The translations under genes were made by a program, and so were the position numbers. Source: Kordia antarctica (lineage in GTDB: Bacteria; Bacteroidota; Bacteroidia; Flavobacteriales; Flavobacteriaceae). Taken from it: a DNA stretch of 64,000 nt. This document shows positions 1-64,000 of this stretch, piece after piece (the stretch's first letter is position 1; every line of letters starts with the position of its first letter). The DNA is taken from contig NZ_CP019288.1 of NCBI RefSeq assembly GCF_009901525.1, positions 1,488,001-1,552,000 of the forward strand, given 5' to 3'. The notes beneath the pieces are model-generated. The model searched no databases and was not told the DNA's origin. It saw nothing but the letters and a program-made list of their open reading frames with translations.

Positions 1-1023
1 AATTTTAAGAAAAAATGGTTGCCATTACTAGGATTAATCATTGTTACAGGAATTTTATCTTCTTGGTGGGCAATTTATATTTATGAAATGGACACAGAAA
101 CCGCAACTGCAATTGCGGAGAAAGAATCAACTGCTTGGCAAGACCGAAACGTACGTCCGTTTTACTATTATTGGAGCTTTTTTGTACAATCGGGAATTTG
201 GACAGTTGTTGCGTTTGTGAGTTTATTATATCCGTATTTAAAATTGAGAGTTTCGAATTTAAAAGCGTATAAATTCAGTTTGTTTTGGACGATTTTTGCG
301 GTGATTTTATTATCAATCATTCCTGAGAAGAAATCACGTTATATATTGCCTGTACTGATTCCATTAGCGTATACAACAAGTTTCCTGATCGAATATATGT
401 TTCGGACGTTTAAAGTGAATAAAAACAAGCTTGAAACGTTTCCTGTGTACTTAAATTTCGGAATTGTGGGCGTTATTGGCGTTGTGTTCCCAATTGTTGG
501 CTATATTTTCTTGAAAGATAACTTATCAGGGTTTTACACTCGATTCATTATCACATCTTTGGTATTCGTTCCAATTGGATTTTTCATCTTAAAATATCTA
601 TTCAAAAAAGAAATTCAACGTTCATTTTACCTCATCATTCTATTTGTAATGTCGATTATAGTACTTGGTTTTCCTTTGGCAAATGCATTATTAGACAATC
701 CAAACTACAATTCACTTCAAGATATATCGCGCAAAGCGGAAGTAGAAAAAATTCCTGTGTACATGTTTAATATTCAATCGCCCGAATTGGTGTGGGATTA
801 TGGTGGAAAGATTCCGCTTGTTCACAGTCACGATTTAGAAATTCCGAAAGAAGAAACATTTAAAGTTTTGGTAATGATTGATGGCAAAAAAGGACTCGAA
901 AAAGCATTTCCTAATTATACAATTACCTATCAAGAAACCTTTGATTTGAATCCGATTGATGAAACAAAAGGTGGTTATAAAGACCGATTGCGAACGGAAA
1001 TGTATTTGGTTGAAAAAAATTAA
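1..1023 (+). CDS. Membrane glycosyltransferase-like protein, C-terminal part (5' end outside window)
   Basis: The reading frame is open from base 1, so the gene begins before the window and at least 340 C-terminal residues are visible. About seven hydrophobic segments occur in the visible part, including GIVGVIGVVFPIVGYIFL and SFYLIILFVMSIIVLGF. A 'P-E-K-K-S-R-Y-I-L-P' motif lies on a loop between two membrane segments. This RYxLP-type loop and the many helices followed by a soluble tail are typical of GT-C/ArnT/PMT-like dolichyl- or lipid-phosphosugar glycosyltransferases in Flavobacteria. The catalytic N-terminal loop is not visible, so the donor and acceptor cannot be read. It could be another polytopic membrane protein, but the family call is reasonable. 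Confidence 0.65.
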   Translation, partial: NFKKKWLPLLGLIIVTGILSSWWAIYIYEMDTETATAIAEKESTAWQDRNVRPFYYYWSFFVQSGIWTVVAFVSLLYPYLKLRVSNLKAYKFSLFWTIFAVILLSIIPEKKSRYILPVLIPLAYTTSFLIEYMFRTFKVNKNKLETFPVYLNFGIVGVIGVVFPIVGYIFLKDNLSGFYTRFIITSLVFVPIGFFILKYLFKKEIQRSFYLIILFVMSIIVLGFPLANALLDNPNYNSLQDISRKAEVEKIPVYMFNIQSPELVWDYGGKIPLVHSHDLEIPKEETFKVLVMIDGKKGLEKAFPNYTITYQETFDLNPIDETKGGYKDRLRTEMYLVEKN

Positions 1024-1077
1024 TTGAAAGATTAAAGGATTGAAGAATTAAAAGACTCAAGTATTTGAGAATATTTG

Positions 1078-1206
1078 GAGTTTTAAAGCACTTTTCGATA
1101 GTTCTACTGAGTTTATCGAAGTACTAATTTTTCGTCTATCTTGATAGCTTCGCTAGGTATTTACTATCAAAATATATTTTGATCTCAATAATACTCGAAG
1201 TGACGC
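1078..1206. repeat. Dispersed intergenic repeat, copy 1 (direct repeat with 4689-4809)
   Basis: About 129 bp running from GAGTTTTAAAGCACTT to ACTCGAAGTGACG recurs almost unchanged and in the same orientation at 4689-4809. The 60-bp core containing TAGCTTCGCTAGGTATTT and the palindrome ATCAAAATATATTTTGAT is essentially identical. A more diverged third copy of the core lies at 31718-31782. The rest of the gene-free stretch 1024-1454 is AT-rich with no ORF of note. The two near-identical copies bracket the grasp-with-spasm cassette. Confidence 0.85.
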
Positions 1207-1454
1207 TAGTGAACATCTTCAAATTAGCGTATTAACCAATTGACATACATTCAAAACTATTTCAAATTTACATAATTTTTTAGTTACTCAAAATAATGCT
1301 TTAGTCAAAATTCACTTTGAAGGCAGCTAAATACGCTTCTAAAACTACCAAAATAAAGAGAAAATTCTTCACAAAAATGTACACTAAAGGGTAACAAAAC
1401 AAGTATTTTTTATCTTAATCATAGATTATGCATTAAACCGTAAAAAATGTTACC

Positions 1455-1706
1455 ATGAGATTTATTGAAAAAATAGAAGTACTAAAAAGAGTTGATCAAC
1501 TCATACGAATAAAAGCCACTGGTTCCGCACGTGATTTGGCTGTAAAGTTAGGGATAGGTAAATCTACTGTATATGAAATTATTGAAATCCTTAAAAATAT
1601 GGGAGCAGAAATAAAATATTGTAATTACAGAAAAAGTTTTTATTATATCTCTGATAAAATTTTGGCTATTGGATACATAAAAGCAAGCCAAGTTAGAAGA
1701 ATTTGA
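1455..1706 (+). CDS. Small HTH-domain protein, putative regulator of the grasp-with-spasm cassette
   Basis: 83 aa. Residues 12-50 read as a winged-helix/DeoR-like HTH: 'DQLIRIKATGSARDLAVKLG' followed by 'IGKSTVYEIIEILKNMGAEI', where the second half looks like a recognition helix. The C-terminal part (KYCNYRKSFYYIS) fits a short wing. There is no effector domain, so it probably acts as a simple DNA-binding protein. It sits 246 bp upstream of the precursor gene on the same strand. Similar small HTH proteins are frequent next to peptide-modification loci in Flavobacteriaceae (family knowledge). Regulation of the cassette is inferred from position only. Confidence 0.65.
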   Translation: MRFIEKIEVLKRVDQLIRIKATGSARDLAVKLGIGKSTVYEIIEILKNMGAEIKYCNYRKSFYYISDKILAIGYIKASQVRRI

Positions 1707-1862
1707 TCTTCTAAAAATAATTTTTAATATCTGACTTTTTCGGACAATTATAGGCTTATTTTGATATGAATCAAATATGACGCTGCAGATTTATAATTTG
1801 ATCAGAGTGTTCTCTAGTTGCAATAATGTTACATTAATCAAAAAATATATTTTTTTTCTAAT

Positions 1863-1875
1863 TCACCAACGGTGA
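1863..1875. promoter_or_regulatory. Short inverted repeat, candidate operator
   Basis: TCACC-AAC-GGTGA is a perfect 5+3+5 bp inverted repeat in the leader between the HTH gene and the precursor gene, 78 bp before the precursor ATG. It is GC-richer than its AT-rich surroundings. It could bind the small HTH protein encoded upstream. Being so short, it may also be chance. Confidence 0.25.
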
Positions 1876-1952
1876 TTCAATTGAAAAAATGAGGAACGTA
1901 TCATATTGTAAAATAGAGGTTTAAAAAAAGTTAAATCCTTAAAGAAAAAAAG

Positions 1953-2168
1953 ATGAAAAACAAATTGTTTAAAAAAAACGTAATTGAAAAAAGTGAAGCA
2001 AACGAAATCCTTGGAGGTTACATTTATGATACCATTGGAGAAAGAGCAACTGCAACTTACAGACTCTTTTATGGAGTAGTACATGACAGAGAGCCATATA
2101 CAGACAGAGAAAGTAGTTCAGCACCAACACAAAGTCAAGAACCTTCTTCGGCTGAAACTGCACAATAA
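1953..2168 (+). CDS. Graspetide-type precursor peptide (grasp-with-spasm system)
   Basis: 71 aa, Lys-rich N-terminus (MKNKLFKKNVIEKSEANEI) then LGG at residues 20-22, which resembles a double-glycine leader end. The putative core after residue 22 is rich in the residues that ATP-grasp ligases join: Asp/Glu donors (D26, E30, D45, E47, D51, E53, E63, E68) and Thr/Ser/Lys acceptors, ending in a Ser/Glu/Gln-rich tail. It is immediately upstream of an ATP-grasp ligase gene and is followed by a hairpin. It fits the precursor of the known grasp-with-spasm family by size and position. The leader boundary is inferred; no C39-type peptidase is encoded in the window. Confidence 0.72.
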   Translation: MKNKLFKKNVIEKSEANEILGGYIYDTIGERATATYRLFYGVVHDREPYTDRESSSAPTQSQEPSSAETAQ

Positions 2169-2185
2169 TTATAGTAGTAATAGAC

Positions 2186-2223
2186 AGCGAGAGAGAGCAT
2201 TTATGCTTTCTCTTCTGTTTTAT
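2186..2223 (+). terminator. Hairpin after the precursor gene (attenuator-like)
   Basis: AGAGAGAGC-ATTTAT-GCTTTCTCT forms a 9-bp stem with one G-U pair and is followed by TCTGTTTTAT. It lies between the precursor stop and the ATP-grasp gene, where partial termination would give more precursor than enzyme mRNA. Confidence 0.5.
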
Positions 2224-2268
2224 AGAGTATAACATTTAGTTGAAAGTATTTTTTATTTGTAATCAAGT

Positions 2269-3288
2269 ATGATTTTAATATTAAGCAGAGATGAACTTGA
2301 GGATACGACAAATCGAGTTATAGATTGGTTAGATTATTTTGGAGCCAATTACGTGCGATTAAACGGGGCCGAATTTAATCAAGAAGTTGTTATTGAAGAT
2401 GGTAAAATGGTATTGGACTCCATAGATTTAGATCGTGTCAATATCATTTGGAATCGTCGTTGGATTTCAAAACTACCTATTGACGAAACAAAAGAAGCTC
2501 ATTTAGATGCAATCGGAGCAAAAAATGCATATCATTTATTAAGTTCACTTCTTGATGAAACACACGCATTGAAAGCTTGTTTTAATCGTTTATTAGCCTC
2601 TAAAAAATGGACCACAAAGCCGTACATGGTCACCGCAAATAAATTACAAAATCTAACACTTGCAACCCAATGTGGTTTGCAAACACCTAAGTATATAATT
2701 ACAACGAAGAAAAAGATTGTATCAAGATTTTTAAAAAATCATCACAGAGTTATTTGCAAACCCATAGCCGAAGTTCCCACTTTTTCAGCTCAGACAAATG
2801 AAAATACAACGGAATCTTTAATTATCTATACTTCTAGCTATGAAGCTGATCAACTTATTGAGGAACTTCCTGAGTCTTTTAAAATGTCTATGTTTCAACA
2901 GGAAATTGATAAAGAGTATGAAATACGAGTATTTTACTTAAATGGTGCTTGTTATTCAATGGCAATATTTTCTCAACAAGATCCACAAACTAGCGTAGAT
3001 TTTAGAAACTACAATAGAAAGCGTCCTAACAGAAACGTACCTTTTAAACTACCTTTAGAGATAGAAGATGCAATCATTGAATTTTGTAAAAAAGGAGGAT
3101 ATACTATAGGATCTATTGATTTGATTAAATCCAAAGACGGAGGATATTATTTCTTGGAAATCAATCCAGTGGGTCAATTTGGAATGGTTTCTTATCCATG
3201 CAATTATAATTTAGAGAAAAAACTAGCAAAATATTTAATAGATGAAGATCAATTCATTAGCGAAAGGAACCTTAAAGAACTCGTTTGA
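2269..3288 (+). CDS. gwsG: ATP-grasp peptide maturase, grasp-with-spasm system
   Basis: 339 aa. It has the layout of graspetide macrocyclases (RimK/MvdD-like): a pre-ATP-grasp N-terminal domain (1-110, with WNRRW at 61-65), an ATP-binding Lys in VICKP (K164), a conserved YEIRVFYLNG segment (217-226), and the metal-binding pair D284 (GSIDLI) and E297/N299 (FLEINPVGQFG). Such enzymes activate Asp/Glu side chains of a precursor as acyl-phosphates and join them to Thr/Ser/Lys side chains as esters or amides (family knowledge). The precursor is 100 bp upstream. The 3' end overlaps a small ORF starting at 3242 in another frame. The start at 2269 gives the usual MILILSRDELEDT N-terminus. Confidence 0.85.
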   Translation: MILILSRDELEDTTNRVIDWLDYFGANYVRLNGAEFNQEVVIEDGKMVLDSIDLDRVNIIWNRRWISKLPIDETKEAHLDAIGAKNAYHLLSSLLDETHALKACFNRLLASKKWTTKPYMVTANKLQNLTLATQCGLQTPKYIITTKKKIVSRFLKNHHRVICKPIAEVPTFSAQTNENTTESLIIYTSSYEADQLIEELPESFKMSMFQQEIDKEYEIRVFYLNGACYSMAIFSQQDPQTSVDFRNYNRKRPNRNVPFKLPLEIEDAIIEFCKKGGYTIGSIDLIKSKDGGYYFLEINPVGQFGMVSYPCNYNLEKKLAKYLIDEDQFISERNLKELV

Positions 3289-3460
3289 TGAGTTACATGA
3301 GGATTTACCCATTTTTTTTAAGAAAATAAAAGTAAACGAGTATCAAAATGATATAAATGGACAAGGTGTAAGTCTGTTTGATGAATTCTCAGTTTACAAT
3401 TCCAAACTATCAAGTTGTCGACATAGTCCAAAACCAATATCAAAATTACATACAAAATGA
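3242..3460 (+). CDS. Small ORF coupled between the ATP-grasp and SPASM genes
   Basis: 72 aa; no family recognised. It overlaps the last 47 bases of the ATP-grasp gene in a different frame, and its stop overlaps the start of the SPASM-protein gene as AATGA (ATG at 3457, TGA at 3458). That tight coupling on both sides argues that it is translated. The in-frame sequence after the overlap (168 bases) would otherwise be an unexplained gap in an otherwise compact operon. The C-terminal half is Ser/Lys-rich (SKLSSCRHSPKPISKLHTK) with one Cys. It may be a second substrate or accessory peptide. Alternatively it may be a frameshifted C-terminal extension of the ligase. An ATG later than 3242 was not found in this frame. 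Confidence 0.5.
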   Translation: MKINSLAKGTLKNSFDELHEDLPIFFKKIKVNEYQNDINGQGVSLFDEFSVYNSKLSSCRHSPKPISKLHTK

Positions 3461-4524
3461 TTGATCAATCTTTATACGTTAATTTATTTGCTGGTTGTAT
3501 ACCCGTACAAGGTGCAAAGAATGTTATTATTTGTGATCTTCAAAGAGGAGTATATTTTGAAATTGACATTATTTTGCATGAAATTCTCATAAATCATGCT
3601 GAGAAAAACATAAAAGAGATTATATCGAACTTTGGGATCGTTCACGAACAGGATATACTAGATCAACTTACGCAACTTTTACAAAATGATTTGATCCATC
3701 TAACGAACGAAAAAGAGTTATTTCCTAAATTGGATACAAAGTGGCAAACACCTTCTGCGATTACCAATATGATTATTGAATATGGTAATTATTTCAAAAA
3801 AAGAGAAACAGAAATTATTCAAGATCTTATTACTTTAGGAGTACAATATTTAGAGCTGAGATTTTATTCAGAATGTAGTATGGATGAAGTTTCTTATGTT
3901 TTAAACTGTTTACGTAAAACTAAAATAGCTGGAATATATTTAATACTTCCCGATTTACCTGTTATCAATGTAGAGGAATTTCTAGTAAAAAATCCCAGAA
4001 TCATGGGAATACTCCTAACGGATGCCCAAGACCCTAAACGATTTGAATCTCAACAAAAAATAGCGTTTTCAGCAAATAAAATCTGTAACAACCAAAACTG
4101 CGGTACAATCTGCAAAGAATTGTTTAGAACAAACTATGAAGTCTATATGGAGAGCCAGGAATTTAATTCTTGTCTCAACAAAAAATTAGCCATTCTTGAA
4201 AATGGAAACATAAAGAATTGCCCATCCATGCCAGAAGTATTAGGTCATATTGATTCCTCCAGATTAACCGAGGTATTAAAAAAACCTGAGGCTACTAAAT
4301 ACTGGAATATTACGAAAGATCAAATAGACGTTTGTAAAGAGTGTGAATTTAGATATATATGTACTGATTGTAGAGCTTATGTAGAAAATCCTAAAGACAT
4401 GCTGAGTAAACCCCTAAAATGTGGCTACAATCCTTATACAGGAGAATGGAGTGACTGGACTTTAAACCCTTTAAAACAAAAAGCTATAGATTTTTATGAT
4501 ATGCGAAAAACAGTACAGAAGTAA
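3457..4524 (+). CDS. gwsS: SPASM-domain peptide maturase-like protein, grasp-with-spasm system
   Basis: 355 aa. The C-terminal portion has a SPASM-type cluster of cysteines: C293/C296 (VCKEC), C302/C305 (ICTDC) and C322 (LKCGYNPYTGEW), preceded by CNNQNCGTIC and the NGNIKNCPSMP segment typical of SPASM auxiliary-cluster domains. The N-terminal half has the general alternating strand/helix pattern of a radical SAM fold, but I see no CX3CX2C motif, so it may not cleave S-adenosylmethionine. Known grasp-with-spasm loci pair such a protein with the ATP-grasp ligase (family knowledge). Its biochemical role is not established here; substrate presentation or an auxiliary Fe-S function are possibilities. 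Its start codon overlaps the preceding small ORF stop. Confidence 0.8.
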   Translation: MIDQSLYVNLFAGCIPVQGAKNVIICDLQRGVYFEIDIILHEILINHAEKNIKEIISNFGIVHEQDILDQLTQLLQNDLIHLTNEKELFPKLDTKWQTPSAITNMIIEYGNYFKKRETEIIQDLITLGVQYLELRFYSECSMDEVSYVLNCLRKTKIAGIYLILPDLPVINVEEFLVKNPRIMGILLTDAQDPKRFESQQKIAFSANKICNNQNCGTICKELFRTNYEVYMESQEFNSCLNKKLAILENGNIKNCPSMPEVLGHIDSSRLTEVLKKPEATKYWNITKDQIDVCKECEFRYICTDCRAYVENPKDMLSKPLKCGYNPYTGEWSDWTLNPLKQKAIDFYDMRKTVQK

Positions 4525-4688
4525 ACTAATGAATCACAGGATTCCTGAGTTAATGACAGCACATTATGAAAATAAAAGATATTAATCATTTATAAAAGTG
4601 TAATATAAATCGAAAAAAGGTCAACTCTATTTAGAGAAGTATAATTTTTTAGGCAAAATAAAAAACTCAGTTATAGAAGTTTATTTAG

Positions 4689-4809
4689 AGTTTTAAAGCA
4701 CTTCTCGATAGTGCTGCTGAGTTTATCGAAGTACAAAATTCTTCCAGATAGCTTCGCTAGGTATTTACTATCAAAATATATTTTGATCTCAATAATACTC
4801 GAAGTGACG
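4689..4809. repeat. Dispersed intergenic repeat, copy 2 (direct repeat with 1078-1206)
   Basis: Same orientation as copy 1, with a few substitutions and a 7-8 bp deletion around TTCTTCCAGATAGC. The gene-free stretch 4525-4937 consists of this copy plus AT-rich stuttering words (AACACATCTTCAAATTA, AATTGACG) between 4825 and 4935. No gene was seen here. Confidence 0.85.
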
Positions 4810-4937
4810 TTAATAATTAACGATTAACGATTGTTGATTTCAGATTTTTGAATTAACACATCTTCAAATTAGAACATTTTCAAATTGACGAATTGACGAA
4901 TTATCAAATCTTCAAATTAACACATCTTCAAATTAAT

Positions 4938-5873
4938 TTAAAGCTTCCGAAACCATTCCAATTGCTCCGCAACACCTTCTTCCAATGTGACAGTCGGATT
5001 GTAGTTTAGGAGTTTCCGAGCTTTATCAATGTTTGCTTTTGTTCGTTGTTGATCGCCTGAGCGTGGCGGTAATTGCTTAAATTTTATCGTAGTGTTTAGT
5101 AGTTTTTCAACAGCATCAACGCCTTCTTGTGTTGTATATTCGGCTTCTGTTCCAATATTGAAAATTTCGCTATTGCAAACAGCTTCTTTCCCAATAACAC
5201 TTGTTATTCCTTTTACAATATCACTTACATGTGTAAAGCTTCGCAAATGCAGTAAACTTCCTTCGAATAAAGGAAATGTTTTATTGTTCAATCCGCAATC
5301 TAAAAGTTTTGTAAAAAGCTTGTCTGGACGTTCTCGCGAACCGTACACAGAGTATAATCGCAAAGAGCACGATTTGAGTTTATTCAACCTTGAGTTGCAT
5401 AAAACTAATTGTTCGGCTGCCAATTTCGTAACTCCGTAATGCGAAGCAGGTTTTGGTGTCACTGTTTCGGCAAACGTAGCATTTAAGCCATAAATAGACG
5501 AAGTTCCAATATTGACAAATAATTGTAAAGTAGTTAATTTTAACGCGTACGAAAGTAGGTTTTGTGTTCCAATTACGTTATTTGTTAAGTAATCTTCAAA
5601 GGTAGAAGTTGCGGCAATTCCGGGTTGTGCTGCAAAGTGAAAAATGTATGCAACATCTTTTGGCAATTTGCCAATAACAGCAACATCGCGTAAATCTGCT
5701 TCCAAAATTTCAATTCCTTTTGATTTGAGAACCGCAGCATTTTTATTTTTTAATTCGACCGAATAATAATCTGAAAAATTATCTATTCCAACGACGTCGT
5801 GACCTAAACTTTGTAAATGTTCTGCAACATGCGATCCTATAAAACCTGCAATTCCCGTGATGAGTATCTTCAT
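4938..5873 (-). CDS. NAD-dependent sugar epimerase/dehydratase (extended SDR)
   Basis: 311 aa, a full-length extended SDR. It shows the NAD-binding GxxGxxG (G7-IA-G10-FI-G13), an acidic residue after the second strand (GIDNF, D31), the TSSIYG active-site serine region (125-129) and the catalytic YxxxK (Y146, K150). The order and length match UDP-glucose/UDP-glucuronate 4-epimerases that feed capsule or O-antigen synthesis; the exact sugar cannot be told from sequence. It lies after the membrane glycosyltransferase and peptide cassette but on the opposite strand. The start ATG at 5873 gives the canonical MKILITGIAGFIG N-terminus. Confidence 0.85.
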   Translation of the reverse strand: MKILITGIAGFIGSHVAEHLQSLGHDVVGIDNFSDYYSVELKNKNAAVLKSKGIEILEADLRDVAVIGKLPKDVAYIFHFAAQPGIAATSTFEDYLTNNVIGTQNLLSYALKLTTLQLFVNIGTSSIYGLNATFAETVTPKPASHYGVTKLAAEQLVLCNSRLNKLKSCSLRLYSVYGSRERPDKLFTKLLDCGLNNKTFPLFEGSLLHLRSFTHVSDIVKGITSVIGKEAVCNSEIFNIGTEAEYTTQEGVDAVEKLLNTTIKFKQLPPRSGDQQRTKANIDKARKLLNYNPTVTLEEGVAEQLEWFRKL

Positions 5874-5963
5874 TGATATACTTCGTAATGTGTTTGTCGC
5901 ATAAAAGTATACATAATTTATGAAATGCTTTTGCTATTTTTAAATTCTATGCTCTTTTGATAA

Positions 5964-6003
5964 AAATCACCAAAGGCTTTCCTGTGACAGAAAGCCTTTT
6001 TTA
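5964..6003. terminator. Hairpin terminator downstream of the T9SS protein gene
   Basis: AAAGGCTTTC-CTGTGACA-GAAAGCCTTT forms a 10-bp stem. The T-run is best on the plus strand (TTTTTT), while the gene it follows reads on the minus strand, where a weaker GGTGATTTTTA follows. It is probably bidirectional or minus-strand in use. Confidence 0.6.
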
Positions 6004-6103
6004 TATGCATAATCAACGCAAAAATTGTGATACAGTTATTCAGTTGGTCTGAGGTTTGTATCTATTATACATATAGTTTCAATGAGTATTAATGGTTTGT
6101 GGA

Positions 6104-7864
6104 TTATTGTTTAATGAGTTTTGCGCTATACGACGTTATTCCATTTGAAACTTTCACAAAATACATACCCGTAGTCAGTCTGCTAAGATTCAATACTGTT
6201 TTTTGAACTTGTGTATTTAATGTAAGTTGTTGAACTCCTTGCATATTATAGATCGCTATTTGATAGTTTGTGTCTTCTTCAAAATCTTTAATGAATAATA
6301 CTGTTGCATTTTTCGTCGGATTTGGATAGAATGCGATTGCGTTTTCATCAAGTTTACTATCACGTCTATCATTTTGTGCTACTTGCACAGGTGTTAATAC
6401 TATTGGCTTCGAAGTTGCAGTACGCGTTCTTTTACAAGGCACAATTTCTGCAAAGTAATTTCCACCTGGTTGTACTGTAAACCCTGGATTTAACATGATT
6501 TCAGTTCCTGCGCGCATTTCTACATCCGCGTTGTTCGTTACTGTTACAGTATATACTGGCGCGACATTGATTGTACTGATGACTTGGTAATCTAACAATC
6601 CAATTCCTGGCAATAAAGTATTATCTATAACTAAATCCGGTTCATATACACAACATGGTTTTGGTGTGATGATTCCTGAAGTGTTACAATTAATATTATT
6701 TACTAATGCTGGATGATTTCCTGCTTTTTCTACAACAGACGTTTTGGTTTCTGTTCCGCAATCATTTGTATACGTAACTTTTAGTAAATAGGAAGCATTA
6801 GCTACCAAACTGCCAGTATTGTTTCGTCCATCCCAAAAAATAGGATCTACAATACCGTTCGGACAGCTTACACTATAATTCCATATTGGTTGTCCAAGCA
6901 TGGTAAATATTTCCGTTGTAACAGAAGCTACATTATTGAGGTTTGTAATTTTTAATGGAACTGTCGTTGATACAAATCCATTATGATGTGGAAATACTTC
7001 GCCACTTGTTCTGCTACAATCTGGAAATATGCACGATTTTGCAAGTTTAAAGTCATCCAAAAGTATGTACGAACCATCACATAGACTGGCAGATTCTGTT
7101 TCAATCACAATCCAATCATAACTATCGGAAGGCGCTACAAATTCTATGGTAATTGGATACCATTCTCCTGTCGGATAATTTACAATATCAATTGGTTTAT
7201 TGAGAACTTGTAGCGTATTTGACATACTTTCTTTGTTGTAATATTTACTTGGATCGCATCTATTATCAAACTGATTTGCGCCTAAAGAATATTCCATATC
7301 ATTTTTTCTCAAGTAGACATTTAAGTCTAATCCTGTAGACCAATCGCGTGATGCGTTATTTATAGAACGAATATAAAATCGTAAGGTATAGGTTTCTCCT
7401 TCTTCAAATTTATTGGCATTAAAGAATTTTTGCTGCACGAGTTCGCCAGGTGCCATTCCCATGTAACCAAGTCCTGAATATGGCATCACTACTGAGCCAT
7501 CTTCATCATAAGCTCTTAGTTTATTGGTTCCACTATGTGTATTAACCATAAACCAATCAGGAGAATGCAAAAGAAATTGGCTTTTTACAGGTAATTCTCC
7601 AGGTGCTGTTATAATTTTTGTTACGGTACGCATGTCACTTTCCCAAACAGAAAGTCCTTCTTGATTTCCAAAATTAGTGGTATTCCATCCGCCTGAATAC
7701 GTATACGCTTTCGGCGAATAATCATCCACCAAACCTTTATAAAAAGGTGTTGGATTGTATGTAGGCTGATCCGCGACTGCGTTGTGGACCAAATTATCTT
7801 GTCCAAAAGACGTCCATCCAAAAAACAAGAATAATGCTAGTATTATGTTACTCTTGTTTTTCAT
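6104..7864 (-). CDS. Secreted surface protein with type IX secretion sorting domain
   Basis: 586 aa. Signal peptide at residues 1-21 (MKNKSNIILALFLFFGWTSF, cleavage before Q22). Residues ~60-275 resemble a carbohydrate-binding/jelly-roll domain. About 300-365 is a FlgD-like Ig segment (IFTMLGQPIWNY ... FWDGRNNTGSLVANASYLLK). A CHU-type region with Cys pairs follows. The last ~75 residues are a Por/T9SS type A sorting domain (FYPNPTKN ... YNMQGVQQL ... GMYFVKVSNG). T9SS moves such proteins across the outer membrane (family knowledge). Its start codon overlaps the stop of the upstream gene by one base (TAATG), so the two are cotranslated. Ligand and function are unknown; an adhesin is plausible. 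Confidence 0.85.
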   Translation of the reverse strand: MKNKSNIILALFLFFGWTSFGQDNLVHNAVADQPTYNPTPFYKGLVDDYSPKAYTYSGGWNTTNFGNQEGLSVWESDMRTVTKIITAPGELPVKSQFLLHSPDWFMVNTHSGTNKLRAYDEDGSVVMPYSGLGYMGMAPGELVQQKFFNANKFEEGETYTLRFYIRSINNASRDWSTGLDLNVYLRKNDMEYSLGANQFDNRCDPSKYYNKESMSNTLQVLNKPIDIVNYPTGEWYPITIEFVAPSDSYDWIVIETESASLCDGSYILLDDFKLAKSCIFPDCSRTSGEVFPHHNGFVSTTVPLKITNLNNVASVTTEIFTMLGQPIWNYSVSCPNGIVDPIFWDGRNNTGSLVANASYLLKVTYTNDCGTETKTSVVEKAGNHPALVNNINCNTSGIITPKPCCVYEPDLVIDNTLLPGIGLLDYQVISTINVAPVYTVTVTNNADVEMRAGTEIMLNPGFTVQPGGNYFAEIVPCKRTRTATSKPIVLTPVQVAQNDRRDSKLDENAIAFYPNPTKNATVLFIKDFEEDTNYQIAIYNMQGVQQLTLNTQVQKTVLNLSRLTTGMYFVKVSNGITSYSAKLIKQ

Positions 7865-8964
7865 TATTTCTTACTTTTTAATTCATTAACTTCCTTTTTC
7901 AATTGAATTACATATAATGTAAGTTCTTCTATTTTTTCTAATAGTTTCGCGTCCATTTCACCCAAATTCAATCCTTCTTTTTCAATTTCTGTAGCCGAAG
8001 GAACGTTTGGCAAATGACCGTTAGTATTAATAAACGCTTCAACTTCTTCTAATGGTTTTAAGTTGTAATCGCTTTTAAAAACATAATCTGCCCAAATACC
8101 AGCAGCCAATTCTACTTTTACTTTTTCGGTACGAATTCCTTTTTTTACAAATAATTTATATTCGTCACAATCTGTACAAGGATCAAAATCAAACCAATCA
8201 CCAATCAATGTTTTTCCTGCAGCAATCCAAAGGTTATCATTCTTTGAACTTACAATACTTAAAATATTATCATAACCGCCTGCAAAGTTACTGAACGCTC
8301 TTATACGCCAATTTTCGCTTCCGTCACTGTGTTTAAAAGAGATTCCTCCAAACGTGTTTGGTACTTCCGATTGAATTCTAATTTCTTGCTTGTCGCCCAA
8401 TCTAATATCTAAACGTGCTTGCGGGTCGTCAGTTGCAATACCAACTTTTGCTCCAATAATATTATCTTTTGTTGCCATGAATACTGGTCGTTGGTAGTCA
8501 AATCCAATTAAGAAAGAATAATTTTTAGTGTTAACTGTATTTCTTCCAATTGCAAAAGAAAAAGCACCACTAGCTTTATTACTATGTCCAAAGGCAAATG
8601 AAAAACTTCCGCTAGTTCTGTTGCTATGACCTATTGCAAACGAGTTTAAAGCATCTACATAATTGTTAACTCCAAAAGCACCAGATTGTGTGCTTTGTAC
8701 TGCATTTGACATTCCTAAAGCAAACGAAAAACTATTATTCACTGTATTTCTGTGTCCAGCAATAAAAGACGATCTTTTGGTACTTAAGTTCATGTTATTT
8801 TGAGTTCCTACAACTGTAGAGGTTTCTCCAGCTACCGTATTTCCTCCGCCCAATGCTGAAGATGTAGGATTCACTGTATTTGTTGTCCAATTTACTTGAG
8901 CATTACTATTAGTTGTTAAAAATAGTCCGAATGCTAGGACTAAAAAAGATAGTTTATTTTTCAT
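7864..8964 (-). CDS. Secreted protein with YadA-head-like repeats and C-terminal coiled coil
   Basis: 366 aa, signal peptide MKNKLSFLVLAFGLFLTTNSNA. Residues ~45-160 carry repeats of about 14 residues of the type 'SFAxGHSNxxSGxFSFA' (FAIGHSNRTSG, FAFGHSNKASG, FAIGRNTVN), as in trimeric autotransporter/YadA heads. Residues 165-260 resemble a beta-rich fibre domain. The end (LPNVPSATEIEKEGLNL ... LKKEVNELKSKK) is the tail-fibre-like stalk and coiled coil common in Bacteroidota secreted proteins. It has no own T9SS domain, but it is followed with one-base overlap by a T9SS protein, suggesting that they work or are exported together. Trimer formation is an inference from the repeats. Confidence 0.75.
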   Translation of the reverse strand: MKNKLSFLVLAFGLFLTTNSNAQVNWTTNTVNPTSSALGGGNTVAGETSTVVGTQNNMNLSTKRSSFIAGHRNTVNNSFSFALGMSNAVQSTQSGAFGVNNYVDALNSFAIGHSNRTSGSFSFAFGHSNKASGAFSFAIGRNTVNTKNYSFLIGFDYQRPVFMATKDNIIGAKVGIATDDPQARLDIRLGDKQEIRIQSEVPNTFGGISFKHSDGSENWRIRAFSNFAGGYDNILSIVSSKNDNLWIAAGKTLIGDWFDFDPCTDCDEYKLFVKKGIRTEKVKVELAAGIWADYVFKSDYNLKPLEEVEAFINTNGHLPNVPSATEIEKEGLNLGEMDAKLLEKIEELTLYVIQLKKEVNELKSKK

Positions 8965-9137
8965 GATTTTTCAATTAGTTGTAATCCCTACTCTGTTTTA
9001 AAGGTTTTCAGGTTTCCCTCAATAGATCTATATATCTATATGGGAAGTTTTGAGAGATTCATTACCCAATTAAAAATGAAAAAGGTGAATTTTTATAAAA
9101 AATTTATACACAAGCTGTTTATTTACAAGTGTTTAGC

Positions 9138-11888
9138 TTACGCTAGAGTTTTCTTTCGGTAATAGAAAAATAGCAACAAGAATACTACAATTGTGATTCC
9201 TACCACGATATACGCATAATTTTGCACTGGTTGAAGCGTCACAGAATTTGTACTTCCTGTCAGCGTGAAAGCTGCCCAATAATACGGAATGCTTTGCGCG
9301 CGATCATGGTTTTGCAGATATGCCTTTTTAGCCAATTGCAATGCTTTAGATTTGGATGTTCCTTTTTCGATTTCGGTGTAAAATTCCTGTAAAATTTCGT
9401 TTCCAGCTTGTTCGTTTACATTCCATTGTGAAGCCAACACGCTTTGTGTTCCGTTATAGAAAAATCCTCTTGACAAGTTTATTAATCCTTCGCCAGAAAG
9501 ATGCACGCCATCGTTTGTTTTACACGCGTCTAAGATCACTAAATCTGCCTGATTTTCCAATCCGAAAAGTTCACTGAGCGACATTTTTTCGTCGTAAAAA
9601 GCAATCCAAGGTGTTTGTGTTTTCGCATCTAAACCTGCATGTGTATTGAGATGAATAATTTCAAAATCGTTTCGATACTTTAAAAAATTCTCTTTGGAAG
9701 CTTCTTTTTTCGTTAATAGTACTGACGAATCATATTTTGATAAAAACTCCAATACTTTTTCCGTTCCTGTTAGTGTTGGTAACGCTGAGTTCTTAAATTC
9801 ATACGGCGCAATTGCTAATAATTTTTGCGTTGGCGAATTTTGTTTTTGCTTTATTTGTTCGAACAAAGAAAACGATTGTAAATACGAAGTTTCTACATTA
9901 TTCACTAAATACACTTCCGAAAGTTCTCCACTTTGTTGCGTTGGCAATAATTCAAACGGAATGTATTGCAATGTTTCATCGGCAATAATGGTTAGTTTTT
10001 TATTTTTTAAACGTTCCGAAGCATTTTCAAACGGAAATAATTGTTCAAAAACTGCATAACCAACTTCCTGATATGCTGTTAATTCGGCAGAATTCATGGT
10101 GCGTTTTGTCATGAAAGTCTGCAACGTTTTCAATTGCTCATGAAAAGTAGAAATATTTGAAATTTTAAAAAAGATAGGTTTCTCTGTATCATAGTAAATT
10201 CCGTAACCGCCAGTTTCATGCAAAATGTATTCTACAAATGCGGTTTCTTTCGCTTCAAATTCAGCTATAACACTATGTAATGAAGTAATTCCAACTTTCT
10301 GTTTTGTTTTAATATATTCAGGATGTACATGTTTCATGGAATCCATAAACATTTGATATTCTTTGTTTTTAGCGCTATAGGTTTCTTTCCATTCGTCGTT
10401 TTCAACATGTTGCTGAAATTCTTCTTGCAAGGTCAATACATCATAATGCAATTTGTATTCGCGTTCTAGCGATTCAGCCGAAATATTGTATGCTAATTTG
10501 GTTTGTAATGTCTTTATATTTTCTTGCAATACTAATGCTTTATTTTTTTCCATAAAGTAGAACGCATTCGCAGTATCATCAAGCAAATAACAAATTTCAA
10601 CGGCTAACATATACGTATTCACTCCTTTTTCAATCCAAAATAATTTAGAAGCCTCTGTATCGGCTTCATAGCGAATTAAAGACACTAATTGGTCAATAAG
10701 TGTGACCGTTTTTTTAGCTTTTATAAGATACGATTTGTCGTTTTCTTGTTTGAATGCTTGCATGTAATGATCTGCCAAATCAATTAAATAGATTAAGACA
10801 TCTTGCTCATAATCAGACTTTTTTATTTCTGCTAAAGTTGGTAATTGAAATGCTGATAATTTATTTTCTCGTTCCAGAATAACAGAAATTGCCTTTTCAA
10901 AATAGGGTAATTTTTCTTTAGTGATAGAGGTGTTTTTGTAATAACCCAAATCATCATAGGCAGTTGCAATCTGTTCTTTATCAGAAGATTTATGAATCAC
11001 TTCTTCGAAACTCTTATCAGCAGCTTTATAATTTTTAAGCTTTGCTTGAATGATTCCAATATTTGTAATTACGTCCAATTCATTTAACAAATCTTCACTT
11101 TTAGTAAAATAATCTTTCGCCAATGTATAGTAAGTCAATGCTTCTTGCAAATCGCCAAACGCATCGTAAATAATTGCCAAACTGTTATGTAAAATCGCTA
11201 ATGACTTACCTTTCAACCTAAATTTCTCTGAATTTACAATGATGGTTTTGTAGTGTTTTTTGACAATTTCTAAATCTGATCGCGATTCTTCAACCACAAT
11301 GGTATTGCTATATATTTGTGCATAATTAATAATAACTGCTGAAGACAGTTGACTTTCAAACTCAGTATTTTTGCAGAGTTCAGTATTTGCCAATCCGTTG
11401 TTTAAATACTCCAGTGCTTTATATAAATCACCATTTGTCCGTTCTATTTGAGCTAAAGATCGATACGAATTTAAGGTATATTTATCTGCGCCACCATCTT
11501 GAATTATTGTTAGGAAAACTTTGTAACGTTCAACTTCTTTTTTTTGTTTTCTGTAAATAGAAGCAAGCTTATATCTACTTTTATTTAAAGATGTTACATC
11601 ACTTAATTTGCTTTTTACTTCAATCGCTTTTGTACTATAAGAAAATGCTTCTTCATAGTCTTTCAGTGTATAATAGCAACGACTGAGTTCATGAAAAAGC
11701 ATTCCTTTAATTGCTGAAGTTTTTGCAACCGTTGTATCTTTCAATACTGCTTCAAATAGCTGTATTTTATGTTCAGTATCTTTTAAGTTTGCGATACTAT
11801 CTATTCGTAACGCTAACGACTGTTGCGCATATGCGGACAATCCTATGAATAGTAAGAGGAAAACAATAATTCTTCGCAAGAAAATCAT
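9138..11888 (-). CDS. TPR-CHAT domain protein (caspase-like)
   Basis: 916 aa. Signal peptide (MIFLRRIIVFLLLFIGLSAYA), then roughly residues 35-450 of TPR helices (for example LAIIYDAFGDLQEALTYYTLA). A helical linker follows, then a CHAT domain from ~600 to 880 with the His-Cys dyad: H750 in IHLNTHAGLD and C789 in LVILDACKTNDG, followed by GEGLINLSRGFFYNGTQSVL and ASQWNVNEQ. The end has one membrane helix (YIVVGITIVVFLLLFFYYRK). The TPR and CHAT parts would thus face the periplasm, if the signal is cleaved or acts as an anchor. CHAT domains are cysteine proteases related to caspases (family knowledge). It is 27 bp downstream of the subtilase gene in the same operon. Confidence 0.85.
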   Translation of the reverse strand: MIFLRRIIVFLLLFIGLSAYAQQSLALRIDSIANLKDTEHKIQLFEAVLKDTTVAKTSAIKGMLFHELSRCYYTLKDYEEAFSYSTKAIEVKSKLSDVTSLNKSRYKLASIYRKQKKEVERYKVFLTIIQDGGADKYTLNSYRSLAQIERTNGDLYKALEYLNNGLANTELCKNTEFESQLSSAVIINYAQIYSNTIVVEESRSDLEIVKKHYKTIIVNSEKFRLKGKSLAILHNSLAIIYDAFGDLQEALTYYTLAKDYFTKSEDLLNELDVITNIGIIQAKLKNYKAADKSFEEVIHKSSDKEQIATAYDDLGYYKNTSITKEKLPYFEKAISVILERENKLSAFQLPTLAEIKKSDYEQDVLIYLIDLADHYMQAFKQENDKSYLIKAKKTVTLIDQLVSLIRYEADTEASKLFWIEKGVNTYMLAVEICYLLDDTANAFYFMEKNKALVLQENIKTLQTKLAYNISAESLEREYKLHYDVLTLQEEFQQHVENDEWKETYSAKNKEYQMFMDSMKHVHPEYIKTKQKVGITSLHSVIAEFEAKETAFVEYILHETGGYGIYYDTEKPIFFKISNISTFHEQLKTLQTFMTKRTMNSAELTAYQEVGYAVFEQLFPFENASERLKNKKLTIIADETLQYIPFELLPTQQSGELSEVYLVNNVETSYLQSFSLFEQIKQKQNSPTQKLLAIAPYEFKNSALPTLTGTEKVLEFLSKYDSSVLLTKKEASKENFLKYRNDFEIIHLNTHAGLDAKTQTPWIAFYDEKMSLSELFGLENQADLVILDACKTNDGVHLSGEGLINLSRGFFYNGTQSVLASQWNVNEQAGNEILQEFYTEIEKGTSKSKALQLAKKAYLQNHDRAQSIPYYWAAFTLTGSTNSVTLQPVQNYAYIVVGITIVVFLLLFFYYRKKTLA

Positions 11889-11915
11889 TTTTCTTTAAAA
11901 GTAAAGAATTATTTT

Positions 11916-13247
11916 TTAATCAAACGGAATCACCAATTTGCTATGCAATATATTTCGATATACATATCCGTCCGCCACATCAGAATATACATAAGTAAAA
12001 GATGGAGTTACCAATGTTGCATCGGAAGCTAATTGTGCTTTTCTAGCTGTTGGAGACATTGCGCCAGTTACATAAAGCAAACGCGCAACCTCTATAGTCA
12101 CTCGTGGTGCTGCAAAAGAAGTTCCTTGTACAAAGACATCATAAAAAGGAATTTCTTCGCCTTGGGCAAAAAAATCGACACTTGTTATTCCGTGATTAGA
12201 AAATTGAGATATTTTTGAAAGCGCGCCATTGGAAGAAGCTACCGCAATTACATTGTCATGTGTATATGAAGATGGAAAATGTGCCACTTCATCATTATCG
12301 TTTTCAGCATTTCCTGCAGATGTAACCAATACTTTGCTACTAAACGTATCTAATATGTTTGAAAATATAGAATTCACATGATCGCCAAAACCATCATCAT
12401 ACCAACCTAAACTCATATGCACAATATCTGCGCGTTCAAAAGCATATTGCGAACCACATAAAAAGTTGAAATAACTAGCTTTTCCTAAATTATTGGACAC
12501 TTTTATTGGTAATATTTGATGCGGAATACCTTTGTCCGTTAACACATCATGAATTTGATAAGATACAATACTTCCATGTTTTCCTGTATCGTCATCAAAC
12601 GCATTTGCGTCATTGTTTACAAAATCCCAACCAGACAATTCGCCACCAACAGCAGTATCTGAAGCATCGTACAAAAATTCATGCGGTCCACCAGTTCCGT
12701 TAAAAACTGTCAAACCCGTAGCTATGCCAGTATCTAAAACTGCAATCGTAATTCCTGGATTCAGTGCTTTTATGTATGATGTATATCCTGTGTCACTATC
12801 GGTTCCAATGTATGGGCTGTCTAAATCCAATCCGAAAATAAATTCGTAATCAACATCTAGCAATCCTGTAGTGCTTTCTTCATCAATATCATCTTCAATA
12901 ACCTGTTTTTTAGGTTCTACATTGATTCCTCCTTTAAATTGCCACTTTTCAATGTCTTGATCGTCGCAACGGCATATTTCATAGATACCAAAACCTTGTT
13001 GGGGCGCTGAATTGCTTCCATTAATCCCATGACTGATTCTAATACTCGATTTCTCAGAATTAGTGGTGCCAGGTTTATACTGAACAATTAGAGTAGTATT
13101 GGAATAAACAAGTCGATTAGCATTTGTTGGATTGTTATTTTTTGGACTGACTCCATTTTCTTTCTCTTGTATACTAAAATCATCTGTTGTACAGGACCAA
13201 ACTAGCAATACGAATACAAATGCAATAAGTTTTTGTATATTTCTCAT
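11916..13247 (-). CDS. Lipoprotein subtilisin-like serine peptidase (S8)
   Basis: 443 aa. Lipobox LVWSC with C19 as lipidation site. Residues ~50-105 look like an inhibitor-I9-like or fervidolysin-like propeptide region. The S8 catalytic residues are present: D172 (IAVLDTG), H224 (DTGKHGSIVSY; more usually GHGT), oxyanion N313 (TSAGNAEND) and S377 (VQGTSFAAPR). All three are intact, although the His motif is atypical. The end has no sorting domain. Position: first gene of a two-gene operon with the CHAT protein, divergent from an ECF sigma factor 79 bp away. The pairing of two protease types next to a sigma/anti-sigma-like pair suggests a proteolytic signalling circuit, which is an inference. 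Confidence 0.85.
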   Translation of the reverse strand: MRNIQKLIAFVFVLLVWSCTTDDFSIQEKENGVSPKNNNPTNANRLVYSNTTLIVQYKPGTTNSEKSSIRISHGINGSNSAPQQGFGIYEICRCDDQDIEKWQFKGGINVEPKKQVIEDDIDEESTTGLLDVDYEFIFGLDLDSPYIGTDSDTGYTSYIKALNPGITIAVLDTGIATGLTVFNGTGGPHEFLYDASDTAVGGELSGWDFVNNDANAFDDDTGKHGSIVSYQIHDVLTDKGIPHQILPIKVSNNLGKASYFNFLCGSQYAFERADIVHMSLGWYDDGFGDHVNSIFSNILDTFSSKVLVTSAGNAENDNDEVAHFPSSYTHDNVIAVASSNGALSKISQFSNHGITSVDFFAQGEEIPFYDVFVQGTSFAAPRVTIEVARLLYVTGAMSPTARKAQLASDATLVTPSFTYVYSDVADGYVYRNILHSKLVIPFD

Positions 13248-13326
13248 AATATTTAATTTTTGCGTTTATATATAGGGGTAAAAACACAGAAAACATTACC
13301 CAATATTTTTAATCATATTTAGATTT

Positions 13327-13881
13327 ATGGAAGATAGTGAAAGATTTATTAATGCACTTATCACTGGAGATGAAAAGATTACGAAAGAAGTTTACACCAA
13401 ATTATTTCCAAAAATAAGATCATTTGTCTGCAAAAACAGAGGTGATTCGCAAGATGCTTCCGATGTTTTTCATGATGGATTGATGTATATTATCGTAACT
13501 CAAAAAGAAAAAAGAACCGAAATAAAATCATTGGAAGCCTATTTATTTGTGGTTTGTAAAAATATTTGGAAAAAAACTTTAAAAAATCAGGTAATAAAAA
13601 CGGATACGCATACCCTTGTAGATAAAGAGGAAGAATTAAGCACGTTTATGGTTGAACAAGAATTGTTTGATTTTTATATTGAAAAGTTTGATTTGCTCTC
13701 TGGTAATTGTAAAGAAATCTTGAGTAGTTATTTTAACGGTTTAAGTTACGAAGAGATTTTGACCGAATACGCATATGCTTCTATTAACACAGTTCGTCAA
13801 CGTGTTTTTAAATGCAGAACGAAACTAATAAAATTAATAAAAGAAGATAAACTGTTCCTAAAATTAAAAAAATGGCAATAG
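13327..13881 (+). CDS. ECF-type RNA polymerase sigma factor
   Basis: 184 aa. Region 2 is visible in 'KNRGDSQDASDVFHDGLMYI' (the DASDVFHD core resembles DAEDVxQE) and region 4 in ILSSYFNGLSYEEILTEYAY followed by NTVRQRVFKCRTKLIKLIKE, an HTH. Between them is a short acidic linker. The size is normal for an ECF sigma factor of about 180 aa. The stop overlaps the next gene by 10 bases, so it is probably translated together with it. It lies divergent from the protease operon, sharing the 79-bp intergenic promoter region. Confidence 0.88.
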   Translation: MEDSERFINALITGDEKITKEVYTKLFPKIRSFVCKNRGDSQDASDVFHDGLMYIIVTQKEKRTEIKSLEAYLFVVCKNIWKKTLKNQVIKTDTHTLVDKEEELSTFMVEQELFDFYIEKFDLLSGNCKEILSSYFNGLSYEEILTEYAYASINTVRQRVFKCRTKLIKLIKEDKLFLKLKKWQ

Positions 13882-14687
13882 AACTCACAGAACAACTTCT
13901 GGCGCAAATAGATGCGTATCTACAAGGAAAGTTAACGCTCATAGAAAGTGAAGCTTTTGAAAAACGATTGCAACAAGAACCTGATTTACAGGAAGAAGTG
14001 CGTTTGCAACAACAATTATTTGATACGCTTGGCGCGGAAAAATGGCATTCCATTCAACGTACTAAAAATAAAGAACGTTTAGCGGAACTGAAATCGAAAT
14101 TGAGAAGTAAGGAATATCAAGAATTGTCTGAAAATATTAGAAATGCTGAAACAGTATATTTTAATGAGCAATCTTCTTCAAAATCATTCAAAAAATACTA
14201 TCGTTATTTCGCTATTGCGGGAATGATTGTATTATTCTGCGGAATTTACTTTTCGCAATTAAATACATCTTATAGTTCGTATTATGAGTCGAATGTAGAT
14301 TGGTCAACCTTAACTTCTTTCGCTGAAAAAGGAGAATTAAATACGTTTTCTAAAGGAGAATTAGCATTTAAAAAAGAAGATTACAAAACTGCTGCAGAAC
14401 AATTTTCTATGGTAGAAACTTCTTATGAATTATATGCACATAGCTTACTACGTCTTGGCGCTTCGTATGATAAACTAGATGAAAATGACAAAGCAATTGC
14501 AGCTTTTCAGAAGTTAGCAAGTGTTGATGATTCGTATGAAGCTTCCAAAGGATATTGGTATGAAGCGTTACTTCATTTAAAAAATGATGATAAAGAGAAA
14601 GCGATTATTGCTTTGAAAAAAAGTGCAGAATTGAAAGATAATTTTAAGTATAGAGAAGCGAAAGTGTTGTTAAGGAAATTGGAGTAA
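13872..14687 (+). CDS. Membrane TPR protein with anti-sigma-like N-terminus
   Basis: 271 aa. N-terminus (residues 1-55, LLAQIDAYLQGKLTLIESEA ... LQEEVRLQQQLF) resembles the anti-sigma/zinc-finger-like helical region of Bacteroidota anti-sigma factors. A single membrane helix follows at ~118-136 (YFAIAGMIVLFCGIYFSQ), then a periplasmic tail with about three TPR-like units (ELAFKKEDYKTAAEQFSMVE, KLDENDKAIAAFQKLASVD, LLHLKNDDKEKAIIALKKSA). It overlaps the sigma gene by 10 bases. The topology fits holding the sigma factor at the inner membrane and sensing periplasmic partners through TPRs, such as the TPR-CHAT protein encoded divergently. That partnership is inferred. Confidence 0.72.
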   Translation: MAIELTEQLLAQIDAYLQGKLTLIESEAFEKRLQQEPDLQEEVRLQQQLFDTLGAEKWHSIQRTKNKERLAELKSKLRSKEYQELSENIRNAETVYFNEQSSSKSFKKYYRYFAIAGMIVLFCGIYFSQLNTSYSSYYESNVDWSTLTSFAEKGELNTFSKGELAFKKEDYKTAAEQFSMVETSYELYAHSLLRLGASYDKLDENDKAIAAFQKLASVDDSYEASKGYWYEALLHLKNDDKEKAIIALKKSAELKDNFKYREAKVLLRKLE

Positions 14688-14773
14688 TAACTGATTTTAT
14701 TTTTTGTAATTGTATCAAAGTAAATATTTAGTTTTTAACAATAATACTTACTAGGTAAAATATTTTCAGCTTT

Positions 14774-14881
14774 TAATTTTCATTTTCTTTGTTTGCCCAA
14801 AGAAAACAGAAACAAAAGAAAAGGCACTTTTTCTGGCAGGTATTTTTAGTTTTCTCTTCGGAAAACTAAAACCGAAAAACT
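14774..14881. repeat. Dispersed intergenic element with internal hairpin, copy 1
   Basis: The block from TTTTCATTTTCTTTGTTTGC to ACTAAAACCGAAAAAC contains the hairpin AGTTTTC-TCTTCG-GAAAACT and the words CAAAGAA and CAAAAGAAAAGGCACTTTT. A diverged copy is at 36737-36868 in the same orientation. The rest of the gene-free stretch 14688-15033 is AT-rich and shows no ORF. Confidence 0.6.
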
Positions 14882-15033
14882 TTTGCTTGTTTTCGTTCTT
14901 TAAGCCCTATTTTCAGTAAATGATTATCAAAGTTACTCCTAAAAAACAATAGAAATTTTAAACGCAAAAGGATTCCTATACTTCATAAAAAGAATAGTTA
15001 AACAACTACCTTTCTAACTTTTTAAAACCACTA

Positions 15034-16140
15034 TTATAACATCGTTCCAATATACTGAACCCAACCTTCACCTTTTTCGGCAATGGTTTGAATAATTTCT
15101 TTAGCAGTTTCAGAATTGCAGGTTTCTAAAAATTTACGAAGCAAACTACCCGATTTCTTCTTTTCTTTTTCAGAAGAAGTTTCAGATTTTAAAGTTGCTA
15201 ACTCTGCAAGAAGCTTCTTTTCTTTTTTGCTATTTTTTGAAAAGGTTTTGATTAAATCAACGATTCTATCATCAATTTCAGAAATATTGATTTCACTTTT
15301 GTTAAACGAATTTCCTATGAATTGTGTTTTATCAGTTGTATTACTTTGTTCATTGATAATTGTACTATTTTCAGCAGTAGCTACAAAAAGTTGATTTCCT
15401 TTACTCGCAATCAGCTTAGTTATATCTGAAATTTGCTCATTATGACTTTTCAGTAGATTGTTTTCTACTTTTAAAATATCTAACGAATGTTTAAAATGTT
15501 GTACTTGATTCTTTAATTTTAAGATTAAAATATCAGCTTTTTCGTTAGTTACTTCAGCAACTGTATTAACTTGAAAGTTGTCTTTTTCCGCAGTTAGAAA
15601 ACCTAAATATTCATCCAACCAAATTTGTAATTCTTCTTTGGTCGTGGTTTCTGGAAAATCAAAAGCAATATCCAAACCACCTTCAACTTCTGAAGCATGC
15701 ATTATAATATCTACTTTTTTACTATCATTTACATAATTGGAAAAGAATACCAAATATTGACGAATACTTGAAATAAGTTGTTTGTCTAGTTTGAGAAACG
15801 TGTACTTTTTCAATTTTGATTCTATATTATCTTTTGCTAATTGTAGTTCTGAATTTTCCTCAGATAATAAATTATTTGTTATGCTCTTTATTTGATTAAT
15901 TCTATACAATGATATAGTTAATAAACTTATTATTATTAACATTAAACTTGCTAGAATTGAAGTTAACTTATTCCTTTTATTTACACTTACTAAATCTTCA
16001 TATGATAACAAATCATTAGTAGATAAATTGAGAGTGTACTGATAAAAAAGTGTAAACATTAACACTACAATAGATATAATAATTAGTGTTGTAATAACTA
16101 TTTTTCTATTTAAATTATAAAATATTGAATATCTTGACAT
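15034..16140 (-). CDS. Hypothetical membrane protein with coiled coil
   Basis: 368 aa; family not recognised. Two membrane helices lie near the N-terminus (KIVITTLIIISIVVLMFTLF at ~13-32 and LTSILASLMLIIISLLTISL at ~51-70). Residues ~85-330 are largely helical with Lys/Glu/Leu spacing typical of coiled coils (for example KYTFLKLDKQLISSIRQYL and LKVENNLLKSHNEQISDITK). The last 30 residues form a charged tail. No catalytic motif was found. The flanks are an intergenic element and the TonB receptor, both without obvious functional link; the gene is transcribed alone or with the 3' end of the iron locus. Confidence 0.6.
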   Translation of the reverse strand: MSRYSIFYNLNRKIVITTLIIISIVVLMFTLFYQYTLNLSTNDLLSYEDLVSVNKRNKLTSILASLMLIIISLLTISLYRINQIKSITNNLLSEENSELQLAKDNIESKLKKYTFLKLDKQLISSIRQYLVFFSNYVNDSKKVDIIMHASEVEGGLDIAFDFPETTTKEELQIWLDEYLGFLTAEKDNFQVNTVAEVTNEKADILILKLKNQVQHFKHSLDILKVENNLLKSHNEQISDITKLIASKGNQLFVATAENSTIINEQSNTTDKTQFIGNSFNKSEINISEIDDRIVDLIKTFSKNSKKEKKLLAELATLKSETSSEKEKKKSGSLLRKFLETCNSETAKEIIQTIAEKGEGWVQYIGTML

Positions 16141-16202
16141 TTAAAAATTTTTACAGCTCTAAAAATACTGTAAATTTCTTTCAAAAAAAAGTAACTGAAC
16201 AC

Positions 16203-18629
16203 CTAAAACTTCACCTGCAACGTCACATAAAAATTCCGATTCACAGACGGAATAATTCCAGGACCTGGATAACCAGTAGCGCGGCGTGTGAAATAATTGT
16301 TGTCTAATATATTGTTGATTCCAGTTTCTAGTTTGAAGTTTTTGTACGTGTACGACATGGAAATATCTAGAATATCATACGCTGGAATTTCGCCAATAAC
16401 GCCACTCAAATTACTATCTACTGCGTTTGAAGCATCTGTAAATTGCTGTGAAATGTACGTGTATTGAATGTTTGATAAGAAGTTTTTATACCCAAAACGA
16501 ATTCCAGTTTTCAAATTTATATTCGGTACAAATTCTACCTTATTGCCTTCTACTCCATTTTCTGGTGTATTTGTATATTCTGAATCTGTAATCGCAGCAT
16601 TGATGAAGTAATTGAAACTATAATCGTTGTTTTTAATGAAGATTTCATTCAGATTAAAATCTAATAAACCCTCAAAACCGTACATCACAGCGTCACCAAT
16701 ATTTCCACGTTCGCTTTTTACGCTTCCATCCGCAAAAGCACGTTGAATAAATCCAATTCTGTCATTATAAAACAATCCGAATGCGCCAACATCATACGAA
16801 ACAATATTGTTGTAATTTCCACGCAATCCGAAATCAATAGTCATTCCTTTTTCGTCATCAATCGTTGGACTAATCGCAAAAGCAGGATTGATTATACTAA
16901 TGTCAGTAAACGTCACCGAACGGTAATTTTGTGAAGCATTTCCATAGATTTCCAACACATCCGAAGGTTTGTAACTTACGCCCAATCCGAAGAGTACAAA
17001 CGAACGCTTGCGCACTTCGCTGTTGTCAACAGTTTCGTTTAAAATAACGTTTCCAGCGGCATCTGTATTGATTCGCTTGAAAAATCCGTCGCTTTCTGTT
17101 TTGATATGTTCAAATCGAAAACCTGGTGTAATGGAGAGTTTTTCATTCAGATAGAAAATATTTTCACCAAAAATTGCCACATTCAAATTAGGATAATCAT
17201 ACGCTGACTGATTTCCATAATTTGGAAATTCGTCCAATTGAAATTCAAAATTTGGATCGCTTCCCGCAGAACCTGGACCTTGCTGACTTGAATTCTCTGC
17301 TTTGTAAAATTTTGTTCCAACCAAAAAAGTAGATTTCTTCCCGAATACTTCATATTTATTTAGCAATCGCGCTTCAAATCCGAAGTTATTAAAATCGCCT
17401 TTTATCAAATCGCGTTCTGTATTTGGATCAATCTGATTCACTCTATTGGAACGAAAACCAAGTGCATTTCGAGAAGCATTTAAACCAAAAGCATTGAATG
17501 TGAAATTTGTGTTTTCTGAAAATTTATGTGAGAATTTTAAGTTGTATAATAACCAATCTACCTGAAACCAATTTCGCGCTCTGTTGCTTTGAAAAGGATT
17601 TTCATTGAACATTTCATCGGTTAAACCGCCAGCTTGTTTTGCCAAATACCGCAAATATGTAACCTCAGCTTCTAACTTCGTATTGTCATTGAATTGATAG
17701 CCAATATGTGCATATGCATTTTTGGATTCGAATTCAGAATTTGGACGAAATCCATCGCCTTTTTTGTAATTGAAAAACGAATAATAACTCCATTTATCAA
17801 TGCTTCCGCTTACACTTGTAAAGTTGGTATATAAATTATTACTTCCGATTGTATTTCTAGTGATAAACTCAAAGGATTTCCCTTGATTTGGTTCTTTCAT
17901 CACAAAGTTGACCAAACCGCCAAATTGCGTTCCATATTGCAATGAAGCCGCTCCACGAATGATCTGAATCTCCTTTAAACCTTCTGCCGCAGGCGAATAA
18001 TAACTTTCAGGATATCCTAAAACATCTGCGCTAATGTCATAGCCATTTTGGCGTGTGTTGAAGTTTGCCGTTCGGTTCGGATCTAAACCGCGTCCGCCAA
18101 TATTTAATTGTAAACCTGCGTCATCATTTTGGTAAATATTCAAACCAACAACTTGACTGTATATTTGTCGTGCGTTATTGGAAGCCAAATTTGCCATCGA
18201 TTGTTCCACCAAAACAACTTCCGTCTTTTTCCCTGCGTAAATCGCCGTTTCTTCTACATCTTTTAATCGCTTTAGCGCGAATACTTTCGTTTTTCGAACA
18301 TTTAATTCTACTTCTGAAAGTTGTTCGCCAAGTGGTCTTAAAAATATATCTATAACAATTTCAGTATTTCCCGTAAAGGTTTTTTCATACACTTCATATT
18401 CAAACGAGAAAAATACCAATGTTATACTATCCTTTTGTGTTGTAAATTCATAATGTCCTTCTGCATCAGTTGTGGCAACTTTACCCGCAACTTTATCGTA
18501 AATATCCACATTTGCAATAGGTGTAATGTCCGAATTTTCGAACACAATTCCAGAAATTTTTTGTTGCGCAATTAGTGAGATGCTGCATAAACAAAATGCA
18601 ATGAATAGGCTGAAACTCTTTATGTTCAT
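16203..18629 (-). CDS. TonB-dependent outer membrane receptor (FecA-like)
   Basis: 808 aa. Signal peptide (MNIKSFSLFIAFCLCSISLI, cleaved near A21), then a carboxypeptidase-regulatory-like domain (~25-105). A plug domain follows (~120-235), containing LQLNIGGRGLDPNRTANFNT and IRGAASLQYGTQFGGLVNF, and a beta-barrel with alternating aromatic strands ends in FYVTLQVKF. The FecA-type plug suggests ferric citrate-like or other chelate uptake. The start codon overlaps the stop of the HTTM gene by one base (TAATG). It is the last gene of a four-gene iron-associated locus on the minus strand. The substrate itself cannot be read. Confidence 0.88.
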   Translation of the reverse strand: MNIKSFSLFIAFCLCSISLIAQQKISGIVFENSDITPIANVDIYDKVAGKVATTDAEGHYEFTTQKDSITLVFFSFEYEVYEKTFTGNTEIVIDIFLRPLGEQLSEVELNVRKTKVFALKRLKDVEETAIYAGKKTEVVLVEQSMANLASNNARQIYSQVVGLNIYQNDDAGLQLNIGGRGLDPNRTANFNTRQNGYDISADVLGYPESYYSPAAEGLKEIQIIRGAASLQYGTQFGGLVNFVMKEPNQGKSFEFITRNTIGSNNLYTNFTSVSGSIDKWSYYSFFNYKKGDGFRPNSEFESKNAYAHIGYQFNDNTKLEAEVTYLRYLAKQAGGLTDEMFNENPFQSNRARNWFQVDWLLYNLKFSHKFSENTNFTFNAFGLNASRNALGFRSNRVNQIDPNTERDLIKGDFNNFGFEARLLNKYEVFGKKSTFLVGTKFYKAENSSQQGPGSAGSDPNFEFQLDEFPNYGNQSAYDYPNLNVAIFGENIFYLNEKLSITPGFRFEHIKTESDGFFKRINTDAAGNVILNETVDNSEVRKRSFVLFGLGVSYKPSDVLEIYGNASQNYRSVTFTDISIINPAFAISPTIDDEKGMTIDFGLRGNYNNIVSYDVGAFGLFYNDRIGFIQRAFADGSVKSERGNIGDAVMYGFEGLLDFNLNEIFIKNNDYSFNYFINAAITDSEYTNTPENGVEGNKVEFVPNINLKTGIRFGYKNFLSNIQYTYISQQFTDASNAVDSNLSGVIGEIPAYDILDISMSYTYKNFKLETGINNILDNNYFTRRATGYPGPGIIPSVNRNFYVTLQVKF

Positions 18630-20011
18630 TAGTTATTTTTTAGTGGTAAAATCCAATTTTTATGTTGGAATGATTCTTTTTGTTGATATAAATCGACGTT
18701 TTTATCTATATATAATTGACTCAATCGTCCGTTTAAAGCCACATAACTTTCTACAAATACTTGTACATTTTTGTGTCCTTGATTTGTGAAATGATCGCCT
18801 AAATAATGTGCGTATTCGAGAATGAAATCAGGTTGAAAACTCATTTGTTTTTCTTGATACGAAGTGAGAAAGTCACTGTTTTTTACATAGAAATTGCTTC
18901 CTGTTTCGCCAACTACAATTTTGAACGTTGTGTTGCCCATTTTTTCCATCAACATTACGCGCCATGAAAATCTGTAACCTTGTTCTGTCCAAAATAAATT
19001 ATCAGGATATAAAAGATATCTGAATGGAAATACGAGTTGAATCGTAAAAAACACAATTACAATTGGAATGATAATCGATTTGAATTGCATTCGATACTTA
19101 GAAACTGTTTCAATAGTTTCCGTATTTATTTTTATGACAGTTTGAAGTATCTTTTTGAGAAACGCTATAATTTTCTTGTGAAAATCTGCTTCAAAGAAGA
19201 TTAATGAACTGATAATCATGACATACGGAAACATTCCGATAGGAAATAAAACGCGCGTAAATACATGGAAAAAAACCACTACTACAAATGCAAACCAACG
19301 TGTTTTTTTATATAATAGTAGAAACGGAATTAGTAAATCGTACAACATTCCTGACCAACTCATCGCGAAGTGAAACCAATTTTGTTGTAATAGCGTTTCT
19401 CCGATAATTGGCAAATCGTATTTTGATGGTAACCAGATTTTTAATGGCATTGCTTTCAAAAGCCAATCTGAGTTTATTTTGGCTAGACCTGCATAGAAAT
19501 AAACAATTCCGAGTAATAATTTTATTCCATCTAGTGTCCATTTTGGAATTTGTTCATAGGTTCTTTTTCGCAATAGATTGTCTACTGAAAATGTGGCATT
19601 CGCCGGAAGGAAAATTAACAGAAAACTCAAAATACTTATGAAATAGTAGTGATTTAAGTAGGTTGTTTTTTCCATCAATTCGATATACGTAAAACTCAAA
19701 AAGAACATGATAATTGCCAAGCGATATTTGAATCCTAGTGCGACACAAAAAGCGGCAATTCCACAAATTAAAAATAACAGATATGTGTAATTTCCTAACG
19801 GTTTTATCCATTCAAAACCGTAGTAGGAGAAGTGAAAAGTTGGTTGAATATAGATGGTTTCTATCCAACCTTTTGCCCAAAAACGAATGATACTGTAACA
19901 CATTAGCAACCCAAAACCTATGCGAAAAACTGCCAAAGGCGCCGCGCTAGTTTGTTGCTGTAAGTATGTTTGAAAACGATTCACTCGATAATCGAGATTT
20001 ATAAGTTCCAA
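18629..20011 (-). CDS. HTTM-domain membrane protein (vitamin K-dependent gamma-carboxylase-like)
   Basis: 460 aa. Four or more membrane helices in the HTTM pattern at residues ~25-300, such as APLAVFRIGFGLLMCYSIIR, YTYLLFLICGIAAFCVALG and FAFVVVVFFHVFTRVLFPIG. The soluble C-terminal part ends in LSQLYIDKNVDLYQQKES. HTTM proteins share the fold of gamma-glutamyl carboxylase but bacterial members have varied or unknown roles. In Bacteroidota they often occur beside imelysin and TonB receptors (family knowledge), and this locus fits. A role in iron or haem handling is an inference from neighbours. It overlaps the receptor gene by one base; a terminator separates it from the imelysin gene upstream. 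Confidence 0.8.
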   Translation of the reverse strand: MELINLDYRVNRFQTYLQQQTSAAPLAVFRIGFGLLMCYSIIRFWAKGWIETIYIQPTFHFSYYGFEWIKPLGNYTYLLFLICGIAAFCVALGFKYRLAIIMFFLSFTYIELMEKTTYLNHYYFISILSFLLIFLPANATFSVDNLLRKRTYEQIPKWTLDGIKLLLGIVYFYAGLAKINSDWLLKAMPLKIWLPSKYDLPIIGETLLQQNWFHFAMSWSGMLYDLLIPFLLLYKKTRWFAFVVVVFFHVFTRVLFPIGMFPYVMIISSLIFFEADFHKKIIAFLKKILQTVIKINTETIETVSKYRMQFKSIIIPIVIVFFTIQLVFPFRYLLYPDNLFWTEQGYRFSWRVMLMEKMGNTTFKIVVGETGSNFYVKNSDFLTSYQEKQMSFQPDFILEYAHYLGDHFTNQGHKNVQVFVESYVALNGRLSQLYIDKNVDLYQQKESFQHKNWILPLKNN

Positions 20012-20080
20012 CGTTTCCGTTGAAATACTTTTGATTATTTCTTCTGAATACTTCGTAGCTTAGCTCGAAGTAGTTAACTT

Positions 20081-20117
20081 TTGTACAAAAAAAGGTTGCC
20101 TTTGTACGACAACCTTA
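20081..20117 (-). terminator. Rho-independent terminator after the imelysin gene
   Basis: On the minus strand AAGGTTG-TCGTACAAAGG-CAACCTT is a 7-bp stem followed by a run of T (TTTTTTTGTAC). It lies between the imelysin gene and the HTTM gene, so these two halves of the locus can be expressed at different levels. Confidence 0.75.
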
Positions 20118-20139
20118 GTATTGTAGTTTGTTTTATTGT

Positions 20140-21249
20140 TTAGTCGCCATCTGCATCTGCATAATCAACACTAACGTTAAACGCTTGTAGCATGTCAACT
20201 TTTAATGATACAACTGTAGTTTGTAGCGCATCATACGCTTGCGTCATTTTTGTATTATCAGTATTGATTTGTGTGAAAAAATTAGCATTTAATACTTGAA
20301 TTTTTCCACGCGAAGTGTTGAATTGTGCATTGATTAACGTCGCTAAATCAGCTCTATCTAAAGAAATTAAATACGTTTTGAAGCTTTCGCCAGAAGAATC
20401 TCCGTTAAATGTTGTTCCGTTGAATATGTTTTGAACTGCGTTTAATGCTTCTAATGCTAATTCTTTCGATACTTCTTGATTGTAAAATGCTTCTACTTTT
20501 TCTGGTAAAGGCGTTGTTGAGAAGTTTCCGGCTGGAATTCCAATTTTAGTAACTCTTAATCCTTTTTCGTAGTAGAATATGAAATCGTTGATAAATTTGT
20601 TTGTTGCGCTCGTTGCAGTATTCGCAGTACTTGAGATGAATATGTCTCTGTATGAAGTTGTCCAATCGCTTAATACTTCTTGCGTAAGCAGTTGCATTTG
20701 ATTTACTAAATCAGAAAGATATGTTTTGTATTTGCTTGATTCTGTATTAGTTGTATATTTTTCCAAGATTGCTACGTCCGTTGCATCAAGTCCATATAAC
20801 ATATAATCTAACGCTGGAAAACCTACTGCATCATTGTTATTTGGATGTGTTAAATCGTAGCTTCCGCCAGTAATATTACTTTCTACATCAGTTGTATTTA
20901 CTGGATAAATATTCATTTGAAAACTGTACTGAATTTCTTCCGCTTTTCCAATATTGAACGCTTCAACATGTTGCCAAGACTTGTATGCTGTGAACCAAGC
21001 TGAACGCAACGTTTCCAGATTTGCTTGATTTGGCGTTGCTACAAAATCATCTTTTGCCGTTGATAATGCGCCTAAGTTTGTACTTAATCCTTGATACGCA
21101 GGAACAATAATGTTGTCTGCAATATTGCGCAACATTCCTGCTCTGTCAAAACTGGTATTTCCTGGCGTTTCTGAAACTACAGAATCGTCGCTAGAACTAC
21201 ATGCTGCAATAATTAGCGCTAAAAGTAGTATGGGGAAAATTTTATTCAT
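20140..21249 (-). CDS. Imelysin-family lipoprotein, iron-regulated
   Basis: 369 aa. Lipobox near the N-terminus (LALIIAACSSSDDS, Cys at ~17). Helical insulin-cleaving-like (imelysin/EfeO-like) fold with the typical WQHVEAFNIGKAEE segment (HxxE-type metal motif) at ~91-104 and FPALDYMLYG at ~144-153. Imelysins are cell-surface iron-acquisition-associated proteins, mostly non-proteolytic despite the name (family knowledge). The neighbours (DUF4856 lipoprotein, HTTM protein, TonB receptor) form the usual locus for this family in Bacteroidota. The protein is full length. The ligand is not known from sequence. Confidence 0.87.
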   Translation of the reverse strand: MNKIFPILLLALIIAACSSSDDSVVSETPGNTSFDRAGMLRNIADNIIVPAYQGLSTNLGALSTAKDDFVATPNQANLETLRSAWFTAYKSWQHVEAFNIGKAEEIQYSFQMNIYPVNTTDVESNITGGSYDLTHPNNNDAVGFPALDYMLYGLDATDVAILEKYTTNTESSKYKTYLSDLVNQMQLLTQEVLSDWTTSYRDIFISSTANTATSATNKFINDFIFYYEKGLRVTKIGIPAGNFSTTPLPEKVEAFYNQEVSKELALEALNAVQNIFNGTTFNGDSSGESFKTYLISLDRADLATLINAQFNTSRGKIQVLNANFFTQINTDNTKMTQAYDALQTTVVSLKVDMLQAFNVSVDYADADGD

Positions 21250-21357
21250 TGTTTATTATTTTTATTTATTCCAAATAAAGATTGCAAATGTAAAAAAGGA
21301 GTTAGAGTATTCCAAAGACTTGAAGTCCTTTTTTATAATAATTCTAAATAATATTTT

Positions 21358-22560
21358 CTAGTTAGCCGCTTGCGCAGTTGTAAAGCTGAATTCTGCCGAA
21401 ATTGCTTCCGAAATTTCATCCAAAGTTGCAGGAGTTACGTCCCAAAAACCGTTTCCTGTTAGTAGTTGCGAAATGAATCCGTCAACTTCTGTTTTTGTTA
21501 AGTAAGGTTCGTTTGTTCCTGGTTTGCGTGTGAATTGTAGACTGTATATAAATCCAAATCCTTCAGATAAATCATGAAAAGCAGCTGCTTTGTCGGTTGC
21601 TAATTTATTTTTTCCACTTTGTAAATAGTATACTGCTCTTACGCCTATGATTGTTGAAATTTTCTCTCTGATTATCGTTGCTTGCACATCACGAACTTCA
21701 TAGTTTTTAGCTACAATTACCGCTCTACCAAGTTTGAATGCTTCATAAATTTCAGAAGCAATTCCTGCGAAATCAGTATCATTTTCAACTCGAGAAAGGT
21801 ATTTATTTAGGAAACTATCTTCGTTTAATATAGGATTTGTTGCATTGTCAGTTCCGTAGAGATATCCAAAAGCTTCATCCCATTTGTGTTCCATACTTGT
21901 GTAGATTTTGCCTTCTTCAACAATTCCCGCGTCATTATCTGCAACATTACTTCCTGCATCTAAAACGGAAGTACTTAAGTAGTTATTCAGTATTTGATCT
22001 ACCATTAATGCGCCAATTAACGATTTACTTACGGCTTGATTGTATTCTAACCCTTTTCCGTTGAGGTAACGTGTAGTTCCGCCGCCAGCTTCTTGTAAGT
22101 TTCCTGCATTTCCTGCCGTTGCTGTGTTTGTCCAATTTGGAAATACTTCAGCAACTTGATTCGAAATCCACAAATCAAAATCTGCTTTGATTGCGTTTGC
22201 ATCAGTTGTGTTTGCTGAAAAGAAATCCGAAGAAGCAGCCGTTTTGCTACGAATACTTTTGTTTGATGCGTTTAAATCTGTATTGCTAAAATCTGCATTT
22301 CCTTCTACATGCGCGAACATTGCATCTAAAGATATTTCAGTTTTTGTATTATCTGTTAAAGCAGAAATAAATTCCTCGCTCATTTGGATTCGAGTTGTTT
22401 GTCCGCTGTAACTTACCGTAGAATTTCCGTCTCTACTAAACGTATATGTTGCAGGCGCAATTACTTCGTTATTGTCAGTAGGAATTGTGTCATCATCACT
22501 TGCACATGATGTAATTATAAAACTTGAAAGTGTAAATAATCCGAGGAGTACTTTTTTCAT
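21358..22560 (-). CDS. DUF4856-domain lipoprotein, iron locus
   Basis: 400 aa from the preferred start at 22560 (MKKVLLGLFTLSSFIITSCA), which gives a clean lipoprotein signal with Cys at ~19. A longer reading from 22626 would add 22 residues without signal features, so I reject it. The Thr/Asp-rich linker after the Cys is normal for a surface lipoprotein. The body has repeated aromatic and helical segments (WTNTATAGNAGNLQEAGG, KGLEYNQAVSKSLIGALMVD) that match the family usually called DUF4856. It is the first gene of the iron-type locus, so a strong promoter should lie upstream in 22561-22780. Function unknown; surface iron binding is a guess from the neighbours. Confidence 0.75.
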   Translation of the reverse strand: MKKVLLGLFTLSSFIITSCASDDDTIPTDNNEVIAPATYTFSRDGNSTVSYSGQTTRIQMSEEFISALTDNTKTEISLDAMFAHVEGNADFSNTDLNASNKSIRSKTAASSDFFSANTTDANAIKADFDLWISNQVAEVFPNWTNTATAGNAGNLQEAGGGTTRYLNGKGLEYNQAVSKSLIGALMVDQILNNYLSTSVLDAGSNVADNDAGIVEEGKIYTSMEHKWDEAFGYLYGTDNATNPILNEDSFLNKYLSRVENDTDFAGIASEIYEAFKLGRAVIVAKNYEVRDVQATIIREKISTIIGVRAVYYLQSGKNKLATDKAAAFHDLSEGFGFIYSLQFTRKPGTNEPYLTKTEVDGFISQLLTGNGFWDVTPATLDEISEAISAEFSFTTAQAAN

Positions 22561-22774
22561 TTTGAATATTTTTAATGGTATTGATTTTTGTTTTGGCAAA
22601 TATATTATGTGTTTTTGAATTGACAAAGTTTATTTAGACTTAATCTTAATAAACTTAATATTGAATTTTGAATTGGTTTATATCGTATTGTTTTTCAATA
22701 TTTTATGAGCTTCTTGTTAAATGTTAAATTTATGTTTTTATACATATGTTCAATACTGAATTTAATTTTAAGCA

Positions 22775-22806
22775 TAAAAAAACGTGTTAGCAGATTGCTA
22801 ACACGT
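22775..22806 (-). terminator. Rho-independent terminator after the alpha-oxoamine synthase gene
   Basis: ACGTGTTAGCA-GAT-TGCTAACACGT is a perfect 11-bp stem; on the minus strand it is followed by T7. It lies 34 bp beyond the stop of the minus-strand gene ending at 22840. Confidence 0.92.
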
Positions 22807-22839
22807 AATTAATATTTTTTATTTAGGAATTTATAAACC

Positions 22840-24099
22840 CTACTCACCCATCATCTCAATCAACTTTGCAGAAACTCGTTTATACGTTCCATCTTCTAAT
22901 CGGGTACGAATTGCTGAGAAAGCTACTAACGTCTCTTCAACGTCTTGTAAAGTGTGTGAAGCGGTTGGAATCATTCGTAATAGAATTAATCCTTTAGGAA
23001 TTACCGGGTATACCACAATGGAACAAAAGATTCCGTGATTTTCACGTAAGTCTCTCACTAACGCCATTGCTTCCGGAATGCTTCCTTTCAAGTATACTGG
23101 TGTTACACAACTTTTTGTTGTTCCAATATCAAATCCTCTGTTTTTTAATCCGCTTTGTAATGCATTTACAATTTTCCAAAGATTTTCTTTTAATTCTGGC
23201 ATTGTGCGTAACATATCTAAACGTTTTAACGCACCAACAACTAATTGCATTTGTAACGATTTCGCAAACATTTGCGAACGTAAGTTATATTTTAAGTAAT
23301 CAATAATTTCTTTGTCAGCCGCAATAAATGCGCCTGTACTTGCCATCGATTTTGCAAAGGTTGCAAAGTATACATCTATTTCGTCTTGAACTCCTTGCTC
23401 TTCTCCAGCTCCAGCTCCTGTCGCGCCAAGCGTACCAAAACCATGTGCATCATCGACAAAAAGTCTGAAATTATATTTTTTCTTTAAAGCTACTATTTCT
23501 TTTAATTTTCCTTGCTCACCACGCATTCCAAAAACTCCTTCAGAAATCACTAAGATTCCTCCGCCAGTTTGTTCTGCCATTTTAGTAGCTCTGTCTAAGT
23601 TTTTTTCCAAGCTTTCCATATCGTTATGCTTGAATGTGAAACGTTTTCCCATGTGTAAACGTACACCATCAATGATACATGCGTGTGAATCTACATCGTA
23701 TACAATGATATCATTTTTAGAAACCAATGCATCAACCGTAGAAACCATTCCTTGATATCCGAAGTTTAGTAAGTATGTTGCTTCTTTTTTAACAAATACT
23801 GCCAATTCATCTTGGAGTTGCTCATGTAAGTCTGTGTGACCAGACATCATTCGTGCGCCCATTGGATATGCAGAACCATATGCTACAGCCGCTTCTCCAT
23901 CTACTTTACGTACTTCTGGATGATTTGCCAAACCTAAGTAATCATTGATACTCCAAGTAATAACATCTTTTCCTTGAAACTTCATTCGATTCGAGATTTC
24001 ACCTTCTAGTTTAGGAAATACAAAATATCCTTCTGCTTGCGATGCCCATTTTCCTAATGGTCCTTTGTCTCTGTATATTTTAGCAAATAAATCCTTCAT
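22840..24099 (-). CDS. Alpha-oxoamine synthase (likely cysteate/serine acyltransferase, capnine or sphingoid base synthesis)
   Basis: 419 aa, fold-type I PLP enzyme. Seen: N-terminal SINDYLGLANHPEVR, MGARMMSGHTDLHEQLQDEL, H139 (DVDSHACIIDG, stacking on PLP), D216 and H219 (VDDAHGFGTLGATGAGA) and the PLP-binding Lys K250 in TFAKSMASTGAF. Members of this family join an amino acid with an acyl thioester (AONS, KBL, serine palmitoyltransferase). In Flavobacteria a closely related enzyme condenses cysteate with fatty acyl groups to make capnine, the base of sulfonolipids (family knowledge). The next gene upstream is a cysteine-synthase-like enzyme that could supply cysteate. The exact amino acid substrate is inferred. 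It is terminated independently, with a hairpin between the two genes. Confidence 0.78.
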   Translation of the reverse strand: MKDLFAKIYRDKGPLGKWASQAEGYFVFPKLEGEISNRMKFQGKDVITWSINDYLGLANHPEVRKVDGEAAVAYGSAYPMGARMMSGHTDLHEQLQDELAVFVKKEATYLLNFGYQGMVSTVDALVSKNDIIVYDVDSHACIIDGVRLHMGKRFTFKHNDMESLEKNLDRATKMAEQTGGGILVISEGVFGMRGEQGKLKEIVALKKKYNFRLFVDDAHGFGTLGATGAGAGEEQGVQDEIDVYFATFAKSMASTGAFIAADKEIIDYLKYNLRSQMFAKSLQMQLVVGALKRLDMLRTMPELKENLWKIVNALQSGLKNRGFDIGTTKSCVTPVYLKGSIPEAMALVRDLRENHGIFCSIVVYPVIPKGLILLRMIPTASHTLQDVEETLVAFSAIRTRLEDGTYKRVSAKLIEMMGE

Positions 24100-24273
24100 C
24101 TATCTAAGTTTTTCTTTATGTATCAATTCGGGTTGTGGTAATTTATGAAGTTTTTGTGAAAACTCCAATGGCAAAAATAAAAATTTTTACCTGCCTATCA
24201 TAATTATTACACTTTTATGTGAAGTTCACATTTTTTTGGGTGATTTTTTATGGTATTTTAACCTATAAAGCAT

Positions 24274-24305
24274 AAAAGCAGCATAATTGTTACTATGCTG
24301 CTTTT
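24274..24305 (-). terminator. Hairpin terminator after the cysteine-synthase-like gene
   Basis: AAAAGCAGCATA-ATTGTTAC-TATGCTGCTTTT is a 12-bp perfect stem; on the minus strand its end TTTT plus ATGCTTTAT gives a modest T-run. It lies between the two PLP-enzyme genes, so they probably have separate promoters. Confidence 0.7.
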
Positions 24306-24333
24306 GAATATGTTGTAAAAAGATATTTTTTCT

Positions 24334-25374
24334 TTATTTAATGTATTCTATTTTTTGCGCTTCTTCAATATTTTTACTGTCAAAGAATCCTTGTGAACGC
24401 ATCCAATCATCACTATATACTTTACTCATGTATCGAGAACCGTGATCAGGGAAAATTACGATTACATTACTGTTTTCGTCAAATTCTCCTTCTTCTGCTA
24501 ATTGTTCAATACCTTGCATTGCTGCTCCACTTGTATATCCAACAAATAATCCTTCTGTTTTTGAAATTTCACGCGCTTTATGAGCACTTTCTTCATCTTT
24601 TACTTTGATAAATTTATCAATTACATCAAAATCAGTCGCCGTTGGAATTAAGTTTTTACCTAATCCTTCTATGCGATACGGATAGATTTCATCCGAATCA
24701 AATTCTCTTGTTTCGTGATATTTTTTCAACACAGAACCATACGCATCAATCCCTAAAACTCTGATCTTTGGATTTTGTTCTTTTAGATATTTTGCCGTTC
24801 CAGAAATTGTTCCGCCTGTTCCACTACATGCTACAAAGTGCGTAATGTTTCCGTTGGTTTGTTTCCAAATTTCCGGACCCGTTGTTTTGTAATGTGCATC
24901 AATATTTAATTGATTGAAATATTGATTGATGTACACAGAACCTGACATTTCTTCGTGAATACGCTTTGCTACTTGATAATACGAACGTGGATCGTCAGCA
25001 CTAACATGCGCAGGACATACATATACTTTTGCGCCCATTGAACGCAACATGTCAATTTTATCTTTGGATGATTTAGAACTTACCGCTAAGATGCATTCGT
25101 ATCCTTTTATGATACTTACCATAGCAATACTAAATCCTGTATTTCCTGAAGTCGTTTCTATAATTGTATCACCAGGCTTTAGAATACCTTTTCGTTCAGC
25201 CTCTTCAATGATATATAAAGCAATTCTATCTTTTGTTGAATGTCCTGGATTGAATGACTCTACTTTCGCGTAGAAATTTCCTTTGATGTTTTTAGTTATG
25301 TGATTTAACTTTATCAAAGGCGTATTCCCAATGAGTTCGAGTACATTATTAAAAGCATTAATTTGTTGTTCCAT
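24334..25374 (-). CDS. Cysteine synthase-like PLP enzyme (possible cysteate synthase)
   Basis: 346 aa from the preferred start at 25374 ([20 protein letters not shown]). A longer reading from 25428 adds 18 residues that do not match the family. Fold-type II PLP enzyme: PLP Lys K48 in [15 protein letters not shown], substrate loop TSGNTGFS (75-82), GTGGTISG phosphate loop and YTSGAAMQG near the C-terminus. Many O-acetylserine sulfhydrylases have NPxxSVKDR; this one has HSTKDR and a longer C-terminus. In Bacteroidota, enzymes of this kind make cysteate from phosphoserine and sulfite for sulfonolipids (family knowledge); its neighbour suits that. Simple cysteine or cystathionine synthesis remains possible. 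Confidence 0.72.
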
Positions 25375-25458
25375 AAAAACTAGTAAGTTGTACAGGGTTT
25401 TATTTTTGTAAGTTTTGGAAAAATGCAAAACCTTGCAAATTTAAGTTAAATTTTTTAA

Positions 25459-27591
25459 TTATTCCTTAATATTTTCTAAGTCTAGTAAAAACGCGTATTC
25501 TTCAGCTACTTCTTTTAAAGATTCAAAACGTCCTGATGCGCCTCCATGTCCTGCATCCATATTTGTATGGAGTAGTAAAATATTATTGTCCGTTTTTAAA
25601 TCACGAAGCTTTGCAACCCATTTTGCTGGTTCCCAATATTGCACTTGCGAATCGTGTAATCCTGTAGTAACCAACATATTTGGGTAGGCTTTCGCTACTA
25701 CATTATCATAAGGCGAATATGATTTCATATACTCGTAATATTCTTTGTTGTTCGGGTTTCCCCATTCGTCATATTCTCCAGTTGTTAGCGGAATGCTATC
25801 ATCTAACATTGTTGTAATTACATCTACAAACGGAACTGAAGCAATGATTCCATTGTACAATTCTGGGTTTAAGTTTGAAATTGCGCCCATTAATAATCCG
25901 CCAGCACTTCCGCCAGAAGCGTATAAATGTTCTGGAGATGTATATTTTAGTGCAATTAAATGTTTGGAACAATCAATGAAATCTGTAAATGTATTTTTCT
26001 TGTCCATTAATTTTCCGTCATCGTACCAGTTTCTACCTAAGTATTCGCCACCACGAACATGCGCAATGACAAAGATAAATCCTCTATCGAGTAAACTTAA
26101 CCGTGCAGAAGAAAAATACGGATCTATCGTAGAACCGTACGAACCGTATGCATATTGTAATGTTGGATTACTTCCATCTTTTTTGATGCCATTTTTATAC
26201 ACAATCGACATCGGAATTTTTGTTCCATCTACGGAAGTTGCCCATAAACGTTCAGAAACGTAGTTGTTTTTATCAAACTTTCCGCCAAGGACTTCTTGCT
26301 CTTTTTTGACAGTTTTCTTCTTTGTAACCATGTTAAAATCGATCACAGAAGCTGGCGTTGTCATGGAATTGTATGAATAGCGTAACGTATCGGTTTCAAA
26401 GTCCACATTCACACCAGTATTTGCTGTATACGTTTCGTTGTCGAACGGTAAATAGTAATCTGCTGTTTTGTCCCATCGCATAATTCTGATTTTATTTAAA
26501 CCATTATCACGTTCGCTTACGACTAAGAAATCTTTAAATATTTCTATATCTTCTAATAATACATCTGGACGATGTGGAATAATATCTTCCCAATTGTCCA
26601 TTCCTGTCTTATTTTCAGGTGTTTTAGAAAGTTTGAAGTTGATGGAAGCATCTTTATTACTCATTACATAGAAATGATCTTTGTAATGCGAAATACCATA
26701 TTCCAAACCACGTACACGCTCTTGAAATACTTTGAATTCTCCATCCGGATTGTCCGCTTCTAACGTTCTGTATTCCATTGTTAACGTACTGTAAGAACCG
26801 ATGATTATGTATTTTCTTGATTTTGATTTGTAAACAAATGTGATATACGCTTCATCTTTTTCATGAAAAATTACCTCATCATTCGCAACATCATCGCCTA
26901 GTTTGTGCTTGTATATTTTTTCGGAACGCAATGTTTGTTCATCTTTATTTGCATAGAACAATGTTTTGTTGTCTGCTGCCCAAGTAGCACTTCCCGTTGT
27001 GTTTTCAATACGTTCTTTATGGATTTCTCCTGTTTCAAGGTTTTTGATATGAATTATGTATTGTCGTCTACTTACAGTATCAACACCATACGCCACTAGT
27101 TTATTATTTGGACTGATACTGATTCCTGACAATTTATAATACGAATGATCTTTTGCCATTTCGTTGACATCAAACAGAATTTCTTCTGGTGCATCCAATG
27201 AACCTTTTCTACGCGTATAAATTGGATATCCTTTTCCTTCTTCGAATTTTTTAATGTACCAATACCCGTTTAATTTGTATGGTACTGAAGAATCGTCTTC
27301 TTTGACTCTTCCTTTTAATTCTTTAAATAGATCTTTCTGAAAATCCTTTGTGTGCGCAGTCATTTCATCGTTATAAGCATTTTCTGCTTCTAAATATGCA
27401 ATGACCTCAGGGTTTTCTCTATCTTTTAACCAATAATAATTGTCAATTCTAACATCGCCATGTTTTTCAAGTTTTGTAGGTTTCTTGGCAACTGTTGGCA
27501 CAGATAAGGTGTTTTTCATGGATTGTGTATTCTTTTTGCAGGAATTAATTAGTATAAAACTGATAAGCAGTGCAACTACTGATTTTTTCAT
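25459..27591 (-). CDS. ptrB: Prolyl oligopeptidase-family serine peptidase (S9), lipoprotein
   Basis: 710 aa. Lipobox ILINSCKKN (Cys ~18). The N-terminal two-thirds is a beta-propeller; the catalytic domain has the nucleophile S562 (ASGGSAGGLLMG), followed by an Asp (THDSQV-type segment LVTTGLHDSQVQYWEPAK) and a His (NMDAGHGGASGR). The propeller start 'KLEKHGDVRIDNYYWLKDRE' is typical of oligopeptidase B/PtrB from Bacteroidota. The enzyme cleaves short peptides, probably after basic residues, on the periplasmic side (family knowledge). It is divergent from the YbaB gene with a shared promoter region. Confidence 0.9.
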   Translation of the reverse strand: MKKSVVALLISFILINSCKKNTQSMKNTLSVPTVAKKPTKLEKHGDVRIDNYYWLKDRENPEVIAYLEAENAYNDEMTAHTKDFQKDLFKELKGRVKEDDSSVPYKLNGYWYIKKFEEGKGYPIYTRRKGSLDAPEEILFDVNEMAKDHSYYKLSGISISPNNKLVAYGVDTVSRRQYIIHIKNLETGEIHKERIENTTGSATWAADNKTLFYANKDEQTLRSEKIYKHKLGDDVANDEVIFHEKDEAYITFVYKSKSRKYIIIGSYSTLTMEYRTLEADNPDGEFKVFQERVRGLEYGISHYKDHFYVMSNKDASINFKLSKTPENKTGMDNWEDIIPHRPDVLLEDIEIFKDFLVVSERDNGLNKIRIMRWDKTADYYLPFDNETYTANTGVNVDFETDTLRYSYNSMTTPASVIDFNMVTKKKTVKKEQEVLGGKFDKNNYVSERLWATSVDGTKIPMSIVYKNGIKKDGSNPTLQYAYGSYGSTIDPYFSSARLSLLDRGFIFVIAHVRGGEYLGRNWYDDGKLMDKKNTFTDFIDCSKHLIALKYTSPEHLYASGGSAGGLLMGAISNLNPELYNGIIASVPFVDVITTMLDDSIPLTTGEYDEWGNPNNKEYYEYMKSYSPYDNVVAKAYPNMLVTTGLHDSQVQYWEPAKWVAKLRDLKTDNNILLLHTNMDAGHGGASGRFESLKEVAEEYAFLLDLENIKE

Positions 27592-27622
27592 TTGAAATGT
27601 GTGTTAAAAGCCTACAATTTAA

Positions 27623-27630
27623 TAATTTTG
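27623..27630 (+). promoter_or_regulatory. Bacteroidota -7 promoter box for the YbaB gene
   Basis: TAATTTTG matches the TAnnTTTG consensus and lies 28 bp before the YbaB ATG. A clear -33 TTG was not found at 17-19 bp spacing, so only the -7 box is supported. Confidence 0.45.
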
Positions 27631-27657
27631 TAAAAATTAACCTTTAATTATATACAA

Positions 27658-27981
27658 ATGTTTGGAGATTTAATGGGAATGATGGGAAAATTGAAAGAAA
27701 CCCAGCAAAAAGTAGAAGCAACAAAACAGCGTTTGAATTCTGTTTTTATTGATGAAAAAAGTTCGGATAACCTTTTAAATGTGACTGTTACGGCGAATCG
27801 TGAAATAAAAACAATTCAAATTTCAGATGAGTTATTGCAAGATAAAGAGCAGTTAGAAGATTATTTAATTTTAACATTAAATAAAGCAATAAAACGTGCT
27901 GGAGAAGTCCATGAAGCAGAAGTTGGCGCCGTTGCGAAAGATGGAATGCCAAATATTCCTGGTATGGACATGTTTTCTTAA
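27658..27981 (+). CDS. YbaB/EbfC family nucleoid-associated protein
   Basis: 107 aa, the usual length. N-terminal helix [20 protein letters not shown], central strand pattern [20 protein letters not shown], and C-terminal helix ending [18 protein letters not shown] are all typical of YbaB. It binds DNA as a dimer in the nucleoid (family knowledge). The ATG follows directly on a TAnnTTTG-type promoter. It is monocistronic and ends at a perfect hairpin at 28010-28037. Confidence 0.93.
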
Positions 27982-28009
27982 CACGTAAAAACATCCTATT
28001 TTTATATAA

Positions 28010-28037
28010 GAAGAGTCGCTTTTAAAAGCGACTCTTC
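28010..28037. terminator. Perfect palindromic hairpin downstream of the YbaB gene
   Basis: GAAGAGTCGCTTTT joined directly to AAAAGCGACTCTTC is a 14+14 bp perfect inverted repeat between two convergent genes. The internal T4-A4 makes the loop. There is little T-run, so it may also end transcripts through its strong stem. Confidence 0.75.
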
Positions 28038-28063
28038 ATGTTTGCGGATGAAATAATTATCAA

Positions 28064-28094
28064 AAAAAGGGAAGCCAAATTGACTTCCCTTTCA
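28064..28094 (-). terminator. Rho-independent terminator of the OmpA-like gene
   Basis: On the minus strand GGGAAG-TCAATTTGG-CTTCCC is followed by TTTTTTT. It lies 25 bp beyond the stop of the OmpA-family gene. Confidence 0.85.
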
Positions 28095-28118
28095 TATATA
28101 TTATAAACAATTTAAAAA

Positions 28119-29801
28119 TTAGTTCTTCTGATCTAAAACTCTAAACTGTGTTCTTCTGTTTGCTAAGTGTTCTCTTTCAGTACAAGAAACTCCATCAGCA
28201 CATCTGTTAGTTAATTTTCTTTCTCCGTAACCGTTAGAAACAATTTTACTAGCATTGATATTTTTAGAGATTAAGTAGTTTGTTACTGCTTGCGCTCTTC
28301 TTTGTGATAATGCTACGTTACTTTCCTTTGTTCCTCTTGAATCTGTGTGAGAAGCAATCTCTACAGAAACTCCAGTTTGTAATACAGGTAATAATTTTGC
28401 ATCAATTTCACGCTTTGCAGCCGCAGTTAATGTTGCACTACCTAAATTCCAGTTAATGTTAAGGTCATTATATGTTAGGAATTTACACTCAACTTCTGTC
28501 CAAGTAGTCAATCCACCTTTCTTAGTCAATATTTCTTTCGTAACAGTCTTAAAAACCGCAGGAATATCAGTAGAAACTACGCTAGCATCAGATACTAATT
28601 TTGTAGTTTTTAATGTAGCTTCTCTTTGTGCTACCGGAATTGCTCTTGTACTTGGAGCCGATGTCATTACCGTTTTCGTGTACGTTTTACTTATTGAAGG
28701 AATATCTTCAACACGAGTCGTTTCGTTTGTAATAATTGTTTTCTTTACAGTTTCAGTAACCGCAGGAATTTCAACTCTAGTCGTAGTTGGTGGTGTTACC
28801 ATTACGCTACGCTTCATTGTTTTACGTACTTCTGGAACATCAACAACACGTGTAGTTGGTGGTGTAACCATTACCGTTTTCTTAACTGTCTTTGTAATTG
28901 CAGGAATAGAAACAACACGTGTACTTGCAGGTGTTACCATAATAGTTCTTGTAAATGTTGCTTCACCACAAGGCTTTCCTCCATTATTGTTAGGATCGCA
29001 ATCAGGCGTTATATTTGAAGTAGCATCCGAAGCCAAACGTGTTACAGGAACTGTAACGTTTTGAGCTGGAATACCTTTGTAACACCAATATCTACAATCG
29101 TCTGGATTTGATGAATTACAATCTGCCGGTGCAATTTCACTCATTTGCCATTCAGCAGCAGCTGGTTTTACCTCAACTGATTCAAAATCACTTGTAAAAG
29201 ATGCAGGAACTACTCTAATAGAAGAACCATATTCTCTCTTTTTATACGTAATAGTTTCTGTTCCCCAAACTGCAGGAACAACTTCTAAACGTTGTGAAGC
29301 GTCTTTAACTGTAATGACAACATCTCTAGTTTCATACACAGCAGGAACAATAACTACTTTTTGATACGCTGGTTGTGTAACCACATCAAAAGTTCTGTTT
29401 TCGTATACAGCTGGCACCATTCGTAAGCTAAAACTAGCTTCTTTTACAACTACAGTTTCAGTGTCTCTACTTGTTTGCGATCCAACTCTTACTAAACGTT
29501 GAGAAGCCTCTTTAGTTACTATTTCAAAAGATTCTTTTCCGTATGAAGCTGGAACTATTGCTAACTCTTCACCTGCAATTTTAGATAAAACTGTTTCATT
29601 AACTGAAGTATATTTAGCTGGGACTACTTTCAACTTTTTGTAAGCTGGCGATATCATAATTTGTACTTCCTGGTTTTCGTATACGTCAGGTGTTACACAA
29701 CGGACATAACATTTTCCAGGTTCCGGGTTTGTGGGTAAGTCTTGACCAAAGGCGAAAGAACCAATTGCTAAGGCTAATCCAAATAATAGTTTTTTTCTCA
29801 T
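28119..29801 (-). CDS. OmpA-family outer membrane protein with many VPA-type repeats
   Basis: 560 aa. Signal peptide MRKKLLFGLALAIGSFAFGQ. Residues ~25-220 have at least six units of about 20-25 residues ending in V(V/I)PA(V/S/K)(Y/W/F), for example VVIVPAVYETRDVVITVKDA. Residues ~280-400 have a second repeat class around MVTPPTTRVVDVPEVRKT and MVTPASTRVV. The C-terminal ~120 residues form an OmpA domain that binds peptidoglycan (LNINWNLGSATLTAAAKREI ... IASHTDSRGTKESNVALSQR ... NGYGERKLTNRCADG). The OmpA part places it between outer membrane and cell wall; the repeats' role is unknown. It is unusually rich in Val, Thr and Pro. Confidence 0.88.
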   Translation of the reverse strand: MRKKLLFGLALAIGSFAFGQDLPTNPEPGKCYVRCVTPDVYENQEVQIMISPAYKKLKVVPAKYTSVNETVLSKIAGEELAIVPASYGKESFEIVTKEASQRLVRVGSQTSRDTETVVVKEASFSLRMVPAVYENRTFDVVTQPAYQKVVIVPAVYETRDVVITVKDASQRLEVVPAVWGTETITYKKREYGSSIRVVPASFTSDFESVEVKPAAAEWQMSEIAPADCNSSNPDDCRYWCYKGIPAQNVTVPVTRLASDATSNITPDCDPNNNGGKPCGEATFTRTIMVTPASTRVVSIPAITKTVKKTVMVTPPTTRVVDVPEVRKTMKRSVMVTPPTTTRVEIPAVTETVKKTIITNETTRVEDIPSISKTYTKTVMTSAPSTRAIPVAQREATLKTTKLVSDASVVSTDIPAVFKTVTKEILTKKGGLTTWTEVECKFLTYNDLNINWNLGSATLTAAAKREIDAKLLPVLQTGVSVEIASHTDSRGTKESNVALSQRRAQAVTNYLISKNINASKIVSNGYGERKLTNRCADGVSCTEREHLANRRTQFRVLDQKN

Positions 29802-29848
29802 GTTAAAAATTGTTAATTATTTAATTGTTGTTATTGATTTGCAAGATA

Positions 29849-29856
29849 CAAAATTA
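29849..29856 (-). promoter_or_regulatory. Bacteroidota -7 promoter box for the OmpA-like gene
   Basis: On the minus strand TAATTTTG matches TAnnTTTG and lies about 48 bp before the start codon. No convincing -33 element was found. Confidence 0.4.
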
Positions 29857-30046
29857 CCTATTTGTAAGCGGAATCATATAATTGTATTATTAACGCAATC
29901 GAGTTTTAGTTTAACTGCTTTAATTTCCGATTAAAAGCATAATAAGGGGAAAAACCCTGTACAATCTTTTAAAAATGCGCATTCAAGGATTTCTTTTCCA
30001 AGATATTTTTGATATATTTACTCATCTAACTAAATCTCTTATAACT

Positions 30047-30376
30047 ATGTTTGAAATATTTCAAAGTGAAAACAATCAGAAGTTTTACTTTAATTTAAAA
30101 GCTAAAAACGGGCAAATTATCATGTCTAGTCAAGGATATGCCGATAAAAGTGGTGCAAAAAATGGTGTTGAATCTTGTAAAAAGAATTCTACAGACGATA
30201 GTAAGTTTGAACGTAAAACTGCCAAAAATGGAAAGTTTCATTTCGGTTTAAAAGCAGGAAACGGACAAGTGATAGGAAATAGCCAAATGTATTCAAGTGA
30301 AGCAGGAATGGAAAATGGAATTGAATCTGTGAAGAAAAATGCAGGAAGCGCTGAAGTGAAAGATTTGACAGAATAA
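30047..30376 (+). CDS. YegP/DUF1508-family protein with two repeats
   Basis: 109 aa from the preferred start at 30047 (MFEIFQSENNQKFYF). A longer reading from 29975 adds 24 residues outside the family pattern. Two tandem units are visible: FYFNLKAKNGQIIMSSQGY then FHFGLKAGNGQVIGNSQMY, each followed by a helix with (K)NG(V/I)ES(C/V)KKN. This is the YegP fold, a small protein of unknown function found across bacteria. It stands alone and is followed by a hairpin-ended intergenic repeat that may end transcription. Confidence 0.85.
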   Translation: MFEIFQSENNQKFYFNLKAKNGQIIMSSQGYADKSGAKNGVESCKKNSTDDSKFERKTAKNGKFHFGLKAGNGQVIGNSQMYSSEAGMENGIESVKKNAGSAEVKDLTE

Positions 30377-30391
30377 AACTAAAACATACAT

Positions 30392-30534
30392 AAAAGAGGC
30401 TGTCTAGAAAGTCGAATTTTCGTCAAACCGAACTTCATTCGGTTTCCCATAATCATTGAAAATCAATATAATGAGATTCTGAATCAAGTTCAGAATGACG
30501 CTTTCTAAAACTTTTCAGACAGCCTCTTTTTTTA
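30392..30534. repeat. Hairpin-ended intergenic element, copy A
   Basis: Starts AAAAGAGGCTGTCT and ends AGACAGCCTCTTTTTTT, a 14-bp terminal inverted repeat. It shares its interior (GTCGAATTTTCGTCAAACCG, CATAATCATTGAAAATCAAT, GATTCTGAATC, GTTCAGAATGACG) with 42504-42670. The T-run end means it may also act as a terminator for both neighbouring genes. Its size and terminal repeats suggest a MITE. Confidence 0.75.
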
Positions 30535-30539
30535 TGCCA

Positions 30540-31562
30540 TTACAATACGTTTTGAATCACTTTCAAAAATTCTTGATGCATCTTAGTCGTATAATCCAAA
30601 TGTGTTACAATTCGTAATTTTCCACTTCCCATACCAATCAAATCGATTCCCAAAGCTTCAAGTTTGCTCAAAAAACCTTGTTCGTCAATATCATCTTGCA
30701 AATAGAAAATAATAATATTGGTATCAATCGGTTCTACATTTTTAATAAATGTCAATTGTTCTAACGTCTTCCCTATTTCTTTTGCTTTGTCATGATCTTC
30801 TGCCAATCGCTTCATATGATGATCTAACGCATACGTTCCAGCGGCAGCTAAATAACCCGCCTGACGCATTCCGCCACCTAATATTTTACGAATTCGCAAT
30901 GCTTTATGAATCGTTTCTTCATCTGCAATCAACACAGATCCGACAGGACAACCCAAACCTTTAGATAAACACACAGAAATAGTATCAAACAATTTCCCGT
31001 ATTGTTCAGGCGTTTCTCCTTTTTCCACCAACGCATTCCACAAACGTGCGCCATCTAGGTGAAAACCTAAATCGTTTTCTCGAGCAACTGTATGAATTTT
31101 TTCAATCTCACTAAAATCCCAACATGCGCCGCCACCACGATTTGCCGTATTTTCCAACGCAATTAAAGCCGTTAATGGACTGTGATAAAAATCGGGCGGA
31201 TTTATTGCCGCTTTGGCTTGTGCCGCTGTAAACATTCCGCGATGTCCATCAATTAATTTGCACGAAACGCCACTATTAAAACTAACGCCGCCGCCTTCAT
31301 AATTGTAAATATGTGCGTCTTTATCACAAATTACCTGATCGCCAGGATTTGTATGTAACTTAATTGCTGTCTGATTCGCCATAGTTCCACTCGGAAAAAA
31401 CAACGCAGCTTCTTTACCAAACATTTCGGCTACTTTTCGCTCTAAATGATTAACGGATTCATCTTTCTTAAAAACATCATCTCCAACGTTCGCTTCAAAC
31501 ATTGCTTTTAGCATTTGTGGAGTCGGTACAGTTACCGTATCGCTTATTAAATTAATTCGCAT
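30540..31562 (-). CDS. ltaE: Low-specificity threonine aldolase family protein
   Basis: 340 aa, full-length fold-type I PLP enzyme. N-terminal NLISDTVTVPTPQMLKAMFE; then the GDDVFKKDESVNHLE segment, ALFFPSGTMANQTAIKLH (52-70), HLDGARLWNALVEKGE (168-183) with the PLP-ring Asp D170, and the PLP Lys K201 in VCLSKGLGCPVGSVL. It splits L-threonine and allo-threonine to glycine and acetaldehyde (family knowledge). No operon partner is present; it lies between two repeats. Confidence 0.9.
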   Translation of the reverse strand: MRINLISDTVTVPTPQMLKAMFEANVGDDVFKKDESVNHLERKVAEMFGKEAALFFPSGTMANQTAIKLHTNPGDQVICDKDAHIYNYEGGGVSFNSGVSCKLIDGHRGMFTAAQAKAAINPPDFYHSPLTALIALENTANRGGGACWDFSEIEKIHTVARENDLGFHLDGARLWNALVEKGETPEQYGKLFDTISVCLSKGLGCPVGSVLIADEETIHKALRIRKILGGGMRQAGYLAAAGTYALDHHMKRLAEDHDKAKEIGKTLEQLTFIKNVEPIDTNIIIFYLQDDIDEQGFLSKLEALGIDLIGMGSGKLRIVTHLDYTTKMHQEFLKVIQNVL

Positions 31563-31568
31563 TTTTCT

Positions 31569-31915
31569 GGGTATTAGGTATTAGGTATTAGGTAAAAAAA
31601 TCTACAATCAAAAATCGTTATTCGTTATTCGTTATTCGTTATTCGTTATTCGAAACAAACACTTTTAAATTTAAAATTTCACATTTAGCATTCATAATTA
31701 CTTTTTCACTTTTCATTTCGATAGCTTCGCTAGGTATTTTCAATCAAAATTCATTTTGATTTCAATAATGCTCAATGCGGCGCACTTTTAACTTTTAACT
31801 TTTTATTCGTTATTCGTTATTCGTTATTCGAAACAAACACTTTTACATTTAAAATTTTACATTTAGCATTTATAATTTCTTTTTCACTTTCAACTTTCAC
31901 TTTCAACTTTTAACT
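31569..31915. repeat. Tandem short repeats and duplicated intergenic block
   Basis: TATTAGG is repeated three times from 31572, and TTATTCG five times at about 31617-31652, then again about three times at 31804-31830. A block from CGAAACAAACACTTTTA to CATTTAGCATT appears twice (31649-31700 and 31827-31880). Between them lies a diverged copy of the dispersed core seen at 1078 (31718-31782). The rest is (C/T)AACTTT-type stutter. No gene lies in this 355-bp gap. Confidence 0.7.
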
Positions 31916-31917
31916 TT

Positions 31918-34353
31918 TCACTTTCTTACATAATGACAATTATCAGTTCCAATTGGTGAACCATCTGGGATTTTTGGAGAAGCTTCTATTTTAAACTTTT
32001 CTGGATATTTTTTAAACTGTTCTATCATTTCTATATAATAAAATTGATATGGCTTTTCAGCTTCCGACTGTTTTTTTGCTGTAACTTTTTTAGCAATTTC
32101 ATTCAATATATATTGAGTTTGTGCTTTTACTGCTGGCGACGAATTTTCATGTTGTGCCAAATTCATCAAATGTTTCAACACATTTACATTCACTACATGT
32201 CCCAATTCGCGCTCATGCGCATCTGAATAGGTTTTATAGATTGTATTTTTTAAAACTTCATTGGTCATTTCCATAAAATCCAATTGTTTAGTATCTATAC
32301 TTTTTTGTTGAATCAATCGCGCAGCACGTTCTGGATGAAATAAAAATAGCAATGTCATATCGCTTGAAGTCGCTGCTGGACTAAACGCATCAAATCCAAC
32401 ACCCGTTTTTCCAGTAAAAGATTCTCTCGTTCGCCAATATGTATACGCTCGTGGCGGAAATAAATCGAGTTTGTCTTGCGGAATTTTGAGTACTTTCGCG
32501 TCAAGCGTTTTCAAAATAACCTTTAAAGCTTCCCGTTGTGTTTCTGGGGAAATTACTTTGGTTATTAACTGTCCATCGTTTTTGGTTGCGTAATTATAAT
32601 CCAATCCGCCAATAAGTTTTGAAGTTGCTTCTGTTTGATATCTGTGAAAGAAATATAACGGCACAAAAACGTCTTCTAAAACTGTATATGGTTCGTAACT
32701 GCGAATGTTATCTTTGGAGAAATTTTTGATCGCTAATTCTCGTACATCTAGTACATCTTGCAATGCAGTGGTAGCACTTTTTCCATTATCCCATAAATGA
32801 GCGTTTGCATGCGCGCCGCCAATTGGTCGTGCATCCGAATCTGAAATAAAACGATGTCCTATTTTGTATGCATTGTCTATTATGTTTAATAATTCTTGTT
32901 TTTCCGCTTGCGCTGAATTGAACTCAGTATAAGAATATGCAACCGTAACTTTGTCCCACGAGCCAATTCCGGTTGCGTATGCGTCTGATAAATCAATTTG
33001 TCCGTTGGTGATTTTTACGTTCGGATGCGGATAATCCATTACCGAACTTCTATTGTTTGTACTTGCTGCAAAATTGTGTGCAAAACCGATTGTATGTCCA
33101 ACTTCGTGTGCTGATAGTTGCCGAATTCGTGCCAACGCCATTTCCAACATTGGTTGATAATTTGCGTCATTAGTTAAAAAAGGTTGATTCAATAACGCTT
33201 GCGCGATTAAAAAATCTTGGCGAATTCGTAAACTCCCCAAACTTACATGTCCTTTTATAATTTCGCCTGTTCTCGGATCTACCACACTTGCGCCATAACT
33301 CCAACCACGTGTAGAACGATGAACCCATTGAATTACATTATATCTTACGTCCATTGGATCAGCATCTTCAGGTAACATTTTTACTTGAAAAGCATTTGTA
33401 TAGCCAATTTCCTCGTAGGCTTCATTCCACCAACGTGCGCCTTCTAGCAAAGCAGAACGAACAGGTTCAGGCGTTCCTGGATCAAGGTAATAAATGATAG
33501 GCCATCTTGCTTCACTTTTAGCAGCATTCGGGTTTCTCTTTTCCAATCGATGTCTCGTAATGAAACGCTTCAGCATTGGTTCATGAATTGGCGTTGCGTA
33601 ATCATAATATGAAATGCTAATTGCGCCACTTCGTGGATCAAACATTCTTGGTTTGTAATTAGCATCTGGTAATGCTACAAAAGAATGATGTTGTGTTACA
33701 CTTACCAAAGAAGCATTTGGTGTTACACTTTTGATATGATCTCCTTTTGGTTTTCCTTTAAAGGTTAATAACGCTTCAAATTCTACATTTTTAGGAAACG
33801 CTTTGATTCTTGGTAATGATAATGCACTTTTTGAAGCATCAATCTTGTAAACACCTTGTTTATTGGCAGCTAAGTTTTGAATAACGCCATGTGCATCTTC
33901 CATCAAAAATGGAGTCAACTCAATTATATATTTTTTATCTTTTTCAGAAATAATCGGGAAACCGAATAACACAGATTTTGCAAAAGCTTGTTCTACACTT
34001 TTACGTTCTAGCGAATTTGTTGTGTTTGCTCTGTATTTTAAATTCGGCTGAACCAACATCAATTTATTCCCCATTTTTTGGAATTGAACGACAACTCCGT
34101 CGCCAATTTGTCCTCTATCTAATCCTATATCATTAGAACCAACACCACTTGCTAATGAATACACATATAGGAAATCTTCATTTAATAGTTCAACTTCTAA
34201 GAAAATCTTATCTGTTTTCTCTTCATAAGAAAAATTAAAAAAACCAGTATAATTTTCGCGTGGATGTTGTTTCTTTTCTTCTTTCTTTTTCTCTTGCGAA
34301 AAGCTAATTGATGCACATAATAAAATGAAGATCAAGAATGTATATTTTTTCAT
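31918..34353 (-). CDS. Secreted zinc-dependent metalloprotease (DUF5117-type)
   Basis: 811 aa from the start at 34353 (MKKYTFLIFILLCASISFSQ), a clean signal peptide. A longer reading from 34395 adds 14 residues ahead of the signal, so I reject it. The gluzincin/metzincin-like motif HEVGHTIGFAH is present with H416, E417, H420 and H426 (HExxHxxxxxH), which fits a metzincin-type zinc site. The N-terminal ~300 residues match the family of DUF5117/DUF5118 metalloproteases in Bacteroidota, with GGLDYNYATK and the C-terminal DUF4953-like part. The substrate is unknown. The protein is likely periplasmic or secreted. Confidence 0.87.
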   Translation of the reverse strand: MKKYTFLIFILLCASISFSQEKKKEEKKQHPRENYTGFFNFSYEEKTDKIFLEVELLNEDFLYVYSLASGVGSNDIGLDRGQIGDGVVVQFQKMGNKLMLVQPNLKYRANTTNSLERKSVEQAFAKSVLFGFPIISEKDKKYIIELTPFLMEDAHGVIQNLAANKQGVYKIDASKSALSLPRIKAFPKNVEFEALLTFKGKPKGDHIKSVTPNASLVSVTQHHSFVALPDANYKPRMFDPRSGAISISYYDYATPIHEPMLKRFITRHRLEKRNPNAAKSEARWPIIYYLDPGTPEPVRSALLEGARWWNEAYEEIGYTNAFQVKMLPEDADPMDVRYNVIQWVHRSTRGWSYGASVVDPRTGEIIKGHVSLGSLRIRQDFLIAQALLNQPFLTNDANYQPMLEMALARIRQLSAHEVGHTIGFAHNFAASTNNRSSVMDYPHPNVKITNGQIDLSDAYATGIGSWDKVTVAYSYTEFNSAQAEKQELLNIIDNAYKIGHRFISDSDARPIGGAHANAHLWDNGKSATTALQDVLDVRELAIKNFSKDNIRSYEPYTVLEDVFVPLYFFHRYQTEATSKLIGGLDYNYATKNDGQLITKVISPETQREALKVILKTLDAKVLKIPQDKLDLFPPRAYTYWRTRESFTGKTGVGFDAFSPAATSSDMTLLFLFHPERAARLIQQKSIDTKQLDFMEMTNEVLKNTIYKTYSDAHERELGHVVNVNVLKHLMNLAQHENSSPAVKAQTQYILNEIAKKVTAKKQSEAEKPYQFYYIEMIEQFKKYPEKFKIEASPKIPDGSPIGTDNCHYVRK

Positions 34354-34493
34354 TGGGATATTTTTTTGGCTGAAATAAAAACCGTTTCCAATCACACAAA
34401 AAATAGAATCTTTAGTGATTGTTGCGGTTTTTTAATTTTAAGCCATGAATATACATAAAACATCTTATTTTTGTGAAAATTAAAATAACAAAA

Positions 34494-35601
34494 ATGATAA
34501 CATCAGATCAAATTAAAGATCTTATCAATCGCCTTGGTGCGTTAAGGAGGTATCTTTGACATAGATGCCAAGCTTGTCGAAATTGCCAATGAAGAAGAGA
34601 AAACGTACGATCCAACTTTTTGGGACAATCCTAAAGAAGCGGAAATCATTATGAAACAACTGCGTGGAGAAAAAAAATGGGTTGGCGATTATAATACCAT
34701 TTCTACATTAATTAGCGACTTAGAAGTCATGTACGAATTCTATAAGGAAGAAGACGCTACCATGGAAGAAGTGGAAATACAGTACGAAAAAGCAAAAATT
34801 AGCATTGAAGATTTAGAGTTTCGAAATATGTTGTCTGAAGAAGGCGACAGTATGAGTGCTGTGTTGCAAGTAACTGCTGGTGCTGGCGGAACCGAAAGTT
34901 GTGACTGGGCAGAGATGTTGATGCGTATGTATTTGATGTTTGCTGAGAAACAAGGTTATAAGATTAAAGAACTCAATTACCAAGCAGGTGATGTTGCAGG
35001 AATTAAAACCGTAACACTCGAAATTGAAGGCGATTATGCGTTTGGTTGGCTCAAAGGTGAAAATGGGGTGCATCGTTTGGTGCGTATTTCTCCGTTTGAT
35101 AGCAATGCAAAACGACATACTTCGTTTGCTTCGGTGTATGTATATCCATTGGTTGATGATTCGATTGAAATTGATATTAATCCTGCTGATATTGAGATTA
35201 TTACATCTCGCTCAAGTGGTGCTGGTGGACAGAATGTGAATAAGGTAGAAACGAAAGTTCAGTTGAAACATAAACCTTCTGGTATTCAGATTTCTTGTTC
35301 AGAAACACGTTCGCAACAAGATAACCGAACGCGCGCTATGCAAATGTTGAAATCGCAGTTGTATGAAATTGAACTTAAAAAGCAGCTAGAAGCGCGAAGC
35401 GATATTGAAGCTGGAAAGATGAAGATAGAATGGGGATCGCAAATTCGGAATTATGTGATGCATCCTTATAAATTGGTGAAAGACGTTCGCTCTGGACACG
35501 AAACGGGAAATGTTGATGCAGTAATGAACGGATATATTGATGAGTTTTTAAAGGCATATCTCATGACAATGGGACAACAAAAAAGCGAAGACGAATTGTA
35601 A
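34494..35601 (+). CDS. prfB: Peptide chain release factor 2, with programmed +1 frameshift
   Basis: The gene starts at ATG 34494 and reads [21 protein letters not shown] up to an in-frame TGA at 34557. Here AGGAGGTATCTTTGAC is the classic prfB frameshift site: an internal Shine-Dalgarno AGGAGG, the slippery CTT and the stop TGA, followed by C. After a +1 shift the second frame resumes with GAC at 34558 and runs to 35601, giving about 368 aa, close to E. coli RF2 (365). The protein has the RF2 specificity motif SPF ([12 protein letters not shown]) and the GGQ loop ([10 protein letters not shown]) that triggers peptide release at UGA and UAA codons. High RF2 makes the ribosome stop at TGA, low RF2 lets it shift (family knowledge). 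Confidence 0.96.
34542..34560 (+). promoter_or_regulatory. prfB programmed +1 frameshift site
   Basis: AGGAGG, then TATCTT, then TGAC, with normal spacing between the internal Shine-Dalgarno-like element and the CTT-TGA slip site. It is the autoregulatory element of release factor 2 and is intact. Confidence 0.95.
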
Positions 35602-35617
35602 TTTTAATAGATAACAA

Positions 35618-36241
35618 ATGATTATTTACGGAACGAATTCAAAAAATTTAGGTTCACGAAAATTACAAGGTGTAAAATGCCCAAATTGTGAAGCTACAGA
35701 AATTCATGCACAAGCTGTTTCAAGCTATGTGACTGTTTTTTGGATTCCTATTTTTCCATATAGAAAGAAGTATTCGACTGTATGTAAAAATTGCACTCAG
35801 GTTTTGAAGAAGAAAGAAATGCCGCAATCGCTAAAAGATAAGTTAGCAATGGAAAAAGGTCATTTTAAAACGCCATTTTATTTGTTTTCTGGTTTAATTA
35901 TTCTTGCATTGCTTATAACATTAGCATTTTATTTATCTGGTCAACACGATAAAAGATTGGCGGAAAACGTAGGTAATTTGCAATCAAAAGATATTGTCGT
36001 TTTTAAAGTTGCTCATAAAGAATATTCGTTTGCAGAAATAGAAACACATAGCAATGATACTATTTATATGCGTTATGGGAATTATACCTATGATGGTTAT
36101 AAACCAAGTGAATCTAAGGTTGAAAAATTAAAGGCGAGCGAAACAGATTTTTTTAGTACTGAAATAGATTTTTTCACACAAAAACAGCTAGATTCTTTAT
36201 ATGCTAAAGGAGAAATCGCTGAAATTTATAAAAAGAAATAA
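35618..36241 (+). CDS. Zinc-ribbon membrane protein, unknown function
   Basis: 207 aa; no specific family recognised. The N-terminus has a zinc ribbon with CPNC (C21/C24) and CKNC (C58/C61). A single hydrophobic segment follows (FYLFSGLIILALLITLAFYL at ~88-107), then a soluble domain with charged, aromatic residues. The stop overlaps the next gene's start (TAATG). It follows prfB by 17 bp, so the three genes may be one transcript. Confidence 0.75.
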   Translation: MIIYGTNSKNLGSRKLQGVKCPNCEATEIHAQAVSSYVTVFWIPIFPYRKKYSTVCKNCTQVLKKKEMPQSLKDKLAMEKGHFKTPFYLFSGLIILALLITLAFYLSGQHDKRLAENVGNLQSKDIVVFKVAHKEYSFAEIETHSNDTIYMRYGNYTYDGYKPSESKVEKLKASETDFFSTEIDFFTQKQLDSLYAKGEIAEIYKKK

Positions 36242-36582
36242 TGATAAAAATATACCACAATCCAAGATGTAGCAAATCGAGAGAAGGACTTGCTATTTTA
36301 GAAGAGTCAGGAAAAGATTTTAAAATTCTTAAGTATTTAGAGAATAGACTTACGTTGGCAGAAATAACGGAAATTATTGAGCTTCTTGATATTGAACCAA
36401 TAGATTTAGTTCGCCAAAATGAAGCTTTTTGGAAAGAGAATTATAAAGATAAGCGAATTTCAAAAGCGCATATTATCAAATTGATGCTTTCCAATCCAAA
36501 ATTGATGGAACGACCAATTGTTATTAATGGAGATAAAGCTGTTATTGGGAGACCTGCTGAGAAGATTTTGACGATTATATAA
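36241..36582 (+). CDS. ArsC/Spx-family arsenate reductase-like protein
   Basis: 113 aa, complete. YHNPRCSKSREGLAILEESG at the N-terminus contains the catalytic Cys of the ArsC family (C10). PIDLVRQNEAFWKE and LMERPIVINGDKAVIGRPAE contain the R-E/K and R-P-I motifs. Members reduce arsenate using glutaredoxin or act as redox-sensitive regulators; the presence of one CxxS motif supports the reductase. The start overlaps the previous stop by one base. No arsenic-resistance genes are nearby. Confidence 0.85.
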   Translation: MIKIYHNPRCSKSREGLAILEESGKDFKILKYLENRLTLAEITEIIELLDIEPIDLVRQNEAFWKENYKDKRISKAHIIKLMLSNPKLMERPIVINGDKAVIGRPAEKILTII

Positions 36583-36715
36583 GAGGTTTTCTTAAGTAGT
36601 CATTGCGAATGAAATGAAGCATTCTGTCAAATTTAATTTTTTGATTTACAGATTAATTCGAAATTAAAAATTTCTTCTAATGACTCTATATACAGCTTTT
36701 AAGAAAACACCTTAC
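36581..36715. repeat. Hairpin-ended intergenic element, copy D (related in inverse orientation to 40210-40376)
   Basis: Starts AAGAGGTTTTCTTAAG and ends CTTTTAAGAAAACACCTTAC, a 14-15 bp near-perfect inverted pair. The interior (GTCATTGCGAATGAAATGAAG, CTGTCAAATTT) is the reverse complement of the interior of 40210-40376. Confidence 0.6.
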
Positions 36716-36736
36716 TAGCAATCTACTTTTTAGGTT

Positions 36737-36868
36737 TATTATTTTCTTTCTCTTTGCTCGCACAAAGAATACTGAATCAAGTTCAGCACAGGCTTCACAA
36801 AAGAAAGTGCGTTTTTCCAGAGGTGTTTTTAGTTTTTTCTCTGAAAAACTAAAACCGCATTCATTTTT
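36737..36868. repeat. Dispersed intergenic element, copy 2 (diverged)
   Basis: Resembles 14774-14881: CTTTGCTCGCACAAAGAA, ACAAAAGAAAGTGCG, then GTTTTTAGTTTTTTCTCTGAAAAACTAAAACCG. It includes the hairpin AGTTTTTTCTCTGAAAAACT. The gene-free gap 36583-37048 contains this and copy D above; no ORF is credible there. Confidence 0.55.
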
Positions 36869-37048
36869 CTAAATTTTTTCCAAGGCTTCAAAAATTCTTA
36901 ACGAAAAATGAATACTACACTGCGGAAAAAGAACGAATTGCGAAAAAAAATGATTGTTTATATATTCACTTAGGTTTCATTCAGCTTTTGCTCAATATTT
37001 AGTGTAAAATACGTTTTAATGCATTTTTACACTGTTTTAGCTTTGGCT

Positions 37049-37531
37049 CTATTCATTATTTAGTTCTCTCAGTACTTTCATTGCTAGAAACCCGTAAGTT
37101 TTTCCAATTCCTTTTTTATGCTCATTAATTTCAAATTTCACTGAAATATTAGTCAATGAGTATAATTCAATTAACTCCGTCTTATCTGAATTGAGGTCTA
37201 CATCAAACTTAAAAAATTCTGCATGCGGCGTTAATATAATTCCTTCATCGGTACTTATTCCGTGAAAATTTTGTTCGTATTCTATTATAATAGATTTATC
37301 GATATCAACTCCTTTTTCTAAGAAGATTTGCCTTAATGGTTGTGGAATACCATTAATTCTCCAATACTTCGCTTCTGAAAAAATCTGATTCTTTTTTACA
37401 GCGATTTGCTCTTCAACATTTAGCCTTCGCTGATTCTTTAATTTATCAATATTTGTTTCTGTTCTTTTTTTCATCAATAAAGCCTTAACGCATGCTAAAC
37501 AAGAATTTTCCGTCATTTCTCTCAAAACCAA
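37049..37531 (-). CDS. Hypothetical protein
   Basis: 160 aa; not recognised. The start is uncertain: MVLREMTENSCLAC has further in-frame Met residues at positions 6 and 20. Residues 20-60 are charged and helical, residues 70-140 look beta-rich (GIILTPHAEFFKFDVDLNSD), and the end is helical (YGFLAMKVLRELNNE). A short CLAC motif occurs near the N-terminus. It has no signal peptide or membrane helix. It lies alone between intergenic elements, divergent from the TonB receptor. Confidence 0.5.
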   Translation of the reverse strand: MVLREMTENSCLACVKALLMKKRTETNIDKLKNQRRLNVEEQIAVKKNQIFSEAKYWRINGIPQPLRQIFLEKGVDIDKSIIIEYEQNFHGISTDEGIILTPHAEFFKFDVDLNSDKTELIELYSLTNISVKFEINEHKKGIGKTYGFLAMKVLRELNNE

Positions 37532-37753
37532 ACTTTCTAAAATTTAGTCATCACTAAAACTATACAAATCTTACACTAAATCAAAGAAATAGATGCGAAT
37601 TTCTCAAAACCCACTCAAATTCAAAAAGCTTCAGACTAGCAAATTCACACCATTTTTCTTTTAACAGAATTTTAACCATTCGCCGTTAAACCATGCTGTT
37701 TCTTTGCAGTCAAATTCAATTCAAAAACGATACTAAGAAAACTACTCACTGAA

Positions 37754-40189
37754 ATGAAAAAACTATTGCTATTTCTATGTCTTATAGGAATTATTTCTAT
37801 TGCGAATGCACAACAAGGAAAATCTTCCAAAAAAGTAACGATTACTGGAAAAGTATTCGAAAAGAATTCAAAACAACCGCTTGAATACGCAACAATCATC
37901 TTTCAAGATACTGCAAAGAAACGTTCGGTAACTGGTGGAATTACCAAAGCAGATGGTTCTTTCTCCATTGAAGTTGAAGCAGATACGTACGATATTAAAG
38001 TTGAGTTTATTTCGTTTTTATCGCAAGACATCAAAGCAAAACCATTATTGGAAAATATGTCGATTGGCAATTTTTTCCTTTCGGAAGATGCGCAAAGCCT
38101 TGAAGCGATTGAAATTATTGCAGAAAGAACTACGGTAGAAATTAAACTAGATAAAAAAATATATAATGTTGGAAAAGATTTAACGGTTCGTGGCGGAACG
38201 GTTAGTGACGTTTTGGACAATGTTCCATCGGTTTCTGTAGATGTGGAAGGAAATGTTTCACTTCGTGGGAATGAAAACGTTCGAATTTTAATCAACGGGA
38301 AACCTTCTGGTTTGGTCGGTTTGAATTCCACAGATGCATTGCGACAATTACCTGCGGAAGCTATTGAAAAGGTAGAAATTATTACGTCGCCATCAGCGCG
38401 TTATGATGCAGAAGGAACTGCGGGAATTTTGAATATTATTCTTCGCCGAAGCAAATTGCAAGGAATAAATGGCGCAATTACCACAAGTCTCAGCTATCCA
38501 ACTGGATATGGAATTTCAGGAAATATCAATTACCGAACAGGCGATTTTAACTTTTTTACAACTTCTGGTTACAACTACCGAGAAACTCCTGGGAATTCTA
38601 GGACATTTACGGAATATTTCAATGGAGATGATCCAAATACTTTTTTAGATGAAGATCGTGAGTTTGACCGAATTCGTAAAGGATTCAATTCAAATTTCGG
38701 CGTAGAATGGTATGTAAATGAATCAACTTCCGTAACAACTTCTTTGGTGTACAGAGATAGTGACAATGAAAGTAGTACGTTGAATATATTGAACCAATTT
38801 GATTCAAACTTAAACTTAACTAATACAAGTACACGTTTTGACCCAGAATTTGAAGATGATAAAACGATTCAATATGCGGTTAATATTGACAAAAACTTCG
38901 AAAAAAGTGGTCATAAATTAACAGTAGATTTTCAATATGAAAGCAGTAAGGAATCTGAAAATTCGTTTATTTCCGTAGATAATGTACTTTCTGAACAAGT
39001 TGCAACTGTGGAAAATCAAGATAGTATCCTTCTACAAACCGATTACACGCTTCCTATCGGAGAAACGGCGCAGTTTGAACTTGGATATCGCGGAAATTTT
39101 TCAACCTTAAACACAGATTATCTAGTTGCCTTTTTACAAGGAACTGATTTTGTATCAGATACAAATTTGAGCAACACATTAAACTATCGCGAATATGTAA
39201 ATGCGCTATATTCGCAATACGGAAACAAAATCAATAAGTTTTCTTTCTTAGTAGGATTGCGAATGGAAAGTACGCGGATTACGATTGACCAAGTAACAAG
39301 TGGCGATTTTAATCAGAAAAACTATGTTGGCTTCTTCCCTACTGTAAATTTAGGATATGAAATTAGCCAAGATCAAAGTATTACATTAGGATATAACAGA
39401 CGAATTCGTCGTCCGCGTTCACGATACATCAATCCGTTTCCTTCGCGTTCAAGCATTACGAATGTTTTTCAGGGAAATCCTGATATCGATCCAAGTTATT
39501 CTAACGGAATTGACTTAGGATATTTGAATCGTTTTGGAAAGCTTACGCTAAATACGTCTATTTATTTTCAACGATCTACGGATGTATTTAATTTTATTAG
39601 TGAAGATACTGGCGAAACCACGTTGCTTAACGGACAAGAAGTTCCAATTATTCGTAGAATACCAATTAACTTAGCTAGAAACGATCGCTATGGTTTTGAA
39701 TTTACGTTAACATACAATCCATCTAGAAAATGGCGTTTAAACGGAAACCTGAATCTTTTTCAATCGTTTACAAAAGGTGATTTTAATGGTGTAAATTTTG
39801 ATGCAGATAACTTAAGTTGGTTTGTTAGAGTGAATAATAAAGTAACGCTTCCTGCAAATATTGATTGGCAAACTAGTTTATTTTATAGTGGCCCAAGTCA
39901 AGATGCACAAAACCTCAGAAAAGGACTTTTTTCTATGAATCTTGCATTTAGCAAGGATTTATTGAATGAAAAAGCTTCCATTGCTTTTAATGTAAGTGAT
40001 GTTTTTAATTCGAGAAAAAGACGATCGGAATCGTTTACAGATACGTTTAATAGCGAAGGAGAATTTCAATATAGAGAACGTACATTTAATCTTTCATTTA
40101 CATATAGATTCAATCAGAAAAAGAAAAGCGAACGCGGCGGAAGAGGACAAAATGACGATGATGAAGGCGGATTTGCCGCACAACCGTAA
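37754..40189 (+). CDS. TonB-dependent receptor, outer membrane beta-barrel family
   Basis: 811 aa. Signal peptide MKKLLLFLCLIGIISIANAQ. The N-terminal carboxypeptidase-regulatory-like domain (~27-110) is followed by a plug with NVPSVSVDVEGNVSLRGNEN and IEKVEIITSPSARYDAEGTA. A large barrel with a C-terminal aromatic strand follows, then a long charged tail (KKKSERGGRGQNDDDEGG). This subtype lacks the FecA-like signature of the receptor at 16203. Substrate unknown. It stands alone. Confidence 0.86.
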   Translation: MKKLLLFLCLIGIISIANAQQGKSSKKVTITGKVFEKNSKQPLEYATIIFQDTAKKRSVTGGITKADGSFSIEVEADTYDIKVEFISFLSQDIKAKPLLENMSIGNFFLSEDAQSLEAIEIIAERTTVEIKLDKKIYNVGKDLTVRGGTVSDVLDNVPSVSVDVEGNVSLRGNENVRILINGKPSGLVGLNSTDALRQLPAEAIEKVEIITSPSARYDAEGTAGILNIILRRSKLQGINGAITTSLSYPTGYGISGNINYRTGDFNFFTTSGYNYRETPGNSRTFTEYFNGDDPNTFLDEDREFDRIRKGFNSNFGVEWYVNESTSVTTSLVYRDSDNESSTLNILNQFDSNLNLTNTSTRFDPEFEDDKTIQYAVNIDKNFEKSGHKLTVDFQYESSKESENSFISVDNVLSEQVATVENQDSILLQTDYTLPIGETAQFELGYRGNFSTLNTDYLVAFLQGTDFVSDTNLSNTLNYREYVNALYSQYGNKINKFSFLVGLRMESTRITIDQVTSGDFNQKNYVGFFPTVNLGYEISQDQSITLGYNRRIRRPRSRYINPFPSRSSITNVFQGNPDIDPSYSNGIDLGYLNRFGKLTLNTSIYFQRSTDVFNFISEDTGETTLLNGQEVPIIRRIPINLARNDRYGFEFTLTYNPSRKWRLNGNLNLFQSFTKGDFNGVNFDADNLSWFVRVNNKVTLPANIDWQTSLFYSGPSQDAQNLRKGLFSMNLAFSKDLLNEKASIAFNVSDVFNSRKRRSESFTDTFNSEGEFQYRERTFNLSFTYRFNQKKKSERGGRGQNDDDEGGFAAQP

Positions 40190-40209
40190 TTATCTTTCTA
40201 TCAAATATT

Positions 40210-40376
40210 AAAAGAGATTGTCTCAAAAGGCTTAAACAACTTCATTACGAGAAATTTTTAATTTCGAAGTAATCTGTAAATCATTAACTTAAATTTGACA
40301 GATTGCTTCATTTCGGTTCAACTCAATGTAAAACATTTCATTCGCAATGACTACTTTTCCGATAACCTCTTTTTTT
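40210..40376. repeat. Hairpin-ended intergenic element, copy B
   Basis: Starts AAAAGAGATTGTC and ends GATAACCTCTTTTTTTT, imperfect terminal inverted repeats of ~13 bp. Interior overlaps in inverse orientation with 36581-36715. It follows the TonB receptor and could act as its terminator (T-run at the end). The rest of the gap 40190-40497 is AT-rich with no ORF. Confidence 0.65.
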
Positions 40377-40497
40377 TATGATTTTACTTACGTGAATTTC
40401 GCCATTTTGAAGCTTCTTTTTATTTTAGTATTGAGAGTTGTAATCTTTTTTAGTATTTTAGATTTCTGAGAAATTTTACACTAAAAAAATATATAGT

Positions 40498-41094
40498 ATG
40501 GCGCACGCAACTCCGAAAGCAAAAACGAAAGATCGAATTAAATTACCTTTTACGTTTGATGCTGACAAAATGTTAGCTGAGTTTGAAGCTTTAAAGTTGA
40601 AAAATTTTGAATATTACAATGTAATTCCGCTACGCGCGCCAGCTCACACCGTAGATTCTTCCATTCCAATGCCGCCGCCAGCCGCAGATTACGCAGATGG
40701 TTCTTGGTGCGATTGGTTAGATACGGAACATTTAGAAACGTCTCTATATTTAAAAAGTGTCGTTGATACTTTTAAAGAAAATACAAAAGTGACTTTGGTA
40801 CGTTTGTTACGTTTGGCGCCAAATTCTGTGGTACAACAACATACAGATCCGACGTTAGGTTTGGAAATTCACAGTTCAGTGATTCGGTTGACAATTCCAA
40901 TTTTAAATAAAAAAGGTGTTCAATTTTTCTTAAACGATACTGAAGTTCCAATGCAACCTGGCGAATGTTGGTATTTACGCTTAACAGATCCGCATAGAGT
41001 GCTAAATAATGGCGCGACAGAACGCGTAAATCTTACGATAGATATGATTCCAAATGATTGGATTCGGAGTGTTATTATGGAAAGTGAATTGTAA
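40498..41094 (+). CDS. Aspartyl/asparaginyl beta-hydroxylase-like protein
   Basis: 198 aa. The family signature of Asp/Asn hydroxylase-type 2-oxoglutarate/Fe(II) enzymes is present: RLAPNSVVQQHTDP (H115 and D117, the HxD pair), GVQFFLNDTEVPMQPGECWY, then DPHRVLNNGATERVNLTIDM with H166 as the third ligand and R176 as the likely 2-oxoglutarate residue. Members hydroxylate Asp/Asn residues of proteins or small substrates (family knowledge). Target unknown. The next gene follows at 23 bp. Confidence 0.82.
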   Translation: MAHATPKAKTKDRIKLPFTFDADKMLAEFEALKLKNFEYYNVIPLRAPAHTVDSSIPMPPPAADYADGSWCDWLDTEHLETSLYLKSVVDTFKENTKVTLVRLLRLAPNSVVQQHTDPTLGLEIHSSVIRLTIPILNKKGVQFFLNDTEVPMQPGECWYLRLTDPHRVLNNGATERVNLTIDMIPNDWIRSVIMESEL

Positions 41095-41116
41095 TTTTTA
41101 ATCTTCAATAAAATAC

Positions 41117-41413
41117 ATGGATAGACAAGATAGATTAATTTACTGCCAACGATGCGATCATAAAAAATTTGATTCAAATAGAGGTGTCATTTGTGGTTTA
41201 ACGAATGATATTGCTAAATTTAATATTACTTGCAAGGATTTTGCTGGCAATGAAAAAGAAGTGCTCAAAGCAATTGATGATGAAGAAATGCGAAAAGTTC
41301 AACTTGAAGAATTGCAAGCTTATATTGAAGCTGATGAAAAAATTTCAGTATGGAGCATTCTTAAAATTATCATTGCGATAATTGGAGCTATTCTTGGTTT
41401 TTTAAGCTTATAA
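41117..41413 (+). CDS. Small zinc-ribbon-like membrane protein
   Basis: 98 aa; not recognised. It begins MDRQDRLIYCQRCDHKKFDS with a CxxC pair (C10/C13) and two further Cys (ICGL, TCKDF) that could form a zinc site. A helical linker follows, and a single hydrophobic C-terminal segment (SILKIIIAIIGAILGFLSL) suggests a tail anchor. It lies 22 bp after the hydroxylase-like gene and may be co-transcribed. Confidence 0.65.
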   Translation: MDRQDRLIYCQRCDHKKFDSNRGVICGLTNDIAKFNITCKDFAGNEKEVLKAIDDEEMRKVQLEELQAYIEADEKISVWSILKIIIAIIGAILGFLSL

Positions 41414-41528
41414 TATTGTTTTTATGATCATATTTTTTTTTTCAATAAAAAAGAAAATTATCCAACTCAAATACTAATAAAATATAAGATTTTTCTATTT
41501 TTACGCATCTATAAAAACTACAAGACAA

Positions 41529-42470
41529 ATGAAAAAAATTACATTATTATTTATTACTTTATTTTACATTGGAATCTGTTTTTCTCAAAATGATATTGCC
41601 AAAGTAGCTAAAGTAAATGGTATTGAAGTATATATACTAAATGAACCACTTAGAAAATATGAAGTTGCTTTTAACAAGAAAAAAGGAATACAGTGGAGTT
41701 CATTTTTAACTGGTGGTTTTATAAATGCATCTATTTCTACTAAAATTACAAGATACATTGATAGGCTTCAAAAAGAATCTAAAGAAACAGGAGAAAAATT
41801 TGATGCAATAGTTTATACTAATGGAAAAAATGTAACAGCTATACGTTTCATCGATCCTAATGATAGTGAAAATAAAGGCTTAGCGACAGTTCAAAAAATT
41901 GAAGGAATTCCTGTTTTTGCAATGTGTGAACCAATACTCGCTTATGACGAAACTAAGAAAAAAGGTGGCGGAATCAAATGGAAAAGTATGGTTACTGTTG
42001 GTTTATGGAATAATAGTATTGAGCAAGATTTGATCAAATTTGCTAAAAGATTTAAAAGGCATTATAAGAAGAAAAAAATTGATGCAATTATATACAGAAG
42101 GCAGAAAAAAGCATATGGAATTAAGTTCTCTGGAGGAAAAAATACTAATGAAGTAGCATCAATAGAAATAGAAGATTCTACAACAGAAGAAGAGATTGAA
42201 GAAATTTCAACTATTGATAACAAAACGAAAACTTTTACGATTAACGGAAATTGGAAATCTTCTTGTGGACGTTCTTTTACACTTGTTAAATTAGAAAAAC
42301 AATTAAAGCAGTTTGTTGGAGATAAAGAATTTACTTTTGAGAAAACAGAAAAAGATGGTGTTTCTGCTTTTCAAACTAAAGATGGAACTAAGAGTTTAAT
42401 GATAAACGAAGATGGTTCTATCAATTACAAAACTACTGATGGTTTTGAATGTACTTGGACAAAAGAATAG
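41529..42470 (+). CDS. Secreted hypothetical protein with internal duplication
   Basis: 313 aa. Signal peptide MKKITLLFITLFYIGICFSQ. Two related halves are seen: residues ~30-105 (NGIEVYILNEPLRKYE ... KKGIQWSSFLTGG ... DAIVYTNGKNVTAIRF) and ~120-195 (EGIPVFAMCEPILAYD ... GGGIKWKSMVTVG ... DAIIYRRQKKAYGIKF). A linker (IEEISTIDNK) leads to a C-terminal beta-rich domain with two Cys (SSCGRS, FECTW). The duplicated units are new to me. Function unknown; the protein is exported to periplasm or beyond. Confidence 0.65.
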   Translation: MKKITLLFITLFYIGICFSQNDIAKVAKVNGIEVYILNEPLRKYEVAFNKKKGIQWSSFLTGGFINASISTKITRYIDRLQKESKETGEKFDAIVYTNGKNVTAIRFIDPNDSENKGLATVQKIEGIPVFAMCEPILAYDETKKKGGGIKWKSMVTVGLWNNSIEQDLIKFAKRFKRHYKKKKIDAIIYRRQKKAYGIKFSGGKNTNEVASIEIEDSTTEEEIEEISTIDNKTKTFTINGNWKSSCGRSFTLVKLEKQLKQFVGDKEFTFEKTEKDGVSAFQTKDGTKSLMINEDGSINYKTTDGFECTWTKE

Positions 42471-42503
42471 TCTCTAGACATTAACTATATGATTAATCAT
42501 CAT

Positions 42504-42670
42504 AAAAAGAGGCTGTCTAAAAAGTCGAATTTTCGTCAAACCGAACCTTTCAACTGTCGCTCAAGACAGGCTTGATTCGGTTTCCCATAATCATTGAAAA
42601 TCAATATAATGAGATTCTGAATTAAGTTCAGAATGACGCTTTAAACACTTTTCAAGCAGCCTCTTTTTTA
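42504..42670. repeat. Hairpin-ended intergenic element, copy C
   Basis: Starts AAAAAGAGGCTGTCT and ends AAGCAGCCTCTTTTTTAT. Interior matches 30392-30534 with an added ~25 bp that includes GACAGGCTTGATTCGG. It sits after the preceding gene like a terminator. The remaining part of the gap (42471-42861) is AT-rich with no ORF. Confidence 0.75.
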
Positions 42671-42861
42671 TGCTTTTTGTTTAAAACATCTTGTGATAAG
42701 ATTTATTGGTTTCGTTCCAAAAAAAGTTCATCTCGTTCCATTAGTTTGAAAATGAGTAATTTAATACATTCTCTTTGTATAGAATTGCTTTCCTAAAAAA
42801 AGTAGCAATTTTATACACAAACTAAAATTTAACTAATTAACGAACCTTAAAACAATGCATT

Positions 42862-43347
42862 ATGAAAACAATTCAAGCAGATCCAAAAACAGCATCTTTA
42901 CAAGGAATTTCAGAAATTGAAAGAAAATTAAGTGATGTTATCGTCACAAGAGTTGAAGTCTTAGGCATACCAACTTTGATTACTTCCATTGTAAATGATA
43001 AAGACCTTTTCCCGCCTGCCGCTCAGGTATGTATTATGAATGATGAGGAAACGGAATTTACGGTTTCTACATTTGTTTATATAGATAGTCAAGTTGATAT
43101 TGATCCAGAAAAGATATATGTTTCTGAAAAAGTAGGTTCAATGATTCCTGAATTTTATATCTCATATGATGCTTATGAAAACGCCACGGAATCCTATTAT
43201 ATGTATCAAGTTGAATTTAAATGTCCATTTTCAAACAATCCGGCTACTTCCAATTTAGAAATCGTAACTTTTTTAAGAAATTTAGATCCTATAACTTCAA
43301 GAGGTACAGTTACTACTGTAAAAAAGCCGATGGGACATCCATCTTAA
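42862..43347 (+). CDS. Hypothetical protein
   Basis: 161 aa; no family recognised and no signal peptide. It has a Pro/Asp-rich sequence (IVNDKDLFPPAAQVCIMNDE, SQVDIDPEKIYVSEKV) and a possible beta-sandwich pattern. The C-terminus is basic (TVKKPMGHPS). The gene is followed by a clear terminator, so it is its own transcript. Confidence 0.6.
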   Translation: MKTIQADPKTASLQGISEIERKLSDVIVTRVEVLGIPTLITSIVNDKDLFPPAAQVCIMNDEETEFTVSTFVYIDSQVDIDPEKIYVSEKVGSMIPEFYISYDAYENATESYYMYQVEFKCPFSNNPATSNLEIVTFLRNLDPITSRGTVTTVKKPMGHPS

Positions 43348-43391
43348 TAAATCTGGTAAACACAATAAAAAAACAGAAAAATCGCACGTAT

Positions 43392-43425
43392 AAAGCATTG
43401 GTTATAAACTAATGCTTTTTTTATC
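43392..43425 (+). terminator. Rho-independent terminator
   Basis: AAAGCATTGGTT-ATA-AACTAATGCTTT forms an 11-12 bp stem with a T-run. It follows the hypothetical gene ending at 43347 and precedes the histidine kinase gene. Confidence 0.85.
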
Positions 43426-43460
43426 ATCAAAAATTGGCTACATTGATAAGAAAATAGCAC

Positions 43461-45212
43461 ATGAAATTTATAGCAAAAGTGATATTTATTTTTATATTTC
43501 TAAGTATTCCTGTGTTGCTTTTTTCTCAAAATAAAAATAACTATGATCGTTTCAAAGAAGCACTAACTACTAAAAGCGCACAGTTTAACACTGAAAATTA
43601 CTTTTTAAAAGCACGCACTTTTTTTATAGCACAAGAGTGGGATTCTACGCTAGTGTACGCTATGAAACAATTGAGTACTGACAATCAAAATAGACAACTC
43701 AAAAATTATTGTCATTTTTTTAGAGGATACAGTTTTACTGAAAAAGAGATTTTTATAGAAGCTAAAAAAGAGTTTGCGCTAATTTCTAATGATTTTGTGT
43801 TTTACTACAATATGAAAATGATTTTAGGTAACATTGCATTAGAAGAAAGAAAATTTACCAAAGCAATTGCTTATTTTAAAGAAATTGAAACGCTTCAAAC
43901 ACGAAATCTTTTAGGTATAAAATCTGGAAATATTGAAGAAAATATTGGCTTAAGTTATTTTCATCTGAAACAGTATGACAAAGCAGAAATCTATCTAAAA
44001 AAAAGTGTTTTACTTCAAGAAAAAGAAAACGATACGTTGGAATTAATCAGTTCGTATGGAAACATCGCTAGTCTTTATTACGAACAATATAAAGATAACC
44101 AAGCTATTCCCTATTTTGAAAAAGCCTATGCATTAGCTGCCACAACTGATGATATTTTTGCCAAGCAAAATACAGCTCGAAATATGGCAGTTGTAGAGGA
44201 AAATCGTAAAAATCTAGCTAAAGCTATTCAATTCCGAAAAGAGTTTGAACAATGGAAAGATTCCGTTAATGATCAGAGTAAAATATACGCTGTTGCGCAA
44301 ATAGAAAAACAAATTGCCGTTAAGGAAAAACAGAAAAAAGTTGTTTTATTACAAGCGGAAAATAAAGTGAAAAATGCACAACGAAATACCTTTTTATATT
44401 CCGCAATTATTCTGCTTTTGTTATTGGTTGCAAGTATTTATTTTTATCGTGAGAAAGTAAAATCGAATAGAATTATTAATCTCCAAAAAGAAAATTTGGA
44501 CGAACTGAACGCTACAAAAGACAAACTTTTTTCCATTGTAAGTCACGATTTGCGTTCTTCAGTACAAGCAATCAAAACAAGTAACAAAGAACTGATTGAA
44601 ACCTTAGAAACGAAAAATCTAACGAAAGTAAATAGCTTACTTCAAAACAATAGCGCTATTGTAAATGGTGCGTATAATTTGTTGGATAATTTATTGAATT
44701 GGGCATTATTGCAAACCAAACAATCCTATTTTGAAATCACCAAATTACGCTTGCTTTTAATCGTTGAACATGTATCTTATAATTACAAAGCGATGCTTGC
44801 TGATAAAGAAATTTCTTTTGAAAACAAGGTTGGGAAAAGTGATATTGTATTTGCCGATCAAGAATCGTTTAAAATTATTTTGCGTAATTTGATAGATAAT
44901 GCAATCAAATTTTCCAATCCGAATAGTACGTTAAAAATCTATACTGAACATAAAGATGAAACATTCTGTTTGTTAATTATTGAAGATGAAGGCATTGGAA
45001 TGGATGAAATTACGTGTGAAGAATTACTAAAAGATACAGGTCTTTTATCCAAAAAGAAAAATGAAAACAGCATTGGCACAGGATTGGGCTTACAGCTTTG
45101 CAAATCGATGGTTAAAAAAAATAACGGTACATTTTCCATAGAAAGCGAACTTGGAAAAGGTACTAAAATGATTATTTCATTACCAAAAAATCTACCAAAT
45201 GGAAAACGTTAA
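43461..45212 (+). CDS. TPR-containing sensor histidine kinase
   Basis: 583 aa. Signal-like N-terminal helix, then TPR repeats to ~residue 290 (for example LSYFHLKQYDKAEIYLKKSV and NIASLYYEQYKDNQAIPYFE). A membrane helix follows (FLYSAIILLLLLVASIYFY at ~313-331) and a cytoplasmic kinase: phospho-acceptor H362 (FSIVSHDLRSSVQ), N-box NLIDNAIKFSNP, G1 DEGIGMDE and G2 GTGLGLQLCKSMV. This is the common Bacteroidota type that senses through periplasmic TPRs. The stop overlaps the next gene by 14 bases, so it is co-translated with the LytTR regulator. Confidence 0.92.
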   Translation: MKFIAKVIFIFIFLSIPVLLFSQNKNNYDRFKEALTTKSAQFNTENYFLKARTFFIAQEWDSTLVYAMKQLSTDNQNRQLKNYCHFFRGYSFTEKEIFIEAKKEFALISNDFVFYYNMKMILGNIALEERKFTKAIAYFKEIETLQTRNLLGIKSGNIEENIGLSYFHLKQYDKAEIYLKKSVLLQEKENDTLELISSYGNIASLYYEQYKDNQAIPYFEKAYALAATTDDIFAKQNTARNMAVVEENRKNLAKAIQFRKEFEQWKDSVNDQSKIYAVAQIEKQIAVKEKQKKVVLLQAENKVKNAQRNTFLYSAIILLLLLVASIYFYREKVKSNRIINLQKENLDELNATKDKLFSIVSHDLRSSVQAIKTSNKELIETLETKNLTKVNSLLQNNSAIVNGAYNLLDNLLNWALLQTKQSYFEITKLRLLLIVEHVSYNYKAMLADKEISFENKVGKSDIVFADQESFKIILRNLIDNAIKFSNPNSTLKIYTEHKDETFCLLIIEDEGIGMDEITCEELLKDTGLLSKKKNENSIGTGLGLQLCKSMVKKNNGTFSIESELGKGTKMIISLPKNLPNGKR

Positions 45213-45945
45213 CATACTGATTATTGAAGATACAGAAGCTGAAAGTAGCAGACTTGTAAAAACGTTAACCCAAAACGGTTTTACAATTGTCGGTGTTGCT
45301 AAAACACTGAAAAATGCTTTAGAAATTTTCTATAACGAAAAAGTAGACATTGCAATTATTGATATTTTCCTTGATGGAACTCCAGATGGTATCGCTTTCG
45401 CTGAAACGATTAATGCCGTACCAAATGCCGCAAAACCATTTGTGTTTCTGACAAGTTCTACCGATCGGAGAATATTTGAACGCGCAAAACTCACACATCC
45501 ATTTAGTTATCTTATCAAACCATTCAATGAATTGGAAATTTTATACGCGATTGAAACGGCTTTGGAAAAATTTTACGATCAAGATGATTCTTTTTTGGGT
45601 GCAGAAGAAAACACGATTATAAGCAAAGAAAGTTTATTTATTAAAAAAGGAAAATCGCTCAAAAAAGTTCACACAAATGATATTATTTACATAGAAGTAG
45701 AAGAGAAATACTGTAACATCATTACTGAAAAAGAAAAATTTGTCATCCTAATATCACTTGTCAAAATTATAGAATTGCTTGATGCTACAAAGTTTCACAG
45801 AACGCATCGAAATTTCATTGTCAATTTAGAAAAAGTACAAGAAATTATTCCTGGTGACAACCTCATCATCCTTTCTGGAAATCACAAAGCAACGTTGAGT
45901 AATACGTATAAAGACATTATCAAAAAAATTCGTACGCTTAAATAA
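45199..45945 (+). CDS. LytTR-family response regulator
   Basis: 248 aa. Receiver domain: acidic pocket E10/D11, phospho-acceptor D55 (IAIIDIFLD), T85-region (FLTSS) and K107 (YLIKPF). DNA-binding LytTR domain at ~150-245, with IYIEVEEKYCNIIT and FHRTHRNFIVNLEKVQEI. It acts with the histidine kinase whose gene overlaps it. Its target genes are unknown; the downstream PixA-like gene is a neighbour but nothing shows a binding site. Confidence 0.92.
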   Translation: MENVNILIIEDTEAESSRLVKTLTQNGFTIVGVAKTLKNALEIFYNEKVDIAIIDIFLDGTPDGIAFAETINAVPNAAKPFVFLTSSTDRRIFERAKLTHPFSYLIKPFNELEILYAIETALEKFYDQDDSFLGAEENTIISKESLFIKKGKSLKKVHTNDIIYIEVEEKYCNIITEKEKFVILISLVKIIELLDATKFHRTHRNFIVNLEKVQEIIPGDNLIILSGNHKATLSNTYKDIIKKIRTLK

Positions 45946-46019
45946 AAAGGGCTTCTTTAAATATTTTTTCAATTTTCACTTTTAATTTTGTTTTTTGTCA
46001 ATTTGTTGATTTGTTGATT

Positions 46020-46107
46020 TGATCTACAATTTTTAACTTTTCACTTTCAACTTTCAACTTTTAACTTTTAACTTTTAACTCTTAACTCTTAACTCTTAAC
46101 TTTCAAC
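46020..46107. repeat. Simple repeat of AACTTTT/AACTCTT type
   Basis: Many copies of AACTTTT(C) and AACTCTT in tandem, with a similar array at 46327-46407. Together they flank the BIME-like pair. The gap 45946-46630 holds these and no gene. The arrays look like slippage products. Confidence 0.75.
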
Positions 46108-46114
46108 TCTTTCC

Positions 46115-46285
46115 AACGCTAGTGCGAGTTTTTTCAACTCGTACCGATTATGAGTAAGGACTACTAATATTGAAAATAATTTTGAGTAATTCTTATAAGT
46201 TTCTAACATAAATTAGTAAATATTGAGCTTGTTTTACAGGGGTCAAAACAGTTTATCGGCACGAGTTGAAAAACTCGCGCTAGCC
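46115..46285. repeat. BIME-like pair of inverted REP hairpins
   Basis: AACGCTAGTGCGAGTTTTTT and its continuation CAACTCGTACCGAT at the left recur inverted at the right as ATCGGCACGAGTTGAAAAAC then TCGCGCTAGCC. Each end folds alone (CGAGTT...AACTCG). Two REP-type hairpins in inverted order over ~170 bp resemble REP elements mobilised by RAYT transposases; none is in the window. Confidence 0.65.
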
Positions 46286-46630
46286 ACTTCTTAAATATAT
46301 TTTGTACTTCCCTAAATAGTGTTGACCGTTTTTCACTTTTCACTTTCAACTTTTCACTTTTCACTTTCAACTTTTCACTTTCAACTCTTAACTCTTAACT
46401 CTTAACTCAAAAAATCCTACTACCACAATTCTTCCAACTCATGGATAAGAATCTCCACCTCATACCATTTTTTACTTTTCTACACTAGTTGTAGCCTAAT
46501 TTCACATCAGAAATAAAACGCTAGCGATTTAGTAACTACCATTAATGTGGAACAAAAACCACTTTAAAAAATAGGCGGAATCCGAAAAGCTTTATGAGTA
46601 GGAAAAATTAATCATTTAAAAACCAAAATT

Positions 46631-47164
46631 ATGGCAACAATTAATGTATTAGTCGCAGTAGACGGCGCAAAATTAGCACAGCAAGTAGCAGACGGAAGTA
46701 TCAAAGCTGGATCTAAAGGAAGTCCAACCGTTTTAGGATCATACTCATCATCAGATGTTTACATTACTATGACAGCTCCAAATAGTTCTATTGACAATGG
46801 AACTAATGGCCAATCGGAACTTCAAATTAAAGCAAATGGTGGCGATACTGTAGAATGGGCAATCACTACATTTGACAACAATTTTGATCAATCAGTGTAC
46901 ATTTACAACGGGAATTTTAATCCATCTGACGCAATAAATTCACCGCTTTCGTATGCTTCTGGGCAAGCGTATGCATATTTAGCGACAGGAAATCCACCTT
47001 CAGATACACCTACAAAATTTGTAAATCAGGTAAGTACGGTTTCTGGAACTATTTTGAAAATTGGACTTCAAATTCAGTACACGTTATCGTTTGCTCTTGT
47101 AGACAATGCGTCAGGAAAGATTATCGGATATTTTACTTGGGATCCGTTTATTAACGTAAACTAG
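46631..47164 (+). CDS. AidA/PixA-type inclusion body protein
   Basis: 177 aa. It begins MATINVLVAVDGAKLAQQVA without a signal peptide. The middle contains DVYITMTAPNSSIDNGTNGQ and GDTVEWAITTFDNNF, and the end has a beta-rich stretch finishing GKIIGYFTWDPFINVN. This is the pattern of the AidA/PixA family, small proteins found in cytoplasmic inclusion bodies or quorum-regulated loci (family knowledge). It is probably beta-sandwich in fold. It lies downstream of the LytTR regulator and converges with the RiPP cluster. Confidence 0.82.
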   Translation: MATINVLVAVDGAKLAQQVADGSIKAGSKGSPTVLGSYSSSDVYITMTAPNSSIDNGTNGQSELQIKANGGDTVEWAITTFDNNFDQSVYIYNGNFNPSDAINSPLSYASGQAYAYLATGNPPSDTPTKFVNQVSTVSGTILKIGLQIQYTLSFALVDNASGKIIGYFTWDPFINVN

Positions 47165-47168
47165 TAAC

Positions 47169-47200
47169 GGTTTATGAGTTTATGAGTTTATGAGTTTATG
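47169..47200. repeat. Tandem GTTTATGA repeat
   Basis: Four units of the 8-bp word GTTTATGA in direct tandem after the stop of the PixA-like gene. It is probably replication slippage. Confidence 0.85.
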
Positions 47201-47209
47201 AATACTACT

Positions 47210-47252
47210 AAAAGAATTGCTTTTTCAAATAGTGAAAGCAGTTCTTTTTTTG
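47210..47252 (+). terminator. Rho-independent terminator of the PixA-like gene
   Basis: AAAAGAATTGCTTT, then TTCAAATAGT, then GAAAGCAGTTCTTTTTTT gives a ~13-bp stem (with a G-U pair) and a T-run. Confidence 0.9.
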
Positions 47253-47376
47253 TTTGATTCTCAATACTACTTCTCTGAAAAAAAATTACGTTTGTATTTG
47301 TTTCGATGAAAAAAGAAATAGCCTTTTTTTGAAAATAAAGTTAGTATCTTCATCTCTAATTTATTTCATCAAATAA

Positions 47377-47535
47377 CCGTCAAACAATGTTGCCAAAGAA
47401 TTGTACGATAAATTAAATGTTGAAACCAAAGAAAATTATATACTTTTTTATAAATTTTTAGAAAACCAAAGTCACGGAGATGCATTGCATTTAGCAACTT
47501 ATCACGCTTTTGAAGCAATTTTTAAAAAGAAGTAA
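47377..47535 (+). pseudogene. Decayed ORF fragment
   Basis: A 52-codon open frame from 47377 to a TAA at 47533 has no ATG, GTG or credible start and begins directly after an in-frame TAA. The sequence (NNVAKELYDKLN, then HGDALHLATYHAFEAIFKKK) is well-formed and protein-like. It may be the tail of a lost gene. The rest of the 437-bp gap 47165-47601 contains the GTTTATGA repeat and the terminator. Confidence 0.35.
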
Positions 47536-47601
47536 ACTTGTTTCTTTCGACAAGATATACACTATTTTCAATCATTAAATTATTGAATCTTTCAATTATT
47601 T

Positions 47602-48486
47602 TTAGTGCGTAAAATTCCCAAAATACACCATATTGATATCTAGTTTGGAATTTCCAAGTGTAGAACCATCATGAAAACAATTGTCGGTTGGCGCAATGTA
47701 ATACTGAAAAGGTTTTTGCGGAATGCGAATTACAGGATAATCTGGAAAGTGCTTAAAAAACGTTTCTGCCACATTATACACATCAACTTTCCTAATATCT
47801 GTTACTTCTTTGAGTTTGTTGTATACTTGAATCATAGACAAATTCACATATAAAAAATACCGCGTTTCCGTTCCGATGTTGATACAAATTCGATTTCCAT
47901 GTTTGTACGTTGTATGTAAGGTCATAAATTGCGTTCCGTCGTTGTGCATTCCCATGTATTTTTTCTCAGGAATGGTAAAACCTGGATGCAATCGCGTAAT
48001 GTCGCAAGCCACCATTTCTACATTTGGTAAATTTGCAGTAATGCAATGTAAATGAAACGGTTTATCGTTTGAAATGGTTTGTAAAAAATTACTCAATTCG
48101 GTATTCAATGCCAATGTCAACTCTTTGTGTTTGCCAAAATGTTGCATCACATCTTCCCTACTTTTACAGTTGCTAAAGTCAATTTTTTTAAAGAGTTCTT
48201 GTGCTTTTTTTGGAAGTTCTCCTATATAAATATTGTTATGATCTTTTAAACGTTCCGTTCCTGTCAATGTACGCTGTTCCGAAATTTCCAACGAACGCCA
48301 ATCGCGTTTCGGAATGTACGCTTCGTCAATATATAATGGCATAAACGAAAAATGCTCGTAGTTTACTTCCGAACCTTCATGCGCTTTGTGATGCTTGACA
48401 CCAGAATTGATTTGTATTTCTTCAAACCCTTTAGGCAATCTGTTATGAATTCCTATTCCTTTTTTTATCGTTTCAGTTTGTGTCAT
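47602..48486 (-). CDS. Putative non-haem iron oxygenase of the RiPP cluster, paralog 1
   Basis: 294 aa, last gene of the RiPP operon. It has H181-x-D183 in MGMHNDGTQFM and a distal H272 in TDNCFHDGSTLGN, and GNRICINIGTETRYFLYVNL in between, which looks like the beta strands of a double-stranded beta-helix. HxD...H is the metal triad of 2-oxoglutarate/Fe(II) enzymes. However, the usual Arg about ten residues after the last His is not evident; the residues there are SKLDINM. About 90 residues separate the HxD and H. INSGVKHHKAH at the N-terminus is shared with paralogs 2 and 3 as HH. Spacing to paralog 2 is 11 bp. Proposed role: tailoring of the peptide encoded upstream. Family assignment is an inference from the motifs. 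Confidence 0.7.
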   Translation of the reverse strand: MTQTETIKKGIGIHNRLPKGFEEIQINSGVKHHKAHEGSEVNYEHFSFMPLYIDEAYIPKRDWRSLEISEQRTLTGTERLKDHNNIYIGELPKKAQELFKKIDFSNCKSREDVMQHFGKHKELTLALNTELSNFLQTISNDKPFHLHCITANLPNVEMVACDITRLHPGFTIPEKKYMGMHNDGTQFMTLHTTYKHGNRICINIGTETRYFLYVNLSMIQVYNKLKEVTDIRKVDVYNVAETFFKHFPDYPVIRIPQKPFQYYIAPTDNCFHDGSTLGNSKLDINMVYFGNFTH

Positions 48487-48497
48487 GATTCTAATTT

Positions 48498-49379
48498 TTA
48501 ATATTGAAAACTTCCAAAATATACCATTGTAATATCTAAATTTTTGTTCCCTAATGTAGAACCATCATGAAAACAATTGTCAGTAGCGGCAATGTAATAT
48601 TGATATTGTTTTTGTTGCACTTTTAGTACTGGATAATCTGGAAAATGACTAAAGAAATATGCTGGAATGTTCGTAATATTCACAGCCATAAATTCGTCAG
48701 CACTCATTCGTTCTTGAAGCATTTTGTAAGCTTCCATTAAATGTAAGTTTACAAATAAAAAGTAACGCGGATCTTTTCCTAGATTGATACTAATTCTGTT
48801 TCCAAACTCATGTGCCGTTTTAATAGTCATCAATTGTGTTCCGTCGTTATGAAGTCCTAAAAGTTTTCTCACAGATTCTTTGTGACCAACAGCTAACATT
48901 GTCGTATTTGAAGCCACTAATTCTAAATTAGGATGATTTACACCAATACAATGAAAATTAAATTTTTTACTGTTTGACTTCGGAAGTAAAAATTCATTCA
49001 GTAATTCTGTTGCTTTTTGAATCGCTGGCGGATCTTTTTCTAATCTATCAAAAACCTCATCTCTATTGGTACTTTCGACTAAATGCAATGTTTCAAAACA
49101 CGCTTGTAATGCCTCAGGAATTTCTCCGAGATATATCGTATTAAAATCATTTCTGTCTTCATTTGGTGCTAAACAAGCAAGTTCTTTCGCTGTTAATTGT
49201 CGCCAATCTTTTTTATTTACATAAGCTTGAGGAATAAATTCTGGTGTAAATTTAACTCCTTTATAATTTACTGTAGCCGTTTTTTGCTTGCTGTGATGTG
49301 TTGTTCCTGAGTTTATGGTTAGTGCATCCGAACCTTCGGGAAGCATATTGTGAACCATTAATTGTCTCTTGATTTCCAT
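48498..49379 (-). CDS. Putative non-haem iron oxygenase of the RiPP cluster, paralog 2
   Basis: 293 aa. Same layout as paralog 1: INSGTTHHSKQKTATVNYKG at ~22-41, LGLHNDGTQLM with the HxD pair, GNRISINLGKDPRYFLFVNL and AATDNCFHDGSTLGN with the third ligand. Residues after the last His (NKNLDITMVYFG) again lack a fixed Arg. It is clearly homologous in full length with the others but has many substitutions, so the copies are old. Spacing is 23 bp to paralog 3 upstream and 11 bp to paralog 1 downstream. Probable tailoring enzyme, role inferred. Confidence 0.7.
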   Translation of the reverse strand: MEIKRQLMVHNMLPEGSDALTINSGTTHHSKQKTATVNYKGVKFTPEFIPQAYVNKKDWRQLTAKELACLAPNEDRNDFNTIYLGEIPEALQACFETLHLVESTNRDEVFDRLEKDPPAIQKATELLNEFLLPKSNSKKFNFHCIGVNHPNLELVASNTTMLAVGHKESVRKLLGLHNDGTQLMTIKTAHEFGNRISINLGKDPRYFLFVNLHLMEAYKMLQERMSADEFMAVNITNIPAYFFSHFPDYPVLKVQQKQYQYYIAATDNCFHDGSTLGNKNLDITMVYFGSFQY

Positions 49380-49402
49380 GTTGTTATAGTTTACAAGTGA
49401 AT

Positions 49403-50284
49403 TTAATATTGAAATTTTCCAAAATAAATCATCAACACATCTAGTGTTGTCATTCCATACGTTGAACCGTCATGAAAACAATGATCGGTTGCCGCAATAT
49501 AGTATTGATAGGGTTTTTGTGGAATTTTAATGACTGGATAATCTGGGAAATGTTTGAAAAATAATTTTGATATGTTGTATAAATCTACCTGCTTTGTTGT
49601 CACGCCAAATTTCTTTTTAAGCATATTATATGCTTGCGTCAGTGATAAATTTACATATAGAAAGTAGCGTGTTTCGTTTCCTAAGTTAATTGTAAAACGA
49701 TTGCCCGATTTGTATGTTGCATGCACCATTTTTGGTTCAGCGCCATCATTGTGAATTCCCATACATTTTTTATCTTCTTCTGTATGATTTGGCGGAAGCA
49801 TATTCGTATCTGCCGCAACCATGTCAATGTTTGGAAGGTTTCCGCCAATGAAGTGAAAGTGAAATGGTTTTTCGTTTGCAAAATCGTTCAGATAGTTTTG
49901 CATAGTATTGCTCAGCTTCAACGTCATATCATGATCTTTTTGCATACAGGTACGGACATCTTCTGGTCGCAAACAATCTTTGAATTTTAATGCGTCAAAT
50001 TGCTCTTTTAATTCATCAGAAATATCGCCAACATAGACTGTATTATAATAATTTCTGTTAGCAATTGCTTTTAATGAATTGATTTCTTTTTCAGATAGTT
50101 TTCGCCAATCGCGTTTTACGACATACGCGTCATCTTCATATTTCGGAACAAAAGACCAATCTAAATAGTCAATTTTACTTTTTTCTTGTTTTGAATGATG
50201 AATTGTTCCAGAATTGATTCGAACTTCATCAAAAAAATTGTCAAGCGTGCTGTGTAATTTTATGCCGTTTTGTATGATTTCCAT
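49403..50284 (-). CDS. Putative non-haem iron oxygenase of the RiPP cluster, paralog 3
   Basis: 293 aa. Motifs: INSGTIHHSKQEKSKIDYLD near residue 25, MGIHNDGAEPKM (HxD), GNRFTINLGNETRYFLYVNL, and AATDHCFHDGSTYGMTTLDV (third ligand). Acidic and basic residues in the N-terminal domain differ between copies, as if each recognises a different position or residue of the peptide. It is 11 bp downstream of paralog 4. Same family caution as for paralog 1. Confidence 0.7.
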   Translation of the reverse strand: MEIIQNGIKLHSTLDNFFDEVRINSGTIHHSKQEKSKIDYLDWSFVPKYEDDAYVVKRDWRKLSEKEINSLKAIANRNYYNTVYVGDISDELKEQFDALKFKDCLRPEDVRTCMQKDHDMTLKLSNTMQNYLNDFANEKPFHFHFIGGNLPNIDMVAADTNMLPPNHTEEDKKCMGIHNDGAEPKMVHATYKSGNRFTINLGNETRYFLYVNLSLTQAYNMLKKKFGVTTKQVDLYNISKLFFKHFPDYPVIKIPQKPYQYYIAATDHCFHDGSTYGMTTLDVLMIYFGKFQY

Positions 50285-50295
50285 CTGATTAAATA

Positions 50296-51132
50296 TTAAG
50301 AAAGTTGATCGAATAAACCAGTATATACAATAGTAATATCTATTTCTTTGGTTCCAACCGTAGATGCATCATGAAAGAAATTATCCGTTGGTGCTACATA
50401 ATATTGATATGGTTTTATTCCTAATTTTATCACTGGATAATCAGGATAATGTTTGAAGAAATACGTTGCAATGTTATCTGGGTTGAGTTGTATTTTTTTT
50501 ACATCTATTTTTTTACGTACTAAGTTATAAATTTGAATTAAGGTTAAGTTAGTAAATATTAATGTGCGCGTTTCATTGCTTAGATTGATGGAAATTCTGT
50601 TGCCAGATTTGTGCGCCGTATGAATTTTAAAATGCTTGCTTTGATCAATGTGCAAACCAACGTAAAGAAAAGAATCATCAACATAAAAACTTGTCATGGT
50701 TTCTCTGTTTGGCATTGCTCTGGTGATTTTGTGAAATTTAAAATTTCCCGTAGAGGAACAATCTTTTAGAAATGAATGCAACGCTGTGTTTACTTTTTTT
50801 GTGTTTGCTTTATTGTCTTCAAATTTAGGATATACTTCAGTTGGTTGTGTACAACTTTTTAAATCCAACAGATTGAATGCATCTTTTAATTTTTTAGAAA
50901 TTTCGCCAACATATAAGTTTTTATTATAGTTAGAAAATTTAGCGTTTGTTGCTACCAATAATTTTGATTCTACTGAAGTTAGTGAACGCCATGTATGCAC
51001 AGGAATATAAGCATCTTCAAAGTATTTTAAGCCTTTGTATTCCAGCACTTCGTGTACACCAGTATTGATTGTTATTTGGTCAGAAATATCTTTTATATTT
51101 CCAAAAACGCGCATTCCTTTTTGTAGTTTCAT
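50296..51132 (-). CDS. Putative non-haem iron oxygenase of the RiPP cluster, paralog 4 (divergent)
   Basis: 278 aa, the shortest and most divergent copy. It lacks the HHxxK segment seen in the other three (INTGVHEVLEYKGLKYF). It keeps VGLHIDQSKHFK (HxD), GNRISINLSNETRTLIFTNL and APTDNFFHDASTVGTKEIDI (third ligand). It is first of the four after the radical SAM gene, 41 bp away. Being the most different, it may have a different substrate position or role. Not assigned to a named family by sequence alone. Confidence 0.68.
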   Translation of the reverse strand: MKLQKGMRVFGNIKDISDQITINTGVHEVLEYKGLKYFEDAYIPVHTWRSLTSVESKLLVATNAKFSNYNKNLYVGEISKKLKDAFNLLDLKSCTQPTEVYPKFEDNKANTKKVNTALHSFLKDCSSTGNFKFHKITRAMPNRETMTSFYVDDSFLYVGLHIDQSKHFKIHTAHKSGNRISINLSNETRTLIFTNLTLIQIYNLVRKKIDVKKIQLNPDNIATYFFKHYPDYPVIKLGIKPYQYYVAPTDNFFHDASTVGTKEIDITIVYTGLFDQLS

Positions 51133-51173
51133 CTGTTTGCTTTTATATCATTAATCTTGTCAGATGTAAGTAT

Positions 51174-52433
51174 TTATATGTGTAATTCCTTTTTGAAAGA
51201 AACTAATTTTTGTTGCATTACAGGATCAATTTTAATTTTATTTTCTGTTGAAAAACCTTTAATAACATTTTCATAAACCAATCGTTCTGTATCTAATTCT
51301 GCAACTGATTCCGCAGGTAATGCATTAAGAATATCGTTTTGAATAAACGCAATTAATCGTACCATATCTTGGCAATACATTGTAGGATTATCAAATCCGT
51401 TTTCCTCAGAATACCGATGTCCTAAAAATCCGCCACCGCAAATATCAAAAACTGGACAGTTTAGACATTGCTCTGCTACATGATCATGCGCTTTGTAATA
51501 GAGTTGAAATGTTTCATCTTCAAATAAATCTTCTAATTTATTGTTATGTACATTGATTTCATTTCGTGTAATTCCCTCAAAACAGGCTCTTAGCGAATCT
51601 ACCACTTCTACACTTCCGTCAGATTCTACCACCAAAACGCCATTAGTACGTCTTCCAATGAGTTGATTTCCTATTCCATCTTGTCCCATGATTAGTTTTA
51701 CTAAACTTTCAAAGAAGTAAATTTTTGGACGTTCTTTATCAGCTTTCCATATTTTGTATAAATCAATAAACCAATCTGCATATGGTGTGTAATTTTTGTC
51801 ATTCCATTTATTGACATCTAAACCTAAAGGTGCCTGATCGTAATGACCATCTGGCAATAATAAATTGAGACTATTTACTGCCAAATTCTTCATTTCAGTG
51901 TATAAATCATGTACAGGAATTCCGATATTAACCACTAATAATAAGCCAGCCAATCTATTTTTGTTTCCAAGCTGAATAGCTTTTGCCACTAGATTATACG
52001 AACCTTTTCCGTTATGAAAAACGCGATATTCATCATGATATTTTTTAGGTCCATCAATGCTAATTCCGACTGAAATTTCCAGTTTCTGAAATAGTGTATA
52101 CCAATTTTGATCTAGCGTAACTCCATTGGTTTGTATCGTAAATACAAATTCCACTTTTGGAGCTGTAGTTTTGAATATGGAAACACATTTTTCAAAGTAA
52201 TCTGGTTTTGCTAATAGTGGTTCGCCACCATGAAATACAATTTGAACGTATTTAATTTCAGAACTTTCACAATAATCTCGTAACCTATTGGCAAAAAATT
52301 GCACCGTTTCTAATGCCATAAATTTTGGCTGTTTTAAATACGTCTGATCGCCCATATTATACATATAACAATACGAACAATTGAGATTGCATCTGCTAAC
52401 AATTTTCAATACAAATGAGGTGACTTTATACAT
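51174..52433 (-). CDS. Radical SAM/SPASM peptide maturase, cyclophane-forming type
   Basis: 419 aa. Radical SAM CX3CX2C at C15-x3-C19-x2-C22 in SRCNLNCSYCYMYNMGD, followed by FHGGEPLL and ISIDGPKKYHDEYRVF. The C-terminal SPASM domain has QCLNCPVFDICGGGFLGHRY and GFDNPTMYCQDMVRLI, the pattern of FxsB/GrrM-type enzymes. These make carbon-carbon links between an aromatic ring and the beta-carbon two residues on, forming three-residue cyclophanes (family knowledge). Start MYKVTSFVLKIVSR is typical. It is 68 bp after the precursor gene, behind a strong terminator, and precedes four putative oxygenase genes. Full length; all motifs are intact. Confidence 0.9.
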   Translation of the reverse strand: MYKVTSFVLKIVSRCNLNCSYCYMYNMGDQTYLKQPKFMALETVQFFANRLRDYCESSEIKYVQIVFHGGEPLLAKPDYFEKCVSIFKTTAPKVEFVFTIQTNGVTLDQNWYTLFQKLEISVGISIDGPKKYHDEYRVFHNGKGSYNLVAKAIQLGNKNRLAGLLLVVNIGIPVHDLYTEMKNLAVNSLNLLLPDGHYDQAPLGLDVNKWNDKNYTPYADWFIDLYKIWKADKERPKIYFFESLVKLIMGQDGIGNQLIGRRTNGVLVVESDGSVEVVDSLRACFEGITRNEINVHNNKLEDLFEDETFQLYYKAHDHVAEQCLNCPVFDICGGGFLGHRYSEENGFDNPTMYCQDMVRLIAFIQNDILNALPAESVAELDTERLVYENVIKGFSTENKIKIDPVMQQKLVSFKKELHI

Positions 52434-52462
52434 AGTTGTTTTTTATCTGATTGTTAAAAAAA

Positions 52463-52496
52463 ACAAGATAATCTCTATAAATAGAGATTATCTTGA
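52463..52496 (-). terminator. Strong rho-independent terminator between precursor and radical SAM genes
   Basis: CAAGATAATCTCTAT-AA-ATAGAGATTATCTTG is a 15-bp perfect inverted repeat; on the minus strand it is followed by T8. It sits right after the precursor stop (52502) and before the maturase. Partial readthrough would make far more precursor mRNA than enzyme mRNA, a usual arrangement in RiPP operons. Confidence 0.92.
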
Positions 52497-52501
52497 AGAA
52501 A

Positions 52502-52741
52502 TTACCTGTCTCTAACTGGCGCTGGGTCCATCGGAGTTGCTTGCAAGAATTGATCAATTTTGTCATAAGCAGATGCTCTTGAGCTTTTTGCGCTCACAGC
52601 TACTACTGGACAATTTGAACTTGCACGACCTCCAAAAATTGCTTTGTAAAGGTCTAATTGGTCTTCGTTAGAGTTGTTTAACGCTTTGTCAACAACTTCT
52701 TTCGACTTTAAGTCTGAAGTGATTTTTGAATTTTTCTTCAT
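52502..52741 (-). CDS. RiPP precursor peptide for the radical SAM cluster
   Basis: 79 aa from the preferred start at 52741 (MKKNSKITSDLKSKEVVDKA). A longer frame from 52804 adds 21 residues unlike a leader. Residues 1-36 are charged and helical (EDQLDLYKAIF), ending FGG at 36-38. The core SSNCPVVAVSAKSSRASAYD then KIDQFLQATPMDPAPVRDR contains one Cys (C44) and aromatic Y59 and F65, the only aromatic residues after GG. Three-residue cyclophanes Y59-D60-K61 and F65-L66-Q67 are possible targets of the maturase. The Ser, Pro and Asp side chains are possible targets for the four oxygenase-like proteins. Assignments to exact residues are inference. Confidence 0.78.
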   Translation of the reverse strand: MKKNSKITSDLKSKEVVDKALNNSNEDQLDLYKAIFGGRASSNCPVVAVSAKSSRASAYDKIDQFLQATPMDPAPVRDR

Positions 52742-52852
52742 CTTTAAAATATTTAAGTGATTAATAAAAATGCTATCAGTAAGGACATAGCAATTGCCCT
52801 TCATTTTATAGTTAAATGAAAAACTTAAACTCTTTTATATGTTTATTACGGT

Positions 52853-55261
52853 TTAAAGTCGTCGTTGAATATCACTATTCCCTGGATCTCTATACCGTTG
52901 ATCTTTTACTGTTGACTTACCAAAAGCGTATCGCACTGCAAATGCTACACTTCTAGTATCGTGATAGTTAGTGTCATTAATTTGAATGTCACCAACTTGG
53001 ATGTCATATCGGTCTTTGTTACTCCTAAATAAATCTCTTCCAGATAGGGACAAACTAAAGTTTCCAATATTCTTCCTTAGAACAATTTCGGTTTCTAGTC
53101 GATTACCAATTTCGGTATTGACTAATGTAAAGGGGAATGTGTTTTTTGCGAATACTGTTAAAGAGAGTCTTTTTTCTTTTGATAAAGTAAAAGTCTGATT
53201 CGCAGAAAGGTTTAATAGTAACGTATTACTGTCAATAGTTATTGTATCATCTGCATAACTTCCTGTGGTTTGCACATGACCAAATAGTGAAGTCGCATTT
53301 ACGCGCCACCACGATTGTATTTTAGTTGCAATGGAGATGCTTCCTGAGTATGAATATTTGTTTCCATAGTTTGTTTTTCTGTTGATAATAATTCCATCAG
53401 CAGCATTAAAAGGAAGTGCGTAAAACTCATCTAATAATTGACTTGCTGCAATTTGTGCTACCACACGAATTTTTCCTTTGTTTTTTGTGTAATTTAACTC
53501 TTGGCGATAATATCTAGAAGGATTTAAAAAAGGATTTCCTTGAAAAAATGCTCTGTCTGTTGTGTATTTTCGAAATGGATTTACGTCCCAAAAACTTGGT
53601 CTAGAAATTCGGCTCGATACTGAAAGTACAAAACTATGATTGTTATTTGGCGCGTATTTTAAGAATGCTGTCGGGAATAAGTTTGTGTAGTTTCTGTCTA
53701 CTACATTTTCACTTTCTAACTTTCCTTTGGCAACTGTATTTTCTACTCGTGTTCCCAATTGATACGCCCATTTTTCATTTAATGTATGATTGAATACTGC
53801 ATAAATAGCATTTATATTTTCGTCATATTCAAAGAAGTTACTTCGTGTAGCATCATCTTCAAAAGTCATTGATGCTTCATTTCGTGTATCAAAATCAAGA
53901 TCGTTGTCAACATTTGAGAAAGAGAATTTTACACCAGTTTCAATTGATATTTTATCATTGATGAGAACTTCTAAATCGAGTCGAAAAGATTTATTATTTA
54001 CATTTTGAATTGTCGCATTTCGAAACCAATCGCGAATGTATAAAACGTCATTGTTTTCTGACGAAAGTACATTCGTTTTACTGATTCCTGTGTTATCCGA
54101 AGAAAATTCTATTACATCAGCATCAATTGTCAATAAAGTTCCTTTGTCGTCTAGTTTTCCTTGATAGTTTAGATTGATGGAATAGTTGTAATCATTTGCT
54201 TTATCATTATTTCTAGTAAACGTTAACGAATCGCTCGATACATAGTTATCAAAACTTCCTGCATTTCTGTATTCGTTTTCATCCGAACCTGAATATTCAA
54301 GCAAAACGCCCACAATGTGTTTTGAATTTATTTCATAGTCTACACCTAAATTTGCTCCTGAGAATAAAATTTTTGAAGTGTTTTCCGTGTCTATAAAACG
54401 TGTTTGTAAATCTTCCGTTTCTGGGTAGAATATGTCTTTTTCAAACGTAGTTAAACGTTCTCTGTTACTTAGATATGCTGTAGAATATACATTCCATTTT
54501 TCTTTTCTATAATTGAGATAAATACTTCCAGCTTCCGAGAATAATCGTGTTTGGCGCGCACTTATACTTGCACTTCCAACCAAACCTTCTTCTTTACTTT
54601 TTTTGGTAACAATATTGATGATTCCTGCGCCGCCTTCAGCTTCAAACCTACTTGATGGCGTTGTAATGACTTCTATTGCTTCTAGATTATCGGCAGGAAT
54701 ACTTTTGAGATAATTCATTAATACTTCACCCGAAAGCCGTTTTTTTCTATTATTTATATAGACAATGACGCCGCTTGTTCCGGCAATTTCAATTCCGCCA
54801 TTTTCATTGGTTGATACAAAAGGTGTTTTATTCATCGTTTCCCAAACACTACTTCCAATAATTAAGTCAGAATTGGCAACGTTGAAACGCAAGCGATCTA
54901 TTTTTCGTTCAATGATATTTTTTTCAGCCGTTATGACAACTGTAGAAAGTTGTGTGTTTTTTTTAAAGCTAAAATTTTGAATTTTATTTTTTTGAAGATC
55001 AACAGTTATCATAGAATCAACATAGCCAATATGACTAAAATTTAGATGATAAGTTCCTTTTTGTAGGTTTTCAATTTTGTAATAACCAACACTGTCTGTA
55101 AGCAGGTTTTTTATAAGTTCTTTTCCTTTTAGAATACTTATAAATACATCAGGAAGCGGCGTTTTGGTTGAGTCTGTTACAACACCTTCAATAGCGGATT
55201 GACAATGAGCGAACTCATTGCAACTGATGATGAGCATCAATGCTATTAGTGTTTTTTTCAT
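52853..55261 (-). CDS. TonB-dependent outer membrane receptor of the RiPP cluster
   Basis: 802 aa. Signal peptide (MKKTLIALMLIISCNEFAHC, start at 55261), a carboxypeptidase-regulatory-like domain (SAIEGVVTDSTKTPLPDVF), then a plug with NTQLSTVVITAEKNIIERKI and NLEAIEVITTPSSRFEAEGG, then a barrel. The end is VAFAVRYAFGKSTVKDQRYR with a charged tail. It lies 111 bp upstream of the precursor gene in the same direction. TonB receptors in peptide clusters could export, re-import or sense the product, or confer immunity. A role in this pathway is inferred from position. The 391-bp gap 55262-55652 upstream has no gene and should hold the promoter. Confidence 0.85.
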   Translation of the reverse strand: MKKTLIALMLIISCNEFAHCQSAIEGVVTDSTKTPLPDVFISILKGKELIKNLLTDSVGYYKIENLQKGTYHLNFSHIGYVDSMITVDLQKNKIQNFSFKKNTQLSTVVITAEKNIIERKIDRLRFNVANSDLIIGSSVWETMNKTPFVSTNENGGIEIAGTSGVIVYINNRKKRLSGEVLMNYLKSIPADNLEAIEVITTPSSRFEAEGGAGIINIVTKKSKEEGLVGSASISARQTRLFSEAGSIYLNYRKEKWNVYSTAYLSNRERLTTFEKDIFYPETEDLQTRFIDTENTSKILFSGANLGVDYEINSKHIVGVLLEYSGSDENEYRNAGSFDNYVSSDSLTFTRNNDKANDYNYSINLNYQGKLDDKGTLLTIDADVIEFSSDNTGISKTNVLSSENNDVLYIRDWFRNATIQNVNNKSFRLDLEVLINDKISIETGVKFSFSNVDNDLDFDTRNEASMTFEDDATRSNFFEYDENINAIYAVFNHTLNEKWAYQLGTRVENTVAKGKLESENVVDRNYTNLFPTAFLKYAPNNNHSFVLSVSSRISRPSFWDVNPFRKYTTDRAFFQGNPFLNPSRYYRQELNYTKNKGKIRVVAQIAASQLLDEFYALPFNAADGIIINRKTNYGNKYSYSGSISIATKIQSWWRVNATSLFGHVQTTGSYADDTITIDSNTLLLNLSANQTFTLSKEKRLSLTVFAKNTFPFTLVNTEIGNRLETEIVLRKNIGNFSLSLSGRDLFRSNKDRYDIQVGDIQINDTNYHDTRSVAFAVRYAFGKSTVKDQRYRDPGNSDIQRRL

Positions 55262-55619
55262 GTAACTTCCCTACTGTTATTGAAATAAAATAATTCTCAT
55301 AAAAAAAATTCTATATGGTTCATATAAAATTTTACTTTCACATAACACAAAGAATTATTACTTATGTATTACCCTGTACTAACTTACAATAAATAAAGTG
55401 TTTTACCTAAGAGACTTGTTTTAATTAACGAATTATTATGTGCTATTTATTTGTTAAAACCATGTAATGAACATTATTTTAATTCTGAAAATCAATAGAT
55501 TATAGATTGTAAAATTGATGCTATTATTAAGATTTCTCTTAGAATGACTTTCCAATACTAATGATTGAAAAGTTGTGATAATTTATTAATATATTCTAAG
55601 AATCGTTATTATTTAAAAA

Positions 55620-55649
55620 TAAAGTCTTACTACTTATAGCAAGACTTTA
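55620..55649 (-). terminator. Terminator after the PAS-like gene
   Basis: On the minus strand AAAGTCTTGCTA-TAAG-TAGTAAGACTTT is a 12-bp stem with one mismatch, followed by ATTTTTAAA. It lies just beyond the stop of the gene at 55653. Confidence 0.7.
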
Positions 55650-55652
55650 CCC

Positions 55653-56228
55653 TTATAATTGCATAGGACTTCCCAAAATAATCATTCCGTAAACTAGCGT
55701 ATCTCTTTCTCGTATGTGTCTCCATTTCATTACTTCGACTTTTATAGGTTTTCCTATCGAATCCTTGATGGCAACTTTCATTTTCATAGGAATTCCCGTA
55801 AACGCAACTGAAATATCATAATTACGATACACATCTGCTACACTTTTTGGAAGATAATCATAATCAGTTTTACCAATATATTTATACCGATTATATCCAA
55901 AATTATGTCCCATTAGTTTCACATATGCTGGATTGAAATATTGCGCAATGAAATAATCGCCTCTTTTCAATTTTTGAAAAATTGGCATCGGAAAGGTTTC
56001 AAAATTTCTATTGTATAGTATCATATTGGAAACCAACGCTTCGTTAATTGTCTCCAATCTTGCAATTCGTTCTACCAATCCTTCATTTTTGATCCGCAAA
56101 TTATAGGCAGATAAGGTTAAGATGGCAATTGGTATATATGTGAATAATTTGTGCTTTTTGCAAAACTTAAAAAATACCGCATACCATTTTCGTTTTCGTT
56201 TGATGTTTTTATGTATAATTTCCATCAA
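55653..56228 (-). CDS. PAS-like protein with N-terminal membrane helix
   Basis: 191 aa. N-terminal positively charged stretch then a membrane helix (FTYIPIAILTLSAYNL at ~29-44). Residues ~75-185 resemble a PAS fold: FPMPIFQKLKRGDYFIAQYF, NPAYVKLMGHNF, GKTDYDYLPKSVADVYR, and terminal strands. No kinase or cyclase output domain is present. The gene start overlaps the small upstream gene by 4 bases, so they are coupled. The ligand is unknown. Confidence 0.65.
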   Translation of the reverse strand: MMEIIHKNIKRKRKWYAVFFKFCKKHKLFTYIPIAILTLSAYNLRIKNEGLVERIARLETINEALVSNMILYNRNFETFPMPIFQKLKRGDYFIAQYFNPAYVKLMGHNFGYNRYKYIGKTDYDYLPKSVADVYRNYDISVAFTGIPMKMKVAIKDSIGKPIKVEVMKWRHIRERDTLVYGMIILGSPMQL

Positions 56229-56503
56229 GAAGCGAATTTTTTAAGTGCATTTTTAACAAATAACCCTAAGTTATTGTTTATAATTCCTATGAATTTTCCG
56301 CTAGAACTTACCGCGAAACCTAAGATGACTAAAATTATTCTTGTTCTGGAAAACTGTATTTCTTCCATTCCAATAATCATATACGCGTACATCGGTTGAA
56401 TGAGCGGAATGATAAATACTATAAAACCTATAAGTCGTACAATAAATACCCAACGTCGCTGTGATGTATTGTCTCTATCTTTAATTATTTTAATTGAATT
56501 CAT
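56225..56503 (-). CDS. Small two-helix membrane protein (holin-like)
   Basis: 92 aa. Two hydrophobic segments, WVFIVRLIGFIVFIIPLIQP and FSRTRIILVILGFAVSSSGK, with basic ends, and a short C-terminal amphipathic end. It overlaps the PAS-like gene by 4 bases (ATGA). Size and topology resemble holins or small membrane partners, but the similarity is general. No endolysin or phage gene is nearby, so a phage origin is not supported. Confidence 0.5.
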   Translation of the reverse strand: MNSIKIIKDRDNTSQRRWVFIVRLIGFIVFIIPLIQPMYAYMIIGMEEIQFSRTRIILVILGFAVSSSGKFIGIINNNLGLFVKNALKKFAS

Positions 56504-57361
56504 TTTTCTTTTTCTTAAATTAATGTGTAATTATTGTCTAAAAAATTTAAGTCGTTGCGTCCAATCAAAAATCAATCGTGTTATTGATGATCGTGATTAA
56601 AATGCTGATCTAAAAAGTGAACTATATTTATAGAATGCTATGCTTCGTAATCGTTTTTGATGGCTTAAGTAGCATCAACATGGATATATTGGGAGAAGTT
56701 ACCTGAAAACGTTTTGCTATAAAGCTGAACCTATACTTTCTGATGAGAAGATTTCGTAGTTTTTTAAGTAAACTATTACGAATTTAATACTGTTTTTTGC
56801 TTGTGGTAACTATATACTTGTACTCGGCATTTTTTTGACTAAAAATCCTTTAGCATACAAAAATATGGAAAGTGAAGTAGGTTTTAAACTATTTGCAAGT
56901 CGTTTGCCCGTAGTTTCAGTAAGTTGTTAAGGTATGTTTTGTATTGAAATTCATAAAACAGACAATTTAGCATTGAACTTATCAAAACGCATGCACTCTC
57001 AAAATGAGCAGATACATATAAACAATGGTTATTTCCTAAAAATGAATTCGTGCAATAGTTTTTTTACAATTTATAACAATAAATATTGTCAATTACCAAT
57101 TCTCTACATGTAAGAATATTAAATCCATATTAAGAACCTTTTATTGCTTCTAAAGACTAGCAGTAGCCCCAACTAAGAAACTCATTATTGAACTAAAATA
57201 CTGATAATCAAATACTAAAATATATATTCTCGAAAGTACTAGTTTACCACATTATTTCACATTTTTTTAATGAAACTTAAATCTTATCTTGCTAATTTTA
57301 ATTTATTTTCATACATTTAGTATCATACTCCTACATTATTAATCATTAATAAAAAATCATT
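56504..57361. other. Gene-free AT-rich stretch of 858 bp
   Basis: No ORF of plausible length or composition. Short ATG-started frames of ~21 and ~40 codons (from about 56866 and 56991) look random. It should contain the promoters for the minus-strand pair and for the plus-strand gene at 57362. A weak TACATTTAG box lies near 57313. No repeat was seen. Confidence 0.6.
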
Positions 57362-57925
57362 ATGACTACTAAAAACACTTCAAAATCCGCATCAACCAAC
57401 TCATCCAAGGCAATTAATGAAAAAGACTTAATAACTAATTTCTTAACGAATCTTGAAGAACTTCATAAGGAAGCATCCAAAATACAGGCAAATTTACAGC
57501 AAGATGCAAATGAAAAAATTCAAGCAGCCAATGAGACTTATAAAAAAGTATATGAAAGTGAGCAAAAGTCACTTTCAGATTATATGCAAAAATCTCAAAA
57601 AAGTACTTCTGATTCTGGGAATGATGAATATGAGGCATATTGTAAAGCAAATAAAAGTTTTTTTAAGAAACTTAATGATGCTCAAGAAAACTTTAGAAAT
57701 ACTCATACAAAAATCAATGAAGATTTTTCCGAAAAATTTCAGTCAAAGCACAAAGGACTATTAAAAGATTATATCAAGGTTTACAGAGAGTACAATACTT
57801 CTATGATGGATGTTTTATCAAAATCTGTGCAATCTAATAATCCCAATGAAGTGATTAAGGCTTGTCAATCAATGATTTCTGTTTCTCAAGATGCTTTAGT
57901 AAAAGGAATTCATTTAGAGCAATAG
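57362..57925 (+). CDS. Coiled-coil hypothetical protein upstream of the NRPS
   Basis: 187 aa; not recognised. No signal peptide or membrane helix. The N-terminus is Ser/Thr/Lys-rich and low complexity (KNTSKSASTNSSKA). The rest is helical with charged heptads (KIQANLQQDANEKIQAANET, KFQSKHKGLLKDYIKVYREY). The end has a short helix with SMISVSQDALVKGIHLEQ. It ends 75 bp before the NRPS start in the same direction, so co-transcription is likely, but no link is known. Confidence 0.6.
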   Translation: MTTKNTSKSASTNSSKAINEKDLITNFLTNLEELHKEASKIQANLQQDANEKIQAANETYKKVYESEQKSLSDYMQKSQKSTSDSGNDEYEAYCKANKSFFKKLNDAQENFRNTHTKINEDFSEKFQSKHKGLLKDYIKVYREYNTSMMDVLSKSVQSNNPNEVIKACQSMISVSQDALVKGIHLEQ

Positions 57926-58000
57926 AAACTATTTAGCTTACTCCTTCCTCAGTGTCTTTAAATATGTATTGAGGTCATGTTATAATTAATTCATACTTTA

Positions 58001-61000
58001 ATGAGCACTCAGAGAATCATCAGATCGCTTAAAGATAGAGGTATCCACATTTTTAAAGATAGTGATAACATTAAATTAATTGGACCAGAAAGGCAACTGA
58101 CCAAAGATATTATAAGTAATGTGAGGCACTACAAAAAAGATATCTTGTCCTTTATAGATAAATCTTCTTCTCTAATCTCAAACCAAAGGGAACAGATTGG
58201 ATTCATAGAACAGCAAACGAATTATGAGTTGTCGGCTGCCCAAAAAAGATTGTGGATAGAACAGGAAATGGCTCCTGAATCCGCTTCTTATAATATTATG
58301 GAAGTTGTGCAATTACCAGCTCCATTAAACGCTAGAGCATTAAGAATGGCATTTTCGTTATTAATAAAACGGCATGACATTCTTAGAGCACGATTCATTT
58401 CTTTAGATGATTCTCCACGACAACAAATTTTAACACCTAAAAAAAATCAATTCAAACTAGAATGCAAAGAACAAATTCTACATCATGAGTTTTACCAGCT
58501 TGTGGAGCATAAAATAAAGAATGAATTATCCAGACCTTTTGATCTTGCTTCTGAATCTTTGTTTAGAGCTCACTATTTATCTTCGCAAACAGGTCAAAGT
58601 GTTCTCATTCTAAATCTTCATCATATTATATGCGATGGCTGGTCTATGAATATCATTTATCAGGAATTATTTGACTTCTATGAATCGTTTCAACAAAAAC
58701 AAATTCAATCTTTACCAGCGTTACCTATTCAGTTTCAGAATTTTGCAGAATGGGAAGTGAAACAGATGCATACAGATTCGTATAATCTAAGTCGAAAGTT
58801 TTGGCTACATAAGTTTCAAGGGGAAATTCCAGTGCTTAATCTACCAACGGATCGTCCCAGACCTGCTCAAAAGACAAGTCGGGGAAAATGCCTGACATTC
58901 AGTATTCAAGCAGATTTAATAGATGATTTTCAAAATATTTGTGATCAAAAACAAGTAACATTATTTGCTGGAATAGTGAGTGTTATTTATATTTTATTTA
59001 GTAAGTATACGCATCAGAAAGACATGATTTTTGGAATTCCAATAGCAGGTAGAACATTGCCGGAAACAGAATCACTAATAGGTTGTTTTGCTAAAACATT
59101 GCCTCTTAGGCTTATCTCTGAATCTTCCTTATCATTTAGCGAATTGTTGTCTACAGTAATGGAAGAAATTATTAATTGTAACGAATATCAGGAATTTCCA
59201 TTTGACAGTCTCATAGACGAACTAAAAATTAAACGAGATGTTAGTAGATCACCTCTGTTTGAGATCTTAATCGCTATGCAAGATTTAAAGTCGAATCCTT
59301 TTGAATCATCTGTAAGTACATTAAATGATCCAAATCTAGAAAGTGAGCATGAGGTTTCTACCAAGTTTGATTTGAGTTTTGGCATTAAGCAAACTAAAGA
59401 TGCTTTAATCATATCCATAGAGTATAATACAGCTCTTTTTGATTCATGGCGAATTCATCAGTTAAAAGATCATTTTATTACTATCGTAGATAAAGTTGTG
59501 ACAAAACCGTCAGTACAAATTCAAGATATTAATCTCTTGGAAGCCAAAGAAATTGACATCTTATTTAATCAGTTTAATCCTGGTATTTCAAAAACTTTAG
59601 AAGCAGCTACACTTCATCAACTTCTCGAAAAGAATTTAGATCATTATCGTGATGCTATCGCTTTAGTTTTTCAAGATAAAAAATTGACACATGGCGAACT
59701 TCATGATCTGAGCAATCAAATGGCTAGGTATATTTTAGATATTTTAAAGGCAAAACCATATGATTTGATTGGTGTTTGCATGAACCGAACCTTAGAAATG
59801 GTGGTAACGCTTTTAGGTATCCTTAAAGCTGGATGCACTTATGTTCCTATTGATCCTACTTTTCCAAAAATTAGGCAACAGATGATTATTGAAGATGCTG
59901 AAACCAACCTATTAATGTCTGATCACCAGATGGCTTTTAATGACTCAAACACCAACATCTGTATGGTGATAGAAGAATGGAATACAATACGCGCTTTAGA
60001 TAAAACTCCCGTTTTCAGTCACTCAAATCCTGATGCACTTGCATACATAATTTATACTTCAGGTTCAACTGGAAAACCCAAAGGTGTAGAAATAAGTCAT
60101 AAAAATGTCACTAACTTTATTCAATGGAGTAGAGATTGGTTTTTGGACAGAAATTTAAATGGAATGTTATTTTCCACTTCAATATGTTTTGATCTTTCTG
60201 TTTTTGAGCTATTTACACCATTATCTAGTGGAGGTCAGGTTATTTTGGTCAATAATGTACTAGAAATCCAAAACATTCCTCATTATCTTGCTATTGACAT
60301 GATTAATACAGTTCCGTCTGCCATGAAAGAACTGATAGTATTAGATGCAATTCCTGAGAATGTTAGACATATTGGCTTAGGTGGTGAGGCTTCAAGTCGT
60401 GAATTAGTAAATACTATTTATGAAAAGTCTTTTATTGAAGGCGTATATAACTTTTACGGTCCAACTGAAACTACTGTTTATTCTGTATGGGATAGAATTA
60501 GAGAGGAAGAAACCAATCCTCCCGCAGTAGGCAAACCGCTTTACAACACACGTGTAGCCGTTTTAGACGAATATCAAAAACCAGTTCCAATAGGTATTAT
60601 TGGAGAAGTTTATTTGGGCGGCACTGGTGTTTCTTCTGGATACCATAATCTACCAAAAGGTACAAAAGAGCGTTTCATGACTATTTCATTTCCACCTGAT
60701 GTGTCTTCAATTATAGATGATAGCTGGAACAACACACCTTTTTATAAAACAGGCGATTTAGGGTATTGGCAGCCAGATGGAAGATTAATATTGTTAGGAA
60801 GAAAAGATTCACAAGTAAAAGTAAGAGGTTATCGAATAGAATTAGACGAAATTGAAAATCAAATTTTGAGTTTACCTTCTACTCTTGAAGTATCTGCAGT
60901 TATCAAACAAGATCACAACGATCAAAATTTTATTGCTGCATTTTTCACTGCAAATGAAAAAGTAGATCATTCTCAATTGCTTCAAAAATTGAAGGAAACA

Positions 61001-64000
61001 TTACCAGGTTATATGATTCCACAGCGACTTGTTCAACTAGATGAAATGCCTCATACACCCAATCTTAAAATCGATAGAAAGGCACTCGAACTTCCTGCAC
61101 AATCTCAGTCAGAATCAATACATGAAGCGCAAGAACTAAATGAAACTGAGCGCAAATTGACAGAATTATGGAAAGACGTTTTGGGTATTTCTCATGTTAA
61201 TTTAGATGATGAATTTTTCCAAATTGGAGGACACAGCTTGAGAGCAACTCGTTTGGTTTCTATAATTAATAGACAGTTTAAAGTAAATCTGAAATTGCAA
61301 TCTATTTTCTCTCATTCCACAATTCGCGAGTTATTTCCTTTAGTTGAAGCAGCCAAAACCAATGGAACAGGAGAAATTATCAAAATTGAAGAAATGGACT
61401 TCTATATGTGTTCTCATGCCCAAAAAAGTATGTGGACACTGAGTCAGAATTCTGAATCACATTTGGCATATCTTCTTCCACTTCGATTCGAAATTAATCA
61501 AAATCTAAATATCAAAGCTGTTCGGCAAACACTTCGTGATCTTATGGCAAGACATGAAATTTTAAGAACTACTTATTTATATCAAGAAGACCAACTTGTT
61601 CAAACCATTAAACCTATTGAAGAAATTAACAATCTTCCATTTCAACTTACTGATTTATCAGATCATAAGCATGCAAGTTTGATAGTTCAAAACATAATAA
61701 ATAGGGAAGAAACGACACCATTTGATCTAAGCAGTGAGTTTCCATTAAGAGTTCATATACTCAAATTCAGTCACAATCAATTTGTAGTACTACTTACATT
61801 TCATCACATCGCTGTAGATCAATGGTCGTTAAATATCTTAAAAAGCGAAGCTCTCAAAATATATCATTCACACACTGGAGGACCTTTACCTCGTTTAGTT
61901 TCACTTTCTGTGCAGTATAAAGATTATTCGGTTTGGCAAAGCGACAAACTTTCAAAGGAAAAAGATCATGAAATTTACTGGACATCGCTGTTTAAATCAA
62001 AACCTGAAATACTATCATTGAACACAGATTTTCCTAGATCGGCCATACCTACATTTGAAGGTTCTAGGTTTCACTTTTCATTAAACTTTGACGAATCTAA
62101 AGAATTAAAAGAAATAGCATTCAAATCGTCATCTACGTTATTTATGACGCTATCTTCTTTGTGGAAGGTATTATTTTATAAATACACTAAACAGGATGAT
62201 TTGGTGATTGGTACTCCAATTTCAGGGCGCGATCACGGTGATTTGGAAAACCAAGTAGGCTGCTATATCAATACACTGGCAATACGATCAAAGTTAAATC
62301 CTGAGAGTACTTTTTATGAATTTGCAGCACATGAGAAAGAACGAGTTCTTGAAGCATTTAAACATCAATCATATCCATTTGACCAACTGATTGACCAATT
62401 GGGTTATTCGTATGAACCAAGCCGATCACCTCTTTTTGATTTTATGATTAATGTAGGAGAAAGTGATGCAGATAATAAACCTATTGATCCTTTTCATCAA
62501 CTGAATCAACGAAGCAAGTTTGACCTGTCATTTTCATGTAATGAAGCATCAGAAATACTTCATTGTTCATTGGAGTACAAAAGTCTTCTTTACAGTCAAC
62601 AACGTATAGAATTATTGGTTTCTCATTTTAAAACCTTAGTAAAACAGGTTAGTACAAAAACCAATTTTCCTATCAATAAACTAAGTTTGATGAGCTTGGA
62701 AGAACGAACAAAAGTAACCAAAGGATTCAATGAAACGTACGAAAGTCTTCCGCAGGATATTACTGTTTGTGATCTATTCTTTGATCAAGCGAAACTCCAT
62801 CCAAATCAAACAGCTATTTATTTTAAAGGAAAGAAATTTACTTACAAATACTTAAGTGAAAAGGTTAGAAAAATTCAATATTGGCTACAAAACACTCATA
62901 ATGTTGGTATTGGTACTCTTGTCGGAATTCATATGAATAGAACACCCGATATGGTAGCCACACTGCTTGCCATTATGTCTAGCGGAGCCACTTATATTCC
63001 TGTTGATATTAATTATCCTCACAAAAGAAAAGAGTATATCCTTAAGGATTCCGAAGTTTATCTAGTAGTATGTGATTCTGAAGAATTATCAGAACTTTAT
63101 GACGTTAAAATGATGCTTTTGCCATCTGATAAAGAAAAAATAACCAACGCTAACAAACCTCAACATACACATTGTAAGCCTGAAAGTATTGCTTATCTTA
63201 TCTATACTAGCGGATCTACTGGTAAACCAAAAGGTGTTGAGGTCACGCACAAAAACCTTCTAAATTTACTTTTATGGGCAGGAAAACAATTCAGTACATA
63301 CGAACTTTCTGGACTCTTAGCTTCGACTTCCATTTGTTTTGACCTTTCAGTGTTTGAGCTTTTTTCACCGTTAACTCATGGGGGAAGCATCGTGCTCATG
63401 GATCATGTGTTGGAATTGATGGAATCTGAAGATAAAGCGAAAGTTACTTTAATTAATACAGTGCCATCTGCCGCCTTAGAGTTGGTAAAAGCTGACGCCA
63501 TTCCTAAACAAGTACAATCTGTTATTTTAGCTGGTGAAGTACTTAGACGCAATTTAGTGAATCAGATGTATCAACTTGATCATATTCAATCGGTTTATAA
63601 TTGCTATGCGCCTTCAGAAACAACTACTTACTCTACACTGGAATTGGTTCATTCGAAGAATATTTCGGAAGAACCTAGTATAGGACAACCAATTTTAAAT
63701 ACATCTATTTTTATTTTAGATGAACACATGAAGTTAGTTCCTTTAGGAATAAAAGGCGAATTATATATTTCTGGCGAAGGAGTTACTAAAGGATATTATA
63801 ATAGATCAATTTTAACTCAGGAAAACTATGTAACTATATATCCTTTTGGAGATTTACAACCTGTTAGAGCATACAAAACAGGAGATTATGGAGAATGGTA
63901 TTTTGATGGAAGAATAAAGTTGTCTGGAAGAGAAGATAATCAGATTAAATTGAGAGGTTATCGTATTGAAATTGGAGAAATTGAAGCTCAACTTGTAAAG
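58001..64000 (+). CDS. Non-ribosomal peptide synthetase (partial; continues beyond window)
   Basis: The frame is open for 2000 codons from ATG 58001 to the end of the window. Domains in order: TubC-like N-terminal docking domain (1-52, RIIRSLKDRGIHIFKDSDNI), condensation 1 (~70-500, NLHHIICDGWSMN at ~207), adenylation 1 (~540-1040, YTSGSTGKPKGVEISHKN at ~685, FDLSVFELF, YGPTETTVYS, LLGRKDSQVKVRGYRIE), carrier 1 (S1079 in FFQIGGHSLRATR), condensation 2 (~1130-1550, FHHIAVDQWSLN; the usual DG is DQ), and adenylation 2 (~1590 onward, YTSGSTGKPKGVEVTHKN, FDLSVFELF, YAPSETTTYS). Both A domains start their specificity pocket D-L-F-N. The docking domain implies that an upstream enzyme may hand over a chain, although none is visible nearby. 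Confidence 0.95.
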   Translation, partial: MSTQRIIRSLKDRGIHIFKDSDNIKLIGPERQLTKDIISNVRHYKKDILSFIDKSSSLISNQREQIGFIEQQTNYELSAAQKRLWIEQEMAPESASYNIMEVVQLPAPLNARALRMAFSLLIKRHDILRARFISLDDSPRQQILTPKKNQFKLECKEQILHHEFYQLVEHKIKNELSRPFDLASESLFRAHYLSSQTGQSVLILNLHHIICDGWSMNIIYQELFDFYESFQQKQIQSLPALPIQFQNFAEWEVKQMHTDSYNLSRKFWLHKFQGEIPVLNLPTDRPRPAQKTSRGKCLTFSIQADLIDDFQNICDQKQVTLFAGIVSVIYILFSKYTHQKDMIFGIPIAGRTLPETESLIGCFAKTLPLRLISESSLSFSELLSTVMEEIINCNEYQEFPFDSLIDELKIKRDVSRSPLFEILIAMQDLKSNPFESSVSTLNDPNLESEHEVSTKFDLSFGIKQTKDALIISIEYNTALFDSWRIHQLKDHFITIVDKVVTKPSVQIQDINLLEAKEIDILFNQFNPGISKTLEAATLHQLLEKNLDHYRDAIALVFQDKKLTHGELHDLSNQMARYILDILKAKPYDLIGVCMNRTLEMVVTLLGILKAGCTYVPIDPTFPKIRQQMIIEDAETNLLMSDHQMAFNDSNTNICMVIEEWNTIRALDKTPVFSHSNPDALAYIIYTSGSTGKPKGVEISHKNVTNFIQWSRDWFLDRNLNGMLFSTSICFDLSVFELFTPLSSGGQVILVNNVLEIQNIPHYLAIDMINTVPSAMKELIVLDAIPENVRHIGLGGEASSRELVNTIYEKSFIEGVYNFYGPTETTVYSVWDRIREEETNPPAVGKPLYNTRVAVLDEYQKPVPIGIIGEVYLGGTGVSSGYHNLPKGTKERFMTISFPPDVSSIIDDSWNNTPFYKTGDLGYWQPDGRLILLGRKDSQVKVRGYRIELDEIENQILSLPSTLEVSAVIKQDHNDQNFIAAFFTANEKVDHSQLLQKLKETLPGYMIPQRLVQLDEMPHTPNLKIDRKALELPAQSQSESIHEAQELNETERKLTELWKDVLGISHVNLDDEFFQIGGHSLRATRLVSIINRQFKVNLKLQSIFSHSTIRELFPLVEAAKTNGTGEIIKIEEMDFYMCSHAQKSMWTLSQNSESHLAYLLPLRFEINQNLNIKAVRQTLRDLMARHEILRTTYLYQEDQLVQTIKPIEEINNLPFQLTDLSDHKHASLIVQNIINREETTPFDLSSEFPLRVHILKFSHNQFVVLLTFHHIAVDQWSLNILKSEALKIYHSHTGGPLPRLVSLSVQYKDYSVWQSDKLSKEKDHEIYWTSLFKSKPEILSLNTDFPRSAIPTFEGSRFHFSLNFDESKELKEIAFKSSSTLFMTLSSLWKVLFYKYTKQDDLVIGTPISGRDHGDLENQVGCYINTLAIRSKLNPESTFYEFAAHEKERVLEAFKHQSYPFDQLIDQLGYSYEPSRSPLFDFMINVGESDADNKPIDPFHQLNQRSKFDLSFSCNEASEILHCSLEYKSLLYSQQRIELLVSHFKTLVKQVSTKTNFPINKLSLMSLEERTKVTKGFNETYESLPQDITVCDLFFDQAKLHPNQTAIYFKGKKFTYKYLSEKVRKIQYWLQNTHNVGIGTLVGIHMNRTPDMVATLLAIMSSGATYIPVDINYPHKRKEYILKDSEVYLVVCDSEELSELYDVKMMLLPSDKEKITNANKPQHTHCKPESIAYLIYTSGSTGKPKGVEVTHKNLLNLLLWAGKQFSTYELSGLLASTSICFDLSVFELFSPLTHGGSIVLMDHVLELMESEDKAKVTLINTVPSAALELVKADAIPKQVQSVILAGEVLRRNLVNQMYQLDHIQSVYNCYAPSETTTYSTLELVHSKNISEEPSIGQPILNTSIFILDEHMKLVPLGIKGELYISGEGVTKGYYNRSILTQENYVTIYPFGDLQPVRAYKTGDYGEWYFDGRIKLSGREDNQIKLRGYRIEIGEIEAQLVK

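Follow-up and report, generated by a model that had tools for sequence, protein, structure and literature searches.

A putative RiPP gene cluster of Kordia antarctica encoding a cyclophane-type radical SAM maturase and four tandem MicC-like oxygenases

Gene content of the Kordia locus

The stretch of DNA analyzed here, referred to as the window, comprises 64,000 nucleotides of the genome of the marine bacterium Kordia antarctica. On its minus strand lie, in order of transcription, a gene for an outer membrane beta-barrel protein, a gene for a short precursor peptide, a hairpin followed by a U-run, the gene of a radical SAM enzyme and four homologous oxygenase genes (Table 1). The initial annotation had proposed this set of genes on a single strand, and all of the open reading frames were found there. 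A homolog of the barrel protein is present in 14 of 30 clustered loci.

Table 1. Features of the Kordia cluster, with positions in the window.
Feature	Position	Strand	Basis or remark
TonB-receptor-like outer membrane beta-barrel protein (OMP_b-brl_3), 802 aa	52853..55261	-	PF14905, 1.5e-77, and CarbopepD_reg_2 (Pfam)
Precursor peptide, 79 aa	52502..52741	-	leader 52628-52741, ending in IFGG; core RASSNCPVVAVSAKSSRASAYDKIDQFLQATPMDPAPVRDR, 52505-52627; motifs present in 33/33 precursors
Hairpin (14 bp) followed by U-run, probable partial terminator	52464..52495	-	between precursor and radical SAM genes
Radical SAM peptide maturase, predicted cyclophane-type (nearest YhhB/FxsB), 419 aa	51174..52433	-	ChlB radical SAM domain, 3.8e-68 (PDB profile match)
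MicC-like 2OG oxygenase (predicted), slot A, 278 aa, H-I-D	50296..51132	-	MicC homology, slot orthology
MicC-like 2OG oxygenase (predicted), slot B, 293 aa	49403..50284	-	slot orthology
MicC-like 2OG oxygenase (predicted), slot C, 293 aa	48498..49379	-	slot orthology
MicC-like 2OG oxygenase (predicted), slot D, 294 aa	47602..48486	-	found with cores that carry Arg at Tyr-4

The precursor open reading frame was called from position 52804 with a length of 100 aa. The start Met of the family alignment corresponds to residue 22 of this frame, which yields the 79-aa GG-type precursor that had been proposed, with a leader ending in IFGG. The Gly-Gly pair at the end of the leader is kept in 31/33 precursors of the family.

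Between the precursor and radical SAM genes, a 14 bp stem precedes eight T residues and reaches z = -5.1 against shuffled sequences. Terminator-like sites across the whole stretch were about as frequent as in the shuffles (4 observed versus 3.4), so the case for this hairpin rests on its own stem length and not on the count. A long hairpin was found in the same intergenic region of all 12 clusters that were folded (the window and 11 relatives, out of 30; L035 and L036 in shortened form), the weakest being that of L036 (z = -2.6, with 6/200 shuffles equally good). The hairpins of Chitinophaga L037 and L038 have no U-run and some other relatives have only a short one. Thus, the terminator of the initial annotation is borne out in the window as a hairpin with a U-run, but the term fits only part of the 12.

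The best full-length NCBIfam matches of the radical SAM enzyme were the SPASM maturases YhhB (NF041707, 344.7 bits) and FxsB (TIGR04269, 318 bits), yet both scores lie below the curated cut-offs of 445 and 370, respectively. In a profile search of the PDB, the enzyme matched the radical SAM domain of ChlB at 3.8e-68; a title cited by PMC12636437 calls ChlB a 'multiple cyclophane synthase'. The CxxxCxxC motif is intact, with C15, C19 and C22 invariant in 5/5 radical SAM sequences. This motif, together with the homology to ChlB, places the enzyme in the broad class of cyclophane-forming radical SAM proteins. The earlier label of an FxsB/GrrM-like maturase was therefore correct as to a radical SAM enzyme near FxsB, but is better worded as nearest to YhhB and FxsB and below the cut-off of both.

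Homology of the four oxygenases to MicC

The four tandem proteins (278-294 aa) are homologous, as had been claimed, with 39-49% identity to P0001. Each translation retains the H-x-D motif and the distal His noted initially: the H-x-D sequences are HND, HND, HND and HID, the last belonging to slot A, and the distal motifs are, in the same order, TDNCFHD, TDNCFHD, TDHCFHD and TDNFFHD. None of the four matched a Pfam or NCBIfam family, and a Pfam scan of all 85 homologs in our alignment returned scattered weak names only. This alignment holds 85 of the 87 available sequences, two slot A sequences having been omitted as near-identical.

A profile built from the 85 homologs matched PDB entry 9vkm_A with an E value of 2e-39 over 288 positions, and P0004 alone matched the same chain at 9.8e-21. 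The structure is titled 'alpha-ketoglutarate-dependent non-heme iron oxygenase MicC'. The Kordia copies share 24-37% identity with MicC over near full length, including H-x-D and a distal H-D-G-S-T. The H-x-D motif, the distal His and Arg206 all line up in the MicC alignment, and these residues are invariant in 85/85 homologs across all slots. A Foldseek search with a structure model of high confidence (pLDDT 94) gave no match at E <= 0.001; the 50 matches listed, of 1378 at E <= 10, are all 2OG oxygenases, at weak scores (best E 2.1e-3, TM <= 0.36). The model of the slot A protein was of moderate confidence (pLDDT 78). No HExxH motif occurs in the four translations, nor did they match TIGR04267. 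Together the results indicate that the four proteins are MicC-like Fe(II)/2OG oxygenases by homology and facial triad, with an oxygenase activity predicted from sequence. The initial assignment relied on motifs; it now has the support of profile similarity to an alpha-KG oxygenase of solved structure and, more weakly, of the Foldseek matches. Because the structure of MicC is solved, the enzyme family cannot be regarded as unknown. The word MicC was absent from the literature matches listed. The code 9VKM also occurs in a paper on NuA3, where it is one of that paper's own structure codes and has no bearing on MicC.

A recent tandem burst of the four oxygenases was rejected, since the tree resolves them into four old orthologous slots, designated A to D. 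Depending on the genus, four, three or two slots are present, in subsets such as ABC, ACD and A plus one other (for L040_B and L090_B, slot C was chosen on score alone and the margins were small).

Conservation of the cluster and of the precursor core

Of the clusters that are uncut by a contig end, 30/30 combine oxygenase, radical SAM and precursor genes. In the genome scan the same arrangement was seen in 28/29 loci, the exception being L034, which is cut by a contig end and for that reason was omitted when precursors and radical SAM genes were counted; recurrence on this scale argues against a chance arrangement. Furthermore, in each cluster of the scan the oxygenase copies are adjacent to one another, and in 21/21 genomes searched all copies are found at that one place. 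The association with a radical SAM gene thus holds throughout the close family, but no radical SAM gene appears in the stretch examined around two distant homologs, from Streptomyces and Methylocystis. Loci with a single oxygenase copy also exist. L092 and Nostoc NZ_CP040302 also carry this oxygenase family, there beside a cyclophane enzyme of the GrrM type; the Kordia cluster differs from these GrrM/OscB systems in the branch of its radical SAM enzyme, its GG leader and its four oxygenases instead of one. No relative was detected on the viral contigs scanned, and a weak match in G505 was set aside because of 8 stops.

The counts for 33 precursors given here cover the family apart from L034 and the divergent L091, L092, L119-L122 and Nostoc loci. 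All 33 precursors contain a single Cys, a Y-[DNS]-[KR] motif and then D-x(1,2)-F-L. Aromatic-X-X core motifs are a trait of cyclophane RiPPs (triceptides), and two of these, Y-[DNS]-[KR] and F-L-X, are present in 33/33 precursors; the Tyr and Phe of the Kordia core are the two aromatic residues noted initially. The single invariant Cys of the core had gone unremarked.

A Cys also occurs in the precursors of L091, L092 and L120 and in an incomplete reading frame of L119. Cys-free precursors were found beside the same oxygenase family in Nostoc (P0008), L121 and L122, and for this reason the Cys was dropped as a general, family-wide oxygenase target.

An Arg four residues before the Tyr is present in 15/15 precursors from loci with slot D and in 0/18 from loci lacking it, and a Ser or Thr two residues before the Tyr in 15/15 versus 1/18. 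The spacing from Cys to Tyr goes with slot D about as well as does the Arg. The link between slot D and Arg comprises three independent contrasts, one of them on well-supported branches, at a position picked from many, and with so few contrasts we attach no significance to it. For slot B, no core position passed the threshold used; for slot C, the positions that did so distinguished only the Chryseobacterium loci from the rest. Overall, the set of oxygenases differs between species, and this pattern may tell which residues are modified.

Proposed pathway and alternatives

The gene content, its conservation, the homology to a solved alpha-KG oxygenase and the slot orthology are observed; from these we infer the chemical steps, their order, their sites and export. 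The reading that we favor, and hold to be somewhat probable, is a RiPP pathway in which the radical SAM enzyme forms cyclophanes, four oxygenases then each hydroxylate a separate residue, and the leader is cleaved at Gly-Gly. Crosslinking of the core by the radical SAM enzyme would give one cyclophane or two, each of three residues, with Y-D-K and F-L-Q as the most likely sites. Each of the four Fe(II)/2-oxoglutarate oxygenases would hydroxylate a different residue on or beside the rings. Slot A, probably the oldest type, would act on a residue common to all cores of this family, with the third residue of a ring or the D-x-F Asp, which is invariant, as favored candidates; slots B and C would act on further sites, and slot D on the Arg at Tyr-4 or on the Ser/Thr at Tyr-2. 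A C39 peptidase-transporter would cut the leader after Gly-Gly during export. No C39 peptidase-ABC transporter gene lies in the cluster of the Kordia window, so the transporter used would have to be encoded elsewhere in the genome, where three C39 matches were found; such a gene is present in 8/30 clustered loci and also in L090, L091, L121 and L122.

This order of events has a precedent. According to PMC12636437, the HExxH-type alpha-KG enzyme ChlH beta-hydroxylates Asp and His once the cyclophane that carries them has been installed. The ChlB/ChlH system (Nat. Chem. 2024; JACS 2025; both cited in PMC12636437) shares with Kordia the related radical SAM domain and the logic of cyclophane formation followed by oxidation. 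In contrast, its hydroxylase, as presented there, is HExxH-type and fused, whereas Kordia encodes four separate H-x-D enzymes.

A more ambitious extension of the proposal, which we offer as a tentative and rather doubtful conjecture, is that the slots form a readable code. Each ortholog would serve one core position and be gained or lost together with the residue that it targets, which would make the oxidation pattern of the peptide predictable from gene content; slot D would act as an oxygenase of peptidyl-Arg (or of R-x-Ser/Thr), and one or more of the other slots would form a bond to the invariant Cys.

Among the alternatives, the one that survives best is that at least one oxygenase crosslinks rather than hydroxylates, for example by joining the invariant Cys to the invariant Tyr in a second kind of ring. 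We regard this as possible, though clearly less probable than separate hydroxylations. Each of the 33 precursors has its one Cys, and the Cys-to-Tyr spacing (15, 18 or 12-13) is constant within groups; the Cys of the divergent precursors points the same way. Moreover, macrocyclization of a RiPP by an alpha-KG dioxygenase that links a Cys to a Tyr was reported by Xia et al. (JACS 2025, cited in PMC12636437), and the Kordia core holds both residues. However, the same oxygenase family serves the Cys-free precursors, and the L091 core has a Cys but no Tyr.

It is unlikely that only some of the paralogs are catalytic and the rest are heteromer partners that bind leader or core. Heterodimeric 2OG enzymes exist, with TlxIJ among the Foldseek matches listed, and adjoining copies in every cluster would suit such partners, but the invariance of the metal ligands and Arg206 in every slot, as well as the single-copy loci, argue against it. 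Less likely still is that the four enzymes act in succession on one residue, taking it from alcohol to ketone to cleavage. Some alpha-KG enzymes of RiPP pathways are reported to cleave the peptide backbone oxidatively (PMC12636437), and a title cited there names a two-step cascade from Asp to aminomalonate. A strict chain of this kind would, however, hardly tolerate the different slot subsets that occur, and slot D tracks a separate residue. Finally, another cupin or an unrelated fold, to which the missing Pfam and NCBIfam families and a Foldseek E value of only about 2e-3 might point, is very improbable in view of the MicC match with its aligned metal ligands.

We return to separate hydroxylations of a crosslinked core as the preferred reading, in which the Kordia cluster probably makes a small ring-containing peptide that is crosslinked and then oxidized by four related iron enzymes. 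The parts of the cluster are of known kinds. The initial annotation knew of no described pathway with this composition, and this holds for the combination, since no four-slot cluster of this kind was found in the literature searched (titles and abstract openings, with few subscription journals), but not for the enzyme family, which was already known. If our reading is right, the family forms a natural series of related precursors that, depending on the genus, have one, two, three or four related oxygenases to serve them, so that the division of sites on one short peptide among duplicated tailoring enzymes becomes directly testable. It would also provide candidates, in sets, for oxygenases that act site-specifically on crosslinked peptides, and would point to a yet undescribed peptide product that occurs in several families of Bacteroidota.

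Oxygenase family and cluster layout

The four paralogs encoded downstream of the radical SAM gene were recognized by no Pfam or NCBIfam model. A profile of 85 of the 87 available homologs, from which two near-identical rows of slot A (the position next to the radical SAM gene) were excluded, matched the solved alpha-KG oxygenase MicC (PDB 9vkm) over almost its full length (E = 2e-39). This was its sole real match among solved structures, and it backs the oxygenase assignment that the initial annotation had made from motifs. Used by itself, the sequence of the window's slot A paralog, P0004, matched 9vkm at 9.8e-21. Residues H178, D180, R196, R206, H271 and D272 (numbering of P0003, another window paralog) are invariant in 85/85 homologs; MicC shares R206 as well as H-x-D and the distal H-D, but not R196. 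R206 may be the 2OG-binding residue, to judge by its position between the residues that ligate the metal, a placement also known from JmjC enzymes. The predicted structure is of high confidence for P0003 (pLDDT 94.3) and of moderate confidence for P0004 (pLDDT 78.1). All 50 Foldseek matches listed were 2OG oxygenases; most belong to the JmjC type, KdoO is also among them, and no match reached E ≤ 0.001.

The window (positions 1488001-1552000) lies in a 5.5 Mb single-contig genome. The gene order proposed earlier was confirmed on the minus strand: an OMP_b-brl_3 protein, the precursor, a hairpin, the radical SAM enzyme and the four homologs. In the 79-aa precursor, the leader takes up 38 residues, the last four being IFGG, and the core 41. 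The outer membrane protein may be an exporter or an uptake route for the product. Between the precursor and radical SAM genes lies a 14-bp hairpin followed by eight T. A long hairpin was present in this gap in 12/12 loci folded (the window and 11 of its 29 relatives), its U-run missing in two of the 12 and short in some others. We infer that this hairpin fits a higher mRNA level for the precursor than for the enzyme.

Locations of the cluster, its neighbors and related loci
Feature	Location	Coordinates	Remarks
Oxygenase cluster	window, minus strand	47602-55261	
PixA inclusion body protein	window	46631-47164	beside the cluster
Histidine kinase/LytTR regulator pair	window	43461-45945	beside the cluster; in Kordia algicida (L028) such a pair also adjoins the cluster, on the opposite side
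Aspartyl/asparaginyl beta-hydroxylase domain protein	window	40498-41094	PF05118, 2.1e-9; further 2OG-type enzyme ~6.5 kb off
RebB gene	L015, Kordia algicida	34-297	farther out
Second radical SAM locus of the window's genome	L072 (G000:C1:2717000-2736000)	6211-13629	803-aa protein, YhhB-like radical SAM, 361-aa protein, C39 transporter
Third radical SAM gene of the window's genome	L073 (G000:C1:1638000-1657000)	9099-11238	lies behind two similar GG-leader peptides (88-aa and 101-aa ORFs) with two Cys in the core
Retropepsin-like aspartyl protease domain gene	L026	10089-11243	1.7e-5 in L026; downstream of Chryseobacterium clusters; family in 12/14 Chryseobacterium loci and L032
Distant oxygenase homolog	L095, Methylocystis parvus plasmid	6815-7828	lies in an iron-uptake locus that encodes TonB receptors and a nitrogenase-component-1 protein; radical SAM gene not observed

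Four gene positions and their distribution

In a tree of 87 paralogs and MicC, the copies group by gene position: slot A adjoins the radical SAM gene and is followed in order by B, C and D. Some deep forks are weak, including the ones that unite groups B, C and D. The grouping agrees with scores against slot profiles derived from 10 ABCD loci; for Chryseobacterium, three loci were scored. The ABCD set occurs in Kordia, Aquimarina, Tenacibaculum, Chitinophaga and locus L034, and the ABC set in Flavobacterium, Niastella and Longitalea. The two Mucilaginibacter loci and L090 have ACD (the C assignment is weak in L040 and L090), and 14 Chryseobacterium loci have slot A plus one undifferentiated copy. 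Since four copies with full triads are retained over such depth, the sequences argue for separate tasks.

In one scan across the genomes of GTDB species, 29 loci were found; they belong to the genera named above and to one other MAG. The expected co-occurrence with a radical SAM gene held, together with the precursor, in the window and 28/29 loci, the exception being L034, which ends at a contig edge; it failed for the Streptomyces and Methylocystis plasmid homologs, which have no radical SAM gene within the stretch viewed. L090 is one further cluster with oxygenase, radical SAM and precursor genes. No oxygenase copy lay outside the cluster in 21/21 genomes searched.

The cluster is distributed sporadically, a pattern common in secondary metabolism. 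In the genomes sampled, with query genomes counted, it was found in 6/11 of Kordia (all six four-copy), in 24/148 of the genus of G486, which its match to L049 and L026 marks as Chryseobacterium, and in 3/244 and 3/251 genomes of the families of L037 and L036. Counted likewise, a single protein query was positive in 3/397 genomes of the window's family; in the phylum 4/395 were positive, one of them (G505) a poor match with stops. The cluster is missing from G1287, G1288, G1290, G1291 and G1293, Kordia genomes listed as 99-100% complete, which suggests gain or loss within the genus.

Single-copy relatives carry one oxygenase directly behind the radical SAM gene (L091, L119, L120, L121 and L122; the genome of L119 has a second, two-copy cluster elsewhere), or close to a GrrM-type radical SAM gene (L092). 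A Nostoc plasmid carries GrrM together with one oxygenase and a dioxygenase of the phytanoyl type. The slot A profile scored best for most of these relatives (L091, L092, L120, L121, L122, Nostoc) and for Streptomyces, while L119 and Methylocystis scored evenly, which suggests that slot A is the older type.

Precursor core and proposed pathway

All 33 precursors from 30 loci carry exactly one Cys, Y-[DNS]-[KR] and D-x(1,2)-F-L. Aromatic-X-X is retained in the reduced relatives, as FSE and FHQ (L091), YAD and YVK (L119, L120), WVK and FSK (L121, L122) and WDN, FLQ and WND (Nostoc), a pattern that would suit three-residue cyclophanes. L121 and L122 have a Cys-free precursor, a C39 transporter and a glycosyltransferase of family 9, for which the Pfam match was checked in L122; their product is perhaps a cyclophane peptide that is hydroxylated, then glycosylated.

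In the ChlB/ChlH system, according to the introduction of PMC12636437, the cyclophane is required for hydroxylation. By this analogy the radical SAM enzyme would act on the core before the oxygenases, which would then hydroxylate separate residues. The chief rival explanation is that one slot makes a Cys-Tyr crosslink. Arg at Tyr-4 occurs in 15/15 precursors with slot D versus 0/18 without, the picked result of a search at all positions near four anchors, and Ser/Thr at Tyr-2 in 15/15 versus 1/18. Cys and Tyr are likewise spaced by 15 wherever slot D is present (15/15) and by 12, 13 or 18 where it is absent. The radical SAM tree offers three independent contrasts for slot D and Arg, one on well-supported branches, which puts significance out of reach; we regard the link as a prediction.

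Finally, a C39 transporter would cleave the leader at Gly-Gly. Among the 30 loci clustered, 8 have such a gene nearby, as do L090, L091, L121 and L122; in the window's genome C39 matches lie away from the cluster, one of them in L072. In clusters that lack an adjacent C39 transporter, the retropepsin-like protein is a candidate for cutting the leader. Additionally, the 361-aa protein of L072 matched TIGR04267 (alpha-KG-HExxH peptide beta-hydroxylase) below threshold (2.8e-4, 20.9 bits, cut-off 40). Two hydroxylase types may therefore act on cyclophane peptides in this genome.

The enzyme class (MicC), cyclophane maturases and the order of cyclophane formation before hydroxylation are already known. 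For the oxygenases, the structure of one family member has been solved. Among titles and abstract openings, with most subscription journals outside coverage, we found no description of a cluster that pairs a short core with two to four orthologous oxygenases of the H-x-D type. Thus what appears new is a variant in which two to four such enzymes would serve one short core, with a predicted chemistry.
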